A DNA stretch of 64,000 nt from Tritonibacter mobilis (lineage in GTDB: Bacteria > Pseudomonadota > Alphaproteobacteria > Rhodobacterales > Rhodobacteraceae). Under the pieces are notes generated by a model. It searched no databases. It saw only the letters and a program-made list of their open reading frames with translations, and was not told the origin of the DNA. The position numbers and the translations under genes are program-made. The stretch is taken from assembly GCF_001681715.1 (NCBI RefSeq), contig NZ_LNWY01000005.1, forward strand, positions 62,001 to 126,000, read 5' to 3'. This document shows positions 1 through 64,000 of the stretch, one piece after another (the first letter of the stretch is position 1; the number at the start of each line of letters is the position of its first letter).

Positions 1-540
1 GACGGTCACCAGCGCGATCAGCCCATCTCCGGTCAGCATCGACAGCGCCAGCAAAGCAACAACGCCGCCGAGGATCGACGAAGTAAATGGCAAGATTTCA
101 AGGAAGGGCATGATCAAACCGCACAACAGGCAAATGCCCTGAAGCACCCGCAAGAACGGCGGTGTCAGCAGCGATTGCAAACGGCGTTTAAATCTGCGGT
201 CCATCCAAGCCGCAAGCGATCGCAGCGTGCGGGTTGCTTTTTGCGTATTGCGCGCAGGCAGTGAGCGTTTCGACAAGAATGAGGGCAACCACAGGTGATT
301 GCGTCCCATCAACATCTGCGCTGAAATCAACGCAATGGTGATGCCACACGCCGAGGAAAACAGCGGGATACCACTCAATGGTGACACCAATGCCAGCGAT
401 GGGGCCAACAACACTGCGGCAATGGATTTGACCCCCAGTTCATCCATCAGTTCGGATACTTGCAAACCATCCTTGCCGTCTTCTAACAGCTGGTCGGTCG
501 TATCTAATACATCTTCGACTGGGTGGCTCGACTGGGTCAT
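1..540 (-). CDS. exoD: ExoD family exopolysaccharide synthesis protein (partial, C-terminus cut by window edge)
   Basis: The minus strand reads open from an ATG at 540 to the window edge, giving 180 codons. The N-terminus (MTQSSHPVEDVLDTTDQLLE) is followed by hydrophobic segments typical of ExoD, such as AAVLLAPSLALVSPLSGIPLF and a later pair around FLRVLQGICLLCGLIMPFLE. ExoD proteins are inner-membrane proteins first linked to exopolysaccharide synthesis and alkali tolerance in rhizobia; the biochemical role is not settled. The family is about 200 residues long, so only the last few dozen residues are missing. It is divergent from the small periplasmic protein at 757. The family call rests on sequence pattern and length. 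Confidence 0.8.
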   Translation of the reverse strand, partial: MTQSSHPVEDVLDTTDQLLEDGKDGLQVSELMDELGVKSIAAVLLAPSLALVSPLSGIPLFSSACGITIALISAQMLMGRNHLWLPSFLSKRSLPARNTQKATRTLRSLAAWMDRRFKRRLQSLLTPPFLRVLQGICLLCGLIMPFLEILPFTSSILGGVVALLALSMLTGDGLIALVTV

Positions 541-680
541 GGGGTCCGTTTTCCAAAAAAGGGGCTTGGCTCGAATTCTGAACGCCTCAGGCGGGGCAAA
601 GTTCCCTTTGATTTCACCGTTATTCAATTGGCCATTATAAGGTCGGAACAAAATAGGCGGAAAATTTCCTTTAAAAATCA

Positions 681-706
681 GGAACATTCTGCCGCCTCTG
701 CGTGTT
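681..706 (+). promoter_or_regulatory. possible ECF-sigma-type promoter upstream of the envelope pair
   Basis: GGAAC at 681-685 is followed after 17 bases by TGTT at 703-706, resembling the -35/-10 layout used by some alphaproteobacterial ECF sigma factors (GGAAC, 16-17 bases, cGTT). It lies 50 bases upstream of the ATG at 757, and the downstream entericidin-like gene is of a kind often stress-induced. The -10 half is imperfect and such a pattern can occur by chance. Confidence 0.25.
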
Positions 707-756
707 GATAGTGCAGATCCCGCGGGGATATGAGCACTATATCAAGGAGCTAAACG

Positions 757-1245
757 ATGACACATCTGATCCGTACAACCGCTCTCGTTGCAACCATGGC
801 GACCGCCGCTGGCGCGTCCACGATGGTACAGGAAATCGAAGTCACCGCCGACGCCAGCGCGCTTAAGAACAGCGAAGCCGTATCGGTCTGGAGCGAACTC
901 GAAACCGACCTTGAGACCGCATTGGCGGCGCAGTTGGTGGATCAGATCGCCGACAAAGAGATGGAGGATGCCGCCGAGATCGACATTGAGATCGACACCG
1001 TGGCGCTGGCTTCCAGCCTTGAGGCCGAAATGGGGATCGCCGATTCCGTCCTCGAAGGGGACGTCTCTGTTGACCTGCCGGGGAGCCAGTACGACCAGCG
1101 CTACACCCTGACCGTGAGTGCCGAGCAGGCGAATGTCTACTACCCCGAGGGCACCGACGTGACCACGCTCAACGTGGGCAGTGAAGTCTTCTACACCGCG
1201 ATGGTTGACGCCTTTGCAACCCATGTTGCCGAGAAACTGAAATAA
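757..1245 (+). CDS. exported hypothetical protein
   Basis: A 162-residue protein with an N-terminal hydrophobic stretch (LIRTTALVATMATAAGASTM) that looks like a Sec signal peptide, followed by an acidic mature part rich in Glu, Asp and Ala. It has no cysteine pattern, catalytic motif or further membrane segment that I recognise. A clear ribosome-binding site (AAGGAG, about 746-751) precedes the ATG. The entericidin-like lipoprotein follows after 13 bases and both precede one terminator, so they are probably one transcript with an envelope role. Function unknown. Confidence 0.8.
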   Translation: MTHLIRTTALVATMATAAGASTMVQEIEVTADASALKNSEAVSVWSELETDLETALAAQLVDQIADKEMEDAAEIDIEIDTVALASSLEAEMGIADSVLEGDVSVDLPGSQYDQRYTLTVSAEQANVYYPEGTDVTTLNVGSEVFYTAMVDAFATHVAEKLK

Positions 1246-1258
1246 CAGGAGGCCCGCC

Positions 1259-1387
1259 ATGCGCATGATCTACCTGTCACTGGTGGCCGTTCTTGGTCTG
1301 ACCGCCTGCGAGGCCACCGAGGGACTGGGCCGCGATGTGTCCAACCTTGGCAATGAAATCGAAGAAGAGGCGCAGGAAGCGCAATAA
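1259..1387 (+). CDS. entericidin A/B-like small lipoprotein
   Basis: A 42-residue protein: MRMIYLSLVAVLGLTACEAT, then GLGRDVSNLGNEI and an acidic tail. LTAC is a lipobox, with lipidation expected at Cys17. The GxGxDVxxxGxxI pattern matches the entericidin family, small membrane lipoproteins known in enterobacteria as a stress-linked toxin/antidote pair. Only one copy is present, so an EcnA/EcnB pair is not seen. A strong CAGGAGG site lies just upstream. A hairpin terminator follows. Confidence 0.8.
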   Translation: MRMIYLSLVAVLGLTACEATEGLGRDVSNLGNEIEEEAQEAQ

Positions 1388-1400
1388 CCTCACTGTGCAT

Positions 1401-1431
1401 AGCCCCGGCGTCAGTAGCGCCGGGGCTTTTT
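1401..1431. terminator. bidirectional intrinsic terminator
   Basis: A perfect 10-bp stem (AGCCCCGGCG at 1401-1410 with CGCCGGGGCT at 1418-1427), a 7-base loop, and a T run at 1427-1431. It lies between the entericidin-like gene and the convergent AbrB-family gene, whose TGA stop starts in the T run at 1431, so it can serve both strands. Confidence 0.85.
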
Positions 1432-2459
1432 CAGGTGGGTCTGGCCCTGCTGAGCGCCAGCGGCATCAGCACCGTCAGGATCATCAGCCGCATCACGTGA
1501 TGCGCCGCGACAAAGGCGGGATCGAGCCCGAGTGTGACGGCAATCGCCGCCATGGCCTCTACCCCGCCGGGCGCAAAGGCCACGATCAGCAGCGCGGGCG
1601 ACAGGCCCATGATCTGCATGCTGACCCCGATGGCGATCAAGGTGATCACAACATTGACGCCCGTGACCCACAGCCCCGCCAGAAAATCGAGTTTCAGATC
1701 CGCGAGCTTTTGCCCGACAAAACGCGAGCCGATCAGGGTGCCCATCACCAGAAACGCGACAAAGGTCGCCTCTTCTGGTGGGCGTCCGGGTGTGAGCGCA
1801 AAAATATGTCCGGCGGCGCTGCAAAAAATACCAGCCAGCAAATAGGCGGCGGGCACGTTCAGGCGATCAAACACCGCACCGACCGCAAGCGTGACCCCCA
1901 CCAAAAGCGCCAGTTGCCACAGGGCCAGAGGATGCTCTGGCATCAGCTCCACACCCGTCGCCCCAAAGACCGTCGAGACCAGCACCGGCACACAGAGCGT
2001 CAGAAACAACACGCGGATGCTTTGTACGATGGCGATGCGAGAGGTCTGTCCGTTTTCACTGAGTGACAGCGCCAGCACATAGCTCAGATGACCGGGCGCG
2101 GCGGCCAGAACCGCGTCTCTCGCGCTGAACCGCATCCAGTGCTGAAGCCCGATACGACTGATCCGGAGCGAGATGAACAAGCTCACCGCGAGGATTGCGA
2201 TGGTAATGGGCCATGCCAGCGCCGAGGCGAGCATGTCGCGGGTGACGCTGCTGCCAATGTTGATCCCCAAGAGCACAAAGGCCGTGGTCCTGAGCCACAC
2301 TGGCATCTTGATCGGCAATCCAAAGAGCGCCGCCAGCGACACCGCCGCCGCCGATCCGGTCAGGGGTGCGGAGGGAAAACCGATTGCTTCAAAAATCAAG
2401 GTGCCCAACACGGCGACGACAAGCGCGCCAATCAGGCCAAATGTATCACGTAGGGTCAT
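1431..2459 (-). CDS. AbrB family multi-pass membrane protein
   Basis: A 342-residue integral membrane protein with about ten hydrophobic segments and an internal duplication, the pattern of the AbrB membrane family (historically mis-named ammonia monooxygenase). Residues such as GFPSAPLTGSAAAV and APGGVEAMAAIAVTLGLDP near the end of each half are typical. The start MTLRDTFGLIGA at 2459 is preferred over an upstream one at 2603, which would extend through the previous gene; the resulting overlap is 14 bp. It is the last gene of the tct operon. A transport or export role for a carboxylate is inferred from context only. Confidence 0.8.
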   Translation of the reverse strand: MTLRDTFGLIGALVVAVLGTLIFEAIGFPSAPLTGSAAAVSLAALFGLPIKMPVWLRTTAFVLLGINIGSSVTRDMLASALAWPITIAILAVSLFISLRISRIGLQHWMRFSARDAVLAAAPGHLSYVLALSLSENGQTSRIAIVQSIRVLFLTLCVPVLVSTVFGATGVELMPEHPLALWQLALLVGVTLAVGAVFDRLNVPAAYLLAGIFCSAAGHIFALTPGRPPEEATFVAFLVMGTLIGSRFVGQKLADLKLDFLAGLWVTGVNVVITLIAIGVSMQIMGLSPALLIVAFAPGGVEAMAAIAVTLGLDPAFVAAHHVMRLMILTVLMPLALSRARPT

Positions 2460-3213
2460 ACGTCCATCTGTATTTTGGCGGGGTCGGCCCCTTGTTGCGA
2501 CCGCCCTGTTGTTGCTGCTCCCAGGCGTGGGACAGGATGCCCACGGACCGTGACAGGCAGAATAGCCCGCGCGCCAGTGGCGGGGCAAAGCCCAGCTCCG
2601 CATAGATCACTGCGGTGGCGCCGTCGATGTTCATCGGCAGGGCTATGCCTTTTTCAGCCGAGATCTGCGTCTCGATCGCTTGACCGATGTGTTGGAACCG
2701 TCCTGACACCGCGCCCGCCTCTGCCGCCTCGGACACCAGCGCCATCAGACGCGGCGCGCGCGGGTCGGTCGGTTTGTGGAACCGGTGGCCAAAGCCGGGG
2801 ATGATCTTGCCATGTTCTGCGCGCCAGTCGTCCAGCGCCGCGGCCAGATCCCCCGCGTGGGCATCGACGTGGTGATAGAGCTCCACCGCCTGCTGCCCGG
2901 CCCCGCCATGCACATCGCCCAACATGTTGACCGCCGTCGCCATCGCATTGTTCAAGGGCAGCCCGCAGGTGACCGCCATCCGCGCCGCCGCAATCGAGGG
3001 GGCCTGTGGGCCGTGATCCACAGCCGAGACCAAGGCCGCCTCAAACAGACGGGCCTGCGCAGGTGTCGGCCGGTCGCCGCGCACCATCAGCCAGATCATC
3101 TCGGCAAAGCTGACGTTGCCGATCAGATCCTGCACGGGGGTGCCCCGCAGGTCGATGCGACCCGGTTCCATGTCGATAATAGACGTGCGCCACCAATCAC
3201 TCACATCGCTCAT
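2446..3213 (-). CDS. citryl-CoA lyase-like protein (citrate synthase superfamily)
   Basis: A 255-residue protein covering only the large catalytic core of citrate synthase. Motifs include VHGGAGQQAVELYHH and IIPGFGHRFHKPTDPR, which carry the two active-site histidine regions. Members of this short type are annotated as citryl-CoA lyase (citryl-CoA to acetyl-CoA plus oxaloacetate). Its ATG overlaps the stop of the CoA-transferase by 4 bp, so the two are translationally coupled. The likely sequence is CoA activation of an imported acid, then retro-Claisen cleavage. The true substrate (citrate, citramalate or another 3-hydroxy acid) cannot be read from the sequence. Confidence 0.8.
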   Translation of the reverse strand: MSDVSDWWRTSIIDMEPGRIDLRGTPVQDLIGNVSFAEMIWLMVRGDRPTPAQARLFEAALVSAVDHGPQAPSIAAARMAVTCGLPLNNAMATAVNMLGDVHGGAGQQAVELYHHVDAHAGDLAAALDDWRAEHGKIIPGFGHRFHKPTDPRAPRLMALVSEAAEAGAVSGRFQHIGQAIETQISAEKGIALPMNIDGATAVIYAELGFAPPLARGLFCLSRSVGILSHAWEQQQQGGRNKGPTPPKYRWTYDPT

Positions 3214-4397
3214 ATAATGCGCTCCCGTCTCAGGGTTTCGACCTCATCGGCGCTCAGGCCAATGTCCTGCCAGATACTGTCATTATCTGCACCCAAGGCA
3301 GGGGGCGCTTGATCCGGAACCGGGCGATGGGTGCCAAACCGGACCGGCGCGCCCGCCAGCGATAGCGGCGCATCTTCGGTCTCGACCTCGGCAATCAGGC
3401 CACGATCCTTGATTTGCGGCTCATTCAGGATCTGCGACACCGTCAGCACCGGCCCCGAGGGTACGCCAAGCGCGTTGAGTTCCGCCACCCACTCCGCAGC
3501 GGGCCGGGTCCGAAGGACGCTTTCAAGTTCGGCGCGCAGCATGTGACGGTTGCGTTTGCGATCCTCTCGGGTGGCATAGTCCGGATGCGCCAGAAGATCG
3601 TCGCGCCCGAGATGGCGTGCCATAGATTGCCATTGCTCATCCCGGTTTGCGGCCACATTGATCGGCCCATCCGCGCAGGCAAAGGTGCCCGAGGGCGCGG
3701 ATGTTGTGTTCTCATTGCCATGCGCGCCGGGGGTTTGACCTGCGATCAGATGGTTGGACACCACCCATCCCATGGTGGAAATCACCGCCTCGGTCATGGA
3801 GATATCCAGAAACGCGCCACGCTCCGGATCGTTGAGCGCTGCCGAGATCGCAAAGGCGGCCGTCATACCGCCCACGGTATCTGCCAGCGGGTAGCCCACG
3901 CGCAACGGCGCGCTGTCGCCATCGCCGGTGATCGACATCACGCCGCTGATCCCCTGCACGATCTGGTCATAGGCGGGGTTGTCCTTCCACGGGCCGTCCT
4001 GCCCGAAGCCGCTGATGGCGCAATAAATGAGGTTTGGATTTTCCGCCTTCAGCACCTCATATCCCAGACCAAGGCGCTCCATCACGCCGGGACGGAAGTT
4101 CTCAACCAATACGTCAGATGTGCGAACAAGGCGCTTTAGCAGCGCCTTGCCTTGGTCGTGTTTCATGTCGAGGGTCACGGATTTCTTCTGTGCGTTCTGC
4201 GCCAGAAAACTCACCCCCATCAGGGATTTATTCCGCTCTGGATCGGCCCCCAGTTGGCGGGCCAGATCACCGGTGCCGGGGCGCTCGACCTTGATGACTT
4301 CTGCACCGAGCAGGGCCAGCTGATAACAGCAATACGGCCCCGCAAGCACATTGGTCAGGTCAAGAACCCGAACCCCGGAGAGCGGTTTAATCCCCAT
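3210..4397 (-). CDS. class III (CaiB/BaiF) CoA-transferase
   Basis: A 395-residue protein with family III CoA-transferase hallmarks: KPLSGVRVLDLTNVLAGPY at the N-terminus, EVIKVERPGTGD, and the catalytic aspartate in NPAYDQIVQG (about Asp144). The family moves CoA between carboxylic acids through a mixed anhydride on that Asp. The start MGIKPLSG at 4397 is chosen over 4436 because the N-terminal motif begins there; it overlaps the end of tctA by 11 bp. It lies between the tct importer and a CoA-ester lyase, so it probably activates the imported acid. Confidence 0.9.
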   Translation of the reverse strand: MGIKPLSGVRVLDLTNVLAGPYCCYQLALLGAEVIKVERPGTGDLARQLGADPERNKSLMGVSFLAQNAQKKSVTLDMKHDQGKALLKRLVRTSDVLVENFRPGVMERLGLGYEVLKAENPNLIYCAISGFGQDGPWKDNPAYDQIVQGISGVMSITGDGDSAPLRVGYPLADTVGGMTAAFAISAALNDPERGAFLDISMTEAVISTMGWVVSNHLIAGQTPGAHGNENTTSAPSGTFACADGPINVAANRDEQWQSMARHLGRDDLLAHPDYATREDRKRNRHMLRAELESVLRTRPAAEWVAELNALGVPSGPVLTVSQILNEPQIKDRGLIAEVETEDAPLSLAGAPVRFGTHRPVPDQAPPALGADNDSIWQDIGLSADEVETLRRERII

Positions 4398-5907
4398 CGG
4401 CCACCCCGGCAGCACGGGCGCGGGCACGGCGCGCACGGTAGCTCGGAACGATCACCAGCAGTATGGCCAGCACCAACAGCCCCAGCGTCATCGGACGATC
4501 AAGGATGAAGGAAATGCCGTCATAGATCTGCATCGAGCGCGCAAAGTTATCCTCCAGCATCCGCCCCAGAATGAAACCGATGAGCAAGGGGGCCAGCGGA
4601 TAATCCGCAAACCGCAGCACCGTCGCACAGATGCCAAAGCCCACGAGGATCAACAGCTCTGTCGCATTGTTCTGTCCGATATAGGACCCCATCAGGGTGA
4701 AGAACAAAATGAACGGGATCAGATAGTTGCGCGGGATCGACAGGACCTTGGCGATATAGGGGATGAGCGGCAGGTTCAGCACCAAGAGCACGAGGTTGCC
4801 GATATACATCGAGATGATAACCGCCCAGAAGATATGCGGGCTATCCACCATCAGCCGCGGCCCCGGCGTCACGTTAAGTGCAATCAACGCCCCCAACAGG
4901 ATCGCCGTGGTGCCCGACCCCGGAATACCAAGCGTCAAGAGCGGCACAAACGATCCGGTACAGGCCGCGTTATTTGCGGTCTCCGGTGCGGCCAGCCCTT
5001 TGATAGAGCCTTTGCCGAATTCTTTCTGTTCTTCTTCGGTGGCGATGTTACGCTCCACCGCGTAGCCGAGGAAGGAGGCGATCGTCGCCCCTGCGCCGGG
5101 CAGAACACCGATAAAGAAGCCTTGGATGGACTGGCGTCCGATCACGGGCGCGATCTTGCGCGCCTCTTGGCCAGATATCCGCAGACCGGTGATCTTGCCA
5201 CCGTCCTCGCCGCCTTGGGCTGAACGGTTCGGGTTCATCACCAGAAAGATCGCCTCGGGCAGGGCAAACATCGCCATCGCCAGCGTGATAAAGCTGAACC
5301 CGGATTGCAGATCCATCAGCCCCATGGTGAAGCGCGGCATGTTGAACAATGCGCCCTCGCCCACCGTGGCCATCATCAGCCCCAGAAGCGTCATCATCAG
5401 CGCCTTAGCCACATTGCCGGTGCCCGCAAAGGCCGCAATCGCCGACAGCCCCACGACCATCAGCGCGAAATACTCGGCCGAGTGGAACAGGAGTGCGACC
5501 GTCGACAGCATCGGCGCAAAGACCATCAACAGGATCGCGCCGATGGTGCCCCCCATGAAGGACGAGATCGCCGCAATGGTCAGCGCCTTGCCGGCCATGC
5601 CTGCGCGCGCCATCGGATAGCCATCGAAACTGGAGGCTACGGTGCCCGCCACCCCCGGCGCATTGAGCAGGATCGACGAGGTCGAGCCGCCGAAGATCGC
5701 GCCATAATAGACCCCGGCCAGCAGGATCAGCGCCGCCGAAGGATCCCCCAGCGTGATCGCGACCGGAATCATGATCGCAATGATGGACATGGGGCCAAGC
5801 CCCGGCAGCATCCCGATGAATGTCCCGATCAGACAACCGCCGATCACCATCAGGATATTTGTGAGAGAGAAGGCCGTAGAGAGGCCGATCATCAAACCTT
5901 CGAGCAT
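4387..5907 (-). CDS. tctA: tripartite tricarboxylate transporter large permease TctA
   Basis: A 506-residue inner-membrane protein with about 11-12 hydrophobic segments. It has TctA signatures such as IGTFIGMLPGLGPMSIIAIM near residue 30 and GFFIGVLPGAGATIASFLGY in mid-protein, the paired glycine-rich loops of the family. TctA forms the ion-coupled translocation channel fed by TctC. GGAGG precedes the ATG. It lies 12 bases after tctB and overlaps the CoA-transferase start, consistent with one operon. Confidence 0.95.
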   Translation of the reverse strand: MLEGLMIGLSTAFSLTNILMVIGGCLIGTFIGMLPGLGPMSIIAIMIPVAITLGDPSAALILLAGVYYGAIFGGSTSSILLNAPGVAGTVASSFDGYPMARAGMAGKALTIAAISSFMGGTIGAILLMVFAPMLSTVALLFHSAEYFALMVVGLSAIAAFAGTGNVAKALMMTLLGLMMATVGEGALFNMPRFTMGLMDLQSGFSFITLAMAMFALPEAIFLVMNPNRSAQGGEDGGKITGLRISGQEARKIAPVIGRQSIQGFFIGVLPGAGATIASFLGYAVERNIATEEEQKEFGKGSIKGLAAPETANNAACTGSFVPLLTLGIPGSGTTAILLGALIALNVTPGPRLMVDSPHIFWAVIISMYIGNLVLLVLNLPLIPYIAKVLSIPRNYLIPFILFFTLMGSYIGQNNATELLILVGFGICATVLRFADYPLAPLLIGFILGRMLEDNFARSMQIYDGISFILDRPMTLGLLVLAILLVIVPSYRARRARARAAGVADGD

Positions 5908-5919
5908 CTGAGCCTCCGA

Positions 5920-6405
5920 TTATCCGAGAAAGAACGGCAAGGGCCGCAAGAAGATGCCCAGCACGCCCTCAACGAGGTACCAGACAACGCCGGTGGCGAA
6001 GGCAGCAACCGGGATCAAAATCCACAGCTTGCGCTCGCCAAGGATCATCGCGCCCACGATCAGGAACCCGGAGGTGGACAGCAAGAACCCCGCCGGGCGC
6101 AGCAAAAGCGCATAGGCGACCATCAGCCCCAGCAAGAGCGCGGCCTGACCGATGTTGTAATCCCCAAGGCGGCGGTAATCGATGTCCGGGGTCTTGACCT
6201 CGCCACTGGGTTTTTCCAGCCCCAGAACGATAATCGCAGCGGTAATGATCGACAGAACGGCCAGAACCTTAGGGAAGGTGCTCGGCCAGATCGGGTTTCG
6301 CTGCATGAACGGCGGCAACAGCTGATCCATGGTGAAAAAGGCCGCATAGCCATAGGCCAGAGCGATGCCGAGAATGATCAGCGCGATCCAACGGTCGAGC
6401 GCCAT
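5920..6405 (-). CDS. tctB: tripartite tricarboxylate transporter small permease TctB
   Basis: A 161-residue protein with four predicted membrane segments, the usual size of TctB. The start MALDRWIALIILGIALAYGY at 6405 is favoured by an upstream GGAG and because the N-terminus then enters the first membrane helix. An alternative start at 6453 would add 16 polar residues. TctB is the small membrane subunit needed by TctA. A strong hairpin separates it from tctC. Confidence 0.9.
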   Translation of the reverse strand: MALDRWIALIILGIALAYGYAAFFTMDQLLPPFMQRNPIWPSTFPKVLAVLSIITAAIIVLGLEKPSGEVKTPDIDYRRLGDYNIGQAALLLGLMVAYALLLRPAGFLLSTSGFLIVGAMILGERKLWILIPVAAFATGVVWYLVEGVLGIFLRPLPFFLG

Positions 6406-6443
6406 GATCTCCTCCTGTGATTGTTTTGGGGGATACGGGAAAG

Positions 6444-6472
6444 GGTCCGGCACCCGCGATTGGTGCCGGACC
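6444..6472 (-). other. intercistronic hairpin between tctC and tctB
   Basis: A perfect 11-bp inverted repeat (GGTCCGGCACC at 6444-6454 and GGTGCCGGACC at 6462-6472) with a 7-base loop and no U-run. It lies just downstream of the tctC stop. This is the usual place for an mRNA-stabilising or attenuating structure that keeps binding-protein mRNA more abundant than permease mRNA. The role is inferred from position. Confidence 0.65.
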
Positions 6473-6492
6473 GAAGCGTGTCTGCCTAAGGC

Positions 6493-7473
6493 TTAAAGGA
6501 AGCCCAGTTGCGTCATCAGGTCGCCGATGACTTTTTCCTGGCTTTCAAGGAAGCTGCGGAACTCGTCACCGGAGTTGTGGATGTTGACCCAGCCGTTGCG
6601 TGCGCGCACGTCTTCCCACTCGGGGGTGTCGTACATTTTGGAGAGCACGTCCTGATAGGCGGCAACCTTGTCTTCCGACAGGCCCGGCGCACCAAAGAAC
6701 CCGCGCCAGTTCACGAAAGTGGTCTCCAGACCCTGCTCTTTCATGGTGGCAGCACTGTCATAGGCCGGCACACGCTCGTCCGCTGTCACGCCGAGGATTT
6801 TGACTTCGCCCGCTTCGGCCAGTGCGATTGCCTCAGAAAAGCCGGTGGAGAGCGCCTTGATCTCACCCGACAGCAGGGCTGCCATCGCCTTGCCGCCTGC
6901 GTCATAGGGGATGTATTTCAGCGCGGTCGGATCTTCGCCCGCAGACTGCATCACCATGGCCGCAACGAGGTGGTCCATGCCACCCGGAACCGAGCCACCG
7001 CCCACGGCAGTGCCGCGCGGATCTTCACGGTAGGCCGCGAGGAACTCTTCCATATTGTTGATCGGGCTGTCCTTGGCCACGACCAGGGCCGCGTAGTCCC
7101 CGATGGTGCCTGCAACCAGCGTCAGGTCACGGAAGTTGTGCGGGAACACACCGGTCAGCGAGCGGATCACGATGGGGGTGGAGTTCACCATCAGCGTGTC
7201 ATCAAGGCTCTCGGCATTCTCGATCAGGTAACCGATGGCCTTACCACCGCCACCGCCGGACATGTTTTCATAGGATGCGGTGCCAACGAGGCCCGATTTG
7301 GTCAGCGCCTCACCAGTGCCGCGCGCGGTTCCGTCCCAGCCACCGCCGGCACCGCCGGGGATCAGGAAGTGAATCTTGTCGAGAGCTTGCTCGGCCATAG
7401 CCGGGGAGCCGAAAGTCAGTGCAGCCGCAGCAGCAGCCATCAGGGTCCGACGACCCAGCGCAAAAGATGTCAT
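6493..7473 (-). CDS. tctC: tripartite tricarboxylate transporter substrate-binding protein TctC
   Basis: A 326-residue periplasmic binding protein. Residues 1-24 form a signal peptide (LGRRTLMAAAAAALTFGSPAMA). The mature protein begins with the TctC/Bug family motif IHFLIPGGAGGGWDGTAR. The start at 7473 has a good GGGAGGAACATT ribosome-binding site; the upstream start at 7536 would place 21 residues before the signal peptide. It is the first gene of the operon tctC-tctB-tctA-CoA transferase-lyase-abrB and is divergent from its probable regulator tctD. The ligand is likely a di- or tricarboxylate. Confidence 0.95.
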   Translation of the reverse strand: MTSFALGRRTLMAAAAAALTFGSPAMAEQALDKIHFLIPGGAGGGWDGTARGTGEALTKSGLVGTASYENMSGGGGGKAIGYLIENAESLDDTLMVNSTPIVIRSLTGVFPHNFRDLTLVAGTIGDYAALVVAKDSPINNMEEFLAAYREDPRGTAVGGGSVPGGMDHLVAAMVMQSAGEDPTALKYIPYDAGGKAMAALLSGEIKALSTGFSEAIALAEAGEVKILGVTADERVPAYDSAATMKEQGLETTFVNWRGFFGAPGLSEDKVAAYQDVLSKMYDTPEWEDVRARNGWVNIHNSGDEFRSFLESQEKVIGDLMTQLGFL

Positions 7474-7537
7474 AATGTTCCTCCCATTTGACAAACACGC
7501 AAAAGCGCGATCATGAATCATGGTATTCCGACCCAAG

Positions 7538-7555
7538 CTGACACAAACCTGACAC
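7538..7555 (+). promoter_or_regulatory. candidate TctD response-regulator binding site (direct repeat)
   Basis: CTGACAC occurs at 7538-7544 and again at 7549-7555, exactly 11 bp apart. A one-helical-turn direct repeat is the usual target layout of OmpR/PhoB-type response regulators, and TctD is of that type. The site lies in the 102-bp tctC/tctD divergent region. Confidence 0.4.
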
Positions 7556-7575
7556 GGAGCAGATGTTTCGCCCCA

Positions 7576-8241
7576 ATGCGCTACTTACTCGTCGAAGATA
7601 ACGATCAGCTTGCGAACGCGGTACTGGATCGGCTCACACTTGACGGTCATGTTGTGGACCGGGCACCGGATCTGGGCACGGCAGACGATTTTATCGCCAC
7701 AACGGAATACGATATGATTCTGCTCGACATCATGCTGCCTGATGGCGATGGGCGGCAGTTCTTGCAGGCCCATCGCACGGCACAGCGCAATACACCTGTG
7801 ATTGTATTGACCGCCCGATCAGAGGTATCGGACCGCGTCAGCGTTCTGGACCTCGGGGCTGACGACTACATTGTCAAACCGTTCGATTTCTCAGAGCTTG
7901 AAGCGCGCTGCCGCGCCGTTCAGCGCCGCCGCAGCGGGGGTGCGAGCAATCTACACAAATATGGCGACGTGGTATTTGACCCTTTGGCCTGCACTCTGAC
8001 AGTGAATGGGCGCGAGGTGCGGCTACGCAACCGAGAGTTGCGCCTATTTGAGATTTTCATCGCCGCCCCCGATCAGGTTTTTTCCAAATCCAAGCTGGTG
8101 GATCGGCTGTTTTCTTATGACGTTGACGCCTCGGAGAACGCCATTGAGGTCTATGTGGGACGGCTGCGCAAACATCTCGAAGGCGCACAGGCGCAGATCG
8201 TGACAGTGCGTGGGCTGGGCTACCGGCTGAGCCTGTCATGA
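7576..8241 (+). CDS. tctD: OmpR-type response regulator TctD
   Basis: A 221-residue two-component response regulator. The receiver domain starts MRYLLVEDNDQLANAVLDRL and carries the acidic pair at residues 7-8, the phospho-acceptor Asp51 in MILLDIMLPDGDG and the conserved Lys in DYIVKPFDF. It is followed by a winged-helix DNA-binding domain (RNRELRLFEIF, DASENAIEVYVGRLRKHL). The ATG at 7576 is used because the receiver domain begins there. It overlaps tctE by 4 bp. By family and position it regulates the divergent tctCBA operon. Confidence 0.93.
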   Translation: MRYLLVEDNDQLANAVLDRLTLDGHVVDRAPDLGTADDFIATTEYDMILLDIMLPDGDGRQFLQAHRTAQRNTPVIVLTARSEVSDRVSVLDLGADDYIVKPFDFSELEARCRAVQRRRSGGASNLHKYGDVVFDPLACTLTVNGREVRLRNRELRLFEIFIAAPDQVFSKSKLVDRLFSYDVDASENAIEVYVGRLRKHLEGAQAQIVTVRGLGYRLSLS

Positions 8242-9623
8242 ACACGCCGATCCTGCTGCGTGGCTCCATCAGACGACGTCTGATTATTCAGTTGTTGGCG
8301 GGTGCTGCACTGCTTGCGAGTTTGATGTTTCTGGTGGTTCAGAACTATGCGCGCGACCTCGCGGGGCAAAGTCAGGATGAAATCCTCTCGGCCTCGGTGA
8401 CGGCGATTCTCGATTCTGCATCGGTGCGCGATGGCGATCTCACTGTGGATATTCCCTATTTCGCCTTCTCTATGCTCGGCAATATCAGTGATGATCGCGT
8501 GTTTTACGCCATCACCCGCAATGGCGATTTTCTAACAGGATACTCCGACCTGCCCAAACCCGTCGCCAGCAATGGGATTTTACCGCGATTTCAAACCGCC
8601 CATTACGATGGCGAAGAAATTCGGATGGCGACCGCCACCCGGCGTCTGTCCGTCAGCGGCACGCCTGATTTTGTCGAAGTCACCGTCGCGCAGACCCGCT
8701 ATGGCCTGCGTCAGCAATTGGCGGGGATTTCACAGACCGTGGCCGGGTTTGGCATCGGTTTCTTTGTGATCGCGGCTGTCTTTGGCATTCTCGCTGCCCA
8801 ATCCGCGATCCAGCCGCTGCGGCAATTGGCAGGCTCGGTGTCCCGGCGCGGCCTTTCGGATCTGCGGCCCGTCTCAGCCCCGGTACCAGCGGAGATGGAA
8901 TCTCTGGTGGGCGCGCTCAATGGGTTTATGAGCCGCCTCAAAACCTCGCTCTCACGCTCTGAGGATCTGATCGCCGAGGCCGCGCATCGGGTCCGCACCC
9001 CGCTCACCACCGTGCGCACGCAGGCGGAAATCACCCTGCGCCGGGTGGATAAACCCGAGAACCGTCAGGCCGTGCGCGAGATGATCCGCGCCATTGATGA
9101 GAGCAGCCGGGCAGCAGGACAATTGCTAGATCACGCCATGGTGTCTTTTCGCTCCGACCACCTGGAGATGGAAGATGTGGAACTGACCCGTCTGGCGCAG
9201 GATGCGGTGTCACGCCTGCGTCCAATGGCGGAGCTGCGCGATATCGACCTGGAGATTTCTCTGCCCGACCTCGCAATGGTGGTGAAGGGCGATCCGATCC
9301 TGATGCAAAGCGCGCTGCTCAACCTGCTCGACAATGCGATCAAATACTCCCCCCCGGACAGCACCGTTCACGTCACCGCCCGCAGAACCGAAAGCGGCGC
9401 TGAAATCACCGTTCGGGATGAAGGTGCAGGCTTTCCCAAGGCGGATATGGGCCGCCTGACCCGCCGATTTGTCCGCGGCGGGAATACGGACGCAGTGGTC
9501 GGATCCGGGCTTGGCCTTACCATCGCAAACGAGGTTGCCCGCGCCCATGGCGGACGCCTGTTTTTGACCAACCACAGCGACAAAGGTGGCGCATGCGCAA
9601 GCTTGTCTTTTCCATTGGCTTGA
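8238..9623 (+). CDS. tctE: sensor histidine kinase TctE
   Basis: A 461-residue membrane kinase: a transmembrane segment at about residues 15-35, a periplasmic domain of about 130 residues, a second segment at about 168-190, a HAMP-like linker, and a dimerisation domain with the phospho-acceptor His250 in EAAHRVRTPLTTV. The ATPase domain has NLLDNAIKYSP, DEGAGF and GSGLGLTIANEV. It is translationally coupled to tctD. Its 3-prime end overlaps the next gene by 31 bp, tying a solute-binding protein to the kinase. Confidence 0.93.
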   Translation: MNTPILLRGSIRRRLIIQLLAGAALLASLMFLVVQNYARDLAGQSQDEILSASVTAILDSASVRDGDLTVDIPYFAFSMLGNISDDRVFYAITRNGDFLTGYSDLPKPVASNGILPRFQTAHYDGEEIRMATATRRLSVSGTPDFVEVTVAQTRYGLRQQLAGISQTVAGFGIGFFVIAAVFGILAAQSAIQPLRQLAGSVSRRGLSDLRPVSAPVPAEMESLVGALNGFMSRLKTSLSRSEDLIAEAAHRVRTPLTTVRTQAEITLRRVDKPENRQAVREMIRAIDESSRAAGQLLDHAMVSFRSDHLEMEDVELTRLAQDAVSRLRPMAELRDIDLEISLPDLAMVVKGDPILMQSALLNLLDNAIKYSPPDSTVHVTARRTESGAEITVRDEGAGFPKADMGRLTRRFVRGGNTDAVVGSGLGLTIANEVARAHGGRLFLTNHSDKGGACASLSFPLA

Positions 9624-10615
9624 TTTTCCTCGCACTCGCCCCTGCGGCGCATGCGTTCGAGGTTGAGGAGCGGATCAGCGTCGGCCCGGCAGATGCCCGC
9701 CGCGTGCTGCGTGTGATATCCACCGGGGATGCAGAGTTTTTTGAGCCCACCTTGCAGGATTTCCTGAGCGACCTTCCTGATGTGCGGATCGAATACACCG
9801 TCGCCAGTTCCGGCGAGATGATGAAAGCCCTCGACCAAGAGGGCCTCAACATGGATCTGGCGATCTCCATTGCGACTGATCTCCAGACCAAACTGGTGAA
9901 TGACGGTCAGGCCCAGCCCTACAGCTCCGCGACGACAGAGCGCCTGCCTGTTTGGGCACGCTGGCGCGAGCATCTCTTTGCCTTCACGCAGGAGCCTGCG
10001 GCGGTGGTGCTGTCACGCAAGGCCCTCGACGGATTGCCATTGCCGGAAAACCGTCAGGATCTCATCGCATTGATCCGCGATCATCCAGAGCGGTTCAGAA
10101 ACAAGATCGGAACCTATGACATCCGCACCTCTGGTCTTGGGTATCTTTATGCCACACAAGATGCGCGGACCTCGGAAACCTATTGGCGCCTCAGCGAGGT
10201 GATCGGATCGGTGGGCGTGCGTCTTTATTGCTGTTCGAGCCAGATGATCGATGATGTGGCTTCGGGCGAATTGGCCATGGTCTATAACGTTTTGGGCAGC
10301 TACGCGCGCGAGAAAAGCAACACGGAGGACGTGATCGTCCTGCTGCCAAAGGACTACACGGTGGTGGCCTTGCGCACCGCGTTCATTCCACGCGGCAGCC
10401 AAGCGCCCGAACTTGCAGGTTTGATGATCGACCACCTGATTGCCCGCGGCTGGCAGGCAGCGCCCGGTGCCTTTTCGGTTCTGGATGACGATTCATGGAG
10501 CGATGACACCCAGGCTCTGCGTCGTATTCGCATGGGGCCTGGGCTGCTGGTGTATCTCGACGCGCTCAAAAAGGCTGCGTTTCTGCGCGAATGGAGCAGC
10601 GCCGTCTTGCGTTAG
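9593..10615 (+). CDS. periplasmic solute-binding protein linked to TctDE
   Basis: A 340-residue protein with a clean signal peptide (MRKLVFSIGLIFLALAPAAHAF). The rest resembles family 1 extracellular solute-binding proteins (GLGYLYATQDART; SGELAMVYNVLGSYA; FIPRGSQAPELAGLMIDHL). No ABC permease or ATPase is adjacent. It begins inside tctE (31-bp overlap), so it is coupled to the sensor kinase and not to a transporter. This recalls PgtC, the periplasmic partner of the PgtAB phosphoglycerate two-component system. A role as ligand-binding co-sensor for TctE is likely but inferred. It is convergent with mdeB, 4 bases away. Confidence 0.8.
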   Translation: MRKLVFSIGLIFLALAPAAHAFEVEERISVGPADARRVLRVISTGDAEFFEPTLQDFLSDLPDVRIEYTVASSGEMMKALDQEGLNMDLAISIATDLQTKLVNDGQAQPYSSATTERLPVWARWREHLFAFTQEPAAVVLSRKALDGLPLPENRQDLIALIRDHPERFRNKIGTYDIRTSGLGYLYATQDARTSETYWRLSEVIGSVGVRLYCCSSQMIDDVASGELAMVYNVLGSYAREKSNTEDVIVLLPKDYTVVALRTAFIPRGSQAPELAGLMIDHLIARGWQAAPGAFSVLDDDSWSDDTQALRRIRMGPGLLVYLDALKKAAFLREWSSAVLR

Positions 10616-10619
10616 GCCG

Positions 10620-13004
10620 CTATCCCGCCTGTCCGCCGGGAATACGGCGCGCGCCCACCGTCAGCTCACCCACCGATCGCGCAAGACTGTGACGGTCGAG
10701 GCCAAAGTGACGGTAAAGGTCGCCGATGGTGCCCGTTTGGCCAAAGTGTTCAACGCCATGCGACACCACCCGATGCCCTGCGACTGACCCCAGCCACGAG
10801 AGCGTCGCCGGATGGCCATCAATCGCGGTAATCAGAGTGCAATGGGCGGGCAGTTCGCCCAAGAGACGCTCCACATGCGATATGGCCTGCGGGTTCCCGC
10901 GCGCCCGTTCCCGCTGCGCCGCCGTCCAGCCCGCATTGAGACGGTCCGCCGAGGTCACCGCCAGCACCGCAACATCGCGCCGATGCTCGCCAATAAGTCC
11001 CGCCGCCGCAATCGCCTCATCCGCGACCGCGCCCTGATAGGCGATCACCACCGAACAATTCGGCCCCGGCTTGCGCAACCAATAGGCCCCATCAATCGCG
11101 CCCTGACGAAAGGCATCATCGACCCGCTGCCCCGGCTGCTCCAAGGGTTTGGTGGTCAGCCGCAAATAGACCGATCCGCCGGTTTCATCCCGCAGCCAGG
11201 TACGTTCGTCCGGGTCGCCTTCGCCATCGCGTTGCATATAGTCAAAGGCCCATTCCATGATGACCGCGAGTTCATCGGCAAAGGCCGGTTCAAAGCTCGC
11301 CAGCCCATCCTGCGCCATACCCGTGAGGGGCGTGCCCACGGATTGATGCGCGCCGCCTTCTGGCGCCAACGTCACCCCCGAAGGCGTGCCAACGATCATG
11401 AACCGCGCATCCTGATAGCAAGCGTAGTTCAGCGCATCCAAACCTCGGTGCACAAAGGGGTCATAGACCGTCCCGATCGGGATCACCCTCTTGCCCCAGA
11501 GGCTATGCGACAGGCCCGCCGCGCCCAGAAGCAGGAACAGGTTCATCTCGGCGATGCCCAGTTCGACATGCTGGCCTTGCGGATCAAAGTTCCATTTGGC
11601 CGTCGAGGGAATGCGATGCTCGATAAAGGCGTCCTTCTGTGCCTTGCGAGCAAAGAGCTTGCGCCGATTGACCCATGGCCCCAGCCCCGTGGTGCCGGTC
11701 ACATCCGGCGAGGTCGTCATGATCCGCGCCGCCAGATCGCTGTCGCCCCGCGCCAGATCGTCGAGGATCTTGCCAAAGGCCATCTGCGTTGAAATCTCGC
11801 GGCTTGTGTCCACCGCAACCGCAGGCACCGAAAGCCGCGCATCCGAGTAGCGCCGCGCCCCCTTGGCAAAAAACGGCACCTGATCAAGGTAGGCCTGAAA
11901 GCCCGCCGTGTCAGAAACGGTTGCCATCGGCTCCCACTCGTCGCCCTCGGCGACGCCCATATGAGTCTGCCACTCACTCATTTGCGCCTTGGTCATGAGA
12001 CCGCCGTGGTTGTCCTTGTGGCCCGCAATTGGCGTGCCCCAACCCTTGATCGTATACGCAAGGAAACAGGTCGGGCGGTCGTGGTCGATGGCGGCGAATG
12101 TGTCGGCCATGGTCTCCACGCAATTGCCGCCGAGGTTCTCCATCAGCGCCGCCAGTTCCGCGTCGCTGCGCTTGTCGATCAGTGCCGAGACCGCGCCCTG
12201 ATCGCCCAGATCCTCCATCAGCCGTTTGCGCCAATTGGCCCCGCCCATATAGGTCAGCGCGGAATATTCCACGTTCGGGCAGGCGTCGATCCAGTCGCGC
12301 AGGGCCGCGCCGCCGGGTTCCTCAAAGGCGGCCCGTTGCAGAGCGCCATATTTCACCCGCACCACGTCCCAGCCGAAGGCCTCGAATATTTTCTCGACCC
12401 GGCCAAACAGCCCCTCGCGCACGATGCCATCAAGGCTCTGACGGTTGTAATCGATGATCCACCAGGTGTTGCGCAGGTCGTTCTTCCAGCCTTCCTGCAA
12501 CACCTCGTAGATGTTGCCCTCGTCCAATTCCGCATCTCCGACCAGCGCCACCATCCGGCCCGGATTGACATCGCCGCCCCAGTCCTTGGCCGTGATGAAA
12601 TCCTGCACCATGGACGCCAGCGCGGTGATCCCCACACCAAGCCCCACAGACCCGGTGGAGAAATCCACATCGTCAATGTCCTTGGTGCGACTGGGGTAGC
12701 TCTGCACGCCGCCATAGCCCCGGAAGTTCTCCATCTTCTCGCGGGTCTGGTGGCCCATGAGGTATTGCATCGCGTGAAAGATTGGCGAGGCATGCGGTTT
12801 GACCGCCACCCGGTCCTCGGGGCGAAGCGCCGAGAAATAGAGCGCGGTCATGATCGACACCATCGACGCCGAGGACGCCTGATGGCCGCCGATCTTGATG
12901 CCATCTTCCTTGGCGCGCAGGTGGTTGGCGTTGTGGATCATCCAGTGGGACAGCCACAACAGCCGTTGCTCCACAGTTTTCAGGTGCTGGATCTGGTCGG
13001 ACAT
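10620..13004 (-). CDS. mdeB: homodimeric 2-oxoacid dehydrogenase E1-like / transketolase-like protein (MdeB)
   Basis: A 794-residue thiamine-diphosphate enzyme of the AceE-type E1 family: a GDAELDEG cofactor loop at about residues 156-163, then IIDYNRQSLDG, with a transketolase-like central domain and C-terminal domain. It lies 9 bases downstream of methionine gamma-lyase. In Pseudomonas putida the mdeA-mdeB operon encodes methionine gamma-lyase and an E1-type 2-oxobutyrate dehydrogenase, with an Lrp-type mdeR divergent, exactly the order here. The likely substrate is 2-oxobutyrate from methionine. No E2 or E3 gene is nearby. Plain annotation as transketolase would probably be wrong. Confidence 0.85.
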   Translation of the reverse strand: MSDQIQHLKTVEQRLLWLSHWMIHNANHLRAKEDGIKIGGHQASSASMVSIMTALYFSALRPEDRVAVKPHASPIFHAMQYLMGHQTREKMENFRGYGGVQSYPSRTKDIDDVDFSTGSVGLGVGITALASMVQDFITAKDWGGDVNPGRMVALVGDAELDEGNIYEVLQEGWKNDLRNTWWIIDYNRQSLDGIVREGLFGRVEKIFEAFGWDVVRVKYGALQRAAFEEPGGAALRDWIDACPNVEYSALTYMGGANWRKRLMEDLGDQGAVSALIDKRSDAELAALMENLGGNCVETMADTFAAIDHDRPTCFLAYTIKGWGTPIAGHKDNHGGLMTKAQMSEWQTHMGVAEGDEWEPMATVSDTAGFQAYLDQVPFFAKGARRYSDARLSVPAVAVDTSREISTQMAFGKILDDLARGDSDLAARIMTTSPDVTGTTGLGPWVNRRKLFARKAQKDAFIEHRIPSTAKWNFDPQGQHVELGIAEMNLFLLLGAAGLSHSLWGKRVIPIGTVYDPFVHRGLDALNYACYQDARFMIVGTPSGVTLAPEGGAHQSVGTPLTGMAQDGLASFEPAFADELAVIMEWAFDYMQRDGEGDPDERTWLRDETGGSVYLRLTTKPLEQPGQRVDDAFRQGAIDGAYWLRKPGPNCSVVIAYQGAVADEAIAAAGLIGEHRRDVAVLAVTSADRLNAGWTAAQRERARGNPQAISHVERLLGELPAHCTLITAIDGHPATLSWLGSVAGHRVVSHGVEHFGQTGTIGDLYRHFGLDRHSLARSVGELTVGARRIPGGQAG

Positions 13005-13013
13005 CTCGCCCCC

Positions 13014-14216
13014 TTACTCTGCCGCCTGCCGCATCTCGGGCGACAGCGCCTGATGCAGATCATCCAGAATGTCAGAGACTTCTTCCAGCCCCACCGACAA
13101 GCGCACAAGCCCGTCGCTGATGCCATGTTCGGCGCGTTCTTCGGGCGTGTAGGTGGAATGGGTCATAGAGGCCGGGTGCTGAATCAGCGTCTCCGCATCG
13201 CCAAGAGACACCGCACGATGGATCATTTGCAGGCGGTTCATCAGGCTGATGCCAGCCTCCATGCCGCCTTCGAGTTCGAAGGCGATCATGCCACCGGGCT
13301 GCGCCATCTGCACCTTGGCAATCGCGTGCTGTTCAAAGCTCTGCAGACCGGGGAAATAGACTTTGGCGACGCCGGGCTGGGCCTCAAGCCACTCCGCGAC
13401 GGTCTGCGCCGAAGCACAGTGACGGTCCATCCGCAGCGCCAGCGTTTTCAGCCCGCGCATGATCAGCATCGCGTTAAAGGGCGCCATCACCGCGCCGGTC
13501 ATATCCTTCATGCCGACAAGGCGGATTTCGGTCAAAAGCTCGGCGCTGCCCGCCACAAGCCCTGCGACCACATCGCCGTGACCACCAAGGTATTTGGTCG
13601 CCGAATGCAGCACCAGATCCGCGCCCAGCTCGATCGGGCGGGTCAGGTACGGTGTCGCATAGGTGTTGTCCACCACCACCCGCGCACCCACGGAATGGGC
13701 AATCTCAGAGGCCAGCTTGATGTCCACCAGCCGCATATTGGGGTTGGCGGGGGTCTCGAAATAAACCACGCGGGTCTTGTCACTGATGGCGGCACGCAGG
13801 GCGTCTGCGTCGGTCATGTCCACATGGGTGATGGTCACGCCCCATTTTGCAAGCCCGTGGCGCATATAGGCAAAGGTGCAGCCATAGAGCGTCTTGTCGA
13901 CGATGACCTCGTCACCGGGGCTCAGGAGCGTCCACAGGATCGCCGTCACCGCGCCCATGCCGCTTGCCAGTGCCAGACCGGCCTCGGCCCCTTCGAGCGT
14001 GGCGATGCGCTGTTCCAGCAGGGCGCAGGTCGGGTTCGAGATCCGGCTGTAGATATGGCCCTCGCGCTCGCCCGCGAACATTTCACCCCCGGCTTCGGCG
14101 TTCTCGAACACAAAGGTCGAGGTCAAATGCACCGGCGGCGTCAGCGCGCCCTCGTTCTGCATCGGGTCATAGGCGTGGTGGATGGCACGGGTGGCAAAGC
14201 CTTTGGCGTCGGACAT
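13014..14216 (-). CDS. mdeA: L-methionine gamma-lyase
   Basis: A 400-residue PLP enzyme of the Cys/Met metabolism family. It splits methionine to methanethiol, ammonia and 2-oxobutyrate. The PLP lysine is Lys208 in SATKYLGGHGD. The cysteine in TLYGCTFAYMRHG (Cys113) is the residue that marks methionine gamma-lyases against cystathionine lyases. The N-terminus GFATRAIHHAYDP also fits. It heads the mdeAB operon and is divergent from mdeR across 102 bp. In marine bacteria this enzyme gives methanethiol, linking it to organosulfur cycling. Confidence 0.92.
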   Translation of the reverse strand: MSDAKGFATRAIHHAYDPMQNEGALTPPVHLTSTFVFENAEAGGEMFAGEREGHIYSRISNPTCALLEQRIATLEGAEAGLALASGMGAVTAILWTLLSPGDEVIVDKTLYGCTFAYMRHGLAKWGVTITHVDMTDADALRAAISDKTRVVYFETPANPNMRLVDIKLASEIAHSVGARVVVDNTYATPYLTRPIELGADLVLHSATKYLGGHGDVVAGLVAGSAELLTEIRLVGMKDMTGAVMAPFNAMLIMRGLKTLALRMDRHCASAQTVAEWLEAQPGVAKVYFPGLQSFEQHAIAKVQMAQPGGMIAFELEGGMEAGISLMNRLQMIHRAVSLGDAETLIQHPASMTHSTYTPEERAEHGISDGLVRLSVGLEEVSDILDDLHQALSPEMRQAAE

Positions 14217-14302
14217 ATGGGGTCTCCTTCCTCATTTGTCCGCCATGATGCGCCCCCGTGCGAGGCGTTAGATTGCAAAAGATACCAATATCACCGATCA
14301 TG

Positions 14303-14319
14303 TTGGCAGATTCTGCCAA
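14303..14319. promoter_or_regulatory. palindrome at the mdeR start, candidate Lrp-type operator
   Basis: A perfect 8-bp inverted repeat with one central base: TTGGCAGA (14303-14310), T, TCTGCCAA (14312-14319). It lies in the mdeA/mdeR divergent region and touches the first possible ATG of mdeR. Lrp/AsnC regulators bind short dyads near their own start, so it is a candidate site for self-control and for control of mdeAB. Confidence 0.5.
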
Positions 14320-14789
14320 TGGACAGCAAAATGGACACCAAAGATCGCCAGATTATCCGCGTACTTCAGGCCAATGGTCGGATGACCAATCAGGACCTTG
14401 CGGACGCGGTGAACCTCTCGCCCTCGCCCTGCCTGCGCCGGGTTAAGAACCTTGAGGCCGCCGGTGTGATCCGGGGCTACAGCGCCGATGTGGATGCCCG
14501 GGCCTATGGGCTGCCTATCACGGTGTTTGTGCGCATCAAACTGGAGCGCCACAATGAGGAGGACGTGAAGAATTTTGAGCGCCGCGTCCATATGATCGAC
14601 GAGGTGCTGGAGTGTCACATTCTGACCGGGGCCACGGATTACCAGCTGCGAGTGGTGGTGGCCGATCTGGACGCCTATGAAGATTTCATCCGCAACCGCA
14701 TCCACCCTATCGGGGGCATTGCCTCGATTGACACCAGCTTTGTCTACAGCACGGTCAAGAACACTTCGGTCTTTCCAAGGCTGGGATAA
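14319..14789 (+). CDS. mdeR: Lrp/AsnC family regulator MdeR
   Basis: A 156-residue regulator with an N-terminal helix-turn-helix (DRQIIRVLQANGRMTNQDLA, then NLSPSPCLRRVKNLEAAGVI) and a C-terminal effector-binding RAM domain (ECHILTGATDYQLRVVVADL). Two ATGs are possible, 14319 (MDSKMDTKDRQ) and 14331 (MDTKDRQ). Neither has a clear ribosome-binding site, and the palindrome overlaps the first, so the shorter form is a real alternative. Divergent from mdeAB, it matches P. putida MdeR in class and position. The open frame extends far upstream but that part is antisense to mdeA and mdeB and is not coding. Confidence 0.88.
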   Translation: MDSKMDTKDRQIIRVLQANGRMTNQDLADAVNLSPSPCLRRVKNLEAAGVIRGYSADVDARAYGLPITVFVRIKLERHNEEDVKNFERRVHMIDEVLECHILTGATDYQLRVVVADLDAYEDFIRNRIHPIGGIASIDTSFVYSTVKNTSVFPRLG

Positions 14790-14792
14790 AAA

Positions 14793-14817
14793 CGGCCCCG
14801 GAGTGTCCCCGAGGCCG
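14793..14817. terminator. possible terminator hairpin between mdeR and the hexosaminidase gene
   Basis: CGGCCCCGG (14793-14801) pairs with CCGAGGCCG (14809-14817), a 9-bp stem with one mismatch and a 7-base loop, between convergent genes. There is no good T run on either side, so termination strength is doubtful. Confidence 0.4.
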
Positions 14818-14834
14818 CTGATCTGTTTGGTGGC

Positions 14835-16718
14835 TCAGAGGCGCGGCATCCGTTCCGCGAGCGCTGTGAACCTGTCATAGTCTTTGTTTTCCGCTGTGCT
14901 CCACCCGGCCTCGGCAATGGCGCTGAGGCGGGGGAAAATCATGTGGTTGCGGCGCGCCATCGTGGTCAGATGCTCGCTCCAGACGCAGGCCTGAACCCCC
15001 TTCAAACGCCCAATTAGAGCCGCATCTCCGTTGTCGGCCTCAAACGCATAGGTCTTGTCGAGCGGGGTGAAACCGGCCCAGCTGGCCCCCGGCGCGTACC
15101 ACGCATCCGACAGCGCCATATCGAGGTAATAGGCCTGCCCCGGCGTGCTGACCACGTCGTAGCCCTCTTGCGCCAGCTCAGCGGTTTTCTCAATGGTGGT
15201 CCAGGCAAACAGCAGGCTGTGCGCGGGGTCCAGACCACCGCCATGGGCGACCTCTTCCCAGCCGCCGAGCTTGCGGCCAAGACCGATAAGAAAGTTCTGA
15301 ATGTGGCGTAGGAAATAGGCCTGCAATTCCGGCGTGTCCTTCAGGCCGGTTTCGCGCATCATCGCCTTTGCCTTGGGCGATTGCATCCATGCGCCCTTGG
15401 CCACCTCGTCACCGCCCACATGCACGACCTCGAACGGGAAGATTTCGCAGACCTCGGCCAGCACGGTCTCGGCAAAGGTATAAGACCCCTCAATGGCCGG
15501 GTTCAGCGCGTTATTGCCAAAGCCCTGCACCGACCAGTAGCTCTCGGGTTCTTCTTGGTCGACGAGGTCGGGCAAGGCCCCCAACACACAGGCGCAGTGC
15601 CCCGGAACATCGATCTCCGGCATGACCTCGACACCCAATCGGGCCGCATGTTTCACCACCTGTCGCGCCTCGTCTTGCGTATAATAGCCGCCCTGCCCGG
15701 TCATATCGGGGCCAAGCTGCGGCAACACCGGCAGGTCCATCCCTGTATGCGCGGCGATCTCGGTGAGCTGCGGATAGGCCTTGATCTCCAGCCGCCAGCC
15801 TTCGTCATCGGTCAGATGCCAGTGGAACCGGTTCATTTTGTGCCACGCCAGAATGTCCACATAGCGCAGCACCTGATCGAGCGGGTAGAACTGGCGCGAG
15901 ACATCCAGATGCGCGCCGCGCCAGCCGTGGCGGGGGGCATCCTCGATCTGACCACTGCGGGGAACACCATAACGCGCAGGCTCCGCATGGGCATTGGTCA
16001 GCACCTGCGCCAGCGTAATCAAACCGTAAAGCAGCCCCTGCCCCGCACCATGCTGTAGGGTGGCTTTACCCTCCGTCCAGGTGATCCGATAGGCGTCCTC
16101 GCCCAGCGTCTGATCCGCCTCAACAGTCAGTTGCGGGACGTCGTCCTTGGCGATCAGCACAAAGGGGGTCGGTGCCAGTGGATGCAGGCGGCGGGTCAGG
16201 TCTGCCACCTGTAATAGGCTCCGCATCACCGCAACGTCATCGGTCCGAAGTGCCAGATGGACGGGGGCCGTGGCGCACCACTCCGTAATGGCGGCTTGCT
16301 GAGGTTCGGGCAAAACACCGCATGTTAGACCCGCATTTTGCGATGCATTTGTATCTGCAATCGCCGCTGAGGCCTGCAAGTCCCCGGCAAAGGCCGGGAC
16401 AAGGGTTCCGTCCTCCAGCAAGACCCCGGCAGATTTTGGCCCCTCATTGGAATGTAGCGCTGGACGGGTGAGGTTGAACTCGGTGAACCGCCACGTCTCG
16501 CCCGGTTGCAGCACAAAGCCCGCGTCAGAGGCATACTCGTGGAAATTCGCCTGCCGCCGTATCAGCCGCGCCCCCGTGCAGCGCGAGGGGCGCAGGCAGC
16601 GCGTCAGGGTGGCATAGACAAGGCGCGGATTTGCAACCGGAGTGTCGCCGCAATTGGTCAGCGCGAACTCCATCGCGCCCTCTTCGGCGTGCCAAAGGCT
16701 GTCGAGGTGGAAGTGCAT
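14835..16718 (-). CDS. GH20 beta-N-acetylhexosaminidase (cytoplasmic)
   Basis: A 627-residue glycoside hydrolase family 20 enzyme. The catalytic Asp-Glu pair is Asp437-Glu438 in VVHVGGDEVAKGAW. Other family motifs are GWRGAHLDVSRQFYPLDQV, MNRFHWHLTDDEGWRLEI and PEIDVPGHCACV. The first 120 residues form a carbohydrate-binding-like N-terminal domain. There is no signal peptide, so it should act in the cytoplasm, cleaving chitobiose or short N-acetylglucosamine oligomers delivered by the adjacent ABC importer. It is the last gene of that operon. AGGA precedes the ATG. Confidence 0.92.
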   Translation of the reverse strand: MHFHLDSLWHAEEGAMEFALTNCGDTPVANPRLVYATLTRCLRPSRCTGARLIRRQANFHEYASDAGFVLQPGETWRFTEFNLTRPALHSNEGPKSAGVLLEDGTLVPAFAGDLQASAAIADTNASQNAGLTCGVLPEPQQAAITEWCATAPVHLALRTDDVAVMRSLLQVADLTRRLHPLAPTPFVLIAKDDVPQLTVEADQTLGEDAYRITWTEGKATLQHGAGQGLLYGLITLAQVLTNAHAEPARYGVPRSGQIEDAPRHGWRGAHLDVSRQFYPLDQVLRYVDILAWHKMNRFHWHLTDDEGWRLEIKAYPQLTEIAAHTGMDLPVLPQLGPDMTGQGGYYTQDEARQVVKHAARLGVEVMPEIDVPGHCACVLGALPDLVDQEEPESYWSVQGFGNNALNPAIEGSYTFAETVLAEVCEIFPFEVVHVGGDEVAKGAWMQSPKAKAMMRETGLKDTPELQAYFLRHIQNFLIGLGRKLGGWEEVAHGGGLDPAHSLLFAWTTIEKTAELAQEGYDVVSTPGQAYYLDMALSDAWYAPGASWAGFTPLDKTYAFEADNGDAALIGRLKGVQACVWSEHLTTMARRNHMIFPRLSAIAEAGWSTAENKDYDRFTALAERMPRL

Positions 16719-16755
16719 TTGAGATGATCCTGTTGGTTGTATGTGTCAGAGGATG

Positions 16756-17211
16756 TCAGACAAGGGCGCGCGCAAAGACGCCCTCATCAGAGTCCGGGAT
16801 CGCCACCGCGCCGCAGACCTGCTGATAAAATTCCACCGGCCCGGCCTGACCGATGATGCCATAGGCAAAGCCGTCGCCATGCAAGCGATGCAGTGCAGCG
16901 AGCAGAAGCGCCTTGCCAAGCCCCTTGCCACGGGCCTCAGGGTCGACGCCCGTGGGACCAAAAAAGCCGCGACAGGTGACGTCATAACAGGCAAACCCCA
17001 AGAGGCGCGTGCCTTCGGTCGCGATCAGAACCCGCGCCGGGCGCGCGGCCAGCGCCACCGTGCACTCATCCACCCATTTGGGACTGAAATGCCGGCCCAC
17101 GAACCCCAGCAGGATATGCGATTCAAACGGCAGTGCAGGGCGGATCGTGAGACCGTCCGCCAGATTGGGCACCGGCGGCAGACGATAGAGCGGCACCAGC
17201 ATATCAGGCAT
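16756..17211 (-). CDS. GNAT family N-acetyltransferase
   Basis: A 151-residue protein with the GNAT fold: a hydrophobic beta-strand pair (ARVLIATEGTRLLGFACYDVT) and an acetyl-CoA loop in TGVDPEARGKGLGKALL (RGKGLGKA, about residues 95-102). It overlaps the upstream ATPase gene by 8 bp and precedes the GH20 gene, so it belongs to the chitobiose operon. Acetylation of a glucosamine-type product is a tempting but unproved role. Confidence 0.85.
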   Translation of the reverse strand: MPDMLVPLYRLPPVPNLADGLTIRPALPFESHILLGFVGRHFSPKWVDECTVALAARPARVLIATEGTRLLGFACYDVTCRGFFGPTGVDPEARGKGLGKALLLAALHRLHGDGFAYGIIGQAGPVEFYQQVCGAVAIPDSDEGVFARALV

Positions 17212-18133
17212 GGGCGGCCTCCGCGTGTTCCGCGATGAGGTGGCCGGGGCTCACTTCCTGCAAGGCACGGACAGGATGCGCGCTGAGGTCCCGCACCTGG
17301 CGTGCCTCGGCGGCAAAGCCCGCATCGCTGCCGGTGAGGCGCAGCTCTGGGTCGGGAACCGCCGCGCGCAGCAGTTTCGTATACCCATGTTGCGGCGCGC
17401 CCACGACCTCTGCGGTGGGGCCTTTCTCGACCACCTGACCGCGAAACATCACCGCCGTGTCTTCGGCCAGATACTCCGCCGTGGCGATATCGTGGGTAAT
17501 GTACAGGAGCGACAGCCCGTGTTCGTCCTTCAGGCGCTGCATCAGCCCGAGGATGGATTTGCGGATCGACACATCCAGCATCGAGGTCGGCTCATCCGCC
17601 ACGATCAGACGCGCCTTGACCGCCAATGCGCGGGCGAAATTCACCCGCTGGCGCTGCCCGCCCGACAGTTCATGCGGGAACTTTGCGGGTGTCGAAGTCG
17701 GGTCCAGCTCCACATCCTCAAGGATCATGCGCAGGGCCGTTTCGGGATCGGCCTCTGGCTGGTGCAGCGACAGCGCGCGCAGCAGGTGATGGCGGATCGT
17801 ATGCGCGGGGTTAAGCGCCGAAAACGGATCCTGAAACACCATCTGCACCGCTTGCCGATAGCGCATCTGGTCGGCGCGTGTGGTCAGCTCTGCGATGTCT
17901 TGGCCCTCAAACAGGATGCGGCCCGAGGTCGGCGTGTGATGCCCCACAATCATCCGGCCCACCGTGCTTTTGCCAGAGCCGCTCTCTCCCACCAGCGCCA
18001 GCGCACGGCCCGGCATCAGATCAAGCGAGACATTGCGCAGCGCATGCACCTTGGTTGCGCGCCCGAAGGCGGGGCGCAAGGTGAAGGTCTTGCTGAGGTT
18101 ATCAAGGCTGAGGATCGGGGTTTCAGACAGCAT
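17204..18133 (-). CDS. oligosaccharide/peptide-type ABC transporter ATPase (DppF-like)
   Basis: A 309-residue ABC ATPase. Walker A is GESGSGKSTVGRMI, the signature is ELSGGQRQRVNFARAL and Walker B is LIVADEPTSMLDVS. The start MLSETPILSLDNLSKTFTL at 18133 has AAAGGAG upstream; the longer start at 18160 would lie inside the previous gene. With the DppD-like ATPase it powers the importer. The binding protein suggests the cargo is chitobiose rather than peptide. Confidence 0.92.
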   Translation of the reverse strand: MLSETPILSLDNLSKTFTLRPAFGRATKVHALRNVSLDLMPGRALALVGESGSGKSTVGRMIVGHHTPTSGRILFEGQDIAELTTRADQMRYRQAVQMVFQDPFSALNPAHTIRHHLLRALSLHQPEADPETALRMILEDVELDPTSTPAKFPHELSGGQRQRVNFARALAVKARLIVADEPTSMLDVSIRKSILGLMQRLKDEHGLSLLYITHDIATAEYLAEDTAVMFRGQVVEKGPTAEVVGAPQHGYTKLLRAAVPDPELRLTGSDAGFAAEARQVRDLSAHPVRALQEVSPGHLIAEHAEAAHA

Positions 18134-18935
18134 GACGCGCTCCTTTCGGGCGTTTGGCAAGGATCGGCATCGCCTCCCACAGGCTGCGGGTGTAGTCGTG
18201 GCTTGGGCTGGTCACGATCTGCGCGGCAGTGCCGATTTCGACAATCTCGCCCGCGCGCATGATGCCGATGCGGTCCGAGATCTGCGCCATCAGGGCGATG
18301 TCGTGGGTGATGAACAGAACAGAAAACCCCAATTCGTCCTTCAGCCGCAGCACCTCTTGCAGGATTTCGCGCTGCACCACCACATCGAGCGCGGTGGTTG
18401 GCTCATCCATGATGATGAGTTTGGGTTGCAAGGTGAGCGCAAGGGCAAGCGCCACCCGCTGCCGCATCCCCCCCGACAGCTGATGCGGGTGCGAATGCAT
18501 ACGATCCGCCGGGATGCCGACCATCTCCAGCATATGGGCGGTGCGATCCTGTGCCTCCGCCTTGGTGATCGGACCGTGCGCGCGCAGCATGTCGTAGAAC
18601 TGGCGAAAGATCGTCATCACCGGGCTGAGCGAGTTCATCGCACTTTGGAACACCATGGAGACTTCGGACCAGCGCCACGCACGCAAATCCTTGTCGGAGA
18701 ACGACAAGACATCGCGCCCTTCAAACAGGATGCGTCCGCGACGCACCAATGCCGGAGGTTTGTGCAAACGCATCAGGGCATAGGCCACCGTGCTCTTGCC
18801 GCAGCCGGACTCGCCCGCCAGACCGAGGATCTCATTGGGTTGGATCTCAAACGAAATGTCCCGAACAGCGGTGAAGGGTTCGCCTGCGGTCAGGTAATCG
18901 ACCCGCAAGCCTTCGACAGAGAGAAGCGCGCTCAT
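18123..18935 (-). CDS. oligosaccharide/peptide-type ABC transporter ATPase (DppD-like)
   Basis: A 270-residue ABC ATPase with Walker A GESGCGKSTVAYAL, signature QLSGGMRQRVALALAL and Walker B LIIMDEPTTALDVV. The correct start is MSALLSVEGLRVDYLTAG at 18935, where ATGA overlaps the stop of the permease gene. The frame stays open to 19430, but that part is a shadow of the permease. It pairs with the DppF-like ATPase. Confidence 0.92.
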   Translation of the reverse strand: MSALLSVEGLRVDYLTAGEPFTAVRDISFEIQPNEILGLAGESGCGKSTVAYALMRLHKPPALVRRGRILFEGRDVLSFSDKDLRAWRWSEVSMVFQSAMNSLSPVMTIFRQFYDMLRAHGPITKAEAQDRTAHMLEMVGIPADRMHSHPHQLSGGMRQRVALALALTLQPKLIIMDEPTTALDVVVQREILQEVLRLKDELGFSVLFITHDIALMAQISDRIGIMRAGEIVEIGTAAQIVTSPSHDYTRSLWEAMPILAKRPKGARHAV

Positions 18936-19840
18936 TGGCTGGCCTCCTGCATGCGTTGGCGCAACAGGCGCTTTTCGATCCGGAGCGCCTTGGCGACATT
19001 GCCAAGGGTGCGCATCCGGGGGTTTGCGATCTCGTCCACGCCGAAGTTCATCAGCGACAGGCCCACGCCGATCAGGACGATGGCGGCACAGGGGGCCAGA
19101 ACCTCCCACCAGGCACCCACCATGATCGCCGATGCGGTCTGCGCATTGTAAAGCATGGTGCCCCACGACAGCGCCAAGGGGCTGCCAAGGCCGAGGAATT
19201 CCAGCGTCGCCTCGGTGATGATGGTGAAGATGACAGAGCCGATAAAGTTGAAGCCGATGATCGACAGAAGGTTCGGCAGCATCTCCACAAGGATCATCCG
19301 CCATGTGGGCTCGCCAATCATCGCAGAGGCCTGAATAAAATCGCGGGTTTTCAGCGACATCGCCTGCGCACGGGTGACGCGCGCACCCCAGGCCCAAGAG
19401 GTCAGGCCAATAATCAGCGCGATCGCCCAAGGCCCGACCTGACCGAGGAAAGCGGCCAGAACCAGCAGAAGCGGCAGTTGCGGCAGCACCAGCACCACAT
19501 TGGTGAGGAAGTTCAGCACATCATCCACTATACCGCCGAAATAGGCGGCGGTGATGCCGATGAAGGTGCCGATAGCGGTCACGATCAGCCCGGCAACAAT
19601 CCCCACCATCAAGGAGGTGCGGGTGCCCCAGATCAACTGGCTGAACACATCGCGCCCCATGCGGGTGGTGCCCAGCCAATGCTCCACCGAGGGGGCCTGA
19701 TGCGGACGACCCACGCGGGCGATGGGGTCGAAAGGGGCAAGCAAAGGCGCAGCCAATGCAATCGCCACATAGGCCAGCACGATAGCAAGCCCGATGGCCG
19801 CCTTGCGGTTGCGCAGGAAGGTACGGAGGAGATCTGACAT
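18932..19840 (-). CDS. ABC transporter permease (DppC-like)
   Basis: A 302-residue inner-membrane protein with about six membrane segments. The N-terminus LLRTFLRNRKAAIGLAIVLA is of DppC/OppC type, with GTTRMGRDVFSQLIWGTRTS and an EAA-like loop around WGARVTRAQAMSLKTRDFI. It overlaps the DppD-like gene by 4 bp and the DppB-like gene by 1 bp, indicating tight coupling within the importer operon. Confidence 0.92.
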   Translation of the reverse strand: MSDLLRTFLRNRKAAIGLAIVLAYVAIALAAPLLAPFDPIARVGRPHQAPSVEHWLGTTRMGRDVFSQLIWGTRTSLMVGIVAGLIVTAIGTFIGITAAYFGGIVDDVLNFLTNVVLVLPQLPLLLVLAAFLGQVGPWAIALIIGLTSWAWGARVTRAQAMSLKTRDFIQASAMIGEPTWRMILVEMLPNLLSIIGFNFIGSVIFTIITEATLEFLGLGSPLALSWGTMLYNAQTASAIMVGAWWEVLAPCAAIVLIGVGLSLMNFGVDEIANPRMRTLGNVAKALRIEKRLLRQRMQEASQ

Positions 19841-20817
19841 CAGGCCCTCTTCAGTCTGGGGTCAAGGAAGACATAGGCCAGATCCACCGCGAGGTTCGCG
19901 AGCAGCATGGCGAGTGTCATGATGAGGAGCTGGCCCTGGATCAGCGGGAAGTCCCGCCCGACGATGCCGAGGTACAAAAGGTTGCCCACACCGGGATAGT
20001 TGAACACCACCTCGGTAATAAGAGAGCCACCAAACAGCGCCCCGAAACTGAGCGCCAGCGCGGTGACGGAGGGCAGCAGCGCGTTGCGGGCGGCATAGGC
20101 ATAGCGCACGCGGGCATCGCTCAGCCCCTTGGCTTCGGCCATGGCGAGGTAGTCCTCTCCCAGCTGCCCAATCATGTTGTTGCGCATGGTAATGAGGTAG
20201 CCGCCGATCAGCACCACGCTCAGCGTCACCACCGGCAAAAAGCCGTGATAGGCCACGGAAGAGATGAATTCCCAGCTCCACGCCGGGTCCAGCTTGGGAT
20301 CAAAGGCATAGGAGGTCGGGAAAAAACGGTTGCGCACCGCAAGGAAATACAGCCCGCAAAGCGCCACCACGACAGCGGGCACCGATTGCAGCGCCAATGC
20401 GGTGGGCGAGGCGATCACATCCGTAAGCTGCCCGCGCCGCCATGCCGCAAGCACACCAAGAAGCGTGCCGATGGAAAAGGAAATCAACAGGGCCGAGCCG
20501 GTCAGGAACAAGGTCCACGGCAGCGCCTGTGTCAGCACATCGGCAACCGGCATCGGGTAGAACTTGATCGACAGCCCAAAGTCCCAGGTAAAGATCGAGC
20601 CGAGATAGGCGAAATACTGTTCATGCAGCGGCGCGTCGATGAACCCAAAGGTGGCCATCAGCGCCTCGCGCGCTTCGGGTGCGATCATGCCACCGGAGTT
20701 CGCCAGCATGATATCCGCCGGGTTGCCGGGCAACAGGCGCGGGATCATGAAGTTGAAGGTCGCGGCCACCAAAAAGGCAACGGCATAAAAGCCGAGCCGC
20801 TTCAAAAGAAAACGCAT
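19840..20817 (-). CDS. ABC transporter permease (DppB-like)
   Basis: A 325-residue inner-membrane protein: LLKRLGFYAVAFLVAATFNFMIPRLLPGNP is the usual DppB/OppB beginning, with about six membrane segments and an EAA loop around MAEAKGLSDARVRYAYAARNALLPSV. An ATG at 20817 is chosen; a GTG immediately before it at 20820 is possible. No good ribosome-binding site is visible. A hairpin lies between it and the binding-protein gene. Confidence 0.9.
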   Translation of the reverse strand: MRFLLKRLGFYAVAFLVAATFNFMIPRLLPGNPADIMLANSGGMIAPEAREALMATFGFIDAPLHEQYFAYLGSIFTWDFGLSIKFYPMPVADVLTQALPWTLFLTGSALLISFSIGTLLGVLAAWRRGQLTDVIASPTALALQSVPAVVVALCGLYFLAVRNRFFPTSYAFDPKLDPAWSWEFISSVAYHGFLPVVTLSVVLIGGYLITMRNNMIGQLGEDYLAMAEAKGLSDARVRYAYAARNALLPSVTALALSFGALFGGSLITEVVFNYPGVGNLLYLGIVGRDFPLIQGQLLIMTLAMLLANLAVDLAYVFLDPRLKRA

Positions 20818-20860
20818 CACGTCAAACCATCTGTCGGGAGGGGGAGTGTGGCGCCAAAAG

Positions 20861-20889
20861 CGGGACCACTCATCAGACGAGCGGTCCCG
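20861..20889 (-). other. intercistronic hairpin between the binding-protein and permease genes
   Basis: CGGGACC (20861-20867) pairs with GGTCCCG (20883-20889), and inside them CTC pairs with GAG, giving a stem of about ten pairs with one mismatch. It sits 16 bases after the binding-protein stop with no U-run. It is probably an mRNA 3-prime stabiliser or partial terminator, as is common after abundant binding-protein genes. Confidence 0.55.
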
Positions 20890-20904
20890 AAGGTCGGGGA
20901 GGAA

Positions 20905-22560
20905 TTATTCGACCGGGCGCAGGTTCAGGAGGTGGATCAGACGGGCCGGATTGGTCTTGTGAACCACCGGGTTGGCCACCGGGTTGTCGGCATTAAAGAA
21001 GCCTTCAAAACGCTTGGTGTTGTACTGATACCAACGCGGATTGTTGAACACATAGGCCAGCGGCATGTCTTCACCGACGATCTTTTGCACATCGGCGATG
21101 ATCGCCATTTGCTTGTCGGTATCGCTGGTCTGGGTGAAGGCATCCAGCAGGCCGCTCAGCTCTTTATTGTAGTAGCGCGAGGCGGCAAAGCGCGATTTGG
21201 CCTGATTGATCTCATGCAACGAGTCCAGATACTGGTTGAAGGGGGTCGCACCGACACGAACGGAATTGATCGCCATGTCGTAGTCGCCCTTGATCAGCTT
21301 TTCGGTCCAGATCGCAGACTCGGGGGTTGAGACATTGGCCTTGATGCCGGCAGCATTCAGACCTTCAACCGCAATCTGGCTGCTGTTGACCCAGTCAGTC
21401 CAGCCATTGGGCACGATGACCTCAAGATCGATCTGTTCGCCATTCGGGGTCTCGACAAAACCGTCACCATCGACATCCTTGAACCCGGCTTCGGCCAGCT
21501 GCACCTTGGCCCCGTCGATATCGTACTGGGTAAACGCACCGAACTTGTCGTCCACCTCGGGGTTGTTCCACGCGTGATAGGCGCGGCCCAGTCCGGACGG
21601 ATACTGGTTGATCGTCGGGTAGCCATAACCTGCGATTTCAACCATCGCCTCACGATCAAACGCCATCGACACCGCACGGCGGAAGGCAACATCGTTGATC
21701 GCTTCTTTGTCGCCGGCCTCTTTGGCCTCAAAGTTCATGTAGAACGCCACGAGAGAACCTGCGGGCAGCCAGTAGCTGTGATGCTCCGGGTCCTTGGCAA
21801 CATAGGTGTTCTCGATATCAGGCAGGAAAGACCCCATCCAGTCCAGCTCGCCATTGGCGGCGGCTGCCAGCGCCTGATCGTTGTTGGCGATCTGCGGGAA
21901 CCGCATGCAGTCGACCTTGAGGCTCTCAGCGTCCCAATAGTTGTCATTGCGGCACTGGATGTATTCCTGCGGCGTGAAGCGACGGATTTCCGTAAGCGGA
22001 CCAGAGCCAACCGGATCAGGGTTGGTAAAGGTAACGGGGTCTGCAACTTCGCTCCAGATGTGTTCCGGCACGATCGGCACGCGCACGATCTGATACATCG
22101 CCTGACTGGAGGGGGTGGAGAGGTTGAATTGAACCGTCATCTCGTCGATTTTTTCGACGCCAGAGAGCATCTGCGCCATGCCCACGCTATCGAGCGCCGG
22201 ATCGCTCAGCGCCAGATCGAAAGATTTGACCACGTCATCGGCGGTGAATGCTTCGCCATCGGACCACTGGACGCCCTCACGCAGCGTCACGGTGATGGTG
22301 CTGAGATCCTCGGAATATTCAAATGCGGTCGCCAGACGGTAAATCGGCTTGCCGCCATCCAGCGCGTTAAAAATAATCAGCGGCTCGTACATGAAGTGCA
22401 TGACCGAGGGCGCGGCGGTGGTCTGGTTGAACGGGTTGAAGTTCTCCACCCATGCGGTGACCTGTTCCGGCAGCGCACTCAGCACGGTTTCCTCTGCCTG
22501 AGCAGCGGTGGTCCAGAGCGCAACCGAGGCCAGCAGCCCGGCGGTAGCAGTGAATTTCAT
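20905..22560 (-). CDS. chitobiose/chitooligosaccharide-binding protein (solute-binding family 5)
   Basis: A 551-residue periplasmic binding protein of the DppA/OppA class, with signal peptide MKFTATAGLLASVALWTTAA and cleavage near AQA-EE. It closely resembles, as I remember it, the Vibrio chitin-oligosaccharide-binding protein (CBP): EYIQCRNDNYWDAESLKVDC, RFPQIANNDQ, AGFKDVDGDGFVETP and PNGWTDW. In Vibrio that protein feeds the (GlcNAc)2 ABC importer and also holds the ChiS kinase inactive. Here it heads a Dpp-type operon ending in a hexosaminidase and is divergent from a ChiS-like kinase. Cellobiose binding is the main alternative, but the hexosaminidase argues for chitobiose. Confidence 0.88.
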   Translation of the reverse strand: MKFTATAGLLASVALWTTAAQAEETVLSALPEQVTAWVENFNPFNQTTAAPSVMHFMYEPLIIFNALDGGKPIYRLATAFEYSEDLSTITVTLREGVQWSDGEAFTADDVVKSFDLALSDPALDSVGMAQMLSGVEKIDEMTVQFNLSTPSSQAMYQIVRVPIVPEHIWSEVADPVTFTNPDPVGSGPLTEIRRFTPQEYIQCRNDNYWDAESLKVDCMRFPQIANNDQALAAAANGELDWMGSFLPDIENTYVAKDPEHHSYWLPAGSLVAFYMNFEAKEAGDKEAINDVAFRRAVSMAFDREAMVEIAGYGYPTINQYPSGLGRAYHAWNNPEVDDKFGAFTQYDIDGAKVQLAEAGFKDVDGDGFVETPNGEQIDLEVIVPNGWTDWVNSSQIAVEGLNAAGIKANVSTPESAIWTEKLIKGDYDMAINSVRVGATPFNQYLDSLHEINQAKSRFAASRYYNKELSGLLDAFTQTSDTDKQMAIIADVQKIVGEDMPLAYVFNNPRWYQYNTKRFEGFFNADNPVANPVVHKTNPARLIHLLNLRPVE

Positions 22561-22914
22561 TTTCTATCTCCCTGTGATGACGGGTTTGCCCCGCCTCGTG
22601 TTCATCCGCCTGATCCCGCCTTGCGACAGGTGGCCCATGTTACAATCCATGGTAGCATTCAGTCTCCTCACCAAACGCCGGGGATGTCCCACAATGAAGT
22701 CCGCGCTGCGCCTCCAATGGTACCCGAAAAATCGGAAATTTCGTCAAAACGCCGCGCGCGCCGTTTTGACGTATCGTAATAATTTAAATATTCCAATTCG
22801 TTAGAGATATTATTCTCGGGTCGGCATTTATTGTGAATACCGCCTGTGCTCTTGCGTCAATTATGGCTAGGCCGCAGGATCACGCATAACACAACCAGAA
22901 AAACCGGAGCCACC
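22561..22914. promoter_or_regulatory. divergent promoter region of the chitobiose operon and ChiS-like kinase
   Basis: A 354-base gap with no credible gene. The half nearer the binding-protein gene is GC-rich and featureless. At 22742-22771 lies a long palindrome, followed by an AT-rich block at about 22772-22800 (TAATAATTTAAATATT) that could hold the kinase promoter. A GTG with a weak ribosome-binding site at 22846 is a possible upstream start of the kinase. Confidence 0.6.
22742..22771. promoter_or_regulatory. 30-bp palindrome, candidate operator of the chitobiose regulon
   Basis: CGTCAAAACG at 22742-22751 and its exact inverse CGTTTTGACG at 22762-22771 are separated by a 10-base spacer of C and G only. 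Each arm carries a TTGACG-like hexamer pointing outward, so the element could overlap the -35 regions of both divergent promoters. A hairpin or a protein operator are both possible. Confidence 0.5.
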
Positions 22915-25900
22915 GTGCCGCTACAGGGAATCCGCGCGCGCCTGCTGTTTACCTTTCTTCTTGCGTCGGTTCTGCCACTGGCGCTGGGCGGTATGGTGTT
23001 CTATCGGCTGGTCAATCAGACCATCGCTACCGAGACCTTTCAGAAGGTGGCTTTTGTGCGCGATGCCAAGGCCAGCGAAATCACGCAATATATGACCTAT
23101 GCCCGCAGGCAGGCCGAAAACCTCGCCCAGTCTGCCAATGTGCGCTACTCCGTGGGGGAGTTTTATGGCTTTAGCCATGCGCTGCGGCAGATGGACGGTA
23201 CCCCCGAGGAAGCGGGCGCCAAGCTGCGCAATATTTTCGATATTGATGGCCCTGCGGCGCCCCCGTCCGGTATTGGCAGTGAGGATCGGCTGCTGCGCGA
23301 GGCGCTGGAGTATTCCAATACCCATCGCCGCTTTCACGCGGGGTTTCTCGACTTTTTGAACGAGGCGGAATTCGACAATCTCTATCTCGCGGATCGTCAC
23401 GGTCAGGTGGTCTATTCGGTGCACAAAGATCGCTATCTTGGGCGCATGCTGGACACGGGCACTGTTGGTTTGGGGCAAGCCTATAGCCGCGCGGTCAGCC
23501 AGCCGGGTTATGATCCGGTGTTTCAGGACTACGCATTGGATGCGGTCACCGGGGATCTCGTGGCCTATCTGGCGGTGCCGGTGCGCCTGCATGGCAGCAA
23601 CAAAGGCGCGATGATCCTGCGCATGCCGCCCAACAGCCTGCAACGGCTGATGATCGAAAGCGAAACCGCCCTGACGGTGTTGTCGTCGCAAGGGACGGTC
23701 ATTGCCTCCAGTGGCGGGCCCACGCCCGGTGATATGCCGGATGCGATGACCGGCGCGGATGGGGTCGCCCTGCTGGAGGCAGGTCTCTCGGGTGATCCGT
23801 CCCTGTCTGCCTGGCGGGTGCTGGACCCGCCCTTTCCCGAATGGACGGTCGTCGCCGAGGCGGACAGCGACACGGCTTTTGCCACTAGCCGCCAGCTGCG
23901 CAACGCGCTGTTCCTGATCGGGGCAGTGGCTGTTGCGGGCCTCGGGGTATTGTCCTTTCTGTTTTCCAACGCATTGACCCGCCCGGTCCGGCGCATCTCT
24001 GAGGCCGCCAGCGCGGTCGCCACCGGCAGTCTGAACGAAGCACTCCCCGAATACGACCACCCGGTGGAATACGCGCGCCTTTCGCGCGCGGTGAACCAGA
24101 TGCGACGCGCCTTGCGCGATCAACTCGACATGATCCGCGATAAGAACGCCGAGCTTCAGGAAAACCTGCGCCAGATCGGCGAAAAGAACGCCAAGCTCGA
24201 AGAAGCGGACCGGATGAAGGACCGCTTCCTTGCCAATACCTCGCACGAGCTGCGCACGCCGTTGAACGGGATCATAGGCATTCTGGAAACGCTGGAAGGC
24301 GGCGCCATGGGCGACATGCTGCCCGCACAGGCGAGCCAGCTGCGTCTGATTACCTTCAGCGCGCGGCGCCTGTCGCGGCTGGTGGATGATCTTCTGGATA
24401 TCTACCGCATTCGTGAAGGCCGCATGCGGCTGGATTTGCAGCCCGTGGATGTCGCCCATGCGCTGCGCAACGTGCTGCAGTTGTTGCAGCCGACTTTTCA
24501 GGTGGATCCGGCCAAATTCCACCTCAACCTGCCCGAGGATCTGCCCGCCGTCACTGCGGACCCGGTGCGGTTTGAGCAAATCCTGTTCAACCTGCTGTCA
24601 AATGCGGTGAAATATGGCGGCGGCAGCGAGGTGCATATCACCGCAGAGCGGCGTGCCTCGGGGCAGATGGCACTTGCGATCCGCGATCATGGCCCCGGGA
24701 TTGCTGCCGATAGTATGGAGCGGATCTTTCACCCGCTGGAACAGCTGATGCCCGAAGGGTCGGGTCAGGCCACAGGCACCGGTCTGGGGCTCACGATTGC
24801 GCGCCATCTGGCTGATCTGATGTCGGGCAGCATCGAGGTCTCAAGCACCCCCGGCGAAGGATCGGAATTCCGGGTACTCTTGCCGCAATCCGACCTTCCG
24901 GCGATTGCGCCGCTTGAGGAATGGCTGCCCACGCAACTTGCCCCGGCCCCTATGATGCAGTCCGAGACAGGCAACACCAGCCCGGCCGCACCGGATGGGT
25001 CGCCGATGATCCTCGCCGTGGATGATGAACCGATCAACCTGCAAGTGCTGCAAAATGTGCTGCAACCGCAAGGTTACCGTGTCACCACAGCGCGCAACGG
25101 GACAGAAGCGCTGCGCAATGTTGCGCAGGACCGGCCTGATCTGATCGTGCTGGATGTGATGATGGCGGGTCTCAGCGGGCTTGATGTGGCGCGGGACCTG
25201 CGCCGCCGCCATGGATTGCATGAACTGCCGATCATTCTGCTCACCGCGCGCGGGCGCACCAGCGATATGCTTGCGGGGTTTGAGGCAGGCGCCAATGATT
25301 ATGTGGTGAAACCCTTTGTCAAAGACGAGCTGTTGAGCCGCATTCGCACCCTTCTTGAGGCCAGCCGCGCCCGCAGCCGGGCCGAGGAAAACCGCGAACT
25401 GAAAGAGGAAATCGAGCGCCGTATCCAGATCGAGGACGCCCTGCGCCTGTCGCAGCGCCGGATGACACAATTGCTAGACACGCTGGAGGACGGGCTGATC
25501 TGCATCAATGCCCGCGGTGTGGTCACTTACGTCAATGACGCCGCGCAACAGGTTCTCGACCAGCGCGTGACGGTGAACCGCAGTCGTCTGAAGGAGGTTC
25601 TGCCCCCGGAGGTTCTGGCCCCGCTCGAACAAACAGAAGTCGAGGACGAGCCGATCCACATGGAAATCACCCTGCGTGGGACCTCGCATCAGGTCAGCCT
25701 GTTTGCCATGCTCCCCGAAGCTGGCGGCGGGCGTGCCGTGCTGTTCACACAGGCGCAAACCCCGCGCGCGCAATTCGTGCACTCTCTGCGTGACGTGGTC
25801 GACACTTCGCTGCCTTCCTTGATCACAGAAGATACCACCGAAGAAGCCAGCGCCGCGACCGGTGACAGCTACCGCGAAACCATCGTAGCGCTGATGTCGG

Positions 25901-26196
25901 ACTCGCTGGAGATCTGGAACGCCGCGACCGGCAAGGGCAAGATCGACTTTGCCGAGACCAGTGGCATCTGGCGCGTGAACCTCGACAAGACATCACTGCA
26001 GACCCGCACGCTCGACAAATACCTGCTGATCGAGACCCTGCCCGACAACCCGCGCTGGCGGGACGTGCTGAAAACCGTGAGCTTTGTGCTCTCGCTCAAG
26101 GAACGCGACACCGTGGACGAGGCCCTCGCCCAGCGCTTTGATGCGATGGAAACCCGACTGGAGGAGTTCCGCGCCTTGATCGCCCAGCGCGGCTGA
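22915..26196 (+). CDS. ChiS-like hybrid sensor histidine kinase
   Basis: A membrane hybrid kinase of 1093 residues from a GTG at 22915 that has GGAG six bases upstream; an earlier GTG at 22846 would give 1116. Order: membrane helix at residues 13-35, a periplasmic sensor domain of about 300 residues, a second helix at about 336-357, HAMP, a kinase core with His444 in NTSHELRTPLNGIIG, an ATPase domain (NLLSNAVKYGGG; GTGLGLTIARHL), a receiver domain with Asp747 in LIVLDVMMAGLSG, a coiled coil and PAS-like stretch at about 820-940, and a C-terminal domain at about 985-1093 (SGIWRVNLD; NPRWRDVLKTVSFVL). There is no HPt domain. Size, layout and position beside a CBP-type binding protein match Vibrio ChiS, in which the extra C-terminal domain binds DNA. 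The ChiS identity is an inference. Confidence 0.85.
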   Translation: MPLQGIRARLLFTFLLASVLPLALGGMVFYRLVNQTIATETFQKVAFVRDAKASEITQYMTYARRQAENLAQSANVRYSVGEFYGFSHALRQMDGTPEEAGAKLRNIFDIDGPAAPPSGIGSEDRLLREALEYSNTHRRFHAGFLDFLNEAEFDNLYLADRHGQVVYSVHKDRYLGRMLDTGTVGLGQAYSRAVSQPGYDPVFQDYALDAVTGDLVAYLAVPVRLHGSNKGAMILRMPPNSLQRLMIESETALTVLSSQGTVIASSGGPTPGDMPDAMTGADGVALLEAGLSGDPSLSAWRVLDPPFPEWTVVAEADSDTAFATSRQLRNALFLIGAVAVAGLGVLSFLFSNALTRPVRRISEAASAVATGSLNEALPEYDHPVEYARLSRAVNQMRRALRDQLDMIRDKNAELQENLRQIGEKNAKLEEADRMKDRFLANTSHELRTPLNGIIGILETLEGGAMGDMLPAQASQLRLITFSARRLSRLVDDLLDIYRIREGRMRLDLQPVDVAHALRNVLQLLQPTFQVDPAKFHLNLPEDLPAVTADPVRFEQILFNLLSNAVKYGGGSEVHITAERRASGQMALAIRDHGPGIAADSMERIFHPLEQLMPEGSGQATGTGLGLTIARHLADLMSGSIEVSSTPGEGSEFRVLLPQSDLPAIAPLEEWLPTQLAPAPMMQSETGNTSPAAPDGSPMILAVDDEPINLQVLQNVLQPQGYRVTTARNGTEALRNVAQDRPDLIVLDVMMAGLSGLDVARDLRRRHGLHELPIILLTARGRTSDMLAGFEAGANDYVVKPFVKDELLSRIRTLLEASRARSRAEENRELKEEIERRIQIEDALRLSQRRMTQLLDTLEDGLICINARGVVTYVNDAAQQVLDQRVTVNRSRLKEVLPPEVLAPLEQTEVEDEPIHMEITLRGTSHQVSLFAMLPEAGGGRAVLFTQAQTPRAQFVHSLRDVVDTSLPSLITEDTTEEASAATGDSYRETIVALMSDSLEIWNAATGKGKIDFAETSGIWRVNLDKTSLQTRTLDKYLLIETLPDNPRWRDVLKTVSFVLSLKERDTVDEALAQRFDAMETRLEEFRALIAQRG

Positions 26197-26199
26197 GGC

Positions 26200-27105
26200 T
26201 TAGTCGCCCAAGGGCTGCGGCCCCGTGCGACCGTGATAGGCGGTGAGAGAGGCCCGGATGCGGCGCAGGTTCTCGGTTGTGGCCTCGCTGCGCGCCTGCG
26301 CCACAGACATCGCCAACGCATCCACGATCACCAAATGGGCATAGCGCGATGCGGTGGGTTTCAGAATGTCCGGATCTTCGGGCAGATCGGCCTCGATTGC
26401 AATGGTCGCTTCCTGCGCCAATCGGCTGCCGGGGCGCGTGATGGCTACGACCGTTGCGCCGTAACCCCCGGCGATCCCCGCCGCGCTGACGACTTCATCC
26501 GCCGCGCCGCTGGTGGAGACCAAAAGCAGCACATCATTCGTCCCCAAGGTCGCCGCGCGCATCTGCAACAGATAGCTGTCGGAAACCGCAACTGCCGGAA
26601 TTCCAAGCCGAAACATCCGGTTGGCCGCCTCCTGCGCCACCATTGTTGATCCACCGCCGACCCCGGCGACCACGATCTGCCCGGCCTCCGTCAGCGCCTG
26701 CACCGCCGCATCCATTCGTTCGGGCACGATCTGCTGACGCATCACATTCACGGTCGCGTAGAGCGCGCCCAATACCTGATCGACCGCGCCTGCGCCCCCC
26801 TCGGATACGTCCCGGTGACTGGGCGCGAGGTATTGCAGGCTGACCGCGAGGTTCTGTGCCAGGCGCAATTTGAACTCTCGAAACCCGTCACATCCCATGC
26901 TCCGGCAAAAGCGCACAACCGTGGGCGTGCTGACCCCAACCGCCCCCGCAAGTTCGGCTATGGTCATGCCGGAAATCTCCTCAAGATGTGCCGACACGAA
27001 GTCTGCAACCTTCTGCTCACGCGCGGCAAAGGTGCCGTTCAACTGGCGCAGATTGGAGATCAGATCCACTGCGCCCTGTGCGGGGCCGTTGTCAGGTGTC
27101 GGCAT
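26200..27105 (-). CDS. RpiR/MurR family transcriptional regulator
   Basis: A 301-residue regulator with an N-terminal HTH_6 domain (FAAREQKVADFVSAHLEEIS; GVSTPTVVRFCRSMGCDGF at about residues 55-75) and a C-terminal SIS sugar-phosphate domain at about 130-260 (IVVAGVGGGSTMVAQEAANR; LLVSTSGAADEVVSAA). RpiR proteins sense phosphorylated sugars or sugar acids. It is divergent from the TRAP operon, so it probably controls it, with two matching dyads between the genes. Its stop lies 4 bases from the convergent ChiS-like gene. Confidence 0.9.
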   Translation of the reverse strand: MPTPDNGPAQGAVDLISNLRQLNGTFAAREQKVADFVSAHLEEISGMTIAELAGAVGVSTPTVVRFCRSMGCDGFREFKLRLAQNLAVSLQYLAPSHRDVSEGGAGAVDQVLGALYATVNVMRQQIVPERMDAAVQALTEAGQIVVAGVGGGSTMVAQEAANRMFRLGIPAVAVSDSYLLQMRAATLGTNDVLLLVSTSGAADEVVSAAGIAGGYGATVVAITRPGSRLAQEATIAIEADLPEDPDILKPTASRYAHLVIVDALAMSVAQARSEATTENLRRIRASLTAYHGRTGPQPLGD

Positions 27106-27136
27106 CTGTCTCTCCGGTCATTTAATCAGGCGATTC

Positions 27137-27151
27137 TGTACCTAAGATACA
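27137..27151. promoter_or_regulatory. operator-like dyad 1 (rpiR side)
   Basis: TGTACCTAAGATACA: TGTA and TACA arms around a 7-base core, 32 bp upstream of the rpiR ATG. The same 15-bp pattern recurs at 27251-27265 near dctQ. A repeated dyad at both ends of a regulator/operon gap is a strong candidate for the RpiR-family operator. Confidence 0.5.
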
Positions 27152-27204
27152 TTTTCAGGTCAAATCGCCATCGAATTCTTCCTTTATACATCCACATTTG
27201 TAGC

Positions 27205-27224
27205 CAAGTAACAAAAATTACTTG
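27205..27224. promoter_or_regulatory. inverted repeat between rpiR and dctQ
   Basis: CAAGTAA at 27205-27211 and TTACTTG at 27218-27224 are a perfect 7-bp inverted repeat around a 6-base spacer. The right arm runs into TTGACG at 27222-27227, a possible -35 box for the TRAP operon; no strong -10 is visible at ideal spacing. It may be a second regulator site. Confidence 0.4.
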
Positions 27225-27250
27225 ACGGAACCCACAATACCTCCTGAATA

Positions 27251-27265
27251 TGTACCTCAATTACA
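27251..27265. promoter_or_regulatory. operator-like dyad 2 (dctQ side)
   Basis: TGTACCTCAATTACA matches dyad 1 at 12 of 15 positions, including both TGTA/TACA arms and the CCT core. It ends 15 bp before the dctQ ATG, partly next to the GGGGAG ribosome-binding site, where a bound repressor would block transcription. Confidence 0.5.
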
Positions 27266-27280
27266 AAACGGGGAGTCGTC

Positions 27281-27802
27281 ATGATCGGGGATTTTGCAGG
27301 TCGGCTGAGCCACCAGATCAATCGCGGGACCGAGGTCATCCTTGCCGCGCTGATGGTGGCTCTGGTGCTCGACGTCTGGATCGGCGTTGTGGATCGCTAC
27401 TTCTTTCACTGGCAATTGCCATGGCCCGAAGTGCTGGCGCGCTACCTGATGATCTGGGCTGCGATGCTGGCGGTCTCTTCGGGGATTGCGCGGCGCGAAC
27501 ATATCGGGCTGACGGCGGTCTTGCTGAACCTGCCCGCACCGCTGCGCCGCGCCATGCTGATCGCCATCGACCTGATGACATTCGCCCTGTTTTTCTACGT
27601 GCTGTGGTTCGGCATCGGTTTTGCCGAAAGCGGTGCCAAGCGGCAGGCAATGATCCTTGGCGCAACGTTGCAGCCCTTCTACGCCGCAATCCCCGCCGCC
27701 GCCGCGCTGGCCTGCGTTCAGGTGGTGCTGGTGATGGTCCGCGATGCCGGACGACAGCTTGATCTGCCCGAAACCGATAGCGAAGAAGGAGCAGGCGCAT
27801 GA
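27281..27802 (+). CDS. dctQ: TRAP transporter small permease (DctQ)
   Basis: A 173-residue inner-membrane protein with four predicted helices and DctQ-type features (VWIGVVDRYFFHWQLPWPEVLARYLMIWAAM, with the conserved Arg-Tyr and Glu positions). GGGGAG precedes the ATG. It overlaps dctM by 4 bp. It is the small membrane subunit of an ion-driven TRAP importer, likely for an organic acid or sugar acid. Confidence 0.92.
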   Translation: MIGDFAGRLSHQINRGTEVILAALMVALVLDVWIGVVDRYFFHWQLPWPEVLARYLMIWAAMLAVSSGIARREHIGLTAVLLNLPAPLRRAMLIAIDLMTFALFFYVLWFGIGFAESGAKRQAMILGATLQPFYAAIPAAAALACVQVVLVMVRDAGRQLDLPETDSEEGAGA

Positions 27803-29085
27803 TTGTCGGCATCTGTTTTGTGGTCCTGCTTGCCGTCGGCATGCCCATCGGCTTTGCCATCGGGCTTGCGGGCGTCATCGGTATCTTCAGCATGGGCGGC
27901 GGCACCACGTTCCTCGCCATCGGACCGAGCAAGATCTTCAACGGGCTCAATATCTTTCCGTTTCTTGCGATGCCCTTCTTCATTCTTGCAGGCGAGATTA
28001 TGAACAGCACCGGCATCACCGGGCGGCTGGTCAAACTGGCGGAGGTTCTGGTGGGGCGTTTTCGCGGTGGCCTCGCCCATACCAATATGCTGGCCTCGGT
28101 GTTCTTTGCCGGGCTCACCGGGTCTGCCACCGCTGACGCCGCAGCCTTTGGCCGCACGCTCGTGCCCGCCATGGTCAAACAGGGGTACAAACGCGATTAC
28201 GCCTGCGCAGTCACGGCTGCGGGATCAATCATCGGACCGACCATTCCACCATCGGGGCTGATGGTGGTCTATGGCTCCTTGATGGGAGTCTCCATCGGAG
28301 GGCTGTTTGCAGCAGGGCTGCTGCCGGGACTGGTGATCTGTGCCGTCTGCATGGGCGTGATCGCCATTGGCGGCAAACGTGAGAACCTGCCCAAGGCCGA
28401 CCGCGGTGCCACATTGGGCGAAATCTGGCAGACATTTCTGTCATCGATCACTGCGCTCTTGATGCCTGTCATCATCCTTGGTGGCATCCTTGGCGGGATC
28501 GTCACACCGACCGAGGCGGCCTCTATCGCTGTGGCCTATGCGCTGTTCATCGGCTTCTTCGTCTACCGCACACTGACCTTCCCCGACCTCTACGCAATGC
28601 TGGTGCGCACCGCGCGCATCACCGGTGTGATCTTTGTCATCATCGCCTTTGCCGGGATCTTGGGTTGGTGGATGAGCTTCGAGCGCATCCCGCAGGCCAT
28701 CGCGGGCAGCGTGTTGGGACTGTCGGAGAACCCTTATGCGGTGATCGCCATCATCATCTGCATCCTGCTGGTGGTCGGCATGGTGATGGATATCACCGCG
28801 ATCCTGATCATCCTCGGCCCGGTGCTCGTGCCGCTCACCGAACAGATCGGACTGGAGCCGATCCACGCAGGCATCATCTTTGTGCTGGCGCTCAATATCT
28901 CTTTGATGACGCCGCCGGTGGGGGCCTGCCTCTTTGTGCTGTCCTCGGTCACGGGCGAGAAGCTGGAGCGGATATCAGTGAAGCTCGCCCCCTTCCTGAT
29001 CGCCGAAGTGATCATCCTCTTCCTATTCGCATTCTGGGAGGACGCGGCCCTGATGCTGCCGCGCGCGCTCGGATTTGCCCCCTGA
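27799..29085 (+). CDS. dctM: TRAP transporter large permease (DctM)
   Basis: A 428-residue protein with about 12 membrane segments. Motifs typical of DctM include MPFFILAGEIMNSTGITGRL, ASVFFAGLTGSATADAAAFG and IGPTIPPSGLMVVYG. It carries the translocation path of the TRAP system. It is followed after 50 bases by dctP. Confidence 0.95.
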   Translation: MIVGICFVVLLAVGMPIGFAIGLAGVIGIFSMGGGTTFLAIGPSKIFNGLNIFPFLAMPFFILAGEIMNSTGITGRLVKLAEVLVGRFRGGLAHTNMLASVFFAGLTGSATADAAAFGRTLVPAMVKQGYKRDYACAVTAAGSIIGPTIPPSGLMVVYGSLMGVSIGGLFAAGLLPGLVICAVCMGVIAIGGKRENLPKADRGATLGEIWQTFLSSITALLMPVIILGGILGGIVTPTEAASIAVAYALFIGFFVYRTLTFPDLYAMLVRTARITGVIFVIIAFAGILGWWMSFERIPQAIAGSVLGLSENPYAVIAIIICILLVVGMVMDITAILIILGPVLVPLTEQIGLEPIHAGIIFVLALNISLMTPPVGACLFVLSSVTGEKLERISVKLAPFLIAEVIILFLFAFWEDAALMLPRALGFAP

Positions 29086-29135
29086 TCGGGGCCACCAAAC
29101 CAACCATCAAAAAAACCAACAGTGAGGAAATCAAA

Positions 29136-30179
29136 ATGAAAACAGTCCTGAAAACTGCTGTCGTTGGCGCGATTGCGGCCCTGACCGCCAGCTCCGCCAT
29201 GGCCGGTGGCACCATCCGCTTTGGCCATGACAACAAGACAGACCCATTTGAAAACCCCGCACACGCCTGCACGGCAGTGTTCCAGAACATCGTCACCGCC
29301 GACACCAATGGCAGCGTCACGGTCGAGGTCTTTGGCTCCAACCAGCTTGGCACCGCTGCCGAACATGTCCAGCAGGTGCGTGACGGTGTCATTCAGGCGA
29401 CACTCACCTCCACCGGCGCGCTGGCCAGCTATTACCCGCGCATCGACGTGCTGAACCTGCCGTTTGCATTCGCCAACAACGCATCGACCTACTCGGTCTT
29501 TGACGGTGAATTTGGCGAGGCACTGGCAGCAGATATCGAGGCGGAACTGGGTGACGTTGTAGTGCTGGGCTTCCCGGATACGGGCGGGTTCTTTGCTGTC
29601 ACCAACTCGCAGCGCCAGATCGCCAACCTTGAGGATTTCGACGGCATCCGCATCCGCACCATGACCCTGCCAAGCCACCAGAAAATCGTGCAGGCGCTGG
29701 GGGCGGAGGCCTATCCGCTCAGCTGGGGCGAGGTCTATTCCGGTCTGCAAACCGGCGTGATCGACGGTCAGATGAACCCGGTGCCGATCATCTCTTTTGC
29801 GAATTTCGCAGAGGTGCAAAAGCACATGACGCTCACCAACCACCTGTTCTCACCCTACACCTTTATGATCAACAAGGCGTTTTACGATGGTCTGACCGAG
29901 GCGGAGCAGAACACCCTGCACACCGCCGCCGAAAGCTGCGTCACTGCCAGCCGGGGCCTTTCGCGCATCATCGAGGCCTCGGATCGTGGTCTGGCGGGTC
30001 TGATGGACAAGATCGAAGTGACCGCCCTCTCCTCCGAGCAGCGCGCCGCGATGGCCGGTGCCACCCAGCCCGCGTTTGAGGCCCATGTGGCCGAGAACCT
30101 CGACGCCAAGGCGGGCGAGTTGCTGACGCTCTTCAAATCCGAAGTCGGGAAGGCCAACGACGCCTCTTACCTCGACTAA
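29136..30179 (+). CDS. dctP: TRAP transporter substrate-binding protein (DctP)
   Basis: A 347-residue periplasmic protein with signal peptide MKTVLKTAVVGAIAALTASS ending near AMA-GG. Family features include GTAAEHVQQVRDGVIQAT, the conserved Arg in DGIRIRTMTLPSHQ and GLQTGVIDGQMNPVPII. GTGAGGA precedes the ATG; the frame is open upstream but there it is a shadow of dctM. The ligand-binding Arg supports a carboxylate substrate. It is followed by a strong hairpin. Confidence 0.95.
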   Translation: MKTVLKTAVVGAIAALTASSAMAGGTIRFGHDNKTDPFENPAHACTAVFQNIVTADTNGSVTVEVFGSNQLGTAAEHVQQVRDGVIQATLTSTGALASYYPRIDVLNLPFAFANNASTYSVFDGEFGEALAADIEAELGDVVVLGFPDTGGFFAVTNSQRQIANLEDFDGIRIRTMTLPSHQKIVQALGAEAYPLSWGEVYSGLQTGVIDGQMNPVPIISFANFAEVQKHMTLTNHLFSPYTFMINKAFYDGLTEAEQNTLHTAAESCVTASRGLSRIIEASDRGLAGLMDKIEVTALSSEQRAAMAGATQPAFEAHVAENLDAKAGELLTLFKSEVGKANDASYLD

Positions 30180-30189
30180 CGGTCCCCGT

Positions 30190-30217
30190 CCGGGGCGTGA
30201 GCGCGCTCTCGCCCCGG
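30190..30217 (+). other. intercistronic hairpin after dctP
   Basis: An almost perfect 28-base dyad: CCGGGGCG (30190-30197) pairs with CGCCCCGG (30210-30217) and inside GAGCG pairs with CGCTC, with one T-T mismatch. It starts 10 bases after the dctP stop and has no U-run. It is probably a 3-prime mRNA stabiliser that sets the ratio of dctP to downstream enzymes. Confidence 0.65.
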
Positions 30218-30242
30218 AACCTCAATTTCAAGGATTTGCCTC

Positions 30243-31709
30243 ATGCGCGTCTTCTGCGCTTCTCTTGCCACCGAAACCAATACCTTCTCGCCGCTGCGCA
30301 CGGATTTTTCCGACTTTGCGCAGAGCTTTTACGCCCCTCCGGGCGAGCACCCGGACACTCCGACGCTGTGTTCCGCCGTGTTCCCGGCCTTGCGGCGGCG
30401 CGCAAAAGAAGAAGGGTTCACCCTGATCGAAGGCACCGCCACATGGGCGGAACCCGGCGGGCTGGTGAGTGCGGCAACCTGGGAGCATCTGCGCGATGAG
30501 GTGCTGAGCCAGTTGAAGGCCGCCCTGCCAGTGGATGCGGTGGTGCTAGGCCTGCATGGCGCGATGATTGCGGATGGCTGCGTCGACTGCGAAGGCGAAT
30601 TGATCGCCTCCGCCCGCGCGCTGGCGGGGCCGGACGCCAAGATCGGCGTGAGCTTTGACCCCCACAGCCACCTGAGCGCCAAACGGGTCGACAACGCCGA
30701 CATCATCACCGTGTTTAAGGAATTCCCACATACCGATTTTGTCGAGGCGGGCGAGGCTTGCGTGGATCTGACCCTGCGCGCCGTGCGCGGTGAGATTGCG
30801 CCCGAAATATCAGTCTTTGACGTGCGCATGATGGATGTGCTGCCAACCAGCATTCAGCCGATGCGCGGGTTCGTGGATAAAATAATGGGGCTGGAAGCGC
30901 GCGGCGAGATCCTCTCCGGCTCTGTTATTCACGGGTTCATGGCCGGCGACAGCCCCGACCTTGGCGCAAAGATCGTCGTGATCACTGACGGCGATGCCAC
31001 CAAAGGCGAGCGCCTGTCCCGTGACCTCGGGATGGAGCTATTTGGCTTTCGTGGTCGCACCAAACCCGATTTTCTCCCGGCAGCCGAGGCCCTGCGGCGT
31101 GCAGATACCAGCACCAAGACCCCCGTTGTGGTCGCTGACGTCTGGGACAATCCGGGCGGCGGTGTGGCGGGCGATTCAACAATTTTGCTGCGTGAGGTGC
31201 TGACCCAACAGCTGGATGGTGTGGCCTTTGGCACCATTTGGGACCCGATGGCGGTGCGTCTGTGTTTCGCAGCTGGCGAGGGTGCCGCGCTGGATCTGCG
31301 CTTTGGCGGCAAGACCTCTGCCCATGCGGGCGCACCGGTGGACGCGCGGGTCACGGTGATGCGGCTGCAACGTGATGCGGTGCAGAGTTTTGGCACCTCG
31401 GTGGTGCCGCTTGGCGATTGCGCGGTGATCCGGATCGGGGATCTGGACATTGTGTTGAACACCAACCGCAGCCAGACGTTCTCACCCGATCTCTTCACCA
31501 ACCTCGGCATTGATCTTGCCCATAAACGCATCGTGGTGGTGAAATCCACCAACCACTTTCACGGGGCCTTTGCGCCAGTGGCCGGAGAGATCCTCTACGC
31601 TGCCGTTGATGGCCCCTATCCAAACGACCCGGCGCGCACCGACTACACCCGCCTGACCCGTGCGATCTGGCCGCGTGTTGAAACGCCGCATGCTGAGGAG
31701 ACTGCCTGA
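30243..31709 (+). CDS. M81 family (MlrC-like) metallopeptidase
   Basis: A 488-residue protein of the M81/DUF1485 family, named for microcystinase MlrC. Features: MRVFCASLATETNTFSPLRT, LGLHGAMIADG, GVSFDPHSHLS, FPHTDFVEAGE (metal-site histidines and aspartates) and VVADVWDNPGGGVAGDS. No signal peptide, so cytoplasmic. It lies between the TRAP transporter and catabolic enzymes and overlaps the next gene by 1 bp, so it probably hydrolyses or otherwise processes the imported compound. True substrates of most M81 proteins are unknown. Confidence 0.9.
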   Translation: MRVFCASLATETNTFSPLRTDFSDFAQSFYAPPGEHPDTPTLCSAVFPALRRRAKEEGFTLIEGTATWAEPGGLVSAATWEHLRDEVLSQLKAALPVDAVVLGLHGAMIADGCVDCEGELIASARALAGPDAKIGVSFDPHSHLSAKRVDNADIITVFKEFPHTDFVEAGEACVDLTLRAVRGEIAPEISVFDVRMMDVLPTSIQPMRGFVDKIMGLEARGEILSGSVIHGFMAGDSPDLGAKIVVITDGDATKGERLSRDLGMELFGFRGRTKPDFLPAAEALRRADTSTKTPVVVADVWDNPGGGVAGDSTILLREVLTQQLDGVAFGTIWDPMAVRLCFAAGEGAALDLRFGGKTSAHAGAPVDARVTVMRLQRDAVQSFGTSVVPLGDCAVIRIGDLDIVLNTNRSQTFSPDLFTNLGIDLAHKRIVVVKSTNHFHGAFAPVAGEILYAAVDGPYPNDPARTDYTRLTRAIWPRVETPHAEETA

Positions 31710-32764
31710 TGACCTTGCCCATCGACACCCCCGCCGTTCTCGTCGATCTGAACATCGCAGAAGCCAATGTCCGCGCTTTTCAGGACTATTGCGACAGCCA
31801 CGGACTGCAGCTTCGCCCGCATATCAAAACCCACAAACTGCCGCGTCTGGCAGAATATCAGATTGAACAAGGTGCCATCGGCATCACCTGCCAGAAAATC
31901 ACCGAAGCCGAGGCCATGATCGCGGGTGGCGATATGCGTGATATTCTGATCACCTATAATATCCTTGGTCAGGACAAGGTCGCACGGCTGCGCGCCCTGT
32001 CCGAACAGGTGCGCCTGTCCGTCGTGGCGGATAATGCCGCTGTTGTCGAAGGGCTGAGTGCAGGGTTTGCGGATGCAAAAAACCCGCTCCCGGTGCTGGT
32101 CGAGTGCAATACCGGCGCGGATCGCTGCGGTGTGGAAACTCCGGCAGAGGCGCTGGAGCTGGCTTCAGCGATCAATGCTGCCCCCGGTCTGCGCTTTGCG
32201 GGGCTGATGACCTACCCGCCGACGGGGGGTGCGACGCAGGTCACTACATGGCTCGCCGAAGCCAAGGATCTGATTGAGGCCACGGACCTGACAGTAGAAG
32301 TGATTTCCTCTGGCGGATCACCCGATATGTGGCGCGCCCACCATATGCCGCTCGCCACCGAATACCGGATCGGGACCTATATCTACAACGACCGCTCCTT
32401 GGTGACACGTGGCACTTGCGACTGGGACGATTGCGCCCTGACGGTTCTGGCGACGGTGGTTTCCACCCCGTCAAAGACCCGTGCAATCATAGACGCAGGG
32501 TCCAAAGTTCTAACCTCGGATTTGCTTGGTCTCGAAGGCTTTGGTCACGTTCTGGGGCACCCCGATCTGAAAATTGATCAACTGAGCGAAGAGCATGGCC
32601 GGATCACCTCGGATCAGCCAACCGGACTTCGGGTTGGCGACCAACTCCGCATCGTGCCCAATCATGCCTGCGTGGTGTCGAATATGCTCGACCACGTCAC
32701 GCTGATACGCGGCGATGCGATCATCGGCACCGAACCCGTCGCAGCGCGGGGGCAAGTCTGGTGA
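31709..32764 (+). CDS. DSD1-family PLP enzyme (D-threonine aldolase / D-serine or D-glucosaminate dehydratase type)
   Basis: A 351-residue fold-III PLP enzyme. The PLP lysine is in LRPHIKTHK (most likely Lys40). The C-terminal metal site is His319 and Cys321 in VPNHACVVSN. The family includes D-threonine aldolase, D-serine dehydratase and 3-hydroxy-D-aspartate enzymes; a Mn-dependent PLP D-glucosaminate dehydratase with aldolase side activity, known in Pseudomonas, has properties that would fit this class. The kinase and RidA that follow make deamination of an amino-sugar acid to a 2-keto-3-deoxy acid plausible. This is inference. Confidence 0.88.
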   Translation: MTLPIDTPAVLVDLNIAEANVRAFQDYCDSHGLQLRPHIKTHKLPRLAEYQIEQGAIGITCQKITEAEAMIAGGDMRDILITYNILGQDKVARLRALSEQVRLSVVADNAAVVEGLSAGFADAKNPLPVLVECNTGADRCGVETPAEALELASAINAAPGLRFAGLMTYPPTGGATQVTTWLAEAKDLIEATDLTVEVISSGGSPDMWRAHHMPLATEYRIGTYIYNDRSLVTRGTCDWDDCALTVLATVVSTPSKTRAIIDAGSKVLTSDLLGLEGFGHVLGHPDLKIDQLSEEHGRITSDQPTGLRVGDQLRIVPNHACVVSNMLDHVTLIRGDAIIGTEPVAARGQVW

Positions 32765-33687
32765 GCAGTCCTCAGATCCTATGCCTTGGCGAGCCATTGG
32801 TGGAGTTCAACCAGACGCCTGACGGTTCCTTTGCGATGGGTTTTGGCGGTGATGTGTCAAACGTCGCCATCGCCGCTGCCCGACAGGGCGCACGCGCAGG
32901 AATGATCACCCGCGTCGGCGATGATCCCTTTGGGGCAGCACTTGGCGATCTGTGGTCTGACGAGGGCGTCTCGACCACGCATGTCACCCGCGCCACCGGA
33001 GAAGAAACCGGCGTCTATTTCGTGACCCATGATGCGGATGGTCATCACTTTACCTATCGGCGCAAAGGATCAGCCGCCTCACGCCTCGCCCCGGCGGATC
33101 TGCCGCGCGCAGCCTTGCAGAACTGCCCGGTGTTTTATGCCTCTGGCATTAGCCTTGCTGTGTCTCCCAGCATGCAAGGCACCGTGACTGAGGCCGCAGC
33201 ACTCACGCGCGCCGCAGGCGGCATGTTTGCCTTTGATCCGAACCTGCGCCTTGCGCTCTGGTCACTGGACGTGGCCCGCGAGACAACACATCGCTGCATG
33301 GCGACCTGTGATATTGCCCTGCCGGGGCTGGACGACGCACGGCGATTGACGGGCCTGAACACGGCTGAGGACATTGCCAGGTTCTATCACGACCTCGGCC
33401 CGCGCATCGTGGCCCTGACGCTGGGGGCTGAGGGTGTGCTGATCTCTGTCGACGGCGCGCAACGCAGGCTGTCCGGGCACCCCGTCGCGGCCAAAGACGC
33501 CACCGGCGCAGGCGACTGTTTCAACGGCGCCTTCCTCGCGAGCCTTCTGGCAACTGACGATCCATTCGCCGCAGCCGAGCATGCCAATATGGCCGCCGCG
33601 CTCTCGACCACCGGATTTGGTGCTGTGAGACCGATCCCGACCCTTTCCCAAACCCGCAACGCCCTTGAACACGCGGTGCGGGGCTAA
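32761..33687 (+). CDS. kdgK: PfkB family sugar kinase, probable 2-keto-3-deoxygluconate kinase
   Basis: A 308-residue ribokinase-type enzyme. The N-terminal ILCLGEPLVEFNQ, FGGDVSNVAIAAARQGA and the C-terminal DATGAGDCFNGAF with catalytic Asp252 mark the family. YRRKGSAASRL at about residues 100-110 is typical of KDG kinases. The GTG start overlaps the previous stop (GTGA). It would phosphorylate a keto-deoxy acid to feed the Entner-Doudoroff route. A fructokinase-like activity is the alternative. Confidence 0.85.
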   Translation: MSSPQILCLGEPLVEFNQTPDGSFAMGFGGDVSNVAIAAARQGARAGMITRVGDDPFGAALGDLWSDEGVSTTHVTRATGEETGVYFVTHDADGHHFTYRRKGSAASRLAPADLPRAALQNCPVFYASGISLAVSPSMQGTVTEAAALTRAAGGMFAFDPNLRLALWSLDVARETTHRCMATCDIALPGLDDARRLTGLNTAEDIARFYHDLGPRIVALTLGAEGVLISVDGAQRRLSGHPVAAKDATGAGDCFNGAFLASLLATDDPFAAAEHANMAAALSTTGFGAVRPIPTLSQTRNALEHAVRG

Positions 33688-33713
33688 ACTCCCAAACTAT
33701 CAGGAGACTCCTC

Positions 33714-34103
33714 ATGACAATTGAACGTATCGGCGCAGAGCGCACTGGCGCAGGTGGGCAGAATCTGCCGTTTTCCCCGGCCACCCGCGCAGGCGATTTT
33801 GTCTTTATTTCCGGTCAGGTCGCGATGAATGAACGGGGCGAGATTGAGCCCGGCGGCATCGAGGCACAGACCAAGCGCACCATGGAGAACGTGATCGCGG
33901 TGCTGGCGCAGGCGGGTTGCACGCTGGATGATGTGGCCAAGGTCAATGTCTGGCTTGATGATCCGCGGGATTTCTGGACCTTCAACCGGGTCTACGCGAG
34001 CTATTTCCCCAATGGCGCTCCGGCACGCTCGACGGTGCGCTCGCAGTTGATGGTCGACGCCAAGATCGAAATCGATGTGACGGCGTATAAACCTCTGGGC
34101 TAA
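33714..34103 (+). CDS. ridA: RidA (YjgF) family protein
   Basis: A 129-residue Rid protein. PFSPATRAGDFVFISGQVAM, the middle helix region (TKRTMENVIAVLAQAGCTLD) and APARSTVRSQLMVDAKIEID carry the family fold, with the conserved Arg in PARSTV. RidA hydrolyses reactive enamine/imine intermediates released by PLP dehydratases. It comes after a PLP enzyme in the same operon, fitting removal of a 2-aminoacrylate-like or sugar-enamine intermediate. AGGAG precedes the ATG. Confidence 0.92.
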   Translation: MTIERIGAERTGAGGQNLPFSPATRAGDFVFISGQVAMNERGEIEPGGIEAQTKRTMENVIAVLAQAGCTLDDVAKVNVWLDDPRDFWTFNRVYASYFPNGAPARSTVRSQLMVDAKIEIDVTAYKPLG

Positions 34104-34137
34104 GGCGTCGTTAAAAAAGCCACCCCATAAAACACAA

Positions 34138-34166
34138 ACGGGCCGCCCGATGGGGCGGCCCGTTTT
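34138..34166. terminator. intrinsic terminator between ridA and ctpA
   Basis: An 11-bp perfect stem (ACGGGCCGCCC at 34138-34148 with GGGCGGCCCGT at 34153-34163), a 4-base loop and TTTT at 34163-34166. Upstream bases supply an AAA run for the other strand, so it can end both convergent operons. Confidence 0.88.
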
Positions 34167-34189
34167 CTATCCATATGCGCGGTCAGGCG

Positions 34190-35527
34190 TTATTCTTTTG
34201 GCCCCAGCGCAGACAGGCCTTTGAGGATATCGATAGCATAGGCCAGCTGATAGTCCTGCTCGCGCAATTCTGCGGCTTTCTCGGCTTTTTCGCGATCCGC
34301 TTCGATCTGCCGGACTTCATCCTCCGACAGACTGTCGTTGTTCAAACGACCACGCAGCTCTGCCTCGGAGCGCGGACCAAAGGCGCTGCTGGCGGGCTCG
34401 TCTTCTTCTGCTTCAGGGCGGCGGCGCGGCTGTGCCACGACGATATCGGGGCTGACGCCAAGTGCCTGAATGGACCGGCCAGACGGGGTGTAGTAACGCG
34501 CGGTTGTCAGGCGCATGGCACCGTCGCTGCGCAGTGGCATTACGGTCTGCACCGATCCTTTACCAAAGGACTTCGTGCCCACAACAATCGCCCGGCGATG
34601 GTCTTGCAAGGCACCCGCAACGATTTCCGATGCAGAGGCGGAACCGCCATTGATCAGCACCACAATCGGTTTACCGTCGATCAGATCGCCCGGCGTTGCG
34701 TTAAACCGCTCGCCATCTTCGGGGTTACGGCCACGAGTGGAGACGATCTCGCCGCTTTCGAGGAAGCTGTCGGCAACACTGATGGCCTGTGTGAGCAAAC
34801 CACCCGGATTGTTGCGCAGGTCGAGCACGATCCCGTTCACATTGTCCATACCGCCCAGCGCCTCAACCTGTTCTTGCAGGTTGGATTCAAGGTTCGGCGT
34901 GGTTTGTTCATTAAAGGTGGTAACGCGCAGCACCACGGAATCACCCTGAGTGCGGCCCCGCACGGCGGTGAGCTTGATGGTGTCGCGGATGATGGAAACG
35001 TCAAAGGGCTCGTCTTCGCCTTCGCGCACCACGGTGATGATAATCTCCGACCCCACCGGGCCGCGCATCAGTTCGACTGCTTCATCCAGCCCCAGACCAA
35101 GCAGGCTCTCACCATCCACATGGGTGATAAAGTCACCAGCCTCGACACCGGCCTCATCGGCGGGCGTGCCATCCATCGGAGAGACGACTTTGACAAACCC
35201 GTCTTCCTGCGTGACCTCAATGCCCAGACCGCCGAACTCACCACGGGTCTGCACCCGCATCTTGGTGGCATCCTCGGGCGACAGATAGCTGGAGTGCGGA
35301 TCAAGAGATTGCAGCATGCCGCCAATTGCGGCTTCGATCAGCTCTTTTTCATCGACCTCTTCGACATATTGCGCACGGATGCGTTCAAAGATGTCACCAA
35401 ACAGATCGAGCTGTTCATAGACGGTTGCCTTGTTGCTCTCTTGTGCCAGCAGTGGTGCTGCCACATATGTTGTCGCCACAAAGCCCGCAAGCGTCCCGCC
35501 CAGAGCCGCCATCGCAAATTTCTTCAT
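34190..35527 (-). CDS. ctpA: C-terminal processing protease (S41)
   Basis: A 445-residue exported protease. The N-terminal signal or anchor is MKKFAMAALGGTLAGFVATT; a PDZ domain lies at about residues 95-180; the catalytic Ser is in INGGSASASEIVAGAL and Lys in SFGKGSVQTVMP. Residues 350-445 form a charged tail. The ATG at 35527 has AAGAG upstream; a GTG at 35542 is possible. It is the third gene of gpmI-envC-ctpA, a usual alphaproteobacterial arrangement in which the protease and EnvC-like protein serve envelope or peptidoglycan maintenance. Confidence 0.93.
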   Translation of the reverse strand: MKKFAMAALGGTLAGFVATTYVAAPLLAQESNKATVYEQLDLFGDIFERIRAQYVEEVDEKELIEAAIGGMLQSLDPHSSYLSPEDATKMRVQTRGEFGGLGIEVTQEDGFVKVVSPMDGTPADEAGVEAGDFITHVDGESLLGLGLDEAVELMRGPVGSEIIITVVREGEDEPFDVSIIRDTIKLTAVRGRTQGDSVVLRVTTFNEQTTPNLESNLQEQVEALGGMDNVNGIVLDLRNNPGGLLTQAISVADSFLESGEIVSTRGRNPEDGERFNATPGDLIDGKPIVVLINGGSASASEIVAGALQDHRRAIVVGTKSFGKGSVQTVMPLRSDGAMRLTTARYYTPSGRSIQALGVSPDIVVAQPRRRPEAEEDEPASSAFGPRSEAELRGRLNNDSLSEDEVRQIEADREKAEKAAELREQDYQLAYAIDILKGLSALGPKE

Positions 35528-35534
35528 CTCTTGC

Positions 35535-36680
35535 CTATCCACCTTGCCCTGTCCGAAACCACGTCTCTGGGTCCACGGGACTGTTTTCCATTCTGACTTC
35601 TATATAGAGCGTTTCCGAGCGGCCAGTTCCACCCCCTTCACCGCTAAGTGACAAAATCGCGCTGCTCGCTGCCGCATCCCCGCCCATCAGGCCAACTGGC
35701 GTACCTTCAGGGATCACTTGCCCGGCTTCTCCAAAGACGTCGGCAAGGCCCGATAGGATAAAGAGCGTGTTGGGTTGCGGCTCCAGAATCACCACATTGC
35801 CAAGATCAAGGAGCGGGCCGAGGTATCGGATTGTCGCCGCTGTCGGTGTGGTGACAAGCGCTCGGGGGCGAGTCGCTACGAGAATGCCCGCACGCGCGAC
35901 ACCCGCCGCATCCTTATCCCCATAGCCGCGCAGCAAAAGCCCCTCGACCGGGAAGGGCAGATCGCCGCGCAGATCGGTGATATCTGCATCATCAGCCTCG
36001 ACCCCATTGGCCTCCGCGATGAGCGCAAGCCCATCGGCAAAACCGGTCAGAGTCTCGGTTGAGGAGATCAGGATCGCAGTCTGAACTGGATCTTCGGTAA
36101 AGCGCTTGGGCAGGTCCTGGCGATCCGCAATCGCGGTCGACAGTGCCGCACGTGCGTCCTGTACGCCGCGCAAACCATCCTCAAGCTGCTGCGCCGCACT
36201 CTGTTGTAACAGCCGCAGGTCCCGCACCTCTTGCAGATCATTGCGCAACGCATCGGCGCGTGCCTGCAGTCCCGGTGTCACCTCGGCAAGCATCATCGCA
36301 GACCGCGCGGCCCCCAGTGGACCGGAGGGATGTAGCATCAGCACTGGCGGCGTTGAGGTCTCAATCGTGGTGATCACACCCAATAGATCTGCAACCTCAT
36401 CCTCGCGTGCCTTGAGCTGGGTGGTGAGTTGCGTTTCACGCCGCGCCACACGGCGCAGCCCCTCCCGCATCGCCTGAAGCCCGTCTTCATAGGCGCGCAC
36501 GGTTTCCGTCAGCGCCTTGACCCGGTCATTGGCGCTTTTGGCGGCATCCAGCCGCTCTGACGCAGCCTCTAGCGCCGCCGCTGCGGCCGTGGCTGCTTCG
36601 CCGGGGTTCTGGGTTGCTGCTTGCGCAGGGATCGCGACCAAAAGGCCAAGCGCCAGCATCATCACGCGCAGTGGCATCAT
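35535..36680 (-). CDS. EnvC-like murein hydrolase activator (LytM/M23 domain)
   Basis: A 381-residue exported protein. Signal peptide MMPLRVMMLALGLLVAIPAQA, a long coiled coil at about residues 25-230 rich in Ala, Glu, Arg and Gln, and a C-terminal LytM-like domain (ILVATRPRALVTTPTAATIRY; GNVVILEPQPNTLFILSGL). The usual HxxxD and HxH zinc ligands of active M23 peptidases are not seen, so it probably activates amidases like EnvC. The ATG at 36680 overlaps the gpmI stop by 4 bp. Confidence 0.88.
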   Translation of the reverse strand: MMPLRVMMLALGLLVAIPAQAATQNPGEAATAAAAALEAASERLDAAKSANDRVKALTETVRAYEDGLQAMREGLRRVARRETQLTTQLKAREDEVADLLGVITTIETSTPPVLMLHPSGPLGAARSAMMLAEVTPGLQARADALRNDLQEVRDLRLLQQSAAQQLEDGLRGVQDARAALSTAIADRQDLPKRFTEDPVQTAILISSTETLTGFADGLALIAEANGVEADDADITDLRGDLPFPVEGLLLRGYGDKDAAGVARAGILVATRPRALVTTPTAATIRYLGPLLDLGNVVILEPQPNTLFILSGLADVFGEAGQVIPEGTPVGLMGGDAAASSAILSLSGEGGGTGRSETLYIEVRMENSPVDPETWFRTGQGG

Positions 36681-38197
36681 ACGAGCAGGCTTTCCCCGGT
36701 CATCTCCGCAGGTTTCTCCAGCCCCATCAAGGCCAGAAGCGTCGGCGCAAGATCGGCCAAGCGCCCATCCTTCAGCGCTGCTCCCTCTGGCCCACCAACA
36801 AGCGCCACCGGCACAAGATTGGTGGTATGCGCCGTATGCGCGCCGCCCGTTTCCGGGTCGACCATCATCTCGCAATTGCCGTGATCCGCAGTGACAATCA
36901 TTGCACCGCCCGCGTCCTTCAGGGCCGCGACAACCTCGCCTAGGCCCTGATCCACTGCCTCGCACGCCTTGATCGCCGCGTCGAGATCGCCTGTGTGGCC
37001 AACCATATCTGGGTTGGCGTAGTTGGTGACAATGAGGTCATAGCCCGCCTTGATCGCCTCGACGAATTTCGCGGTGACCTCGGGCGCAGACATCTCAGGC
37101 TGCAAATCATAAGTCGCTACCTTGGGCGATTTTGGCATAAAGCGGTCTTCGCCTTCCTCGGGTGTTTCCTTGCCGCCGTTGAGGAAGAAAGTCACATGGG
37201 GATATTTCTCGGTCTCCGCCAGACGGAACTGACGCTTGCCCTGTTTGGCCACCCATTCGCCCAACGTGTTGACGATGGCCTTTTTCGGATAGGCGGTGGT
37301 CATATAGGCGTTATGGCCTTGGGAATATTCCACCATGCCCAGCAGCCCCGAAAGCACGGGCCGCGGGCCGGTGTCGAACTCTGCAAACTCCGGCTCGCCA
37401 ATGGCGCGCAGGATTTCCCGCGCCCGATCCGCCCGGAAGTTGAGACAGAAGAACCCGTCGCCGTCTTGAATGCTATCAAAGCCCTCGATCACCGTGGCCT
37501 TAACGAATTCATCCAGCTCTTCACGCCCATAGGCGGCCTCAACTGCCGCCTTCGCACTCGGCGCGGTGAACTGACCCGCACCCTTGACCATGGCCTCATA
37601 GGCTTGGCTCACGCGCTCCCAGCGGTTGTCGCGGTCCATGGCGAAATAACGCCCGGTGACGGTGGCGATTTGCGCCCCCTCCGCCATACCGGCCTCAAGC
37701 TGATCAAGATAAGTGAGCGCCGATTTCGGCGCTACGTCCCGCCCGTCGGTAACCGCATGCAGCCAAACCGGCACGCCCGCATCGCGGATCGCCTTAATCG
37801 CGGCCAGGATATGGGTCACATGGCCATGCACGCCGCCATCCGAAACCAGCCCCATCAGATGCGCCGCACCCCCGGTTTCCTTCAGTTTGGCGATAAAGGC
37901 CTGAAGCGCGGCATTGTCGTAAAATGATCCGTCCTCGATCGCCAGATCGATCTGGCCGAGGTCCATCGCCACCACCCGGCCCGCGCCGATATTGGTATGA
38001 CCCACCTCGGAATTGCCCATCTGACCGCTGGGCAGCCCTACATCGGGGCCATGGGTGATCAGCCGCGCGGTGGGGCTGCTTGCCATGATCGCATCCAGCG
38101 TTGGCGTCTTTGCAAGATAGGGCGCATTGGCCGGTCCCGGCTCAGCACTGCCCCAGCCATCGAGGATGCAAAGAACAACGGGTTTGGGTGCGGTCAT
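36677..38197 (-). CDS. gpmI: 2,3-bisphosphoglycerate-independent phosphoglycerate mutase
   Basis: A 506-residue alkaline-phosphatase-superfamily enzyme that interconverts 3- and 2-phosphoglycerate. Features: VVLCILDGWG (metal Asp), the catalytic serine Ser63 in GQMGNSEVGHTNIG, and MIVTADHGNCE near the C-terminus. Length is normal. It starts the operon with the EnvC-like gene and ctpA. Confidence 0.96.
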   Translation of the reverse strand: MTAPKPVVLCILDGWGSAEPGPANAPYLAKTPTLDAIMASSPTARLITHGPDVGLPSGQMGNSEVGHTNIGAGRVVAMDLGQIDLAIEDGSFYDNAALQAFIAKLKETGGAAHLMGLVSDGGVHGHVTHILAAIKAIRDAGVPVWLHAVTDGRDVAPKSALTYLDQLEAGMAEGAQIATVTGRYFAMDRDNRWERVSQAYEAMVKGAGQFTAPSAKAAVEAAYGREELDEFVKATVIEGFDSIQDGDGFFCLNFRADRAREILRAIGEPEFAEFDTGPRPVLSGLLGMVEYSQGHNAYMTTAYPKKAIVNTLGEWVAKQGKRQFRLAETEKYPHVTFFLNGGKETPEEGEDRFMPKSPKVATYDLQPEMSAPEVTAKFVEAIKAGYDLIVTNYANPDMVGHTGDLDAAIKACEAVDQGLGEVVAALKDAGGAMIVTADHGNCEMMVDPETGGAHTAHTTNLVPVALVGGPEGAALKDGRLADLAPTLLALMGLEKPAEMTGESLLV

Positions 38198-38422
38198 GGC
38201 GCGTCTCCGGTCAACGAGTGCGGTGTTTCGCCTCGGGTTCTACAGACTGTCGCGCGGTTGGGAAACCGGGGAGTGCGCAATCCGCGCGAATGTGACCTCC
38301 GCCGGTGCGTTTTTGCGCATCTCTCTCCGCATCACAGGGGGCGAAGGCGCAAGATCCGGGTCGCTGGGCGAATGGCTCGACTGTTAGCCATACCCACAGA
38401 GTTCACCAACAGGACCAAACCC

Positions 38423-38884
38423 ATGCCCCAGATCTTCGCCATGCCCACCGAAACCGTGCGCGCCTATCAGGCCGGCCAGCCCGACGCCCATGGCCAGCTG
38501 CCGGAACGCGCCACCTCTGACGGCGGCGGCAACCCATGTCGCCATTGCCTGACCTACATCCCTGAGGGGGCCGAGATGCTGATCCTCGCGCATCGCCCCT
38601 TTCCCACAGCGCAGCCCTATGCAGAAACCGGGCCGATCTTCCTCTGTGCCGACACCTGCACCCGGCACGAGGGCCCGGAGATGCCCGAGGTCTTCACCCG
38701 TTCCCCCGACTATCTGATCAAGGGATATGGCGAAGACGACCGCATCGTCTACGGCACCGGGATCGTGATCGACAAGGACCGGATGATGGCGCAGGCCGAA
38801 GAGATCTTCGCCGACCCGCGCGTGCGTTACATCCACATCCGATCCGCGCGCAACAACTGCTATCAGGCGAGGATCGAGCGCTGA
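38423..38884 (+). CDS. DUF1203 domain protein
   Basis: A 153-residue soluble protein matching the DUF1203 pattern: FAMPTETVRAYQAGQPDAHG, NPCRHCLTYIPEGAEMLILA, GPIFLCADTC and VRYIHIRSARNNCYQARIE. The paired cysteines in CRHC and CADTC could bind metal. AGGA precedes the ATG at 38423; the frame is open further upstream without a good start. The 225 bases before it, back to gpmI, hold only promoter space. Function unknown. Confidence 0.85.
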   Translation: MPQIFAMPTETVRAYQAGQPDAHGQLPERATSDGGGNPCRHCLTYIPEGAEMLILAHRPFPTAQPYAETGPIFLCADTCTRHEGPEMPEVFTRSPDYLIKGYGEDDRIVYGTGIVIDKDRMMAQAEEIFADPRVRYIHIRSARNNCYQARIER

Positions 38885-38889
38885 CGCCC

Positions 38890-39513
38890 TTAGCGCGCGG
38901 CAACGAGGCTAAGGCCACTGGCGACGAACACCCCGCCCGTGGCCTTATGCAGCCGTGACATCGCCCGGCGAGACAGTTTCAATTCGCGCACCCAAGCGCC
39001 AAGCCCGCAGTAAAACGCCGCCACACCAAATGACCCCAGTCCGACCACTGTGACCATTGTGGCAAGCTGTCCAAGTCCTGTGCCTTCAGGTGACAGGAAC
39101 TGCGGAAACAACGCTGTGAAAAATATGATGGCCTTGGGATTGCTCGCCGCCACGGTGAAGCCGCTGAGAAACAGGCGGGCAGAACTCATGGTGGCTGGTC
39201 CCTTGGCCTCTGCCATATCGACCCGCCGCGCAGCGCTGCGCCACATCTGGATACCGGCCCAGATCAGATAGGCAGCGCCCAAGTATTTCACCACCAGAAA
39301 CAGGCTCGCGGACCCGGCAAGCACCACCCCCAGCCCGGCAGAGGCTGCAATCGCCTGCAAGATCGACGCCGATGCATTGCCCAGCGCGGTCCAGATCGAC
39401 CGCAGCCAACCGCTCCCTGCACCATGGGCAAATGCGATCAGCGTGCTTGGACCCGGAATGAGAGAGACCCCGACAACCGCAGCTGCAAACAGGACGATCT
39501 GGTGCAAATCCAT
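38890..39513 (-). CDS. LysE/RhtB family amino-acid exporter
   Basis: A 207-residue inner-membrane protein with five to six hydrophobic segments. The family pattern ASILQAIAASAGLGVVLAGS, KYLGAAYLIWAGIQMWRSA and SNPKAIIFFTALFPQF is clear. LysE/RhtB proteins export amino acids such as homoserine, threonine or lysine. It is convergent with the DUF1203 gene, 5 bases away. The cargo cannot be assigned. Confidence 0.92.
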   Translation of the reverse strand: MDLHQIVLFAAAVVGVSLIPGPSTLIAFAHGAGSGWLRSIWTALGNASASILQAIAASAGLGVVLAGSASLFLVVKYLGAAYLIWAGIQMWRSAARRVDMAEAKGPATMSSARLFLSGFTVAASNPKAIIFFTALFPQFLSPEGTGLGQLATMVTVVGLGSFGVAAFYCGLGAWVRELKLSRRAMSRLHKATGGVFVASGLSLVAAR

Positions 39514-39598
39514 TCTTAAGAACCCTCTCAGCCAAATACCGACGGGCCGCAGAGACGTGCCGCGCAGCCGATCATTTCAGGGACCTTAAGCGGCGCAA

Positions 39599-40105
39599 TC
39601 ACCCAGAGCGAGCGTTAATTGCGCCAGTGTGAACCTCGGGCAGCGTCTTGGTCATCGCGTAGTTATGCATCATCACGCCCCGGCGTTCAAAATCGCGACG
39701 GTGTTCCTCCGTAAAGCCTTGGCGCAGAAAGAACCGCCGCGCCGCCTCGCTGGCCTCAACATAAAGCGCGGACAGGCCAAGATTGCGGGCCTCACCCTCC
39801 AGCCGGGCATAAAGGTCCGCACCGATGCCCGTGCCGGCCACCTCGGGCGCAAGGTAGAAACAGTCGATGTGGCCGTCGGCCTCCAGCTCGATAAAGCCCT
39901 GCGCCACGTTGTTTGCGTCCGCCGCGACCCAGATGCGGCGGCCGTCGCGGGCGCGCTCCAGCACCCGGTCGACCGGGGCGAGCTCGGGGCTCCATGCGGC
40001 GCATTGTTCAGCGGAATAATCCCGCGCGCCGACCTGATGCACGGCGGTGTGAAAGATCCGTGCCCAGTCGGCGGCGTCACGGGGTTCAAACGGACGGATC
40101 TGCAT
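39599..40105 (-). CDS. GNAT family N-acetyltransferase
   Basis: A 168-residue acetyltransferase. Key region: GHIDCFYLAPEVAGTGIGADLYARLEGEAR, with acetyl-CoA loop VAGTGIGADL, then LSALYVEASEAARRFFLRQGF, a common GNAT C-terminal strand pattern. Its ATG overlaps the stop of the ABC ATPase gene by 1 bp, so the two are coupled. Substrate unknown. Confidence 0.9.
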   Translation of the reverse strand: MQIRPFEPRDAADWARIFHTAVHQVGARDYSAEQCAAWSPELAPVDRVLERARDGRRIWVAADANNVAQGFIELEADGHIDCFYLAPEVAGTGIGADLYARLEGEARNLGLSALYVEASEAARRFFLRQGFTEEHRRDFERRGVMMHNYAMTKTLPEVHTGAINARSG

Positions 40106-41034
40106 CAGCGGGACTTTGTCAGCGCGAGGAAGACATCTTCGAGGTCGGCCTCTTCGGTTTTGACGTCCCGAATGGAAATCCCGGCTGCGCGCACCGCCTC
40201 CAGCACCGCCTCTGCAGAGGTTTCGTTGCTGTGATAGCGCAGCACCACGGCACCGTCACCGCGCAGCTCGGCCTCGATCCCCGGCCCTTCTGGCAGGGTC
40301 GTGACGGGGGCGGCGGGCTGCACCACCATCGCGCGTGCATCAAGGCGGCCCAGCAGGTTTGCAGTCGAATCCCGCGCCACCACTTCGCCCTGATTGATGA
40401 TGGCGATCTCGTCGCACATCTCCTGCGCTTCCTCCAGATAATGGGTGGTGAGGATGATGGTCATGCCCTGCGCGTTGAGCTTGCGGACGTTCTCCCACAG
40501 CATCTGGCGCAACTCGATGTCGACACCGGCGGTGGGCTCATCCAGCACCAGAATATTGGGGCGATGCACCAGCGCCTTGCCCAGCAGAAGCCTGCGCCGC
40601 ATGCCACCCGAAAGCGTGCGGGCATAGGCTTCGGCCTTGTCCTCCAGCCCGATCAGTTTCAGGATGCCGTCGCTGTCGCGCTCGGCTTTTGGCACACCAT
40701 AAAGACCCGCCTGCACCTCCAGCGCGCCGCGCGGGGTAAAGAACGGGTCGAGGTTCAATTCCTGCGGCATCACCCCGATCGAGGCGCGGCTCTGGCGCGG
40801 ATTTGCGTCCTGATCGAAGCCCCAGATCGTCACTTTGCCACTGGTTTTCAGCACCAGCCCCGCAAGGATATTGATCAGTGTCGATTTGCCCGCACCATTC
40901 GGCCCCAGCAGACCAAACACCGATCCACACGGCACAGTGAGGTCGATCCCTTTTAATGCATGTTTCTCCGGCTGACCTTTGCGCCCTTTGTAAGTTTTGC
41001 GCAAAGCTTCAATGCGGATTGCCTCATCAGTCAT
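40105..41034 (-). CDS. ABC-2 type transporter ATP-binding protein
   Basis: A 309-residue ATPase with Walker [18 protein letters not shown], signature [15 protein letters not shown] and Walker [13 protein letters not shown]. It is like the ATPases of ABC-2 exporters (YadG/DrrA type). The start [15 protein letters not shown] at 41034 is chosen because the ATPase domain begins right after it. The matching ABC-2 permease normally lies next door, but here a GNAT gene follows instead, so the partner must be elsewhere. Confidence 0.9.
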
Positions 41035-41104
41035 CGCGGCTCTTGCCCCCGGTATTTCCATGGCTCATAAAGCCCCTAACGCATTAGCCAGAGGATCGCC
41101 AGCG

Positions 41105-41287
41105 ATGACCATTGAAGCGCCGGAAACCAAGATCGTAGACAGCTACCGTGTCGCCTGCGACGGCAGCGAAGGCGCGCTCGGTCATCCGCGGGTCTATCTT
41201 CAGATCCCCGAGGACAGCGGGTTTGTCGAATGCCCCTATTGTGATTGCAAATACATCCACCGGGATTTTGAAGGCAAAGTCGCCTGA
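41105..41287 (+). CDS. small zinc-finger protein (zf-CHCC, NDUFS6-like)
   Basis: A 60-residue protein with the zf-CHCC pattern: Cys in YRVACDG, His in [10 protein letters not shown] and the pair in [10 protein letters not shown]. This resembles the C-terminal zinc domain of the mitochondrial complex I subunit NDUFS6, and such small proteins are common in alphaproteobacteria. The ATG at 41105 is preferred; the upstream open frame overlaps the promoter of the divergent ABC gene. Confidence 0.82.
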
Positions 41288-41340
41288 ACCGGGCTTGCCT
41301 GAGCTTTTGATCCGCGCCTGGGTTCGCTAGTCTGCCGGAT

Positions 41341-41826
41341 ATGGCAGAGCTGTTGATCATATATCATTCCCGCACCGGCGGCAGCCGGCAGATGGCCGAG
41401 GCTGCTTTTGCGGGCGCTTCGGACGAGGGGGCCGCGCGTCTGGTCCACGCTGAGGAAGCCAGCCCCGAGGATTTGCTGGCGGCAAGCGGCTATCTGTTCT
41501 GCGCGCCGGAAAACCTCGCCGCGCTCTCCGGTGCGATGAAGGAATTCTTTGACCGCTGCTACTATCCCGTGCTGGGACAGATCGAAGCGCGCCCCTATGC
41601 GCAGATGATCTGTGCCGGGTCGGATGGCGAGAACGCCGCGCGGCAATTGGCAAGGATCGCACAGGGCTGGCGGCTGAAGGCGGTGCAGGAGCCGCTGATT
41701 ATCTGCACCCACGCACAGACTCCGGAGGCGATTCTGGCCGACAAGGTCATCCCCGAGGATGAATTGCAGATGTGCCGCGACGTAGGTCAGGCCATGGCTG
41801 CAGGCCTTGTGATGGGAATGTTCTAA
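41341..41826 (+). CDS. flavodoxin-like NAD(P)H-dependent FMN reductase
   Basis: A 161-residue flavodoxin-fold protein. MAELLIIYHSRTGGSRQMAEA carries an FMN phosphate-binding loop (SRTGGSRQM). A second flavin loop lies at YLFCAPENLAALSGAMKEFFDR. No redox partner is adjacent. It is 53 bases downstream of the zinc-finger gene on the same strand. Confidence 0.82.
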   Translation: MAELLIIYHSRTGGSRQMAEAAFAGASDEGAARLVHAEEASPEDLLAASGYLFCAPENLAALSGAMKEFFDRCYYPVLGQIEARPYAQMICAGSDGENAARQLARIAQGWRLKAVQEPLIICTHAQTPEAILADKVIPEDELQMCRDVGQAMAAGLVMGMF

Positions 41827-41891
41827 ATCTGTCGAACTGCCATATGGGCCAATACGCTACCTGCAGGCCACCGCGACACATGCGTGCAACA

Positions 41892-42425
41892 TCACAGTGC
41901 AGAGCGACGCTCTTTCAGGCCATTCAAAGCATCACATAGCTGATCAAAATGGCCCCCTGCCAATTGCAGCCGCTGAATGAGATCCCAACCACCCCAGACC
42001 TGAAACGCCTCGGACGCATTGAATTCACCTCTCCCCCAAATCGTGCCGGGCTTCGCGCGATCATAGGAAAAACTTGCGTTCCCATAGCTGCCGTCCTCGC
42101 AGATAAATTGAGCAGAACCGCTGGCATCTGATGTACTTAGAATCTCCCATTTTCCGCGGCACGCCACGCCATCCAGGGTCTTCCCCTCGATATTGCCCGA
42201 CAACCAACCGAGCGTCGCCCCATGGATGCTTTGCCCATTGTCGAAACAGGCCAAAAGCGGTGTACAGTGGTCGCCCTGACCCGGGTTCGAGGTGCAACCA
42301 GACAAGAAAGCTTCCGCCTCGGAACTTGAGGCTTCGCGTTGGCAGGATGTAATCAAGAGACCGCTCAGGCCGAGCAGAGTGATTGCAGTGACGCGACGGA
42401 TCGGAGATAAGGCGGATAAGAACAT
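41892..42425 (-). CDS. hypothetical lipoprotein
   Basis: A 177-residue protein with a lipoprotein signal: a hydrophobic stretch, then LLITSCQRE, with Cys28 as the lipidation site. The mature part has several cysteines (SGCTSNP, HCTPLLACFD, VACRGKWE, FICEDGS), suggesting disulfides in the periplasm. No family recognised. Its ATG is only 30 bp from the divergent polA ATG, so polA promoter elements may fall within this gene. Confidence 0.72.
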   Translation of the reverse strand: MFLSALSPIRRVTAITLLGLSGLLITSCQREASSSEAEAFLSGCTSNPGQGDHCTPLLACFDNGQSIHGATLGWLSGNIEGKTLDGVACRGKWEILSTSDASGSAQFICEDGSYGNASFSYDRAKPGTIWGRGEFNASEAFQVWGGWDLIQRLQLAGGHFDQLCDALNGLKERRSAL

Positions 42426-42455
42426 CTGGGAAACAATCGGTTGGGGTCAAACACC

Positions 42456-45263
42456 ATGAGCACTAGCAATTTTGGCAAAGGCTGTCACCTCCACCTGATT
42501 GATGGCTCCGCCTTTATCTTTCGCGCCTACCACGCGCTGCCACCGCTGACGCGCAAATCCGACGGGCTGCCGATCGGTGCGGTCGCGGGGTTCTGCAACA
42601 TGCTGTTCAAACAGGTCGAGGACAACAAGGGCCCCGATGCGCCCACCCATGTTGCGGTCATCTTTGACCATTCCGGCAAGTCGTTCCGCAATGACATGTA
42701 CGATCTCTACAAGGCCAACCGCCCCCCCGCGCCGGAGGATCTGGTGCCGCAGTTCCCGCTGACGCGCGAGGCCACCCGCGCCTTCAACATCGCCTGCAAG
42801 GAGATCGAAGGCTTCGAGGCCGACGACATTATCGCCACATTGGCCTGTCAGGCGCGCGAAGCGGGTGGACGCGTCACCATCATCTCGTCGGACAAGGACC
42901 TGATGCAGCTGGTCGGCGACGGGGTCGAAATGCTCGACGCGATGAAGAACAAGCGCATCGACAGCGATGGCGTGCGCGAGAAATTCGGCGTCGGCCCCGA
43001 CCGGGTGGTGGATGTGCAGGCGCTTGCCGGTGACTCGGTCGACAACGTGCCCGGCGCGCCCGGCATCGGCATCAAGACCGCAGCGCTGCTGATCAATGAA
43101 TTCGGCTCGCTGGAAGATCTCCTGGACCGCGCCGAGGAGATCAAACAGCCCAAGCGCCGCCAGACCCTGGTGGAAAAACGCGACCAGATCGAAATGTCCA
43201 AACGCCTCGTTCAGCTGGATTGCGACATGGAGCTGGACTTCACCCTCGACGATCTGGAAGTGCGCGACCCGGACGCGGAAACGCTCCTGGGTTTCCTCGC
43301 CGAGATGGAATTCCGCACCCTGTCCAAGCGGATGGCCGACCAGCTGGGCCGCGAGGCTCCGACCATCCCCGAAGCACCCTCCGCCGCGGCCGCCGCGCTG
43401 GAACTGCCCGAAGCCCCCGGCTTTGACAGCGCCGAATACACCACCGTGCGCGACGCCGAGACCCTGCAACAGTGGATCGACCTCATTCGCGAACACGGCT
43501 ATGTCGCGGTGGATACCGAGACCACCGGCCTCAACGAGATGATCGCCGATCTGGTCGGCATCTGCCTCTGCGTGGTGCCCGGGCAGGCCTGCTATGTGCC
43601 GCTCACGCATAAGGCGGGCAATTCCGGCGATCTGTTTGGCTCTGACGATCTGGCCGAGGGGCAGATGCCGCTGGCGCAGGCGCTGGAGATGCTGAAACCG
43701 GTGCTGGAGGATGACGCCATCCTCAAGATCGGCCAGAACATGAAATACGACGCCAAGATCTTTGCCCGCAACGGCATTAACGTGGCCCCGATCGACGACA
43801 CCATGCTGTTGTCCTACGCGCTGCACGGCGGCATGCACGGGCATGGCATGGACACGCTGTCGGAACGCTACCTCGATCACCAGCCGATCCCGATCAAATC
43901 GCTGCTGGGCAGCGGCAAATCGGCGATCACCTTTGACCGGGTGCCGATCGACGACGCCACGCCCTATGCGGCCGAGGACGCCGACATCACCCTGCGCCTG
44001 TGGCAGCAGTTCAAACCGCAATTGCACCAGAAACAGGTGACCACGGTCTACGAGACGCTGGAGCGTCCGCTGGTGCCGGTGCTGGCGCAGATGGAGCAGA
44101 ACGGTATCAAGGTGGACCGCGACACGCTGAGCCGGATGTCGAACGCGTTTTCGCAAAAGATGGCAGCACTTGAGGCTGAGATCCACGAGCTGGCGGGCGA
44201 AAGCTTCAACGTCGGCTCCCCCAAACAGCTGGGCGAGATCCTCTTTGACAAGATGTCTCTGCCGGGCGGTAAGAAAGGCAAGACCGGCGCCTATGCCACC
44301 GGCGCCGACATCCTGGAGGATCTGGCCACCGAGCACGAGCTGCCCGCCCGTGTGCTGGACTGGCGGCAGCTGTCAAAACTGAAATCCACCTATACCGACG
44401 CCTTGCAGGAACATATCCACCCGGAGACGGGCCGGGTGCATACCTCGTATTTGCAGACCGGGGCGAACACCGGACGTCTGGCCTCGAGCGATCCCAACCT
44501 GCAAAACATCCCCGTGCGCAGCGAGGAAGGCCGCCGCATCCGCGAGGCCTTTGTTGCCGAAGAGGGCAATGTACTCCTGTCGCTCGACTACAGCCAGATC
44601 GAGCTGCGCATCCTAGCCCATGTGGCGGGAATCGACGCGCTGAAACAGGCCTTTGCCGATGGTCACGACATTCACGCCATGACCGCCTCCGAGGTCTTTG
44701 ACGTGCCGCTGGAGGAGATGACACCGGAGATCCGCCGCAAGGCCAAGGCGATCAACTTCGGGGTGATCTACGGCATCTCGGGCTTTGGTCTGGCGCGCAA
44801 TCTGCGCATCCCGCGCGGCGAGGCGCAGGGCTTCATCGACCGCTATTTCGAGCGCTTCCCAGGTATTCGCCAATATATGGACGACACCGTGAATTTCGCC
44901 AAGGAGCACGGCTATGTGCAGACGCTGTTTGGCCGCAAGATCCACACGCCGGAGATTGCCGCCAAGGGGCCGCGGGCGAGCTTTGCCAAACGGGCTGCGA
45001 TCAACGCGCCGATTCAGGGCACTGCGGCGGATGTGATCCGCCGCGCCATGGTCCGGATGCCGGATGCGATTGCACATCTGCCCGCCCGCATGCTGTTGCA
45101 GGTACACGATGAATTGCTATTCGAGGTTCCTCAGGATCACGTGGACGAAACCATTTCGGTCGCCCGCGAAATCATGGAAGGCGCGGCCGATCCGGCGGTG
45201 CATATGGACGTGAAACTGGTGGTCGACGCCGGTCGCGGCCAAAACTGGGCCGAGGCGCATTAA
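42456..45263 (+). CDS. polA: DNA polymerase I
   Basis: A 935-residue polymerase with all three domains: 5-prime nuclease (about residues 10-290; LHLIDGSAFIFRAYHALPP, GFEADDIIATLA), 3-prime to 5-prime exonuclease (about 335-520; VAVDTETTGLN with the catalytic Asp/Glu, YAAEDADITLRL), and the polymerase (about 560-935; SLDYSQIELRILAHVAG as motif A, RRKAKAINFGVIYGISGFG as the O-helix, LLQVHDELLFEVP as motif C). The proofreading acidic residues are kept. The ATG at 42456 is the only good start near the first domain. Confidence 0.97.
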   Translation: MSTSNFGKGCHLHLIDGSAFIFRAYHALPPLTRKSDGLPIGAVAGFCNMLFKQVEDNKGPDAPTHVAVIFDHSGKSFRNDMYDLYKANRPPAPEDLVPQFPLTREATRAFNIACKEIEGFEADDIIATLACQAREAGGRVTIISSDKDLMQLVGDGVEMLDAMKNKRIDSDGVREKFGVGPDRVVDVQALAGDSVDNVPGAPGIGIKTAALLINEFGSLEDLLDRAEEIKQPKRRQTLVEKRDQIEMSKRLVQLDCDMELDFTLDDLEVRDPDAETLLGFLAEMEFRTLSKRMADQLGREAPTIPEAPSAAAAALELPEAPGFDSAEYTTVRDAETLQQWIDLIREHGYVAVDTETTGLNEMIADLVGICLCVVPGQACYVPLTHKAGNSGDLFGSDDLAEGQMPLAQALEMLKPVLEDDAILKIGQNMKYDAKIFARNGINVAPIDDTMLLSYALHGGMHGHGMDTLSERYLDHQPIPIKSLLGSGKSAITFDRVPIDDATPYAAEDADITLRLWQQFKPQLHQKQVTTVYETLERPLVPVLAQMEQNGIKVDRDTLSRMSNAFSQKMAALEAEIHELAGESFNVGSPKQLGEILFDKMSLPGGKKGKTGAYATGADILEDLATEHELPARVLDWRQLSKLKSTYTDALQEHIHPETGRVHTSYLQTGANTGRLASSDPNLQNIPVRSEEGRRIREAFVAEEGNVLLSLDYSQIELRILAHVAGIDALKQAFADGHDIHAMTASEVFDVPLEEMTPEIRRKAKAINFGVIYGISGFGLARNLRIPRGEAQGFIDRYFERFPGIRQYMDDTVNFAKEHGYVQTLFGRKIHTPEIAAKGPRASFAKRAAINAPIQGTAADVIRRAMVRMPDAIAHLPARMLLQVHDELLFEVPQDHVDETISVAREIMEGAADPAVHMDVKLVVDAGRGQNWAEAH

Positions 45264-45354
45264 CGCGCGCTCTGGCCCGTTTTAGACAAAGCCCTTCCCG
45301 GCGGGCGCCCGACGTGGCCGCCGGTTTTTGACCAAACCAATTGGACGACCCGTT

Positions 45355-45618
45355 TTGAAACCGATCATCTTAACCGCACTGCTGGCGGCGCTGACCGCCT
45401 GTGCCCATCACATCGACCCGCAGGTCACCGCCTATAACGGCGACAGCGTCACCATTGCTACCAAACAGAAATTCAAACGCCACTGGGCGCTGAAAGTGGC
45501 CAAGGACGAGGCCGACCGCGTCTGTCGCGCCGGTCAGGGCAAGCGCGCCGAACATGCCTCGACCGAGACCGACCGCGCCCGTGGCCGCAATCTGGACCTG
45601 TTCCTCTGCTTGCAGTGA
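45355..45618 (+). CDS. small lipoprotein of unknown function
   Basis: With the TTG at 45355, an 87-residue protein: MKPIILTALLAALTACAHHI, a classical lipobox LTAC. The mature part is short and basic (KQKFKRHWALKVAKDEADRV) with two further cysteines. A TTG at 45328 would add nine residues. GGACGA lies upstream of 45355. No family recognised. Confidence 0.65.
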   Translation: MKPIILTALLAALTACAHHIDPQVTAYNGDSVTIATKQKFKRHWALKVAKDEADRVCRAGQGKRAEHASTETDRARGRNLDLFLCLQ

Positions 45619-45639
45619 CCGGTCGCGCCAATATGCCCT

Positions 45640-45707
45640 GCGCCGCGCCAGCGGCGCCGGGCCCAACGCCCGCAGATCATCTGTGATGATCGCACGGGGG
45701 GCGGGAG
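45640..45707 (+). repeat. dispersed palindromic repeat, copy A
   Basis: Three hairpins in a row, GCGCCGC/GCGGCGC (45640-45657), CGGGC-CCAAC-GCCCG (45658-45672) and GATCATC-TGT-GATGATC (45675-45691), then GGGCGGGAG (45699-45707). The same order and end motif occur on the minus strand at 54304-54375. Both copies lie between convergent genes. It looks like a REP/BIME-type intergenic element that may also stop transcription. Confidence 0.6.
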
Positions 45708-45765
45708 CTTCACCGGCACAAAAGATGCGGCGCGCTCGGCACTCCGTAGCCGTCCAAGATGTCTC

Positions 45766-46533
45766 TCAAGCCGCCTGTAACGCCCGCATCCACCGCAGGC
45801 TATCCTCAGTACGGGGCGTGCTGGGCGTGTATTCCGCACTGACCCAGCCCTGATAGCCACTGTCATCAATGGCTGCAAAAAGTGCGTCAAAATCCAGCGG
45901 CCCATTGCCCGGTTCGCAGCGCGAAGGTGCTGCCGCGAACTGCACGTGGGTCGCGCGATCTCCAAAAGCCTCCCAGACCTTGAGCGCATCGCCATGGATC
46001 AACTGTGCATGGTATGCATCAAACTGCAGGGTCACATTATCGCGCCCGACCTCATCGAGAATGTCCGCCGCGAGGTTGTAATCATCAAGGAAATAGCCCG
46101 GAAAATCACCGTTGTTCAGCGGCTCGATAGTGAACTGCTGCTGCGGCGCCGAATCCGCTGCTGCTTGCAAGTTTTGCACAAAAGTCTGTCGCGCCGCTGC
46201 GCCCTTAGCCGGTCCGGCCATCACATGAATGCGCCCTGCCTTCAGCATATCGGCGTAGCGCAGCACCCGGCGGATGTCGCGCTGGAACCGGTCTGCCTGC
46301 TCTGGCACGGCTGCATAACCCGGATCACCGCCGGTGTAGTTTGGCGGCGGAGCGTTGATCAGCAGCAATTCCAGCCCATTGGCAAGAAGCGCACGTTGGG
46401 TTTCTTTGGCCGCAAACTCATAGGGAAACAGCACCTCCACCGCCTCGAAACCGGCGGCAGCTGCCGCCGAAAAACGGTCCAGATAAGGAAGCTCCGCAAA
46501 GAGCATGGATAGATTGGCCGCGAACTTTGGCAT
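45766..46533 (-). CDS. hyi: hydroxypyruvate isomerase family protein
   Basis: A 255-residue TIM-barrel protein of the xylose-isomerase-like fold: KFAANLSMLFAELPYLDRF, the catalytic Glu in FTIEPLNNGDFPGYF, LQFDAYHAQLIHGD, and a C-terminal Glu in GWVSAEYTPS. The family includes hydroxypyruvate isomerase and 2-oxo-tetronate isomerase (OtnI). GCAGGAGG supports the ATG at 46533. It stands alone, so which substrate is used is open. Confidence 0.85.
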   Translation of the reverse strand: MPKFAANLSMLFAELPYLDRFSAAAAAGFEAVEVLFPYEFAAKETQRALLANGLELLLINAPPPNYTGGDPGYAAVPEQADRFQRDIRRVLRYADMLKAGRIHVMAGPAKGAAARQTFVQNLQAAADSAPQQQFTIEPLNNGDFPGYFLDDYNLAADILDEVGRDNVTLQFDAYHAQLIHGDALKVWEAFGDRATHVQFAAAPSRCEPGNGPLDFDALFAAIDDSGYQGWVSAEYTPSTPRTEDSLRWMRALQAA

Positions 46534-46562
46534 TCTCACCTCCTGCTGCGCGTGCAGTCCCC

Positions 46563-46591
46563 GTCACATCACTATACCACAGACCTGTGAC
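46563..46591 (-). promoter_or_regulatory. possible hyi promoter with operator-like dyad
   Basis: On the minus strand TATAGT (a -10-like box) lies 30-45 bases before the hyi ATG. Around it GTCACA at 46563-46568 and TGTGAC at 46586-46591 are inverted, with an inner CACAG/CTGTG dyad at 46578-46589. No good -35 is seen. The remainder of the 280-base gap to 46814 shows nothing else convincing. Confidence 0.3.
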
Positions 46592-46813
46592 GCGCGTACG
46601 CGGGTTTTAATTTAACTTTGAACTGCACCTGCTCTCGTAATGCGTTGATATGCATCCGCCCGGCACAGATGAAAATGCCCTCATTTTGCGCAATTTTAAT
46701 GGATTGCGCGGACGCCTGTTTCTGAGTGCAATGATGATCCCCGGATCACCACTTACGTCGAGCGTGGCGCTGATCTGCACAGCCCACAAGCCTCAAGTCA
46801 AAAACGTTTGCCG

Positions 46814-47407
46814 TCAGGCAAGATCCAGCGCGTCCGCCTCTATGATGCGAAAGAAGCAGCCCTGAGACCATAGGCCGAACCAGCCTTCATGCGCCTCACC
46901 CATTTCCATAAGCCGGTAAAAGCTCTTGCGATCTATGAGCGCCTCGAGCCCCGCGCGTACATGCACGTAAGGCGAAGGTTCCCCGGTATTCGGATCGCGC
47001 TCGACCCGAACCGGGTTATCCGACCCAGCGATGGTCTGATCGCCAACCTGAGTGGTAAAGGTGAGAACCTGGCTCTCACCCGCGCCAGTGGCCTCGAAAT
47101 CGACCGCGACGAAAGGCGCATCCTCGACAGTGATGCCGACCTTTTCTACCGGTGTCACCAGATAGAATTTTCCGCCTTCCAGCTTCAGAATCGATGAAAA
47201 CAACTTCACCAATTCAAACCGGTTGATGGGGGAGCCAAGGTAGCTCCAGCTGCCATCACGGTGGATGCAAATATCCAGATCTCCGCAGTAGGGTGGATTC
47301 CACAAATGCACCGGCGGCAATCCGCCTTTGCCTGCGGCCTTTGCGCTTGCTTCTAGGGCATTTGCATCTGGTGTCACGGCTTTTTGTCCACTCATTCGTT
47401 TTGCCAT
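46814..47407 (-). CDS. DUF1285 domain protein
   Basis: A 197-residue soluble protein matching DUF1285: GLPPVHLWNPPYCGDLDICI, WSYLGSPINRFELVKLFSSIL, FYLVTPVEKVGITVEDAPFVA and the C-terminal VRAGLEALIDRKSFYRLMEMG. The start MAKRMSGQK at 47407 has AGAGATAGA upstream. It is divergent from the MoxR operon by 52 bp, a gene pair that commonly occurs together in Rhodobacterales. Function unknown. Confidence 0.88.
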   Translation of the reverse strand: MAKRMSGQKAVTPDANALEASAKAAGKGGLPPVHLWNPPYCGDLDICIHRDGSWSYLGSPINRFELVKLFSSILKLEGGKFYLVTPVEKVGITVEDAPFVAVDFEATGAGESQVLTFTTQVGDQTIAGSDNPVRVERDPNTGEPSPYVHVRAGLEALIDRKSFYRLMEMGEAHEGWFGLWSQGCFFRIIEADALDLA

Positions 47408-47459
47408 TCTATCTCTGCGCGATACACTGAGAACATATAAGCCCACAGAAAGGGAAGTC

Positions 47460-48467
47460 ATGAGCGAAGCACAGGATCTGTTGTCCGACATCGAAGCGCT
47501 GGAAACCAAGCTGCAAGAGGCGCGCGCCTCGATCACACGTCGGTTCATCGGACAAGAGCGGGTCGTCGATCTGACGCTGGCGACCTTGCTGTGTGGTGGC
47601 CACGGCCTGTTGATCGGTCTGCCCGGCCTTGGCAAAACCCGGCTGGTGGAGGCACTCTCGACCGTTATGGGCCTGAACGGCAACCGGGTTCAGTTCACAC
47701 CGGACCTGATGCCTGCAGATATCCTTGGCTCTGAGGTGCTGGATACGGCGCCCGATGGCACCCGCGCCTTTCGGTTTGTGCAGGGGCCGATTTTTTGTCA
47801 GCTTTTGATGGCGGATGAAATCAACCGCGCCTCGCCCCGGACCCAATCGGCGCTCTTGCAGGCAATGCAAGAGAAAACCGTCACGGTCGCAGGCGCAGAT
47901 CGGGCGCTGGATGCCCCGTTTCATGTGCTCGCAACGCAAAACCCGATCGAGCAGGAAGGGACCTATCCGCTGCCAGAAGCGCAGCTTGACCGTTTCCTGA
48001 TGCAGATCGACATCCACTATCCCGACCGGGACACCGAGCGCGATATCCTCATTGCCACCACCGGTGTCGAAGAGAGTGAGGTGCATCAGGTCTTTACTGC
48101 AGATGAGCTGATTGCGGCTCAGACCTTGTTGCGCCGCATGCCTGTTGGCGAGTCGGTGGTTGAAGTGATCCTCGATCTTGTGCGCGCCTTCCGCCCCGAA
48201 GAACCCGGTGCAAGCGAACGGGTCGCCCAGACCGTGGCATGGGGACCGGGGCCGCGAGCGGCGCAGGCCCTGATGATGGCGGTGCGGGCGCGGGCATTGT
48301 TGCAGGGCCGCCTTGCCCCCAATCCGGAGGATGTGGTCGATATGGCGCGCCCGGTGCTGAGCCACCGGATGCAGCTGAATTTCGCAGCCCGCGCCCGTGG
48401 CGATAGCCTTGCAGATTTGATTGATGAGACCGCAGCCACCCTGATCCGAGCCGAGGCCGCCGCGTGA
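47460..48467 (+). CDS. MoxR family AAA ATPase
   Basis: A 335-residue AAA protein. Walker A is LIGLPGLGKTRLVEAL and Walker B is FCQLLMADEINRASPRTQSALLQ. The sensor region and C-terminal lid follow. MoxR ATPases act as chaperones that mature partner proteins, often with DUF58 and VWA proteins. GGGAAG precedes the ATG at 47460. It starts the four-gene operon. Confidence 0.93.
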   Translation: MSEAQDLLSDIEALETKLQEARASITRRFIGQERVVDLTLATLLCGGHGLLIGLPGLGKTRLVEALSTVMGLNGNRVQFTPDLMPADILGSEVLDTAPDGTRAFRFVQGPIFCQLLMADEINRASPRTQSALLQAMQEKTVTVAGADRALDAPFHVLATQNPIEQEGTYPLPEAQLDRFLMQIDIHYPDRDTERDILIATTGVEESEVHQVFTADELIAAQTLLRRMPVGESVVEVILDLVRAFRPEEPGASERVAQTVAWGPGPRAAQALMMAVRARALLQGRLAPNPEDVVDMARPVLSHRMQLNFAARARGDSLADLIDETAATLIRAEAAA

Positions 48468-49372
48468 ACCACCCTGCCCCCTCCCGCGATATGACTGCCC
48501 GTGGTCCGGCTGGTCAGATTCGCAGCCGCGCCGAAGAAGCTGCCAGTGTCCTGCCCCCCTTGCTGGTGCAGGCGCAGCAATTGGCTGGCGCGGTTTTGCT
48601 CGGAGAACACGGCCGCAGAAGGTCCGGCGCTGGCGATGATTTCTGGCAATATCGCCCGGTGCAACAGGGCGACAGTCGTCGCATGATCGACCATCGCCGG
48701 TCTGCGCGCGGCGATCAGCAGTTTGTGCGCGAAAGGGAATGGCAGATTGCGCAGACCGTGCACCTCTGGGTCGATCAGGGGCACTCCATGCGTTTTGCCT
48801 CGAATGCCAAATTGCCGCAGAAAGTTGACCGCGCCCGCCTGTTGGCCTTGGCCTCAGCCGTGTTGATGGTACGTGGCGGCGAGCGCGTGGGGCTGACCGG
48901 GGGTGCGCTGCCCCCGAGACGCGGCAATATGCAGATCCTGAGGCTGGCCGAGCATTTCACCACCATTGACGACACAGCCTATGCCCCACCCGAGCATCGA
49001 GCGCTGATCCCTCATGCGCGTGCGCTGTTCATTTCAGACTTTCTCGGCCCCTTTCAGGAGTTGGAAATCGCACTCACCAAGGCGGCGGACCGTGGATTGC
49101 GTGGTGTGCTTCTGCAGGTTCTGGATCCCACTGAGGAGATGTTTCCCTTCAGCGGTCGCACCCGTTTCGAGGGGCCGGATAGCAGCTTCAGCCACGAAAC
49201 ATTGAAAGCATCCGCTCTGCGTGATCGGTACCTGGATCGACTGGCGGAACGGCGCGATGCGCTGGAACAATTGTGCCGCGCGGCAGGCTGGACCTTGGGC
49301 CTGCACCACACAGGCGATAGTGCGCAATCCGGTCTGCTGTGGCTCTATCACGCATTGGAGCTGCGCCAATGA
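48464..49372 (+). CDS. DUF58 domain protein
   Basis: A 302-residue protein with a GTG start that overlaps the MoxR stop by 4 bp. The DUF58 core is GRRRSGAGDDFWQYRPVQQGDSRRMIDHRRSARGDQQFVRE (in pieces: RPVQQGDSRRMIDHRRSA). Asp in VHLWVDQGHSM and DFLGPF (48-49 kb region) suggest a VWA-like fold. It works with MoxR; the target is unknown. Confidence 0.88.
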   Translation: MNHPAPSRDMTARGPAGQIRSRAEEAASVLPPLLVQAQQLAGAVLLGEHGRRRSGAGDDFWQYRPVQQGDSRRMIDHRRSARGDQQFVREREWQIAQTVHLWVDQGHSMRFASNAKLPQKVDRARLLALASAVLMVRGGERVGLTGGALPPRRGNMQILRLAEHFTTIDDTAYAPPEHRALIPHARALFISDFLGPFQELEIALTKAADRGLRGVLLQVLDPTEEMFPFSGRTRFEGPDSSFSHETLKASALRDRYLDRLAERRDALEQLCRAAGWTLGLHHTGDSAQSGLLWLYHALELRQ

Positions 49373-52158
49373 CCATGATCGCCGGCATAGGTTTTGCCAG
49401 CCCATGGCTGCTACTGGGGCTCTTGGTTTTGCCAATCCTGTGGCTGTTGCTGCGGGCCATTCCTCCGGCCCCAAAACGGCAACCGTTTCCAGCCGTGACA
49501 CTTTTGTTGGGGCTAAAAGACGACGAGAGCCTGTCGGATCGCACCCCGTGGTGGTTACTGCTCCTTCGGATGCTCGCCGTGGCTGCAGCCATCTTTGGTC
49601 TATCGGGGCCAGTGCTAAACCCTGCACAGGAACATGGTGGCAGTGGTCCACTGTTGATCGTCATGGATTCTGGCTGGGGCGGCGCGCCACGTTGGGAGCA
49701 GAACCGCGCTCAGATCGAGGCGGAGCTAAGTGAGGCCGGGCGCGCAGGTCGCCCTGTTGCACTCATGCGCCTGACTGCACCAGAGCCACTGCAATTCCTC
49801 GCTGCAGGTCACTGGAGCCGCCAATTGCCGGGGATGACACCCGCGCCATGGGTGGCCTCTCCCGAACAGCTACAAGACACTGCAAAAATGATCGCCGAGG
49901 CTGAAGGCGGGTTTGATACGCTCTGGCTGAGCGACGGTGTGGCAATGGAAGGTCGCGCCGATCTGGTCGCGACACTTGCCGAACGCGGCGAGATCGAAGT
50001 GTACGAGAGCGGCGCGCCTGTGATGGGCCTGCTGCCCGCCACTTACGAAGACGGTGCAATTACCCTGCGCGCCCTGCGCAGCAGCACCGGGCTTCAACAA
50101 GAGATCACCGTGCAGGCCCTTGGGCCGGACCCAAACGGTACAGAACGCGCGCTGGCCTCAACCACGATGACCTTTGCCGTCTCTGCCAACAGCGCCGAAG
50201 CACAGCTGGCGTTACCCATGGAGTTGCGTGCCCGCATCAGCCGGTTCGAGATCCTGAACACCCGCTCTGCCGGGGCGGTTTCACTGACCGATGATCGGTT
50301 GCGCCGCCGTGAGGTCGCATTGATTTCCGCTCAGAGCAGCGATGAAGGCCTCGCACTACTTTCTCCGCTCCACTACCTGCGTCAGGCGCTGGAGCCGACG
50401 GCAGAGTTGCTCGAAGGAGCACTGCCGGATCTATTGCCTGCAAACCCGGACGTGGTGGTTCTCGCCGATGTGGCCCGTCTGGCCCCCGCGCAGGAAGAGG
50501 CGCTGATTGACTGGGTGGATCAGGGTGGCTTGCTGTTGCGGTTTGCCGGGCCACGTCTGGCCGCCAGCGATACGGCCCGCGACACCGAGGAACCGCTGAT
50601 GCCGGTGCGCCTGCGTATTGGCGGGCGCAGCATAGGCGGGGCCATGAGTTGGGGCCAGCCAAAGGCGCTCGCGCCATTTGCGGAAGCTTCACCCTTTTAC
50701 GGTTTGGAGATCCCGCAGGAAGTTACCGTCAGCTCACAAGTCATGGCACAACCCGACCCGGAACTGGCCAGCCGCGTCGTAGCCGAGTTGAGCGATGGTA
50801 CGCCCTTGGTAACGCGTAAATCACTGGGTCAGGGTCAAGTGGTCCTGTTCCATGTCACGGCGAATGCGGAGTGGAGCACCCTGCCGCTCTCGGGGCTGTT
50901 TGTCGACATGCTGGAACGTCTCGCGGTGTCTTCTGCTGCAAAGCCTCCTGCGGCAGAGGCTCTGGAGGGCACCACATGGCAGGCGGTTGAGGTTTTGGAC
51001 GGCTTTGGTCGCCTGGCAGACGCGGACACATTGGCAGGTGTTGCGGGGCCAGATCTGATCGACGCCCCTTCGGGACCCACGTTGCAGCCCGGGCTTTATA
51101 CCAGCGGCAGCGGCGCCTATGCCCGCAATGTCTTGCGCATGGGGGATGAGATTCGCCCCGCCACTTGGCCTGCATCTGTGCCGGTTCTCACCTATGAGGG
51201 CGCACAGGAGCGCCCCCTCGGCGGTGTGCTCTTGAGCTTTGCGCTGGTGCTGCTGGCACTCGACATTGCGGCGGCACTTCTGGTGTCTGGTCTCTGGTCT
51301 CCTGCTAAAGTGGCGGCACTGATGCTCGCTGCGGGGATAGCGGGTGGCATCACCACGGGACTGCCGCAATCTGCACAGGCTCAGACAGCTTCCAATTCGT
51401 CCGCTGCGACTCCGACGGAACTCACATCAGAATTGACACTGGCCTATGTGCTGACAGGTGACGCGCGGGTCGATCAGATTTCCGCCGAAGGGTTACGTGG
51501 CCTAAGCAATGTAATGGCGCTGCGCACCTCCGTCGAACCTGCGCCACCATACGGGGTGGATCTGGAAACCGACGAGTTGGCGTTTTTTCCGTTTCTCTAC
51601 TGGCCTGTCACGGAGGGGCAGTCGCTCCCCTCATCAGAAGCTTACAGCAAGCTCAATGCCTATTTGCGCACGGGCGGTATGATCCTTTTTGATACCCGTG
51701 ATGCAGACCTAGCGGTCACCGGGGCCAGCAGCGGCGCGGCGCGACGCCTGCAACAACTGGCGCTTCCGCTGGATATTCCACCCATAGAGCCAATCCCTGC
51801 CGATCATGTGCTGACACGTGCGTTCTACTTGTTACAGGATTTTCCCGGTCGTCATCCGCGCGGGCAAATCTGGGTCGAAGCCGCACCACCGGATGCTGAA
51901 CAGGTTGAAGGACTGCCCTTTCGCAACCTCAACGACGGGGTAACCCCGGTGGTGATCGGCGGCAATGACTGGGCAGCGGCATGGGCGGTGGATGAGCGCA
52001 ACGCGCCGCTCTATCCGGTTGGGCGCGGGTTTTCAGGTGAACGCCAGCGCGAGCTGGCCCGGCGCTTTGGTGTGAACCTTTTGATGCATGTGCTGACCGG
52101 CAACTACAAATCCGATCAGGTGCATGTCCCTGCTCTGCTCGACCGGCTTGGGCAGTAG
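49369..52158 (+). CDS. BatA/DUF4159 membrane protein
   Basis: A 929-residue protein. The N-terminus FASPWLLLGLLVLPILWLLL is an aerotolerance BatA-type region with two membrane segments (near residues 10-30 and 60-80). The middle is a long periplasmic part, with another membrane helix near residue 620. The C-terminal 210 residues are DUF4159 (AYVLTGDARVDQISAEGLRG; FPFLYWPVTEGQ). The ATG overlaps the DUF58 stop (ATGA). Confidence 0.88.
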   Translation: MTMIAGIGFASPWLLLGLLVLPILWLLLRAIPPAPKRQPFPAVTLLLGLKDDESLSDRTPWWLLLLRMLAVAAAIFGLSGPVLNPAQEHGGSGPLLIVMDSGWGGAPRWEQNRAQIEAELSEAGRAGRPVALMRLTAPEPLQFLAAGHWSRQLPGMTPAPWVASPEQLQDTAKMIAEAEGGFDTLWLSDGVAMEGRADLVATLAERGEIEVYESGAPVMGLLPATYEDGAITLRALRSSTGLQQEITVQALGPDPNGTERALASTTMTFAVSANSAEAQLALPMELRARISRFEILNTRSAGAVSLTDDRLRRREVALISAQSSDEGLALLSPLHYLRQALEPTAELLEGALPDLLPANPDVVVLADVARLAPAQEEALIDWVDQGGLLLRFAGPRLAASDTARDTEEPLMPVRLRIGGRSIGGAMSWGQPKALAPFAEASPFYGLEIPQEVTVSSQVMAQPDPELASRVVAELSDGTPLVTRKSLGQGQVVLFHVTANAEWSTLPLSGLFVDMLERLAVSSAAKPPAAEALEGTTWQAVEVLDGFGRLADADTLAGVAGPDLIDAPSGPTLQPGLYTSGSGAYARNVLRMGDEIRPATWPASVPVLTYEGAQERPLGGVLLSFALVLLALDIAAALLVSGLWSPAKVAALMLAAGIAGGITTGLPQSAQAQTASNSSAATPTELTSELTLAYVLTGDARVDQISAEGLRGLSNVMALRTSVEPAPPYGVDLETDELAFFPFLYWPVTEGQSLPSSEAYSKLNAYLRTGGMILFDTRDADLAVTGASSGAARRLQQLALPLDIPPIEPIPADHVLTRAFYLLQDFPGRHPRGQIWVEAAPPDAEQVEGLPFRNLNDGVTPVVIGGNDWAAAWAVDERNAPLYPVGRGFSGERQRELARRFGVNLLMHVLTGNYKSDQVHVPALLDRLGQ

Positions 52159-52203
52159 GTTCATGCAGATCACTCATCCTGTGGCGCAAGGAGCCCACGT
52201 CGA

Positions 52204-54252
52204 ATGACTCAGACCATTCTCTTTGACCCGCTGGTGCCCTGGGCGCTGCTCGCTGCACTGGCGGGGGTGAGCTTTGTGGCATTGGGGCTGGCCATCTGGC
52301 GGCGGCTCGCGGGCTGGGCGTTGCGCGCTGGAGCCGCGCTGGTTCTGCTGGCCGCACTTTCCGGCCCGGTCATTCAGGTCGAAGATCGTACCCCCCTGAG
52401 CGATATCGTCATCGTTGCCGAAGATCGCACTGCCAGTCAGGCTCTCTCTGACCGGGGCGATCAAATGGCAACTGCGCGCGCTGAGATTGAAGAGGCGCTG
52501 GCGGAGCGCGCCAATACCGAAGTGCGCTGGATCACTGTCGAAGACAGCCCCGACGATGGCGGCACCCAGTTGATGGATGCCTTGACACGGGCATTGGCAG
52601 ACGAGCCACGAGCACGTGTTGCAGGTATTATCGCGCTGTCAGACGGGCAGATCCACGATATGGAACGCGCGCCTGATCTCCCCGCGCCACTGCATCTCCT
52701 GATGACCGGCCGCGAGGGAGACTGGGATCGTCGCCTGATCGTCAAAAATGCTCCATCCTTTGGGATTATCGGAGAGCCGATCACTCTGACGCTACAGGTC
52801 GAAGATCAGGGCGCTGCACCGGAGGGCGTGCAATATACCGAGCTGCAGATCGCAATCGACGGAGGCGCGCCGCAGAATTTCCGTCTGCCGGTAGGAGTTG
52901 ATTTCGACCTGCCGCTGACCCTGCCCCACGGTGGACGCAATGTGATCGAGTTCCGCGTTCCTGAGGCCACCGGCGAGTTAACAGCCCGCAATAACGCCGC
53001 CCTGTTGCAGATCAACGGCGTGCGTGACCGGCTACGGGTGCTGCTGGTATCCGGTGCTCCGCATCCGGGCGGGCGTACATGGCGCAACCTTCTGAAATCC
53101 GACAGCTCTGTTGATCTTGTGCATTTCACTATCCTGCGCCCTCCCGAGAAACAGGATGGCGTGCCAGTGGATGAGCTGTCTTTGATCGCCTTTCCAACCC
53201 GAGAGCTGTTTCTGGAAAAGATCGAGGATTTCGATCTCATCATCTTTGATCGCTACAAACGGCGCGGCATCCTACCATCGGCCTATCTGGAGAATGTCGC
53301 CAATTACGTTCGCCGCGGTGGCGCGGTCCTAGTGGCGGCCGGTCCGGATTTTGCCAGCGCTGACAGCATCTTTCGCACGCCTTTGGCAGACGTCCTGCCT
53401 GCACGTCCCTCGGCTCGCGTGCTTGAGGAACCCTATCGTCCCACGATCAGCGAGATCGGCCAGCAGCATCCGGTCACTGCAGAGCTGACAGGCGCTGCGG
53501 AATGGGGTCGCTGGATGCGCCAGGTGGAACTGGATACCATCGGCGGGACCACATTAATGCGCGGGATCGGCGAGCGCCCACTGTTGATCCTGGATCGGGT
53601 GGAAGAGGGGCGCGTTGCACTTCTGGCCTCGGATCACGCTTGGCTGTGGAGTCGCGGCTTTGAGGGCGGCGGCCCACAATTGGAGTTGCTCCGCCGCCTG
53701 GCGCATTGGATGATGAAAGAGCCCGAACTGGAAGAAGAGGTACTGACGGCTGAGGCCACAGGCCAACGCATGCGTATTGAGCGTCGCACTCTTGGCGAAA
53801 CTGTGGAGGCCGTGACTGTCACCGCGCCGGATGGCACAACATCCGATGTCACACTGCGCGAGATGCGGCCCGGCCTTTGGGAAGGGCGGTATGAAAGCGA
53901 TCAAATCGGGCTTTATCACCTGCAAGAGGGTGAGGAGCGTGCAGTCATCGGTCTTGGCCCTGCTGCCCCAAAGGAGTTTGAGCAAACCATCGCGACCGCC
54001 AATGTAATGGAGCCTCTTGTGCGCGCGATACGTGGCGGGGCCGTGTCGCTTGAGGCGGGCGTCCCGTCTTTGCGCAACATTCGCGAGGGGCGTCCTGCAT
54101 CAGGTAGGGGCTGGATCGGTCTCGTACCGCGCGGCGCATATGAAACCACTGCTGTAACTCAATCGCCGTTGCTTCCCTCGTGGGTACTGCTCCTGTTGGC
54201 GGGGGCGCTGTTGATCGGCGCGTGGCTACGGGAAGGGCGCAGCTCGTCCTGA
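52204..54252 (+). CDS. membrane protein of the MoxR-Bat operon (glutamine-amidotransferase-like fold)
   Basis: A 682-residue protein. Two N-terminal membrane helices (WALLAALAGVSFVALGLAIW; ALRAGAALVLLAALSGPVI), a large soluble region, and one C-terminal helix (SWVLLLLAGALLIGAWL). Residues such as LRVLLVSGAPHPGGRTWRNLL and GGAVLVAAGPDF suggest an amidotransferase-like domain, a known feature of proteins downstream of DUF4159. It is 45 bases after the DUF4159 gene and ends the operon. Confidence 0.82.
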   Translation: MTQTILFDPLVPWALLAALAGVSFVALGLAIWRRLAGWALRAGAALVLLAALSGPVIQVEDRTPLSDIVIVAEDRTASQALSDRGDQMATARAEIEEALAERANTEVRWITVEDSPDDGGTQLMDALTRALADEPRARVAGIIALSDGQIHDMERAPDLPAPLHLLMTGREGDWDRRLIVKNAPSFGIIGEPITLTLQVEDQGAAPEGVQYTELQIAIDGGAPQNFRLPVGVDFDLPLTLPHGGRNVIEFRVPEATGELTARNNAALLQINGVRDRLRVLLVSGAPHPGGRTWRNLLKSDSSVDLVHFTILRPPEKQDGVPVDELSLIAFPTRELFLEKIEDFDLIIFDRYKRRGILPSAYLENVANYVRRGGAVLVAAGPDFASADSIFRTPLADVLPARPSARVLEEPYRPTISEIGQQHPVTAELTGAAEWGRWMRQVELDTIGGTTLMRGIGERPLLILDRVEEGRVALLASDHAWLWSRGFEGGGPQLELLRRLAHWMMKEPELEEEVLTAEATGQRMRIERRTLGETVEAVTVTAPDGTTSDVTLREMRPGLWEGRYESDQIGLYHLQEGEERAVIGLGPAAPKEFEQTIATANVMEPLVRAIRGGAVSLEAGVPSLRNIREGRPASGRGWIGLVPRGAYETTAVTQSPLLPSWVLLLLAGALLIGAWLREGRSSS

Positions 54253-54303
54253 GCAAAGTCACTTTTTGTGTGGGGTACTGTGCAGAATGGCAAGCGGCGA
54301 GCC

Positions 54304-54375
54304 CTCCCGCCCAGCCTTGTGATCTGTTGATCCCATCGGCCAGTTGGGCCGAGCGCCGCGCCTTTGGCGCGGCGC
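54304..54375 (-). repeat. dispersed palindromic repeat, copy B
   Basis: Read on the minus strand: a perfect 10-bp hairpin GCGCCGCGCC/GGCGCGGCGC with loop AAA (54353-54375), TCGGCC-CAACT-GGCCGA (54336-54352), a GATC...GATC dyad (54321-54332) and GGGCGGGAG (54304-54312). This is the same order as copy A at 45640-45707. It lies between the convergent genes ending at 54252 and 54437. Confidence 0.6.
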
Positions 54376-54378
54376 CGG

Positions 54379-54403
54379 TCGCATCGGACATAGCCCGATG
54401 CGA
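54379..54403. terminator. hairpin beside repeat copy B, possible terminator
   Basis: TCGCATCGG (54379-54387) and CCGATGCGA (54395-54403) form a perfect 9-bp stem with a 7-base loop. There is no T run, so it could be a Rho-assisted or weak terminator between the two convergent genes. Confidence 0.4.
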
Positions 54404-54436
54404 AACACACCTTACGCAAGAGACACCATCAACGGG

Positions 54437-55303
54437 TCAGGAGGTCGGCGCAAATAGGACAGAGACTTCCGGATCTCCCGGTAGCCCTTCATAAATGACG
54501 CGCGCTCCCCCACCGAGTTTGGAAGGGGGCACCAACGGACCAAACGAGCCAACCGAGACCAGATCCCCAGCCTTAAACGTCACTCCAGCCTCATGGAGCC
54601 AGAGGATCGTTTCGGCGGGATGTCCCAAAACAGCCGTTCCCGGGGCCGATACCACAGTCTCACTTGCTCCATCGCGCAAAGTAACCTGCATTTCGCCCAA
54701 TGCGGCGGTCAGGGCGGCGACATCCTCGACCGGTATCTCAGCACCAAGCACACCTCGCCGCGCGCCGACACCCATTGCCGTAATCGTCTCCGCCGTCATT
54801 GGCTCACCCGATGCCAATGCGAGATCTGGCAACTCGATAAATGGTCGAACGCTGCGGATGTTTTCCATCACCTCCTGAGGGGACGTGGCCCAGTTCACAG
54901 CTGAATCACCGATTTCCAGAACCAGATCAGCTTCGACCATCGGAACCGTGCCCCACGGAACCTCTACCGTCGCCCCGCTCTCCAGCATCATATCCCGGTA
55001 AAGCACACCGCGCACAGGCTCGCTCGCACCAAACCGCTCCTGCGCGGGCGCACTGGTCAATCCGGCCTTGTAGCCGATCACTGGCCCCATGTGCTCCGAC
55101 AGTACCTCCACCAATCGCGCCTGCGTACAAAGCGCATCCACCATATCGCCATCTGCGCCCAAAGCTTTGGCTGGTTTTCGCGCGATATAGTCAGCCGCAA
55201 ATTGGTTTACCTCGTCCTCGCTCGCGCAATCCGCCATGGCGGGGACAGCTATGAAGACGGCCAAAGCACAGAGCACCGCCAGCCCATGCGTTCTGTGAAT
55301 CAT
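54437..55303 (-). CDS. exported 2-keto-4-pentenoate hydratase-like (FAH family) protein
   Basis: A 288-residue protein of the hydratase/fumarylacetoacetase-like family: GPVIGYKAGLTSAPAQERFG, the metal-site stretch MVEADLVLEIGDSA (Glu kept, second ligand Asp instead of Glu), PFIELPDLA, and GHPAETILWLHEAG. Unusually it starts with a signal peptide (LAVLCALAVFIAVPAMADCA). AGGAGG supports the ATG at 55303. It follows pbpC by 26 bases, making it the third gene of A2M-pbpC-hydratase. Known family members are cytoplasmic catabolic enzymes, so a periplasmic one is odd. Confidence 0.85.
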   Translation of the reverse strand: MIHRTHGLAVLCALAVFIAVPAMADCASEDEVNQFAADYIARKPAKALGADGDMVDALCTQARLVEVLSEHMGPVIGYKAGLTSAPAQERFGASEPVRGVLYRDMMLESGATVEVPWGTVPMVEADLVLEIGDSAVNWATSPQEVMENIRSVRPFIELPDLALASGEPMTAETITAMGVGARRGVLGAEIPVEDVAALTAALGEMQVTLRDGASETVVSAPGTAVLGHPAETILWLHEAGVTFKAGDLVSVGSFGPLVPPSKLGGGARVIYEGLPGDPEVSVLFAPTS

Positions 55304-55329
55304 ACCCTTTACCTCCTGCAACACGCGCA

Positions 55330-57510
55330 TCACCCCGTCTCTTCAATCTCAACGGTCACCCGAGCAGATTGCCCATCCGCATCAATAACCACAAGCGTTG
55401 CGTGTCCCGGCCCGGGGCTCGGAAGGTCGAGATCCCGGGACCGCAGACCCCGGGCCACCGGCACTCCATTCGCCAGCACCGTAAAGGGCAGCCGCCCCCC
55501 GCGCAGCTTTAGCGACAACCGGCCCTCGACCAGCGCCAGACGCGCCCGTGTTGGCGGGAAGACCACCTCGGGGGCACCTTCACCTACATCCGAGAACACG
55601 TCATTGCGTGCCCTGAACTGCCGCAATGGCTGCGGTAATTCCGCCGTCGTCAACACCAGTGCGTTCGGTGGCGGAGGTGCGAGCGGTGTAAGGTCGGATT
55701 TCAATGCGGCAAAGGCTTCAAACAACACCGGTGCTGCCACCTCTGCCCCAAACACTCCCGGCACTGGCGTGCCGTCAGCACGGCCAAGCCAGACCCCGAT
55801 GACGTGCTGACCATCCCAACCCACGGCCCAGGCATCCCTGTACCCGTAAGAGGTGCCGGTCTTAAACGGCAATACGCCAGCGCGCGCTCCGCGGGGCACC
55901 GGCACGTCGCGCAAGATGTCCCCAAGATACCAGGCTGCGACCGGCGAAATCACCCTTGGGATCACAGCGCTCTCGCCACCAGCCTCCACCGTTAACTGCA
56001 CCCCCGTGCCTCCCGCGGCCAATACCGCATAAAGCTGCACCAGATCTTGCAGGCTCACGCCAACTCCGCCGAGGCTCACCGCCAGCCCCGCTTTGCCACC
56101 GGGCAATTGCGGGCGCATCCCAGCCTGACGCATCCCTGCCATCAACCGCGAGGGACCAAGCGCCTCCGTAAGGGTGACCACAGGGGTGTTGAGCGACATT
56201 TGCAACGCATCGCGCACGCGCACGTCGCCTCGAAAAGCCCCATCAAAATTTTGCGGCGCATAGCCACCAAAGGACACAGGGGCATCGCGGATCAGCGTGT
56301 CCGGATGCACTAGCCCTTCGTCAAAGGCGAGGCCATACACCAGCGGTTTCAGCGTAGAGCCGGGAGAGCGTACCGCACTCACCATATCCACAAACCCGCG
56401 CCGCACTGTGTCAGTGTAATCTGGCGCGCCAATCCGGGCGAGGATTTCGCCGCTTTGATGATCCGCTACAATCATCGCTGCGCTCAGCTGTGGCCCGGCC
56501 GCTTTCGCCCGCCGCAGCAGAACAGCCTGCAGTTTTTCCTGCAAGGCGGCGTCCAGCGTTGTGTCAAATCGCGCGGTAGCCGGGGCCGCAGACCGCAGCT
56601 GATCCCCCACATGCGGAGCAAGCAGCGGAAAGGCACGGCGCACCTTTGGCAGGCGTGCTTGCGCCGCCTGCTGCGCCACCTCAGAGGTCAGGGCCCCAGC
56701 CTCACGACTGCGTTGCAGCACGCGTTCGCGTGCGACGCGCGCCGCACCTACCGATCGGTCAGGTCGGCGATTCTCCGGGGATTGCGGCAATGCCACCAGT
56801 AGCGCGGCTTCGGCGACGGTTAGGCGACGCGGCTCCTTGCCGAACCACGCAAAACTTGCCGCCCGCACCCCTTCAAGATTGCCGCCAAACGGCGCGTGCG
56901 TCAGGTAGAGGTTCAGAATCTCCTGTTTGGAGAGCTTGCGCTCAAGCGCCAGCGCCACCCGGATCTGACGTAGCTTTCCAGCCCAACGCCCAGTGGAGCC
57001 ATCCTCCAGCAACCGTGCCACCTGCATCGTCAGGGTCGACCCCCCGGATACGGTACGCCCATTCAAAACGGCTTGCCCGACCGCGCGCAGCATCGCCAGA
57101 ACGTCGACCCCGCTATGGGTGTCGAACCGTTTATCTTCATAAGCCCGCAGCATATTCAGATAGGTGGCGTCCACCTCTTCGACACGCACAGCCATGCGCC
57201 AAATCCCATTTCCAACCGGGTAGGCCCGCAACAAACGGCCATTGCGATCACGCACCTCGACGGAGGTTTCAGCAAGCGTTTGTGGAAGCACCGTCGCGTC
57301 AACCCACTGATCGAGAGCCTTTCCCGCAAGGACACTCGCAATGAGCAAGACCAACAAAGGAGTTCTGAAGCGCGCTGCCATCCAAAACAGGGGGCGCAAC
57401 GCGCCCCCTCCTGACCGTTCGGTCAGGTCGCGCCCGGACACGGCAGTGTCCGGGCGCTCTCGCCGCTGCAAAAGTGCCCCCAGCTTACACAGCCAACCCG
57501 TTCGGCTCAT
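55330..57510 (-). CDS. pbpC: penicillin-binding protein 1C
   Basis: A 726-residue class A PBP. Membrane helix at about residues 48-65, a glycosyltransferase GT51 domain with catalytic Glu125 in RAYEDKRFDTHSG, and a transpeptidase with Ser385-Thr-Leu-Lys388 in RSPGSTLKPLVYG and KTGTSYGYRDAW. The C-terminal BiPBP domain follows. The ATG at 57510 overlaps the A2M stop by 4 bp, which supports the long N-terminus. PbpC with A2M is a classical pair in which A2M guards and PbpC repairs the periplasm. Confidence 0.95.
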   Translation of the reverse strand: MSRTGWLCKLGALLQRRERPDTAVSGRDLTERSGGGALRPLFWMAARFRTPLLVLLIASVLAGKALDQWVDATVLPQTLAETSVEVRDRNGRLLRAYPVGNGIWRMAVRVEEVDATYLNMLRAYEDKRFDTHSGVDVLAMLRAVGQAVLNGRTVSGGSTLTMQVARLLEDGSTGRWAGKLRQIRVALALERKLSKQEILNLYLTHAPFGGNLEGVRAASFAWFGKEPRRLTVAEAALLVALPQSPENRRPDRSVGAARVARERVLQRSREAGALTSEVAQQAAQARLPKVRRAFPLLAPHVGDQLRSAAPATARFDTTLDAALQEKLQAVLLRRAKAAGPQLSAAMIVADHQSGEILARIGAPDYTDTVRRGFVDMVSAVRSPGSTLKPLVYGLAFDEGLVHPDTLIRDAPVSFGGYAPQNFDGAFRGDVRVRDALQMSLNTPVVTLTEALGPSRLMAGMRQAGMRPQLPGGKAGLAVSLGGVGVSLQDLVQLYAVLAAGGTGVQLTVEAGGESAVIPRVISPVAAWYLGDILRDVPVPRGARAGVLPFKTGTSYGYRDAWAVGWDGQHVIGVWLGRADGTPVPGVFGAEVAAPVLFEAFAALKSDLTPLAPPPPNALVLTTAELPQPLRQFRARNDVFSDVGEGAPEVVFPPTRARLALVEGRLSLKLRGGRLPFTVLANGVPVARGLRSRDLDLPSPGPGHATLVVIDADGQSARVTVEIEETG

Positions 57511-60500
57511 CGCACCTGCAGCCGTCCCGCCGCCGTATTGGCGCGGTAGGCCGGGCGGTACATGTCCTCGACCGAGGCCGCAGGATGGTGGAAGTCACCG
57601 GGGCTGACCGCGCGTACCATATAGGCCAGCGTGATCGGATCACCCCCCCGCGAGGTCACCGCCGCGAGGAACCGATCAGAGCGGAACTCCACGTGATCCG
57701 CGTCCCAGAGGCTCAGCCAATCCAGATCGCGCAGATCGCCAGATCGCAGCAGGTTGGGATTGTCGATCTCCAGCCCCGCCGGCAGCGGGTCATTGACCAT
57801 CAGCCGCGCGCCGATCTCCTCTTGCGGCAACACCCGTAGCACCGTCACCAGCCGGGTGCCAACCGCGACCGAGGCCAGATCCACCGGCTCCCCTTCCAAC
57901 GTGTAATACTCCCGCGTCAGGGCAAAGCCGTAGCCACGCGCTGCCGGGGGCACGACAGGCACGCCGATGCGGGTCAGGGTGATGTCGGTGCTGCGCCCGG
58001 AGGCCGCGGTGACCGAGAGATCCGCCGGGCTATCGCCCTCCATCACCTCGACAAAGGCTCCGGTTACTGGCTGACCATTGACCCGCAGACCGGAGTCTTC
58101 GGGATTGTCCACCAATGCCTGCGCCGCCATCAGGCTCCACGCGGCTTCCTGTGTCGAACGATAGCCATCACCGCCCGCGACCCGCGCTGTAAGATAGTCG
58201 CGATTGACCGCCGTGCTGCCAGCCTCCACCGCCAGCGCCAAGACAGCCGCCGAGTCGCGCAACTGGGTGCCGTAATCGACACGCCACACTGGCTTTTCGG
58301 CGCCTTGGCCTGCGATCATCTGCGCGGCGCGGGCAAACATCTTGTCCGCCCGGCGCTGATCGCCATAGGCCGCGAGTGCGGCCCCCAGTTGCGCCGCGCC
58401 CATCGGGGTGGAGAAAGCATCTGCTTTTGTATCCGCGTAATAGCGCAGATCTCCCATCGCCGCCGCGCCCTCACGCGCCAGCACCAGCAGCGCATAGGCC
58501 ACTTCCTCACCGCCGCTGTCGAAATCCGGCGCGTAGTTCAGCCGATTGCGCAGATTGTCCATGGCGCGGGCAAAGGCCTGATCGGGCACCATATAGCCTT
58601 TGGCCCGTGCCCGGCTGAGGAAGTCAGATGCATAGGCATCCAGCCACAGATCGCCGCTCTCGGCGCGCCAGAGGCCAAAGGCGCCATTGGCGGCCTGCCG
58701 GGTCAGCACCTTGCGGATGGCGCCGTTGATGCGTGCGTCCACCCTAGGGCCATCACCCAGACCGGCGGCCTCGGCCACCGACGACAGGTACAGCAGCGGC
58801 AGCGCCTTCGACGTCACCTGTTCGGTGCAGCCATAGGGGTAGCCGTCCAGTTGCGACAACAGCCCCGGCACGTCGAATTTGGCCAGCGGCCCTGCCGACA
58901 TCACCGCGCGGGCAGAGCCGGGGCGCAGACCTGCGAACACATCCGCATTGAACAGGAAGCTGTCGCCGCCCGCCAGCGAGAAGCGCCGGGTTTCCGAGAC
59001 CTCCGGATCATTGGCCCGCACCGGCAGGCGCAGGATCTGGTCCAGCACCTCGCCGCCGGGTGTGGTCAGGCTCAGACGCACCTCCGGATCGCCAACCGCG
59101 CCTGCGGTGACCGGGAGTTCCAGCAGCACCCGGCCCTGTTCGTTGAGCGTCACCGAAGGCGGCAGCGCGCCCAGTTGCAGCCCGGACCCGATCACCTCGG
59201 CCGCCAGACCGATCTCACCCGCAGGCCCATCGGCATGGGTGATATCCAGCCGGATGCGGCTCTGATCGCCGGGCGCCAGGAAGCGCGGCAGCGAGGCGGT
59301 CAGCACCACCGGATCGCGCACGATCATATCGGCCTCCGCCTGCCCGACCGAACGGTCAGTCCAAGCAACAGCCATCAGCCGCACGGTACCGTTGAAGTCC
59401 GGCAGATCGATGGGCAGGCTCACGCTACCATCTTCCCCGACCTGCACCGCACCGTGGAAGACCGACATCAGATCCTGCGTCGGCGGGGGTGACTGGAATT
59501 GCGCCCCAAGCCCGGCATCGCCGCCGGAGCGCACACGCCCTAACGCGCCGTTGCCGGGATCGATGAGGCGGCCATAGATGTCGCGCAGTTCCATCCCCAG
59601 ACGCCGCTGACCGTGGAAATAGCCCACGGGATCCGGGCTTTGAAAGCCGGTGAGATTGAGGATACCGACATCAACGGCGGCCAGCGTCAGCCAGACTTCC
59701 TCGCCCGCCTCGGCCCCGGCGACAGTCACGGTCGCCTCGACCGTCTGGCGGGGGCGAGTGACGTCTGGAGTGTTGATCGTGACATCCAACTCCTGCCCCG
59801 GCTGGGTCACCGTGGCATGGGCGATGCCCAGCGCCCGGGTCGGTGTGCGGCCCTGCCGACTGGCGACGGGCTGCACGACAGAGGCGGTCACATAGGCACC
59901 GCTGCCCCACTCGGATGTGACCTCAAGCGGGATCACGTTTTCGCCTGCTGTCACCTCGATCGCCTGACGGTGGATCAGCTCGCTCCCCACCACGGAGATC
60001 AGCGCGGTTCCTGCCGCTTGCGGCACGATCCGCAGGCGAGCAGTGTCGCCGGGGGTATAACTTGGGCCATCCAGCGACAGCTCCAGACGATCCGGGGTCT
60101 GCGCGTCGGAGGCGGGCACATACCAGCCGGCGTAGAAATCCTGCGCAGCGGTCACGTAGTCGCCATCCAGACGTTCCACCACCAGCTCGTAGCGGCCCCA
60201 ATCCACCGGCGCGGTGACCACCACCGGATCGCCGCCCAGCATCGCCTCGCCCAAGGCCACGCGGGTGCGGCGGGTGATCGGCTCCCACTGCCAGTCGCCA
60301 TAGAGCTGATACCACTGATAGCGCGTCTCGACCCGGTTCAGCACCCATTGCACCTGCATCGGGGCGGGGGTGAGATCCGGTGCGAGCGAGATCAGCTCGA
60401 ACCCGGCCTCGGTGCCCTCGGCCACCACGTCATCGGCAAACTGCGTCTTGATCCCGATCACGGGGGTCGCAGGCTGTACCGGCACGGTTAGTTCACGCTC

Positions 60501-62954
60501 GACCGGACGGGCGGAGCCATCCGAGAGTCGCGTGCGCAGGCGGGCCTCAAGCGGCAGACCTGCTGCCTCTACCTCGGGCAAATCACCAGCCGCGACGGAC
60601 TGGCCATCGGCGCCGGTGTCCTCGCCACTGAAGTAGCGGGTCTGGCGGTTGGTTTCCGCATCATAACGCCCAAAGCGATAACCGGGCCAATCGGCCAGCT
60701 GCCGCACCGGGGCGAGAGAGACATCACCCTCGACGCTCAGGCCAGCGCCGGGTGCGCCAAACAGGAATCGCGCATCGATATCGACGACCAGCTGCCCACC
60801 GGGACGCAGGCCCGCGACATCACGGATGTCCTGTTCAAAGTCGATCCGCTCGGGCAGGAAATCCTCGACCAGCACGGTTTGCCGTGCCAGCGGCTCCGCC
60901 TTGGGGTCGGCATAGATCTCGATCGCCCAGGAGCCGCGCGGGGCGCTGTCGCCCACGGGCAGGGCATAGACATGACCGCCTGCATCACCGCCTTCGGAGA
61001 TGTGGCGCGAATATTCCACCCCATCGGGGCGTTTCAGCACCGCGATCAGCGGCAGGCCTTCGATGGCCTGCGCGCGCGGATCGCGCGACAGGGCGGTCAG
61101 GTTAATGGTCTCGCCTGCGCGATAGGCACCCCGATCGGTGGTCAAAAAGACATCAACCGGGCCGGGCGCGGGACGGCCCTCGACACCACGGTCCGACAGA
61201 TCAAAGGCGGCATCGCGCAACGACAGGAAGGCAAAGTCCTCCTCTCCGGCGCGCGCCAGCAGCATCGCGGGCGCAGCACTGCCGGTGCCTCGGGTCAACC
61301 CCGGCGCAAAATGCACATAGCCAGTATCGTCGCTGGTGCTGCGGGCAATCACCGCGTTGGCCTCCGAGATCAGTTCGACCTCGATGCCCGCGCGGGCCTT
61401 GGCGTCCGACAGCCCCTGCACCTGCACATGCAACCCATCGGCCCCAGACATGGAGCTGAGACCAAGATCCGTCAGCACAAACCACTGCATGGCCGCCGGG
61501 CTGTCATAGGGATCGGCCCCCGGCACGGCGGCACTGAGCGCATAGATACCAACGGGTTGATCGGCCAGCACATCATCCAGCGGCAACCGGGTGGTCATGT
61601 CGCGGTTCAACTCCTGCTGCACCTCGGCGGTGCCGGTCCAGAGCTCCTCTGCCACTGTGGCGTCAAAATTCTCGCTCTGCCATTGGTTCAGCGGGCGGGC
61701 AAACAGATCGTCCTGCATGCTGCGCAACAGGTTGCGGTCACTGATGCGCGAGAGCTTGAGGTCCAGCCTATCCACATTCACCGTCTCGACCGGCAGGGCG
61801 GTCACGTCGCTGCGCGCCAGCACATAAGCCCGACCCGGAAAGCGCACGGAGGGGCTGCGGTCGCGGATGTAGTGGCTGAGTTCCACGTCTTTGATAAGGG
61901 TTTCACCATTGGCTGCAGGCAGCCCCCGGCGCAAGGTCACCCGTAGATGTTGCCCGTGCGTCAGGCCGGTCAGACACAGCTCTTGCCCCGATGCCTCTGC
62001 CGCAAGCCCCTCGGCCTCAGATTTCAGATAGTCGCTATAGGTAACGCCCGTTTTGACCAGATCTTCTGAGAAGACGATGCACATGCGCGGATCAGCGCTG
62101 TCGGCCTCAACCCGCGTGTCGCTGACCCGAAAGCCGTATTTCGCCACCGCATTGTTCAGAAGTTCAGCAATTTGTTTGCGCGGCTGGATTTCCTCTGCCA
62201 GTCGCAGCACGGAAATCATATCGCGACCGCGACCCAGCTTCTCCAAGGATTGTGCGGCCTCGATCAATGCGTTCACCTGCATCGGCGCTGCATCGGCCCG
62301 CAAATAACCGTTCAGCGCGGCAGCAACGGACTCCGCAAGGTTGCGACGGGTTTCGCTGCTGTTGTCGGTGGGCATCGCACGCACGTAGCGGGCATACTCA
62401 ACCCAGAGGTCCGGCGCATCGCTCAGTGCCACAGCTTCGCCCATCCAACGCGCAGCCATAGTCGCGTTATTCCCGGCAAAGAACTGTTGCGCGCCGTCAA
62501 TCAACGTTCCGATGTCACGACCGCTCAACTGATAGCGTGTGCCGATCTCGCTGGCGAGTTTGCGCGCCGACGCCACATCGGCAGTCCCCGGCAAAGTGAG
62601 CCGCGACGCACGGTCTGCAGCGCGAGCGGCCAGTCCCGCATCTACCTGGAGTTTGCGCACCGTGAGCGCGCCAACAAATGTCGATGGGTCGCGTAATTCT
62701 GATTTTGGGAAACAGGCGTTGGATTTCACATTGTACACAAAGCCGACGCAGGCGCTCTGTGTGGCGCATGCGCGCTGGCAAGATTGCAGCGATGTATCGA
62801 ACAACGCCTGCAAATCTGCCCCGAAATGATCTGTATCCGGTTGGGTTACAAACCTCTGCGTGGGCAAAGGCCCAGAATCACTGCCCTGCGCCTGCACTGC
62901 GGGGCTCAGAACATTGGAAAAAAGAAAAACGAATAAAATCAATAGGCGCCGCAT
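57507..62954 (-). CDS. bacterial alpha-2-macroglobulin family protein
   Basis: A 1815-residue exported protein. Signal peptide MRRLLILFVFLFSNVLSPAV (cleavage near VQA). A PAN/apple-like N-terminal part with cysteines (LQSCQRACATQSACVGFVYN) is followed by MG domains, a bait region and the thioester Cys1376-Thr-Glu-Gln1379 in PYGCTEQVTSKALPLL. These proteins trap periplasmic proteases. GGGAGGA precedes the ATG at 62954. It heads the operon with pbpC and the exported hydratase. Confidence 0.95.
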   Translation of the reverse strand: MRRLLILFVFLFSNVLSPAVQAQGSDSGPLPTQRFVTQPDTDHFGADLQALFDTSLQSCQRACATQSACVGFVYNVKSNACFPKSELRDPSTFVGALTVRKLQVDAGLAARAADRASRLTLPGTADVASARKLASEIGTRYQLSGRDIGTLIDGAQQFFAGNNATMAARWMGEAVALSDAPDLWVEYARYVRAMPTDNSSETRRNLAESVAAALNGYLRADAAPMQVNALIEAAQSLEKLGRGRDMISVLRLAEEIQPRKQIAELLNNAVAKYGFRVSDTRVEADSADPRMCIVFSEDLVKTGVTYSDYLKSEAEGLAAEASGQELCLTGLTHGQHLRVTLRRGLPAANGETLIKDVELSHYIRDRSPSVRFPGRAYVLARSDVTALPVETVNVDRLDLKLSRISDRNLLRSMQDDLFARPLNQWQSENFDATVAEELWTGTAEVQQELNRDMTTRLPLDDVLADQPVGIYALSAAVPGADPYDSPAAMQWFVLTDLGLSSMSGADGLHVQVQGLSDAKARAGIEVELISEANAVIARSTSDDTGYVHFAPGLTRGTGSAAPAMLLARAGEEDFAFLSLRDAAFDLSDRGVEGRPAPGPVDVFLTTDRGAYRAGETINLTALSRDPRAQAIEGLPLIAVLKRPDGVEYSRHISEGGDAGGHVYALPVGDSAPRGSWAIEIYADPKAEPLARQTVLVEDFLPERIDFEQDIRDVAGLRPGGQLVVDIDARFLFGAPGAGLSVEGDVSLAPVRQLADWPGYRFGRYDAETNRQTRYFSGEDTGADGQSVAAGDLPEVEAAGLPLEARLRTRLSDGSARPVERELTVPVQPATPVIGIKTQFADDVVAEGTEAGFELISLAPDLTPAPMQVQWVLNRVETRYQWYQLYGDWQWEPITRRTRVALGEAMLGGDPVVVTAPVDWGRYELVVERLDGDYVTAAQDFYAGWYVPASDAQTPDRLELSLDGPSYTPGDTARLRIVPQAAGTALISVVGSELIHRQAIEVTAGENVIPLEVTSEWGSGAYVTASVVQPVASRQGRTPTRALGIAHATVTQPGQELDVTINTPDVTRPRQTVEATVTVAGAEAGEEVWLTLAAVDVGILNLTGFQSPDPVGYFHGQRRLGMELRDIYGRLIDPGNGALGRVRSGGDAGLGAQFQSPPPTQDLMSVFHGAVQVGEDGSVSLPIDLPDFNGTVRLMAVAWTDRSVGQAEADMIVRDPVVLTASLPRFLAPGDQSRIRLDITHADGPAGEIGLAAEVIGSGLQLGALPPSVTLNEQGRVLLELPVTAGAVGDPEVRLSLTTPGGEVLDQILRLPVRANDPEVSETRRFSLAGGDSFLFNADVFAGLRPGSARAVMSAGPLAKFDVPGLLSQLDGYPYGCTEQVTSKALPLLYLSSVAEAAGLGDGPRVDARINGAIRKVLTRQAANGAFGLWRAESGDLWLDAYASDFLSRARAKGYMVPDQAFARAMDNLRNRLNYAPDFDSGGEEVAYALLVLAREGAAAMGDLRYYADTKADAFSTPMGAAQLGAALAAYGDQRRADKMFARAAQMIAGQGAEKPVWRVDYGTQLRDSAAVLALAVEAGSTAVNRDYLTARVAGGDGYRSTQEAAWSLMAAQALVDNPEDSGLRVNGQPVTGAFVEVMEGDSPADLSVTAASGRSTDITLTRIGVPVVPPAARGYGFALTREYYTLEGEPVDLASVAVGTRLVTVLRVLPQEEIGARLMVNDPLPAGLEIDNPNLLRSGDLRDLDWLSLWDADHVEFRSDRFLAAVTSRGGDPITLAYMVRAVSPGDFHHPAASVEDMYRPAYRANTAAGRLQVR

Positions 62955-63105
62955 GGAATCCTCCCTGTCACCGCGCAAAGGCTGACACGCGATTAACCTC
63001 ATAGCAAGCATGCTCGCCATAACACCAACGCTAAAGGCAAATTAAGGAATGCCTGCGAGATTGAGGCAGCAGGTGTGGAAATAACAAGTGTTGGAGTTGG
63101 CGCAG

Positions 63106-64000
63106 ATGTCGCTTGCTGAAAAATTGGCGCAGGAACGCAGGGCCCGATTGGCGGCTGAGCGGCTTCTGGAGCTGAAACAGGCGGAATTGACTGATGCGAA
63201 TCGCAAACTCGGTCGTCATGCGCTTGCGCTAACCAAACGCATCGGTGCGACCCAGGCAGAAATCGCCACGTTCAGAAACGAGAATGAGCGCGTTAAAAGC
63301 GACCTTAACACCGCCAATGAAAAGGTTGAGCAGGCCGAGCGACGGCTTTGGCACTCCATTCAGGCGTTTCAGGATGGGTTTGCCTTCTTTGACAGCAACA
63401 GCAAGCTGATCGGTGCCAACACCGCATATCTGAATATATTCGAGGGCGTCGAGGAAGTTGCGCCAGGCGTATCCTATGTCCGCATTCTGCAAGTCCTGAC
63501 CGATGAAGGGCTGATCGACACTGAGGAACTCTCGGCGGATGCATGGCGTGCGATGATGACCGAACGCTGGATGTCCCCTGCGCCGGAACCCACCGTGATT
63601 CGTCTCTGGAATGACCGTTACCTGAAGCTGATCGACCAGCGCGGCCATGACGGCGATATCGTAAGCCTGGCACTCGATATCACGGCGACGGTCCACTACG
63701 AGGAAGAGTTGCGCACCGCACGTGAACGCGCCGAGGCGGCCAACCGCGCCAAATCCGCTTTCCTTGCCAATATGAGCCATGAGATCCGCACGCCGATGAA
63801 TGGCGTTGTCGGCATGGCGGAGCTATTGAACGACACCAGCCTTACCGAAGAACAGCGCCTTTATGCCAATACGATCAAGAACTCTGGCGAGGCGCTTCTG
63901 GTCATCATCAACGACGTGCTCGACTACTCCAAGATCGAGGCCGAGAAACTGGTTCTACACCCTGAACCCTTTGATCTTGAGGCTTGCATGCATGAGGTGG
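63106..64000 (+). CDS. PAS-domain sensor histidine kinase (partial, 3-prime end beyond window)
   Basis: 298 codons read open to the window end. An N-terminal coiled coil (about residues 1-85: [20 protein letters not shown], then heptads), a PAS domain at about 85-200 ([20 protein letters not shown]), then the dimerisation/phosphoacceptor domain with His in [20 protein letters not shown]. No membrane segment, so it is a soluble kinase. Whether a receiver domain follows cannot be seen; the [10 protein letters not shown] box is typical of hybrid kinases. Confidence 0.88.

Follow-up and report, generated by a model that had tools for sequence, protein, structure and literature searches.

ChiS of Vibrio is a histidine kinase that itself binds DNA, and the role of its kinase part is debated. 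Five residues needed by ChiS for DNA binding have been reported, namely R1068, R1074, K1078, R1090, and R1092, with R1068 at a poorly conserved position, and ChiS-family domains have been reported in diverse Proteobacteria (PMC8092284). W388 of V. cholerae ChiS is implicated in EIIAGlc control (PMC10208484), although we do not take this residue as defining ChiS. No paper describing a ChiS system in Rhodobacter, Rhizobium, or Alphaproteobacteria, nor chitobiose use via ChiS in Roseobacters, was found in the CC-licensed PMC literature; Data Set S1 of PMC8092284 may list alphaproteobacterial members.

The window (the whole 64-kb stretch of DNA that was analysed) carries a locus of this kind, whose features are listed in Table 1. 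With a probability of roughly 0.8, we read it as an alphaproteobacterial ChiS-CBP system with direct sensor-to-DNA control of a divergent operon. Domain homology, gene order, co-occurrence, a conserved promoter block, and kinase-less relatives were observed; we infer DNA binding, activation, the direction of CBP control, the ligand, and the roles of the GNAT and GH20 enzymes.

Table 1. Positions of the features of the ChiS-CBP locus within the window
Feature	Position	Strand	Basis
Cytoplasmic GH20 beta-N-acetylhexosaminidase	14835..16718	-	Pfam Glyco_hydro_20; PDB 6ezr
GNAT acetyltransferase	16756..17211	-	Pfam Acetyltransf_1; recurrent in related loci; weak PDB match
ABC ATPase, DppF-type, 309 aa	17204..18133	-	Pfam, NCBIfam; synteny
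ABC ATPase, DppD-type, 270 aa from MSALLSVEG within a longer open frame	18123..18935	-	Pfam, NCBIfam; synteny
Dpp/Opp-type permease C	18932..19840	-	Pfam, NCBIfam; synteny
Dpp/Opp-type permease B	19840..20820	-	Pfam, NCBIfam; synteny
CBP (chitooligosaccharide-binding protein, SBP_bac_5), 551 aa, signal-peptide-like N-terminus	20905..22560	-	PDB matches; pocket residues
Divergent promoter region between CBP and kinase	22561..22914		Sequence; coding starts
Proposed operator CCGAAAAATCGGAAATTTCGTCAAAA, 9-bp direct repeat	22724..22749	+	Conserved block; matrix match
ChiS-type hybrid sensor kinase, 1093 aa	22915..26196	+	Pfam; start by homologues; conserved H, D; TM-like segments
ChiS-family DNA-binding domain	25861..26193	+	Core residues 986-1061 of the 1093-aa protein; PDB match 7kpo

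The sensor kinase and its DNA-binding domain

The start of the kinase was placed by homologues at about GTG 22915, within a frame open from 22846. The protein is composed of a transmembrane segment, a dCache-like periplasmic sensor, a second transmembrane segment, HAMP, HisKA (H444), HATPase_c, a receiver (D747), PAS, and the ChiS-family DNA-binding domain, with Pfam matches to dCache_1, HAMP, HisKA, HATPase_c, Response_reg, and PAS; Pfam returned neither an Hpt domain in the kinase nor any match to its last ~110 residues. The domain order is that of the Vibrio-type protein L055, and the features of ChiS order (a periplasmic sensor flanked by a membrane span on either side, then HAMP, histidine kinase, receiver, and PAS) are present. 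The AF2 model of the sensor had a mean pLDDT of 69, which is low confidence, and matched Cache domains such as DctB at a TM-score of 0.3-0.4; such a model suggests a Cache-like sensor and allows no finer call. An earlier sequence-only reading had described a kinase of ChiS length with a periplasmic sensor, a receiver, and no HPt domain, which agrees with Pfam and the 1093 aa. It had also noted that no separate response regulator adjoins the kinase, and this held: the nearest among the scanned neighbour proteins is of the OmpR type (7513-8241), has its own kinase, and lies ~15 kb off. The PAS domain and the GNAT gene were missing from that reading.

The comparison proposed there, of the last 110 residues with the ChiS DNA-binding domain, revealed likeness in both sequence and fold. 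The sole PDB sequence match of the C-terminal domain was 7kpo, which is the DNA-binding domain of V. cholerae ChiS (E 6.4e-23, or 2.7e-21 with the whole kinase as query). In Foldseek, the AF2 model of the domain (mean pLDDT 81 for the best of five, 64-72 for the others) again placed 7kpo on top (E 3.9e-4, TM-score 0.55/0.62), the only match with E <0.001. By our own residue count, four of the five ChiS DNA-binding residues are identical in the window kinase (R1074, K1078, R1090, and R1092), while R1068 is replaced by K. The position of Vibrio W388 is occupied by Glu in 15 Roseobacter rows, including the window kinase, and by Trp in six Vibrio-type rows. The window kinase is a new member of the ChiS family. 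The direct kinase-to-DNA route outside the Vibrionaceae raised in the earlier reading is supported by the domain homology, and further by the conserved repeat in 22561-22914 and by kinase-less relatives next to the same CBP, but its novelty is lessened by the ChiS-family domains already published from diverse Proteobacteria (PMC8092284). Pfam-based surveys would miss such regulators, there being no Pfam model of the ChiS-family domain.

The uptake operon

The best PDB matches of the binding protein were structures of chitooligosaccharide-binding proteins from Vibrio (E 8e-167 to 1e-164), as anticipated by the earlier assignment to the CBP type, and the preference for peptides that had been named as evidence against it was not seen. 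A peptide or nickel importer was rejected, the NCBIfam scores of the binding protein being far under the cut-offs (best 124 of 650 bits). Seven VhCBP contacts are all kept (N204, S221, F222, W363, D365, R436, and F437), and four of the 11 pocket contacts are changed (E10 to Q, N409 to S, F411 to R, and W513 to H). The protein therefore appears, from its sequence, to be CBP-like and a member of the CBP family by descent, with a ligand that is not certain from the pocket.

The other parts of the predicted module were also recovered: the Dpp-type importer, with two Dpp/Opp-type permeases and two ATPases, the GH20 enzyme, and the divergent hybrid kinase. The GH20 protein (PF00728, E 2.2e-102) has the N-acetylglucosaminidase Nag2 as its best PDB match (6ezr, E 8.6e-106), and no signal peptide was seen in it by eye. 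The GNAT protein had a weak PDB match (5kf1, E 0.0014) and is perhaps a glucosaminide N-acetyltransferase. A GH18 match, the only chitinase family searched, was absent from the genome.

Gene order and kinase-less relatives

The CBP, the Dpp-type importer, and GH20 are divergent beside the kinase in all 13 Roseobacter loci, 11 of which include the GNAT gene. The same order, including GH20, was found on Rhizobium plasmids (L047, L065, and L066), and the GNAT gene also occurs in four Rhizobiaceae loci. Among the Vibrio-type loci used for promoters, one strand carries the kinase, the CBP, and permease genes at the least in five of six; the sixth (L055) has the kinase, the CBP, and one permease. 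The ChiS-family domain and a close CBP (E <= 1e-110) occurred in the same 9 of 385 alphaproteobacterial genomes (Fisher 2e-18, kinship ignored) and in the same 6 of 18 genomes of the genus (Fisher 5e-5, kinship ignored). Against this linkage, 148 plasmid records had a CBP match (E <= 1e-60) and five had a ChiS-family domain; on plasmids of Rhizobium, importers with a CBP and no ChiS are common. A Lysobacter locus (L020) has the domain and no CBP match within the 11 kb examined. A 100/100 branch sets all the alphaproteobacterial CBPs apart, and their identity to Vibrio-type CBPs is ~45%; a recent transfer from Vibrio was rejected on this ground. When a plasmid-borne window was considered, no plasmid record matched at >=60% identity.

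In seven of the nine alphaproteobacterial genomes with the domain, the regulator is a short form, here termed mini-ChiS, composed of a sensor, a membrane span, and the DNA-binding domain. These proteins (L076-L082) have ~500 aa, lie beside the CBP importer, and lack HisKA, HATPase, and receiver; L076, L077, and L078, the three loci that were checked, each have a GH3 gene next to the regulator. Mini-ChiS is a new variant, and the existence of seven kinase-less regulators argues for a direct sensor-to-DNA route. Mini-ChiS may have arisen from full ChiS by loss; on this question, L075, which has a full ChiS, groups with five mini forms at only 89/93 in the CBP tree, and L082 sits on a long branch. 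We consider it somewhat likely that the kinase-receiver core is a removable insert in the ChiS family, the CBP-coupled sensor being fused directly with the DNA-binding domain in several alphaproteobacterial families, that the signal would pass from periplasmic protein to promoter via one membrane protein with phosphorylation only as a modulator, and that a 9-bp repeat operator near CGTYAANNNCGTYAA was kept from Vibrio to Alphaproteobacteria. With the same binding protein and importer next to full-length regulators in some genomes and kinase-less ones in others, there is a natural deletion series on the need for the kinase.

The promoter region and a candidate operator

The proposed operator falls in a block conserved in 15/15 Roseobacter loci, in which 20 of 28 columns are invariant, compared to 27 of 338 in the rest of the region. 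It is present as a single copy in the genome at <=3 mismatches, and a genome-wide regulon was rejected on this ground. With a matrix built from Vibrio-type sites, which were chosen by eye after the alphaproteobacterial footprint had been seen, the best match within the promoter region falls on the operator (p 0.035). Of 14 ChiS-linked regions, 12 reached p <= 0.035 with the same matrix; of five ChiS-less controls, none reached p < 0.05. L082 had no match (p 0.22), the region upstream of the CBP in L077 gave p 0.085, and one control was at 0.055. Counting against the site, it was outside the five best matches when the 64 kb were scanned with this matrix, and the only sigma-70-like pattern found would place it downstream of the start.

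Among repeat periods, 9 ranked first in the promoters of the Vibrio-type loci (z 9.9), the Roseobacter loci (5.7), the Rhizobiaceae loci (12.7), and L075 (6.7). Values of z near 5 are not rare, because control promoters reach up to 4.8 at period 11. No period of 9 bp is seen in mini-ChiS promoters, where it ranks 9th and 3rd of 20.

Proposed mechanism and alternative explanations

An extracellular chitin-type sugar is probably the signal of the window sensor, which would turn on the neighbouring genes directly. In the periplasm, the CBP would capture a GlcNAc disaccharide for uptake by the Dpp-type importer, chitobiose or a closely similar sugar being the most likely one, and may also set the state of the periplasmic sensor. 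ChiS is kept inactive by the CBP until a chitooligosaccharide binds; for the window kinase, adjacency and co-occurrence with the CBP are what bear on such control. The membrane-anchored kinase is predicted to bind 22724-22749 through its own C-terminal domain and, once bound there, would activate the divergent CBP operon, its kinase and receiver being taken as modulating, not relaying. The GNAT enzyme could acetylate the imported sugar if required, and GH20 would cut it to GlcNAc.

All 27 full-length relatives aligned retain the catalytic H and the receiver D, which indicates that the phosphorylation chemistry is under selection and suits a classical hybrid kinase passing phosphate via an HPt protein to a response regulator elsewhere, the C-terminal domain being a relic or only a DNA tether. 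Such a relay is nevertheless improbable, given that the scanned neighbours include neither an Hpt domain nor a response regulator, that the DNA-contact stretch is nearly invariant, and that relatives without HisKA, HATPase, and receiver keep the sensor and the DNA-binding domain beside the same importer. Still harder to credit is the RpiR/HexR-like protein (26200-27105, -) as the true operon regulator. RpiR-family proteins that carry SIS domains are frequent regulators of sugar genes, and this one adjoins the module 3' of the kinase; however, its gene is followed by a TRAP transporter and other genes on the other strand, and only four of the 13 Roseobacter loci have it at this position, each of them from the genus of the window.

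A direct ChiS-type regulator with another GlcNAc disaccharide as ligand (partly deacetylated chitobiose, or a peptidoglycan or glycan sugar) is a possible though less probable explanation, overlapping the preferred one in mechanism and differing in the ligand alone. It would fit the changes at N409, F411, and W513 in 15/15 aligned Roseobacter CBPs, the GNAT gene in the operon, and the lack of a GH18 match in the genome, other chitinase families being outside the search. On the other hand, the CBP keeps W363, D365, R436, and F437, which are main contacts or readers of the N-acetyl group (PMC8449061), GH20 is closest to Nag2, and the related cluster L075 carries an OprD-family porin.

Comparison with known systems

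Roseobacters often live with chitin degraders, and the ChiS-CBP reading suggests a way in which they could detect GlcNAc disaccharides that others produce. Finding a branch of ChiS in so distant a class lets the kinase requirement for the signal be probed, and the proposed operator is short and amenable to in vitro testing.

The transmembrane transcription regulators ToxR, CadC, and hybrid types (PMC10269533) are membrane-bound and meant to bind DNA themselves, as here, although they were found by Pfam DNA-binding models, whereas the ChiS-family domain has no Pfam match. The ChiS-less clusters on plasmids of Rhizobium, Ensifer, Phyllobacterium, and Thalassospira (L083-L087) have the CBP, the four importer genes, and the GNAT gene as in the window but differ in having no ChiS-family domain in the 20 kb examined and no significant operator match; GH3 is annotated in all three annotated clusters among them. 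The mini-ChiS proteins resemble the window kinase in their Cache-like sensor, membrane spans, ChiS-family domain, and adjoining CBP importer, in contrast to their length, missing kinase and receiver domains, and neighbouring GH3 gene. Compared to the Vibrio ChiS-CBP-chb system, the host belongs to the Alphaproteobacteria, the regulator is ~32% and the CBP ~45% identical, the kinase is divergent from the operon instead of upstream in the same direction, the operon has a GNAT gene, four CBP contacts are changed, W388 is replaced by Glu, and no GH18 match occurs in the genome. The two systems are alike in the domain order of the regulator, the DNA-binding domain and its contact residues, the adjacent CBP and Dpp-type importer, and the 9-bp-repeat blocks, which six Vibrio-type genomes have in their CBP promoter.

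Organization of the locus

The genome carrying the window measures 4.7 Mb. Among named records, Epibacterium sp. Ofav1-8 stands nearest to it (99% over the kinase) and Tritonibacter species come next, so we assign the genome to Tritonibacter. The sequence-only reading had described a module of a binding protein, an importer, a GH20 enzyme and a divergent hybrid kinase, and this arrangement was recovered, the binding protein being a chitooligosaccharide-binding protein (CBP). The features of this and related loci are listed in the table.

Table. Features of the window and of related loci
Feature	Position	Strand	Remarks
Hybrid kinase	22915-26196	+	1093 aa
CBP	20905-22560	-	Divergent from kinase
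Two permeases, two ATPases, GNAT acetyltransferase, GH20 enzyme		-	Divergent from kinase
Proposed operator	22724-22749		9-bp direct repeat in the divergent promoter between CBP and kinase
Inverted repeat	22742-22771		CGTCAAAACG...CGTTTTGACG, overlapping the operator candidate; noted by eye in the window and Roseobacter locus L050, absent from most other loci
OmpR-type response regulator and 2CSK_N sensor kinase	7513-9623		Upstream genes have ORF starts resembling a TctCBA-type uptake system (by eye)
Transketolase-like protein (794 aa) and methionine gamma-lyase	10620-14216		Adjoins the chitobiose operon; lyase exceeds the NCBIfam cut-off; in further genus loci spanning GH20 in full, lyase present in L049, L050, L052 and L053, absent from L051
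Separate catabolic cluster	26200-34103	-/+	RpiR/HexR-like regulator (-) first; then (+) TRAP DctQ, DctM, M81/MlrC protein, D-serine dehydratase/alanine racemase-like protein, PfkB kinase, RidA
L075, full-kinase locus			Full kinase, GH20, OprD-family porin, CBP importer, GNAT
Matrix match	L075:3314-3328		Just upstream of GH20; best of the 20-kb locus, outside the regions counted
TonB-dependent receptors	L077:6790-9402; L078:7092-10004		Adjoin kinase-less regulators

The C-terminal DNA-binding domain

The last 111 kinase residues, compared with PDB sequences by phmmer (E up to 1), gave a single match, 7kpo (E 6.4e-23). A Foldseek search with the domain model (pLDDT 81; remaining four models 64-72) returned the same entry as the sole match below 0.001 (E 3.9e-4, TM-score 0.55/0.62, rmsd 5.9), naming it as the DNA-binding domain of V. 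cholerae ChiS, so the likeness proposed for the last 110 or so residues was borne out by both methods. Pfam had no model covering this domain of the window kinase. Five ChiS residues are described as required for DNA binding in sections of PMC8092284, namely R1068, R1074, K1078, R1090 and R1092; by our own count on the alignment, the window kinase retains the last four and carries Lys in place of R1068. The catalytic His and Asp are conserved in every full-length row of the alignment. Every feature open to a sequence test places the window protein among the ChiS-family regulators.

Distribution and co-occurrence with CBP

Among the genomes sampled, the domain was carried by 6 of 18 at genus level, 1 of 149 at family level (the window's own), 9 of 385 at class level and 15 of 398 at phylum level. 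The last group includes the window's genome together with ten from a single genus, assumed to be Vibrio as judged by their CBP. Fourteen named loci bearing it comprised one Lysobacter and 13 Roseobacters (Tritonibacter/Epibacterium, Shimia, Parasedimentitalea, Zongyanglinia, Thalassovita and records named only Rhodobacteraceae). In 13/13 Roseobacter loci the order of kinase, CBP, permease, ATPase and GH20 genes was that of the window, and the GNAT gene was present in 11 (not found in L011 and L014). Four Rhizobium/Pararhizobium plasmids shared this gene order, with GH20 matched on three and without a match in L046. The Lysobacter contig (L020) held three stretches matching the domain within 11 kb, and no CBP match within the 11 kb examined.

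CBP (E <= 1e-110) occurred in exactly those genomes that carry the domain, both in the class (9/385; Fisher 2e-18, kinship ignored) and in the genus (6/18; Fisher 5e-5, kinship ignored); one of these searches scored the three best candidates per genome. Among plasmid records, CBP was matched in 148 (E <= 1e-60) and the domain in 5. Five ChiS-less plasmid clusters (L083-L087) lacked the domain but encoded CBP, importer and GNAT, GH3 being present in the three that were annotated. The domain was thus never seen apart from CBP in the alphaproteobacterial sample, but CBP does occur where the domain is lacking.

Kinase-less relatives

Beyond the window's genome, the class sample yielded eight loci. 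L075 encodes a full kinase; in L076-L082 the regulator is a protein of some 500 aa whose likeness to the window kinase is confined to the sensor and the DNA-binding domain (mini-ChiS). In the alignment, the HisKA His and receiver Asp positions were empty in 7/7, and none of HisKA, HATPase and receiver was detected by Pfam in the four proteins scanned (L076, L077, L078, L082). Two membrane-span-like segments were present in six and one in L079. The CBP importer adjoins mini-ChiS in all seven loci, L081 holding only the first part of CBP at a contig end. These kinase-less relatives are the strongest hint that the sensor state can reach DNA without a kinase. The full-length architecture is common to Vibrio-type and alphaproteobacterial proteins, and mini-ChiS may have arisen from it by loss, a point on which the trees are not firm. 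The form is a new variant, no description of which was found in the openly licensed literature consulted.

Proposed operator and promoters

Across the intergenic regions of 15 Roseobacter loci (window, L007-L019, L050), a conserved block had 20/28 invariant columns versus 27/338 elsewhere, the second-best 28-column stretch having 8. In a motif-free test counting 6-mers that recur at distances of 6 to 25, with mononucleotide shuffles as null, period 9 ranked first in Vibrio-type (z 9.9, n=6), Roseobacter (z 5.7, four loci), Rhizobiaceae (z 12.7, two loci) and L075 (z 6.7) promoters. Mini-ChiS regions did not place period 9 first (ninth upstream of the regulator, third upstream of CBP), and neither did the stretches upstream of GH20 and CBP in L075 (third in both); it came ninth in the five ChiS-less controls, where period 11 reached z 4.8.

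In 6/6 genomes the Vibrio-type promoter contained a pair of CGTYAANNNCGTYAA-type blocks (reverse strand) with a spacing of 30 bp; Pchb has two ChiS sites according to PMC8092284, a comparison made by number. A matrix built from the 12 blocks, which were chosen after the alphaproteobacterial footprint had been seen, gave p <= 0.035 in 12/14 ChiS-linked regions (single-test values, near relatives not being independent), missing L082 (p 0.22) and the region upstream of CBP in L077 (p 0.085). None of the five ChiS-less controls fell below 0.05, one lying at 0.055. When whole loci were scanned (n=15), the regulator/CBP promoter held the best match in eight and the second-best in four; it ranked fourth in the Roseobacter locus L007 and lay outside the top five in the 64-kb window and L082. 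The L075 match just upstream of GH20 lies at a distance from ChiS and CBP, as though GH20 were a second target. We infer, with good support, that the window protein would bind the proposed operator and activate the operon.

Ligand and sugar use

Eleven positions of the VhCBP contact list, taken from portions of PMC8449061, were compared: N204, S221, F222, W363, D365, R436 and F437 are retained in the window CBP, and E10, N409, F411 and W513 are changed to Q, S, R and H. The same portions tie the greatest affinity losses to D365, W363, W513 and F437. A GlcNAc disaccharide is thus the likely ligand, and chitobiose itself is plausible but not certain. In the window's genome no GH18 match was obtained, but genes for NagA and BadF-type kinase lie on a different contig, as would fit an organism that scavenges sugar released by others. 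Compared with the PDB, the GNAT protein weakly matched 5kf1, which we take to be the glucosaminide acetyltransferase GlmA. Such a match would fit partly deacetylated sugars. A fungal GH3 N-acetylglucosaminidase with a fused GNAT region is described in part of PMC4680927.

Comparison with ChiS of V. cholerae

According to sections of PMC10208484, CBP of V. cholerae keeps ChiS repressed when chitin is absent, ChiS activates Pchb, and the ChiS variants W388C and I429T escape repression by EIIAGlc. In contrast to V. cholerae ChiS, the position of W388 is occupied by Glu in 15 Roseobacter rows, and EIIAGlc control of the window kinase is therefore probably absent. The window protein adds a member to the known ChiS kind.
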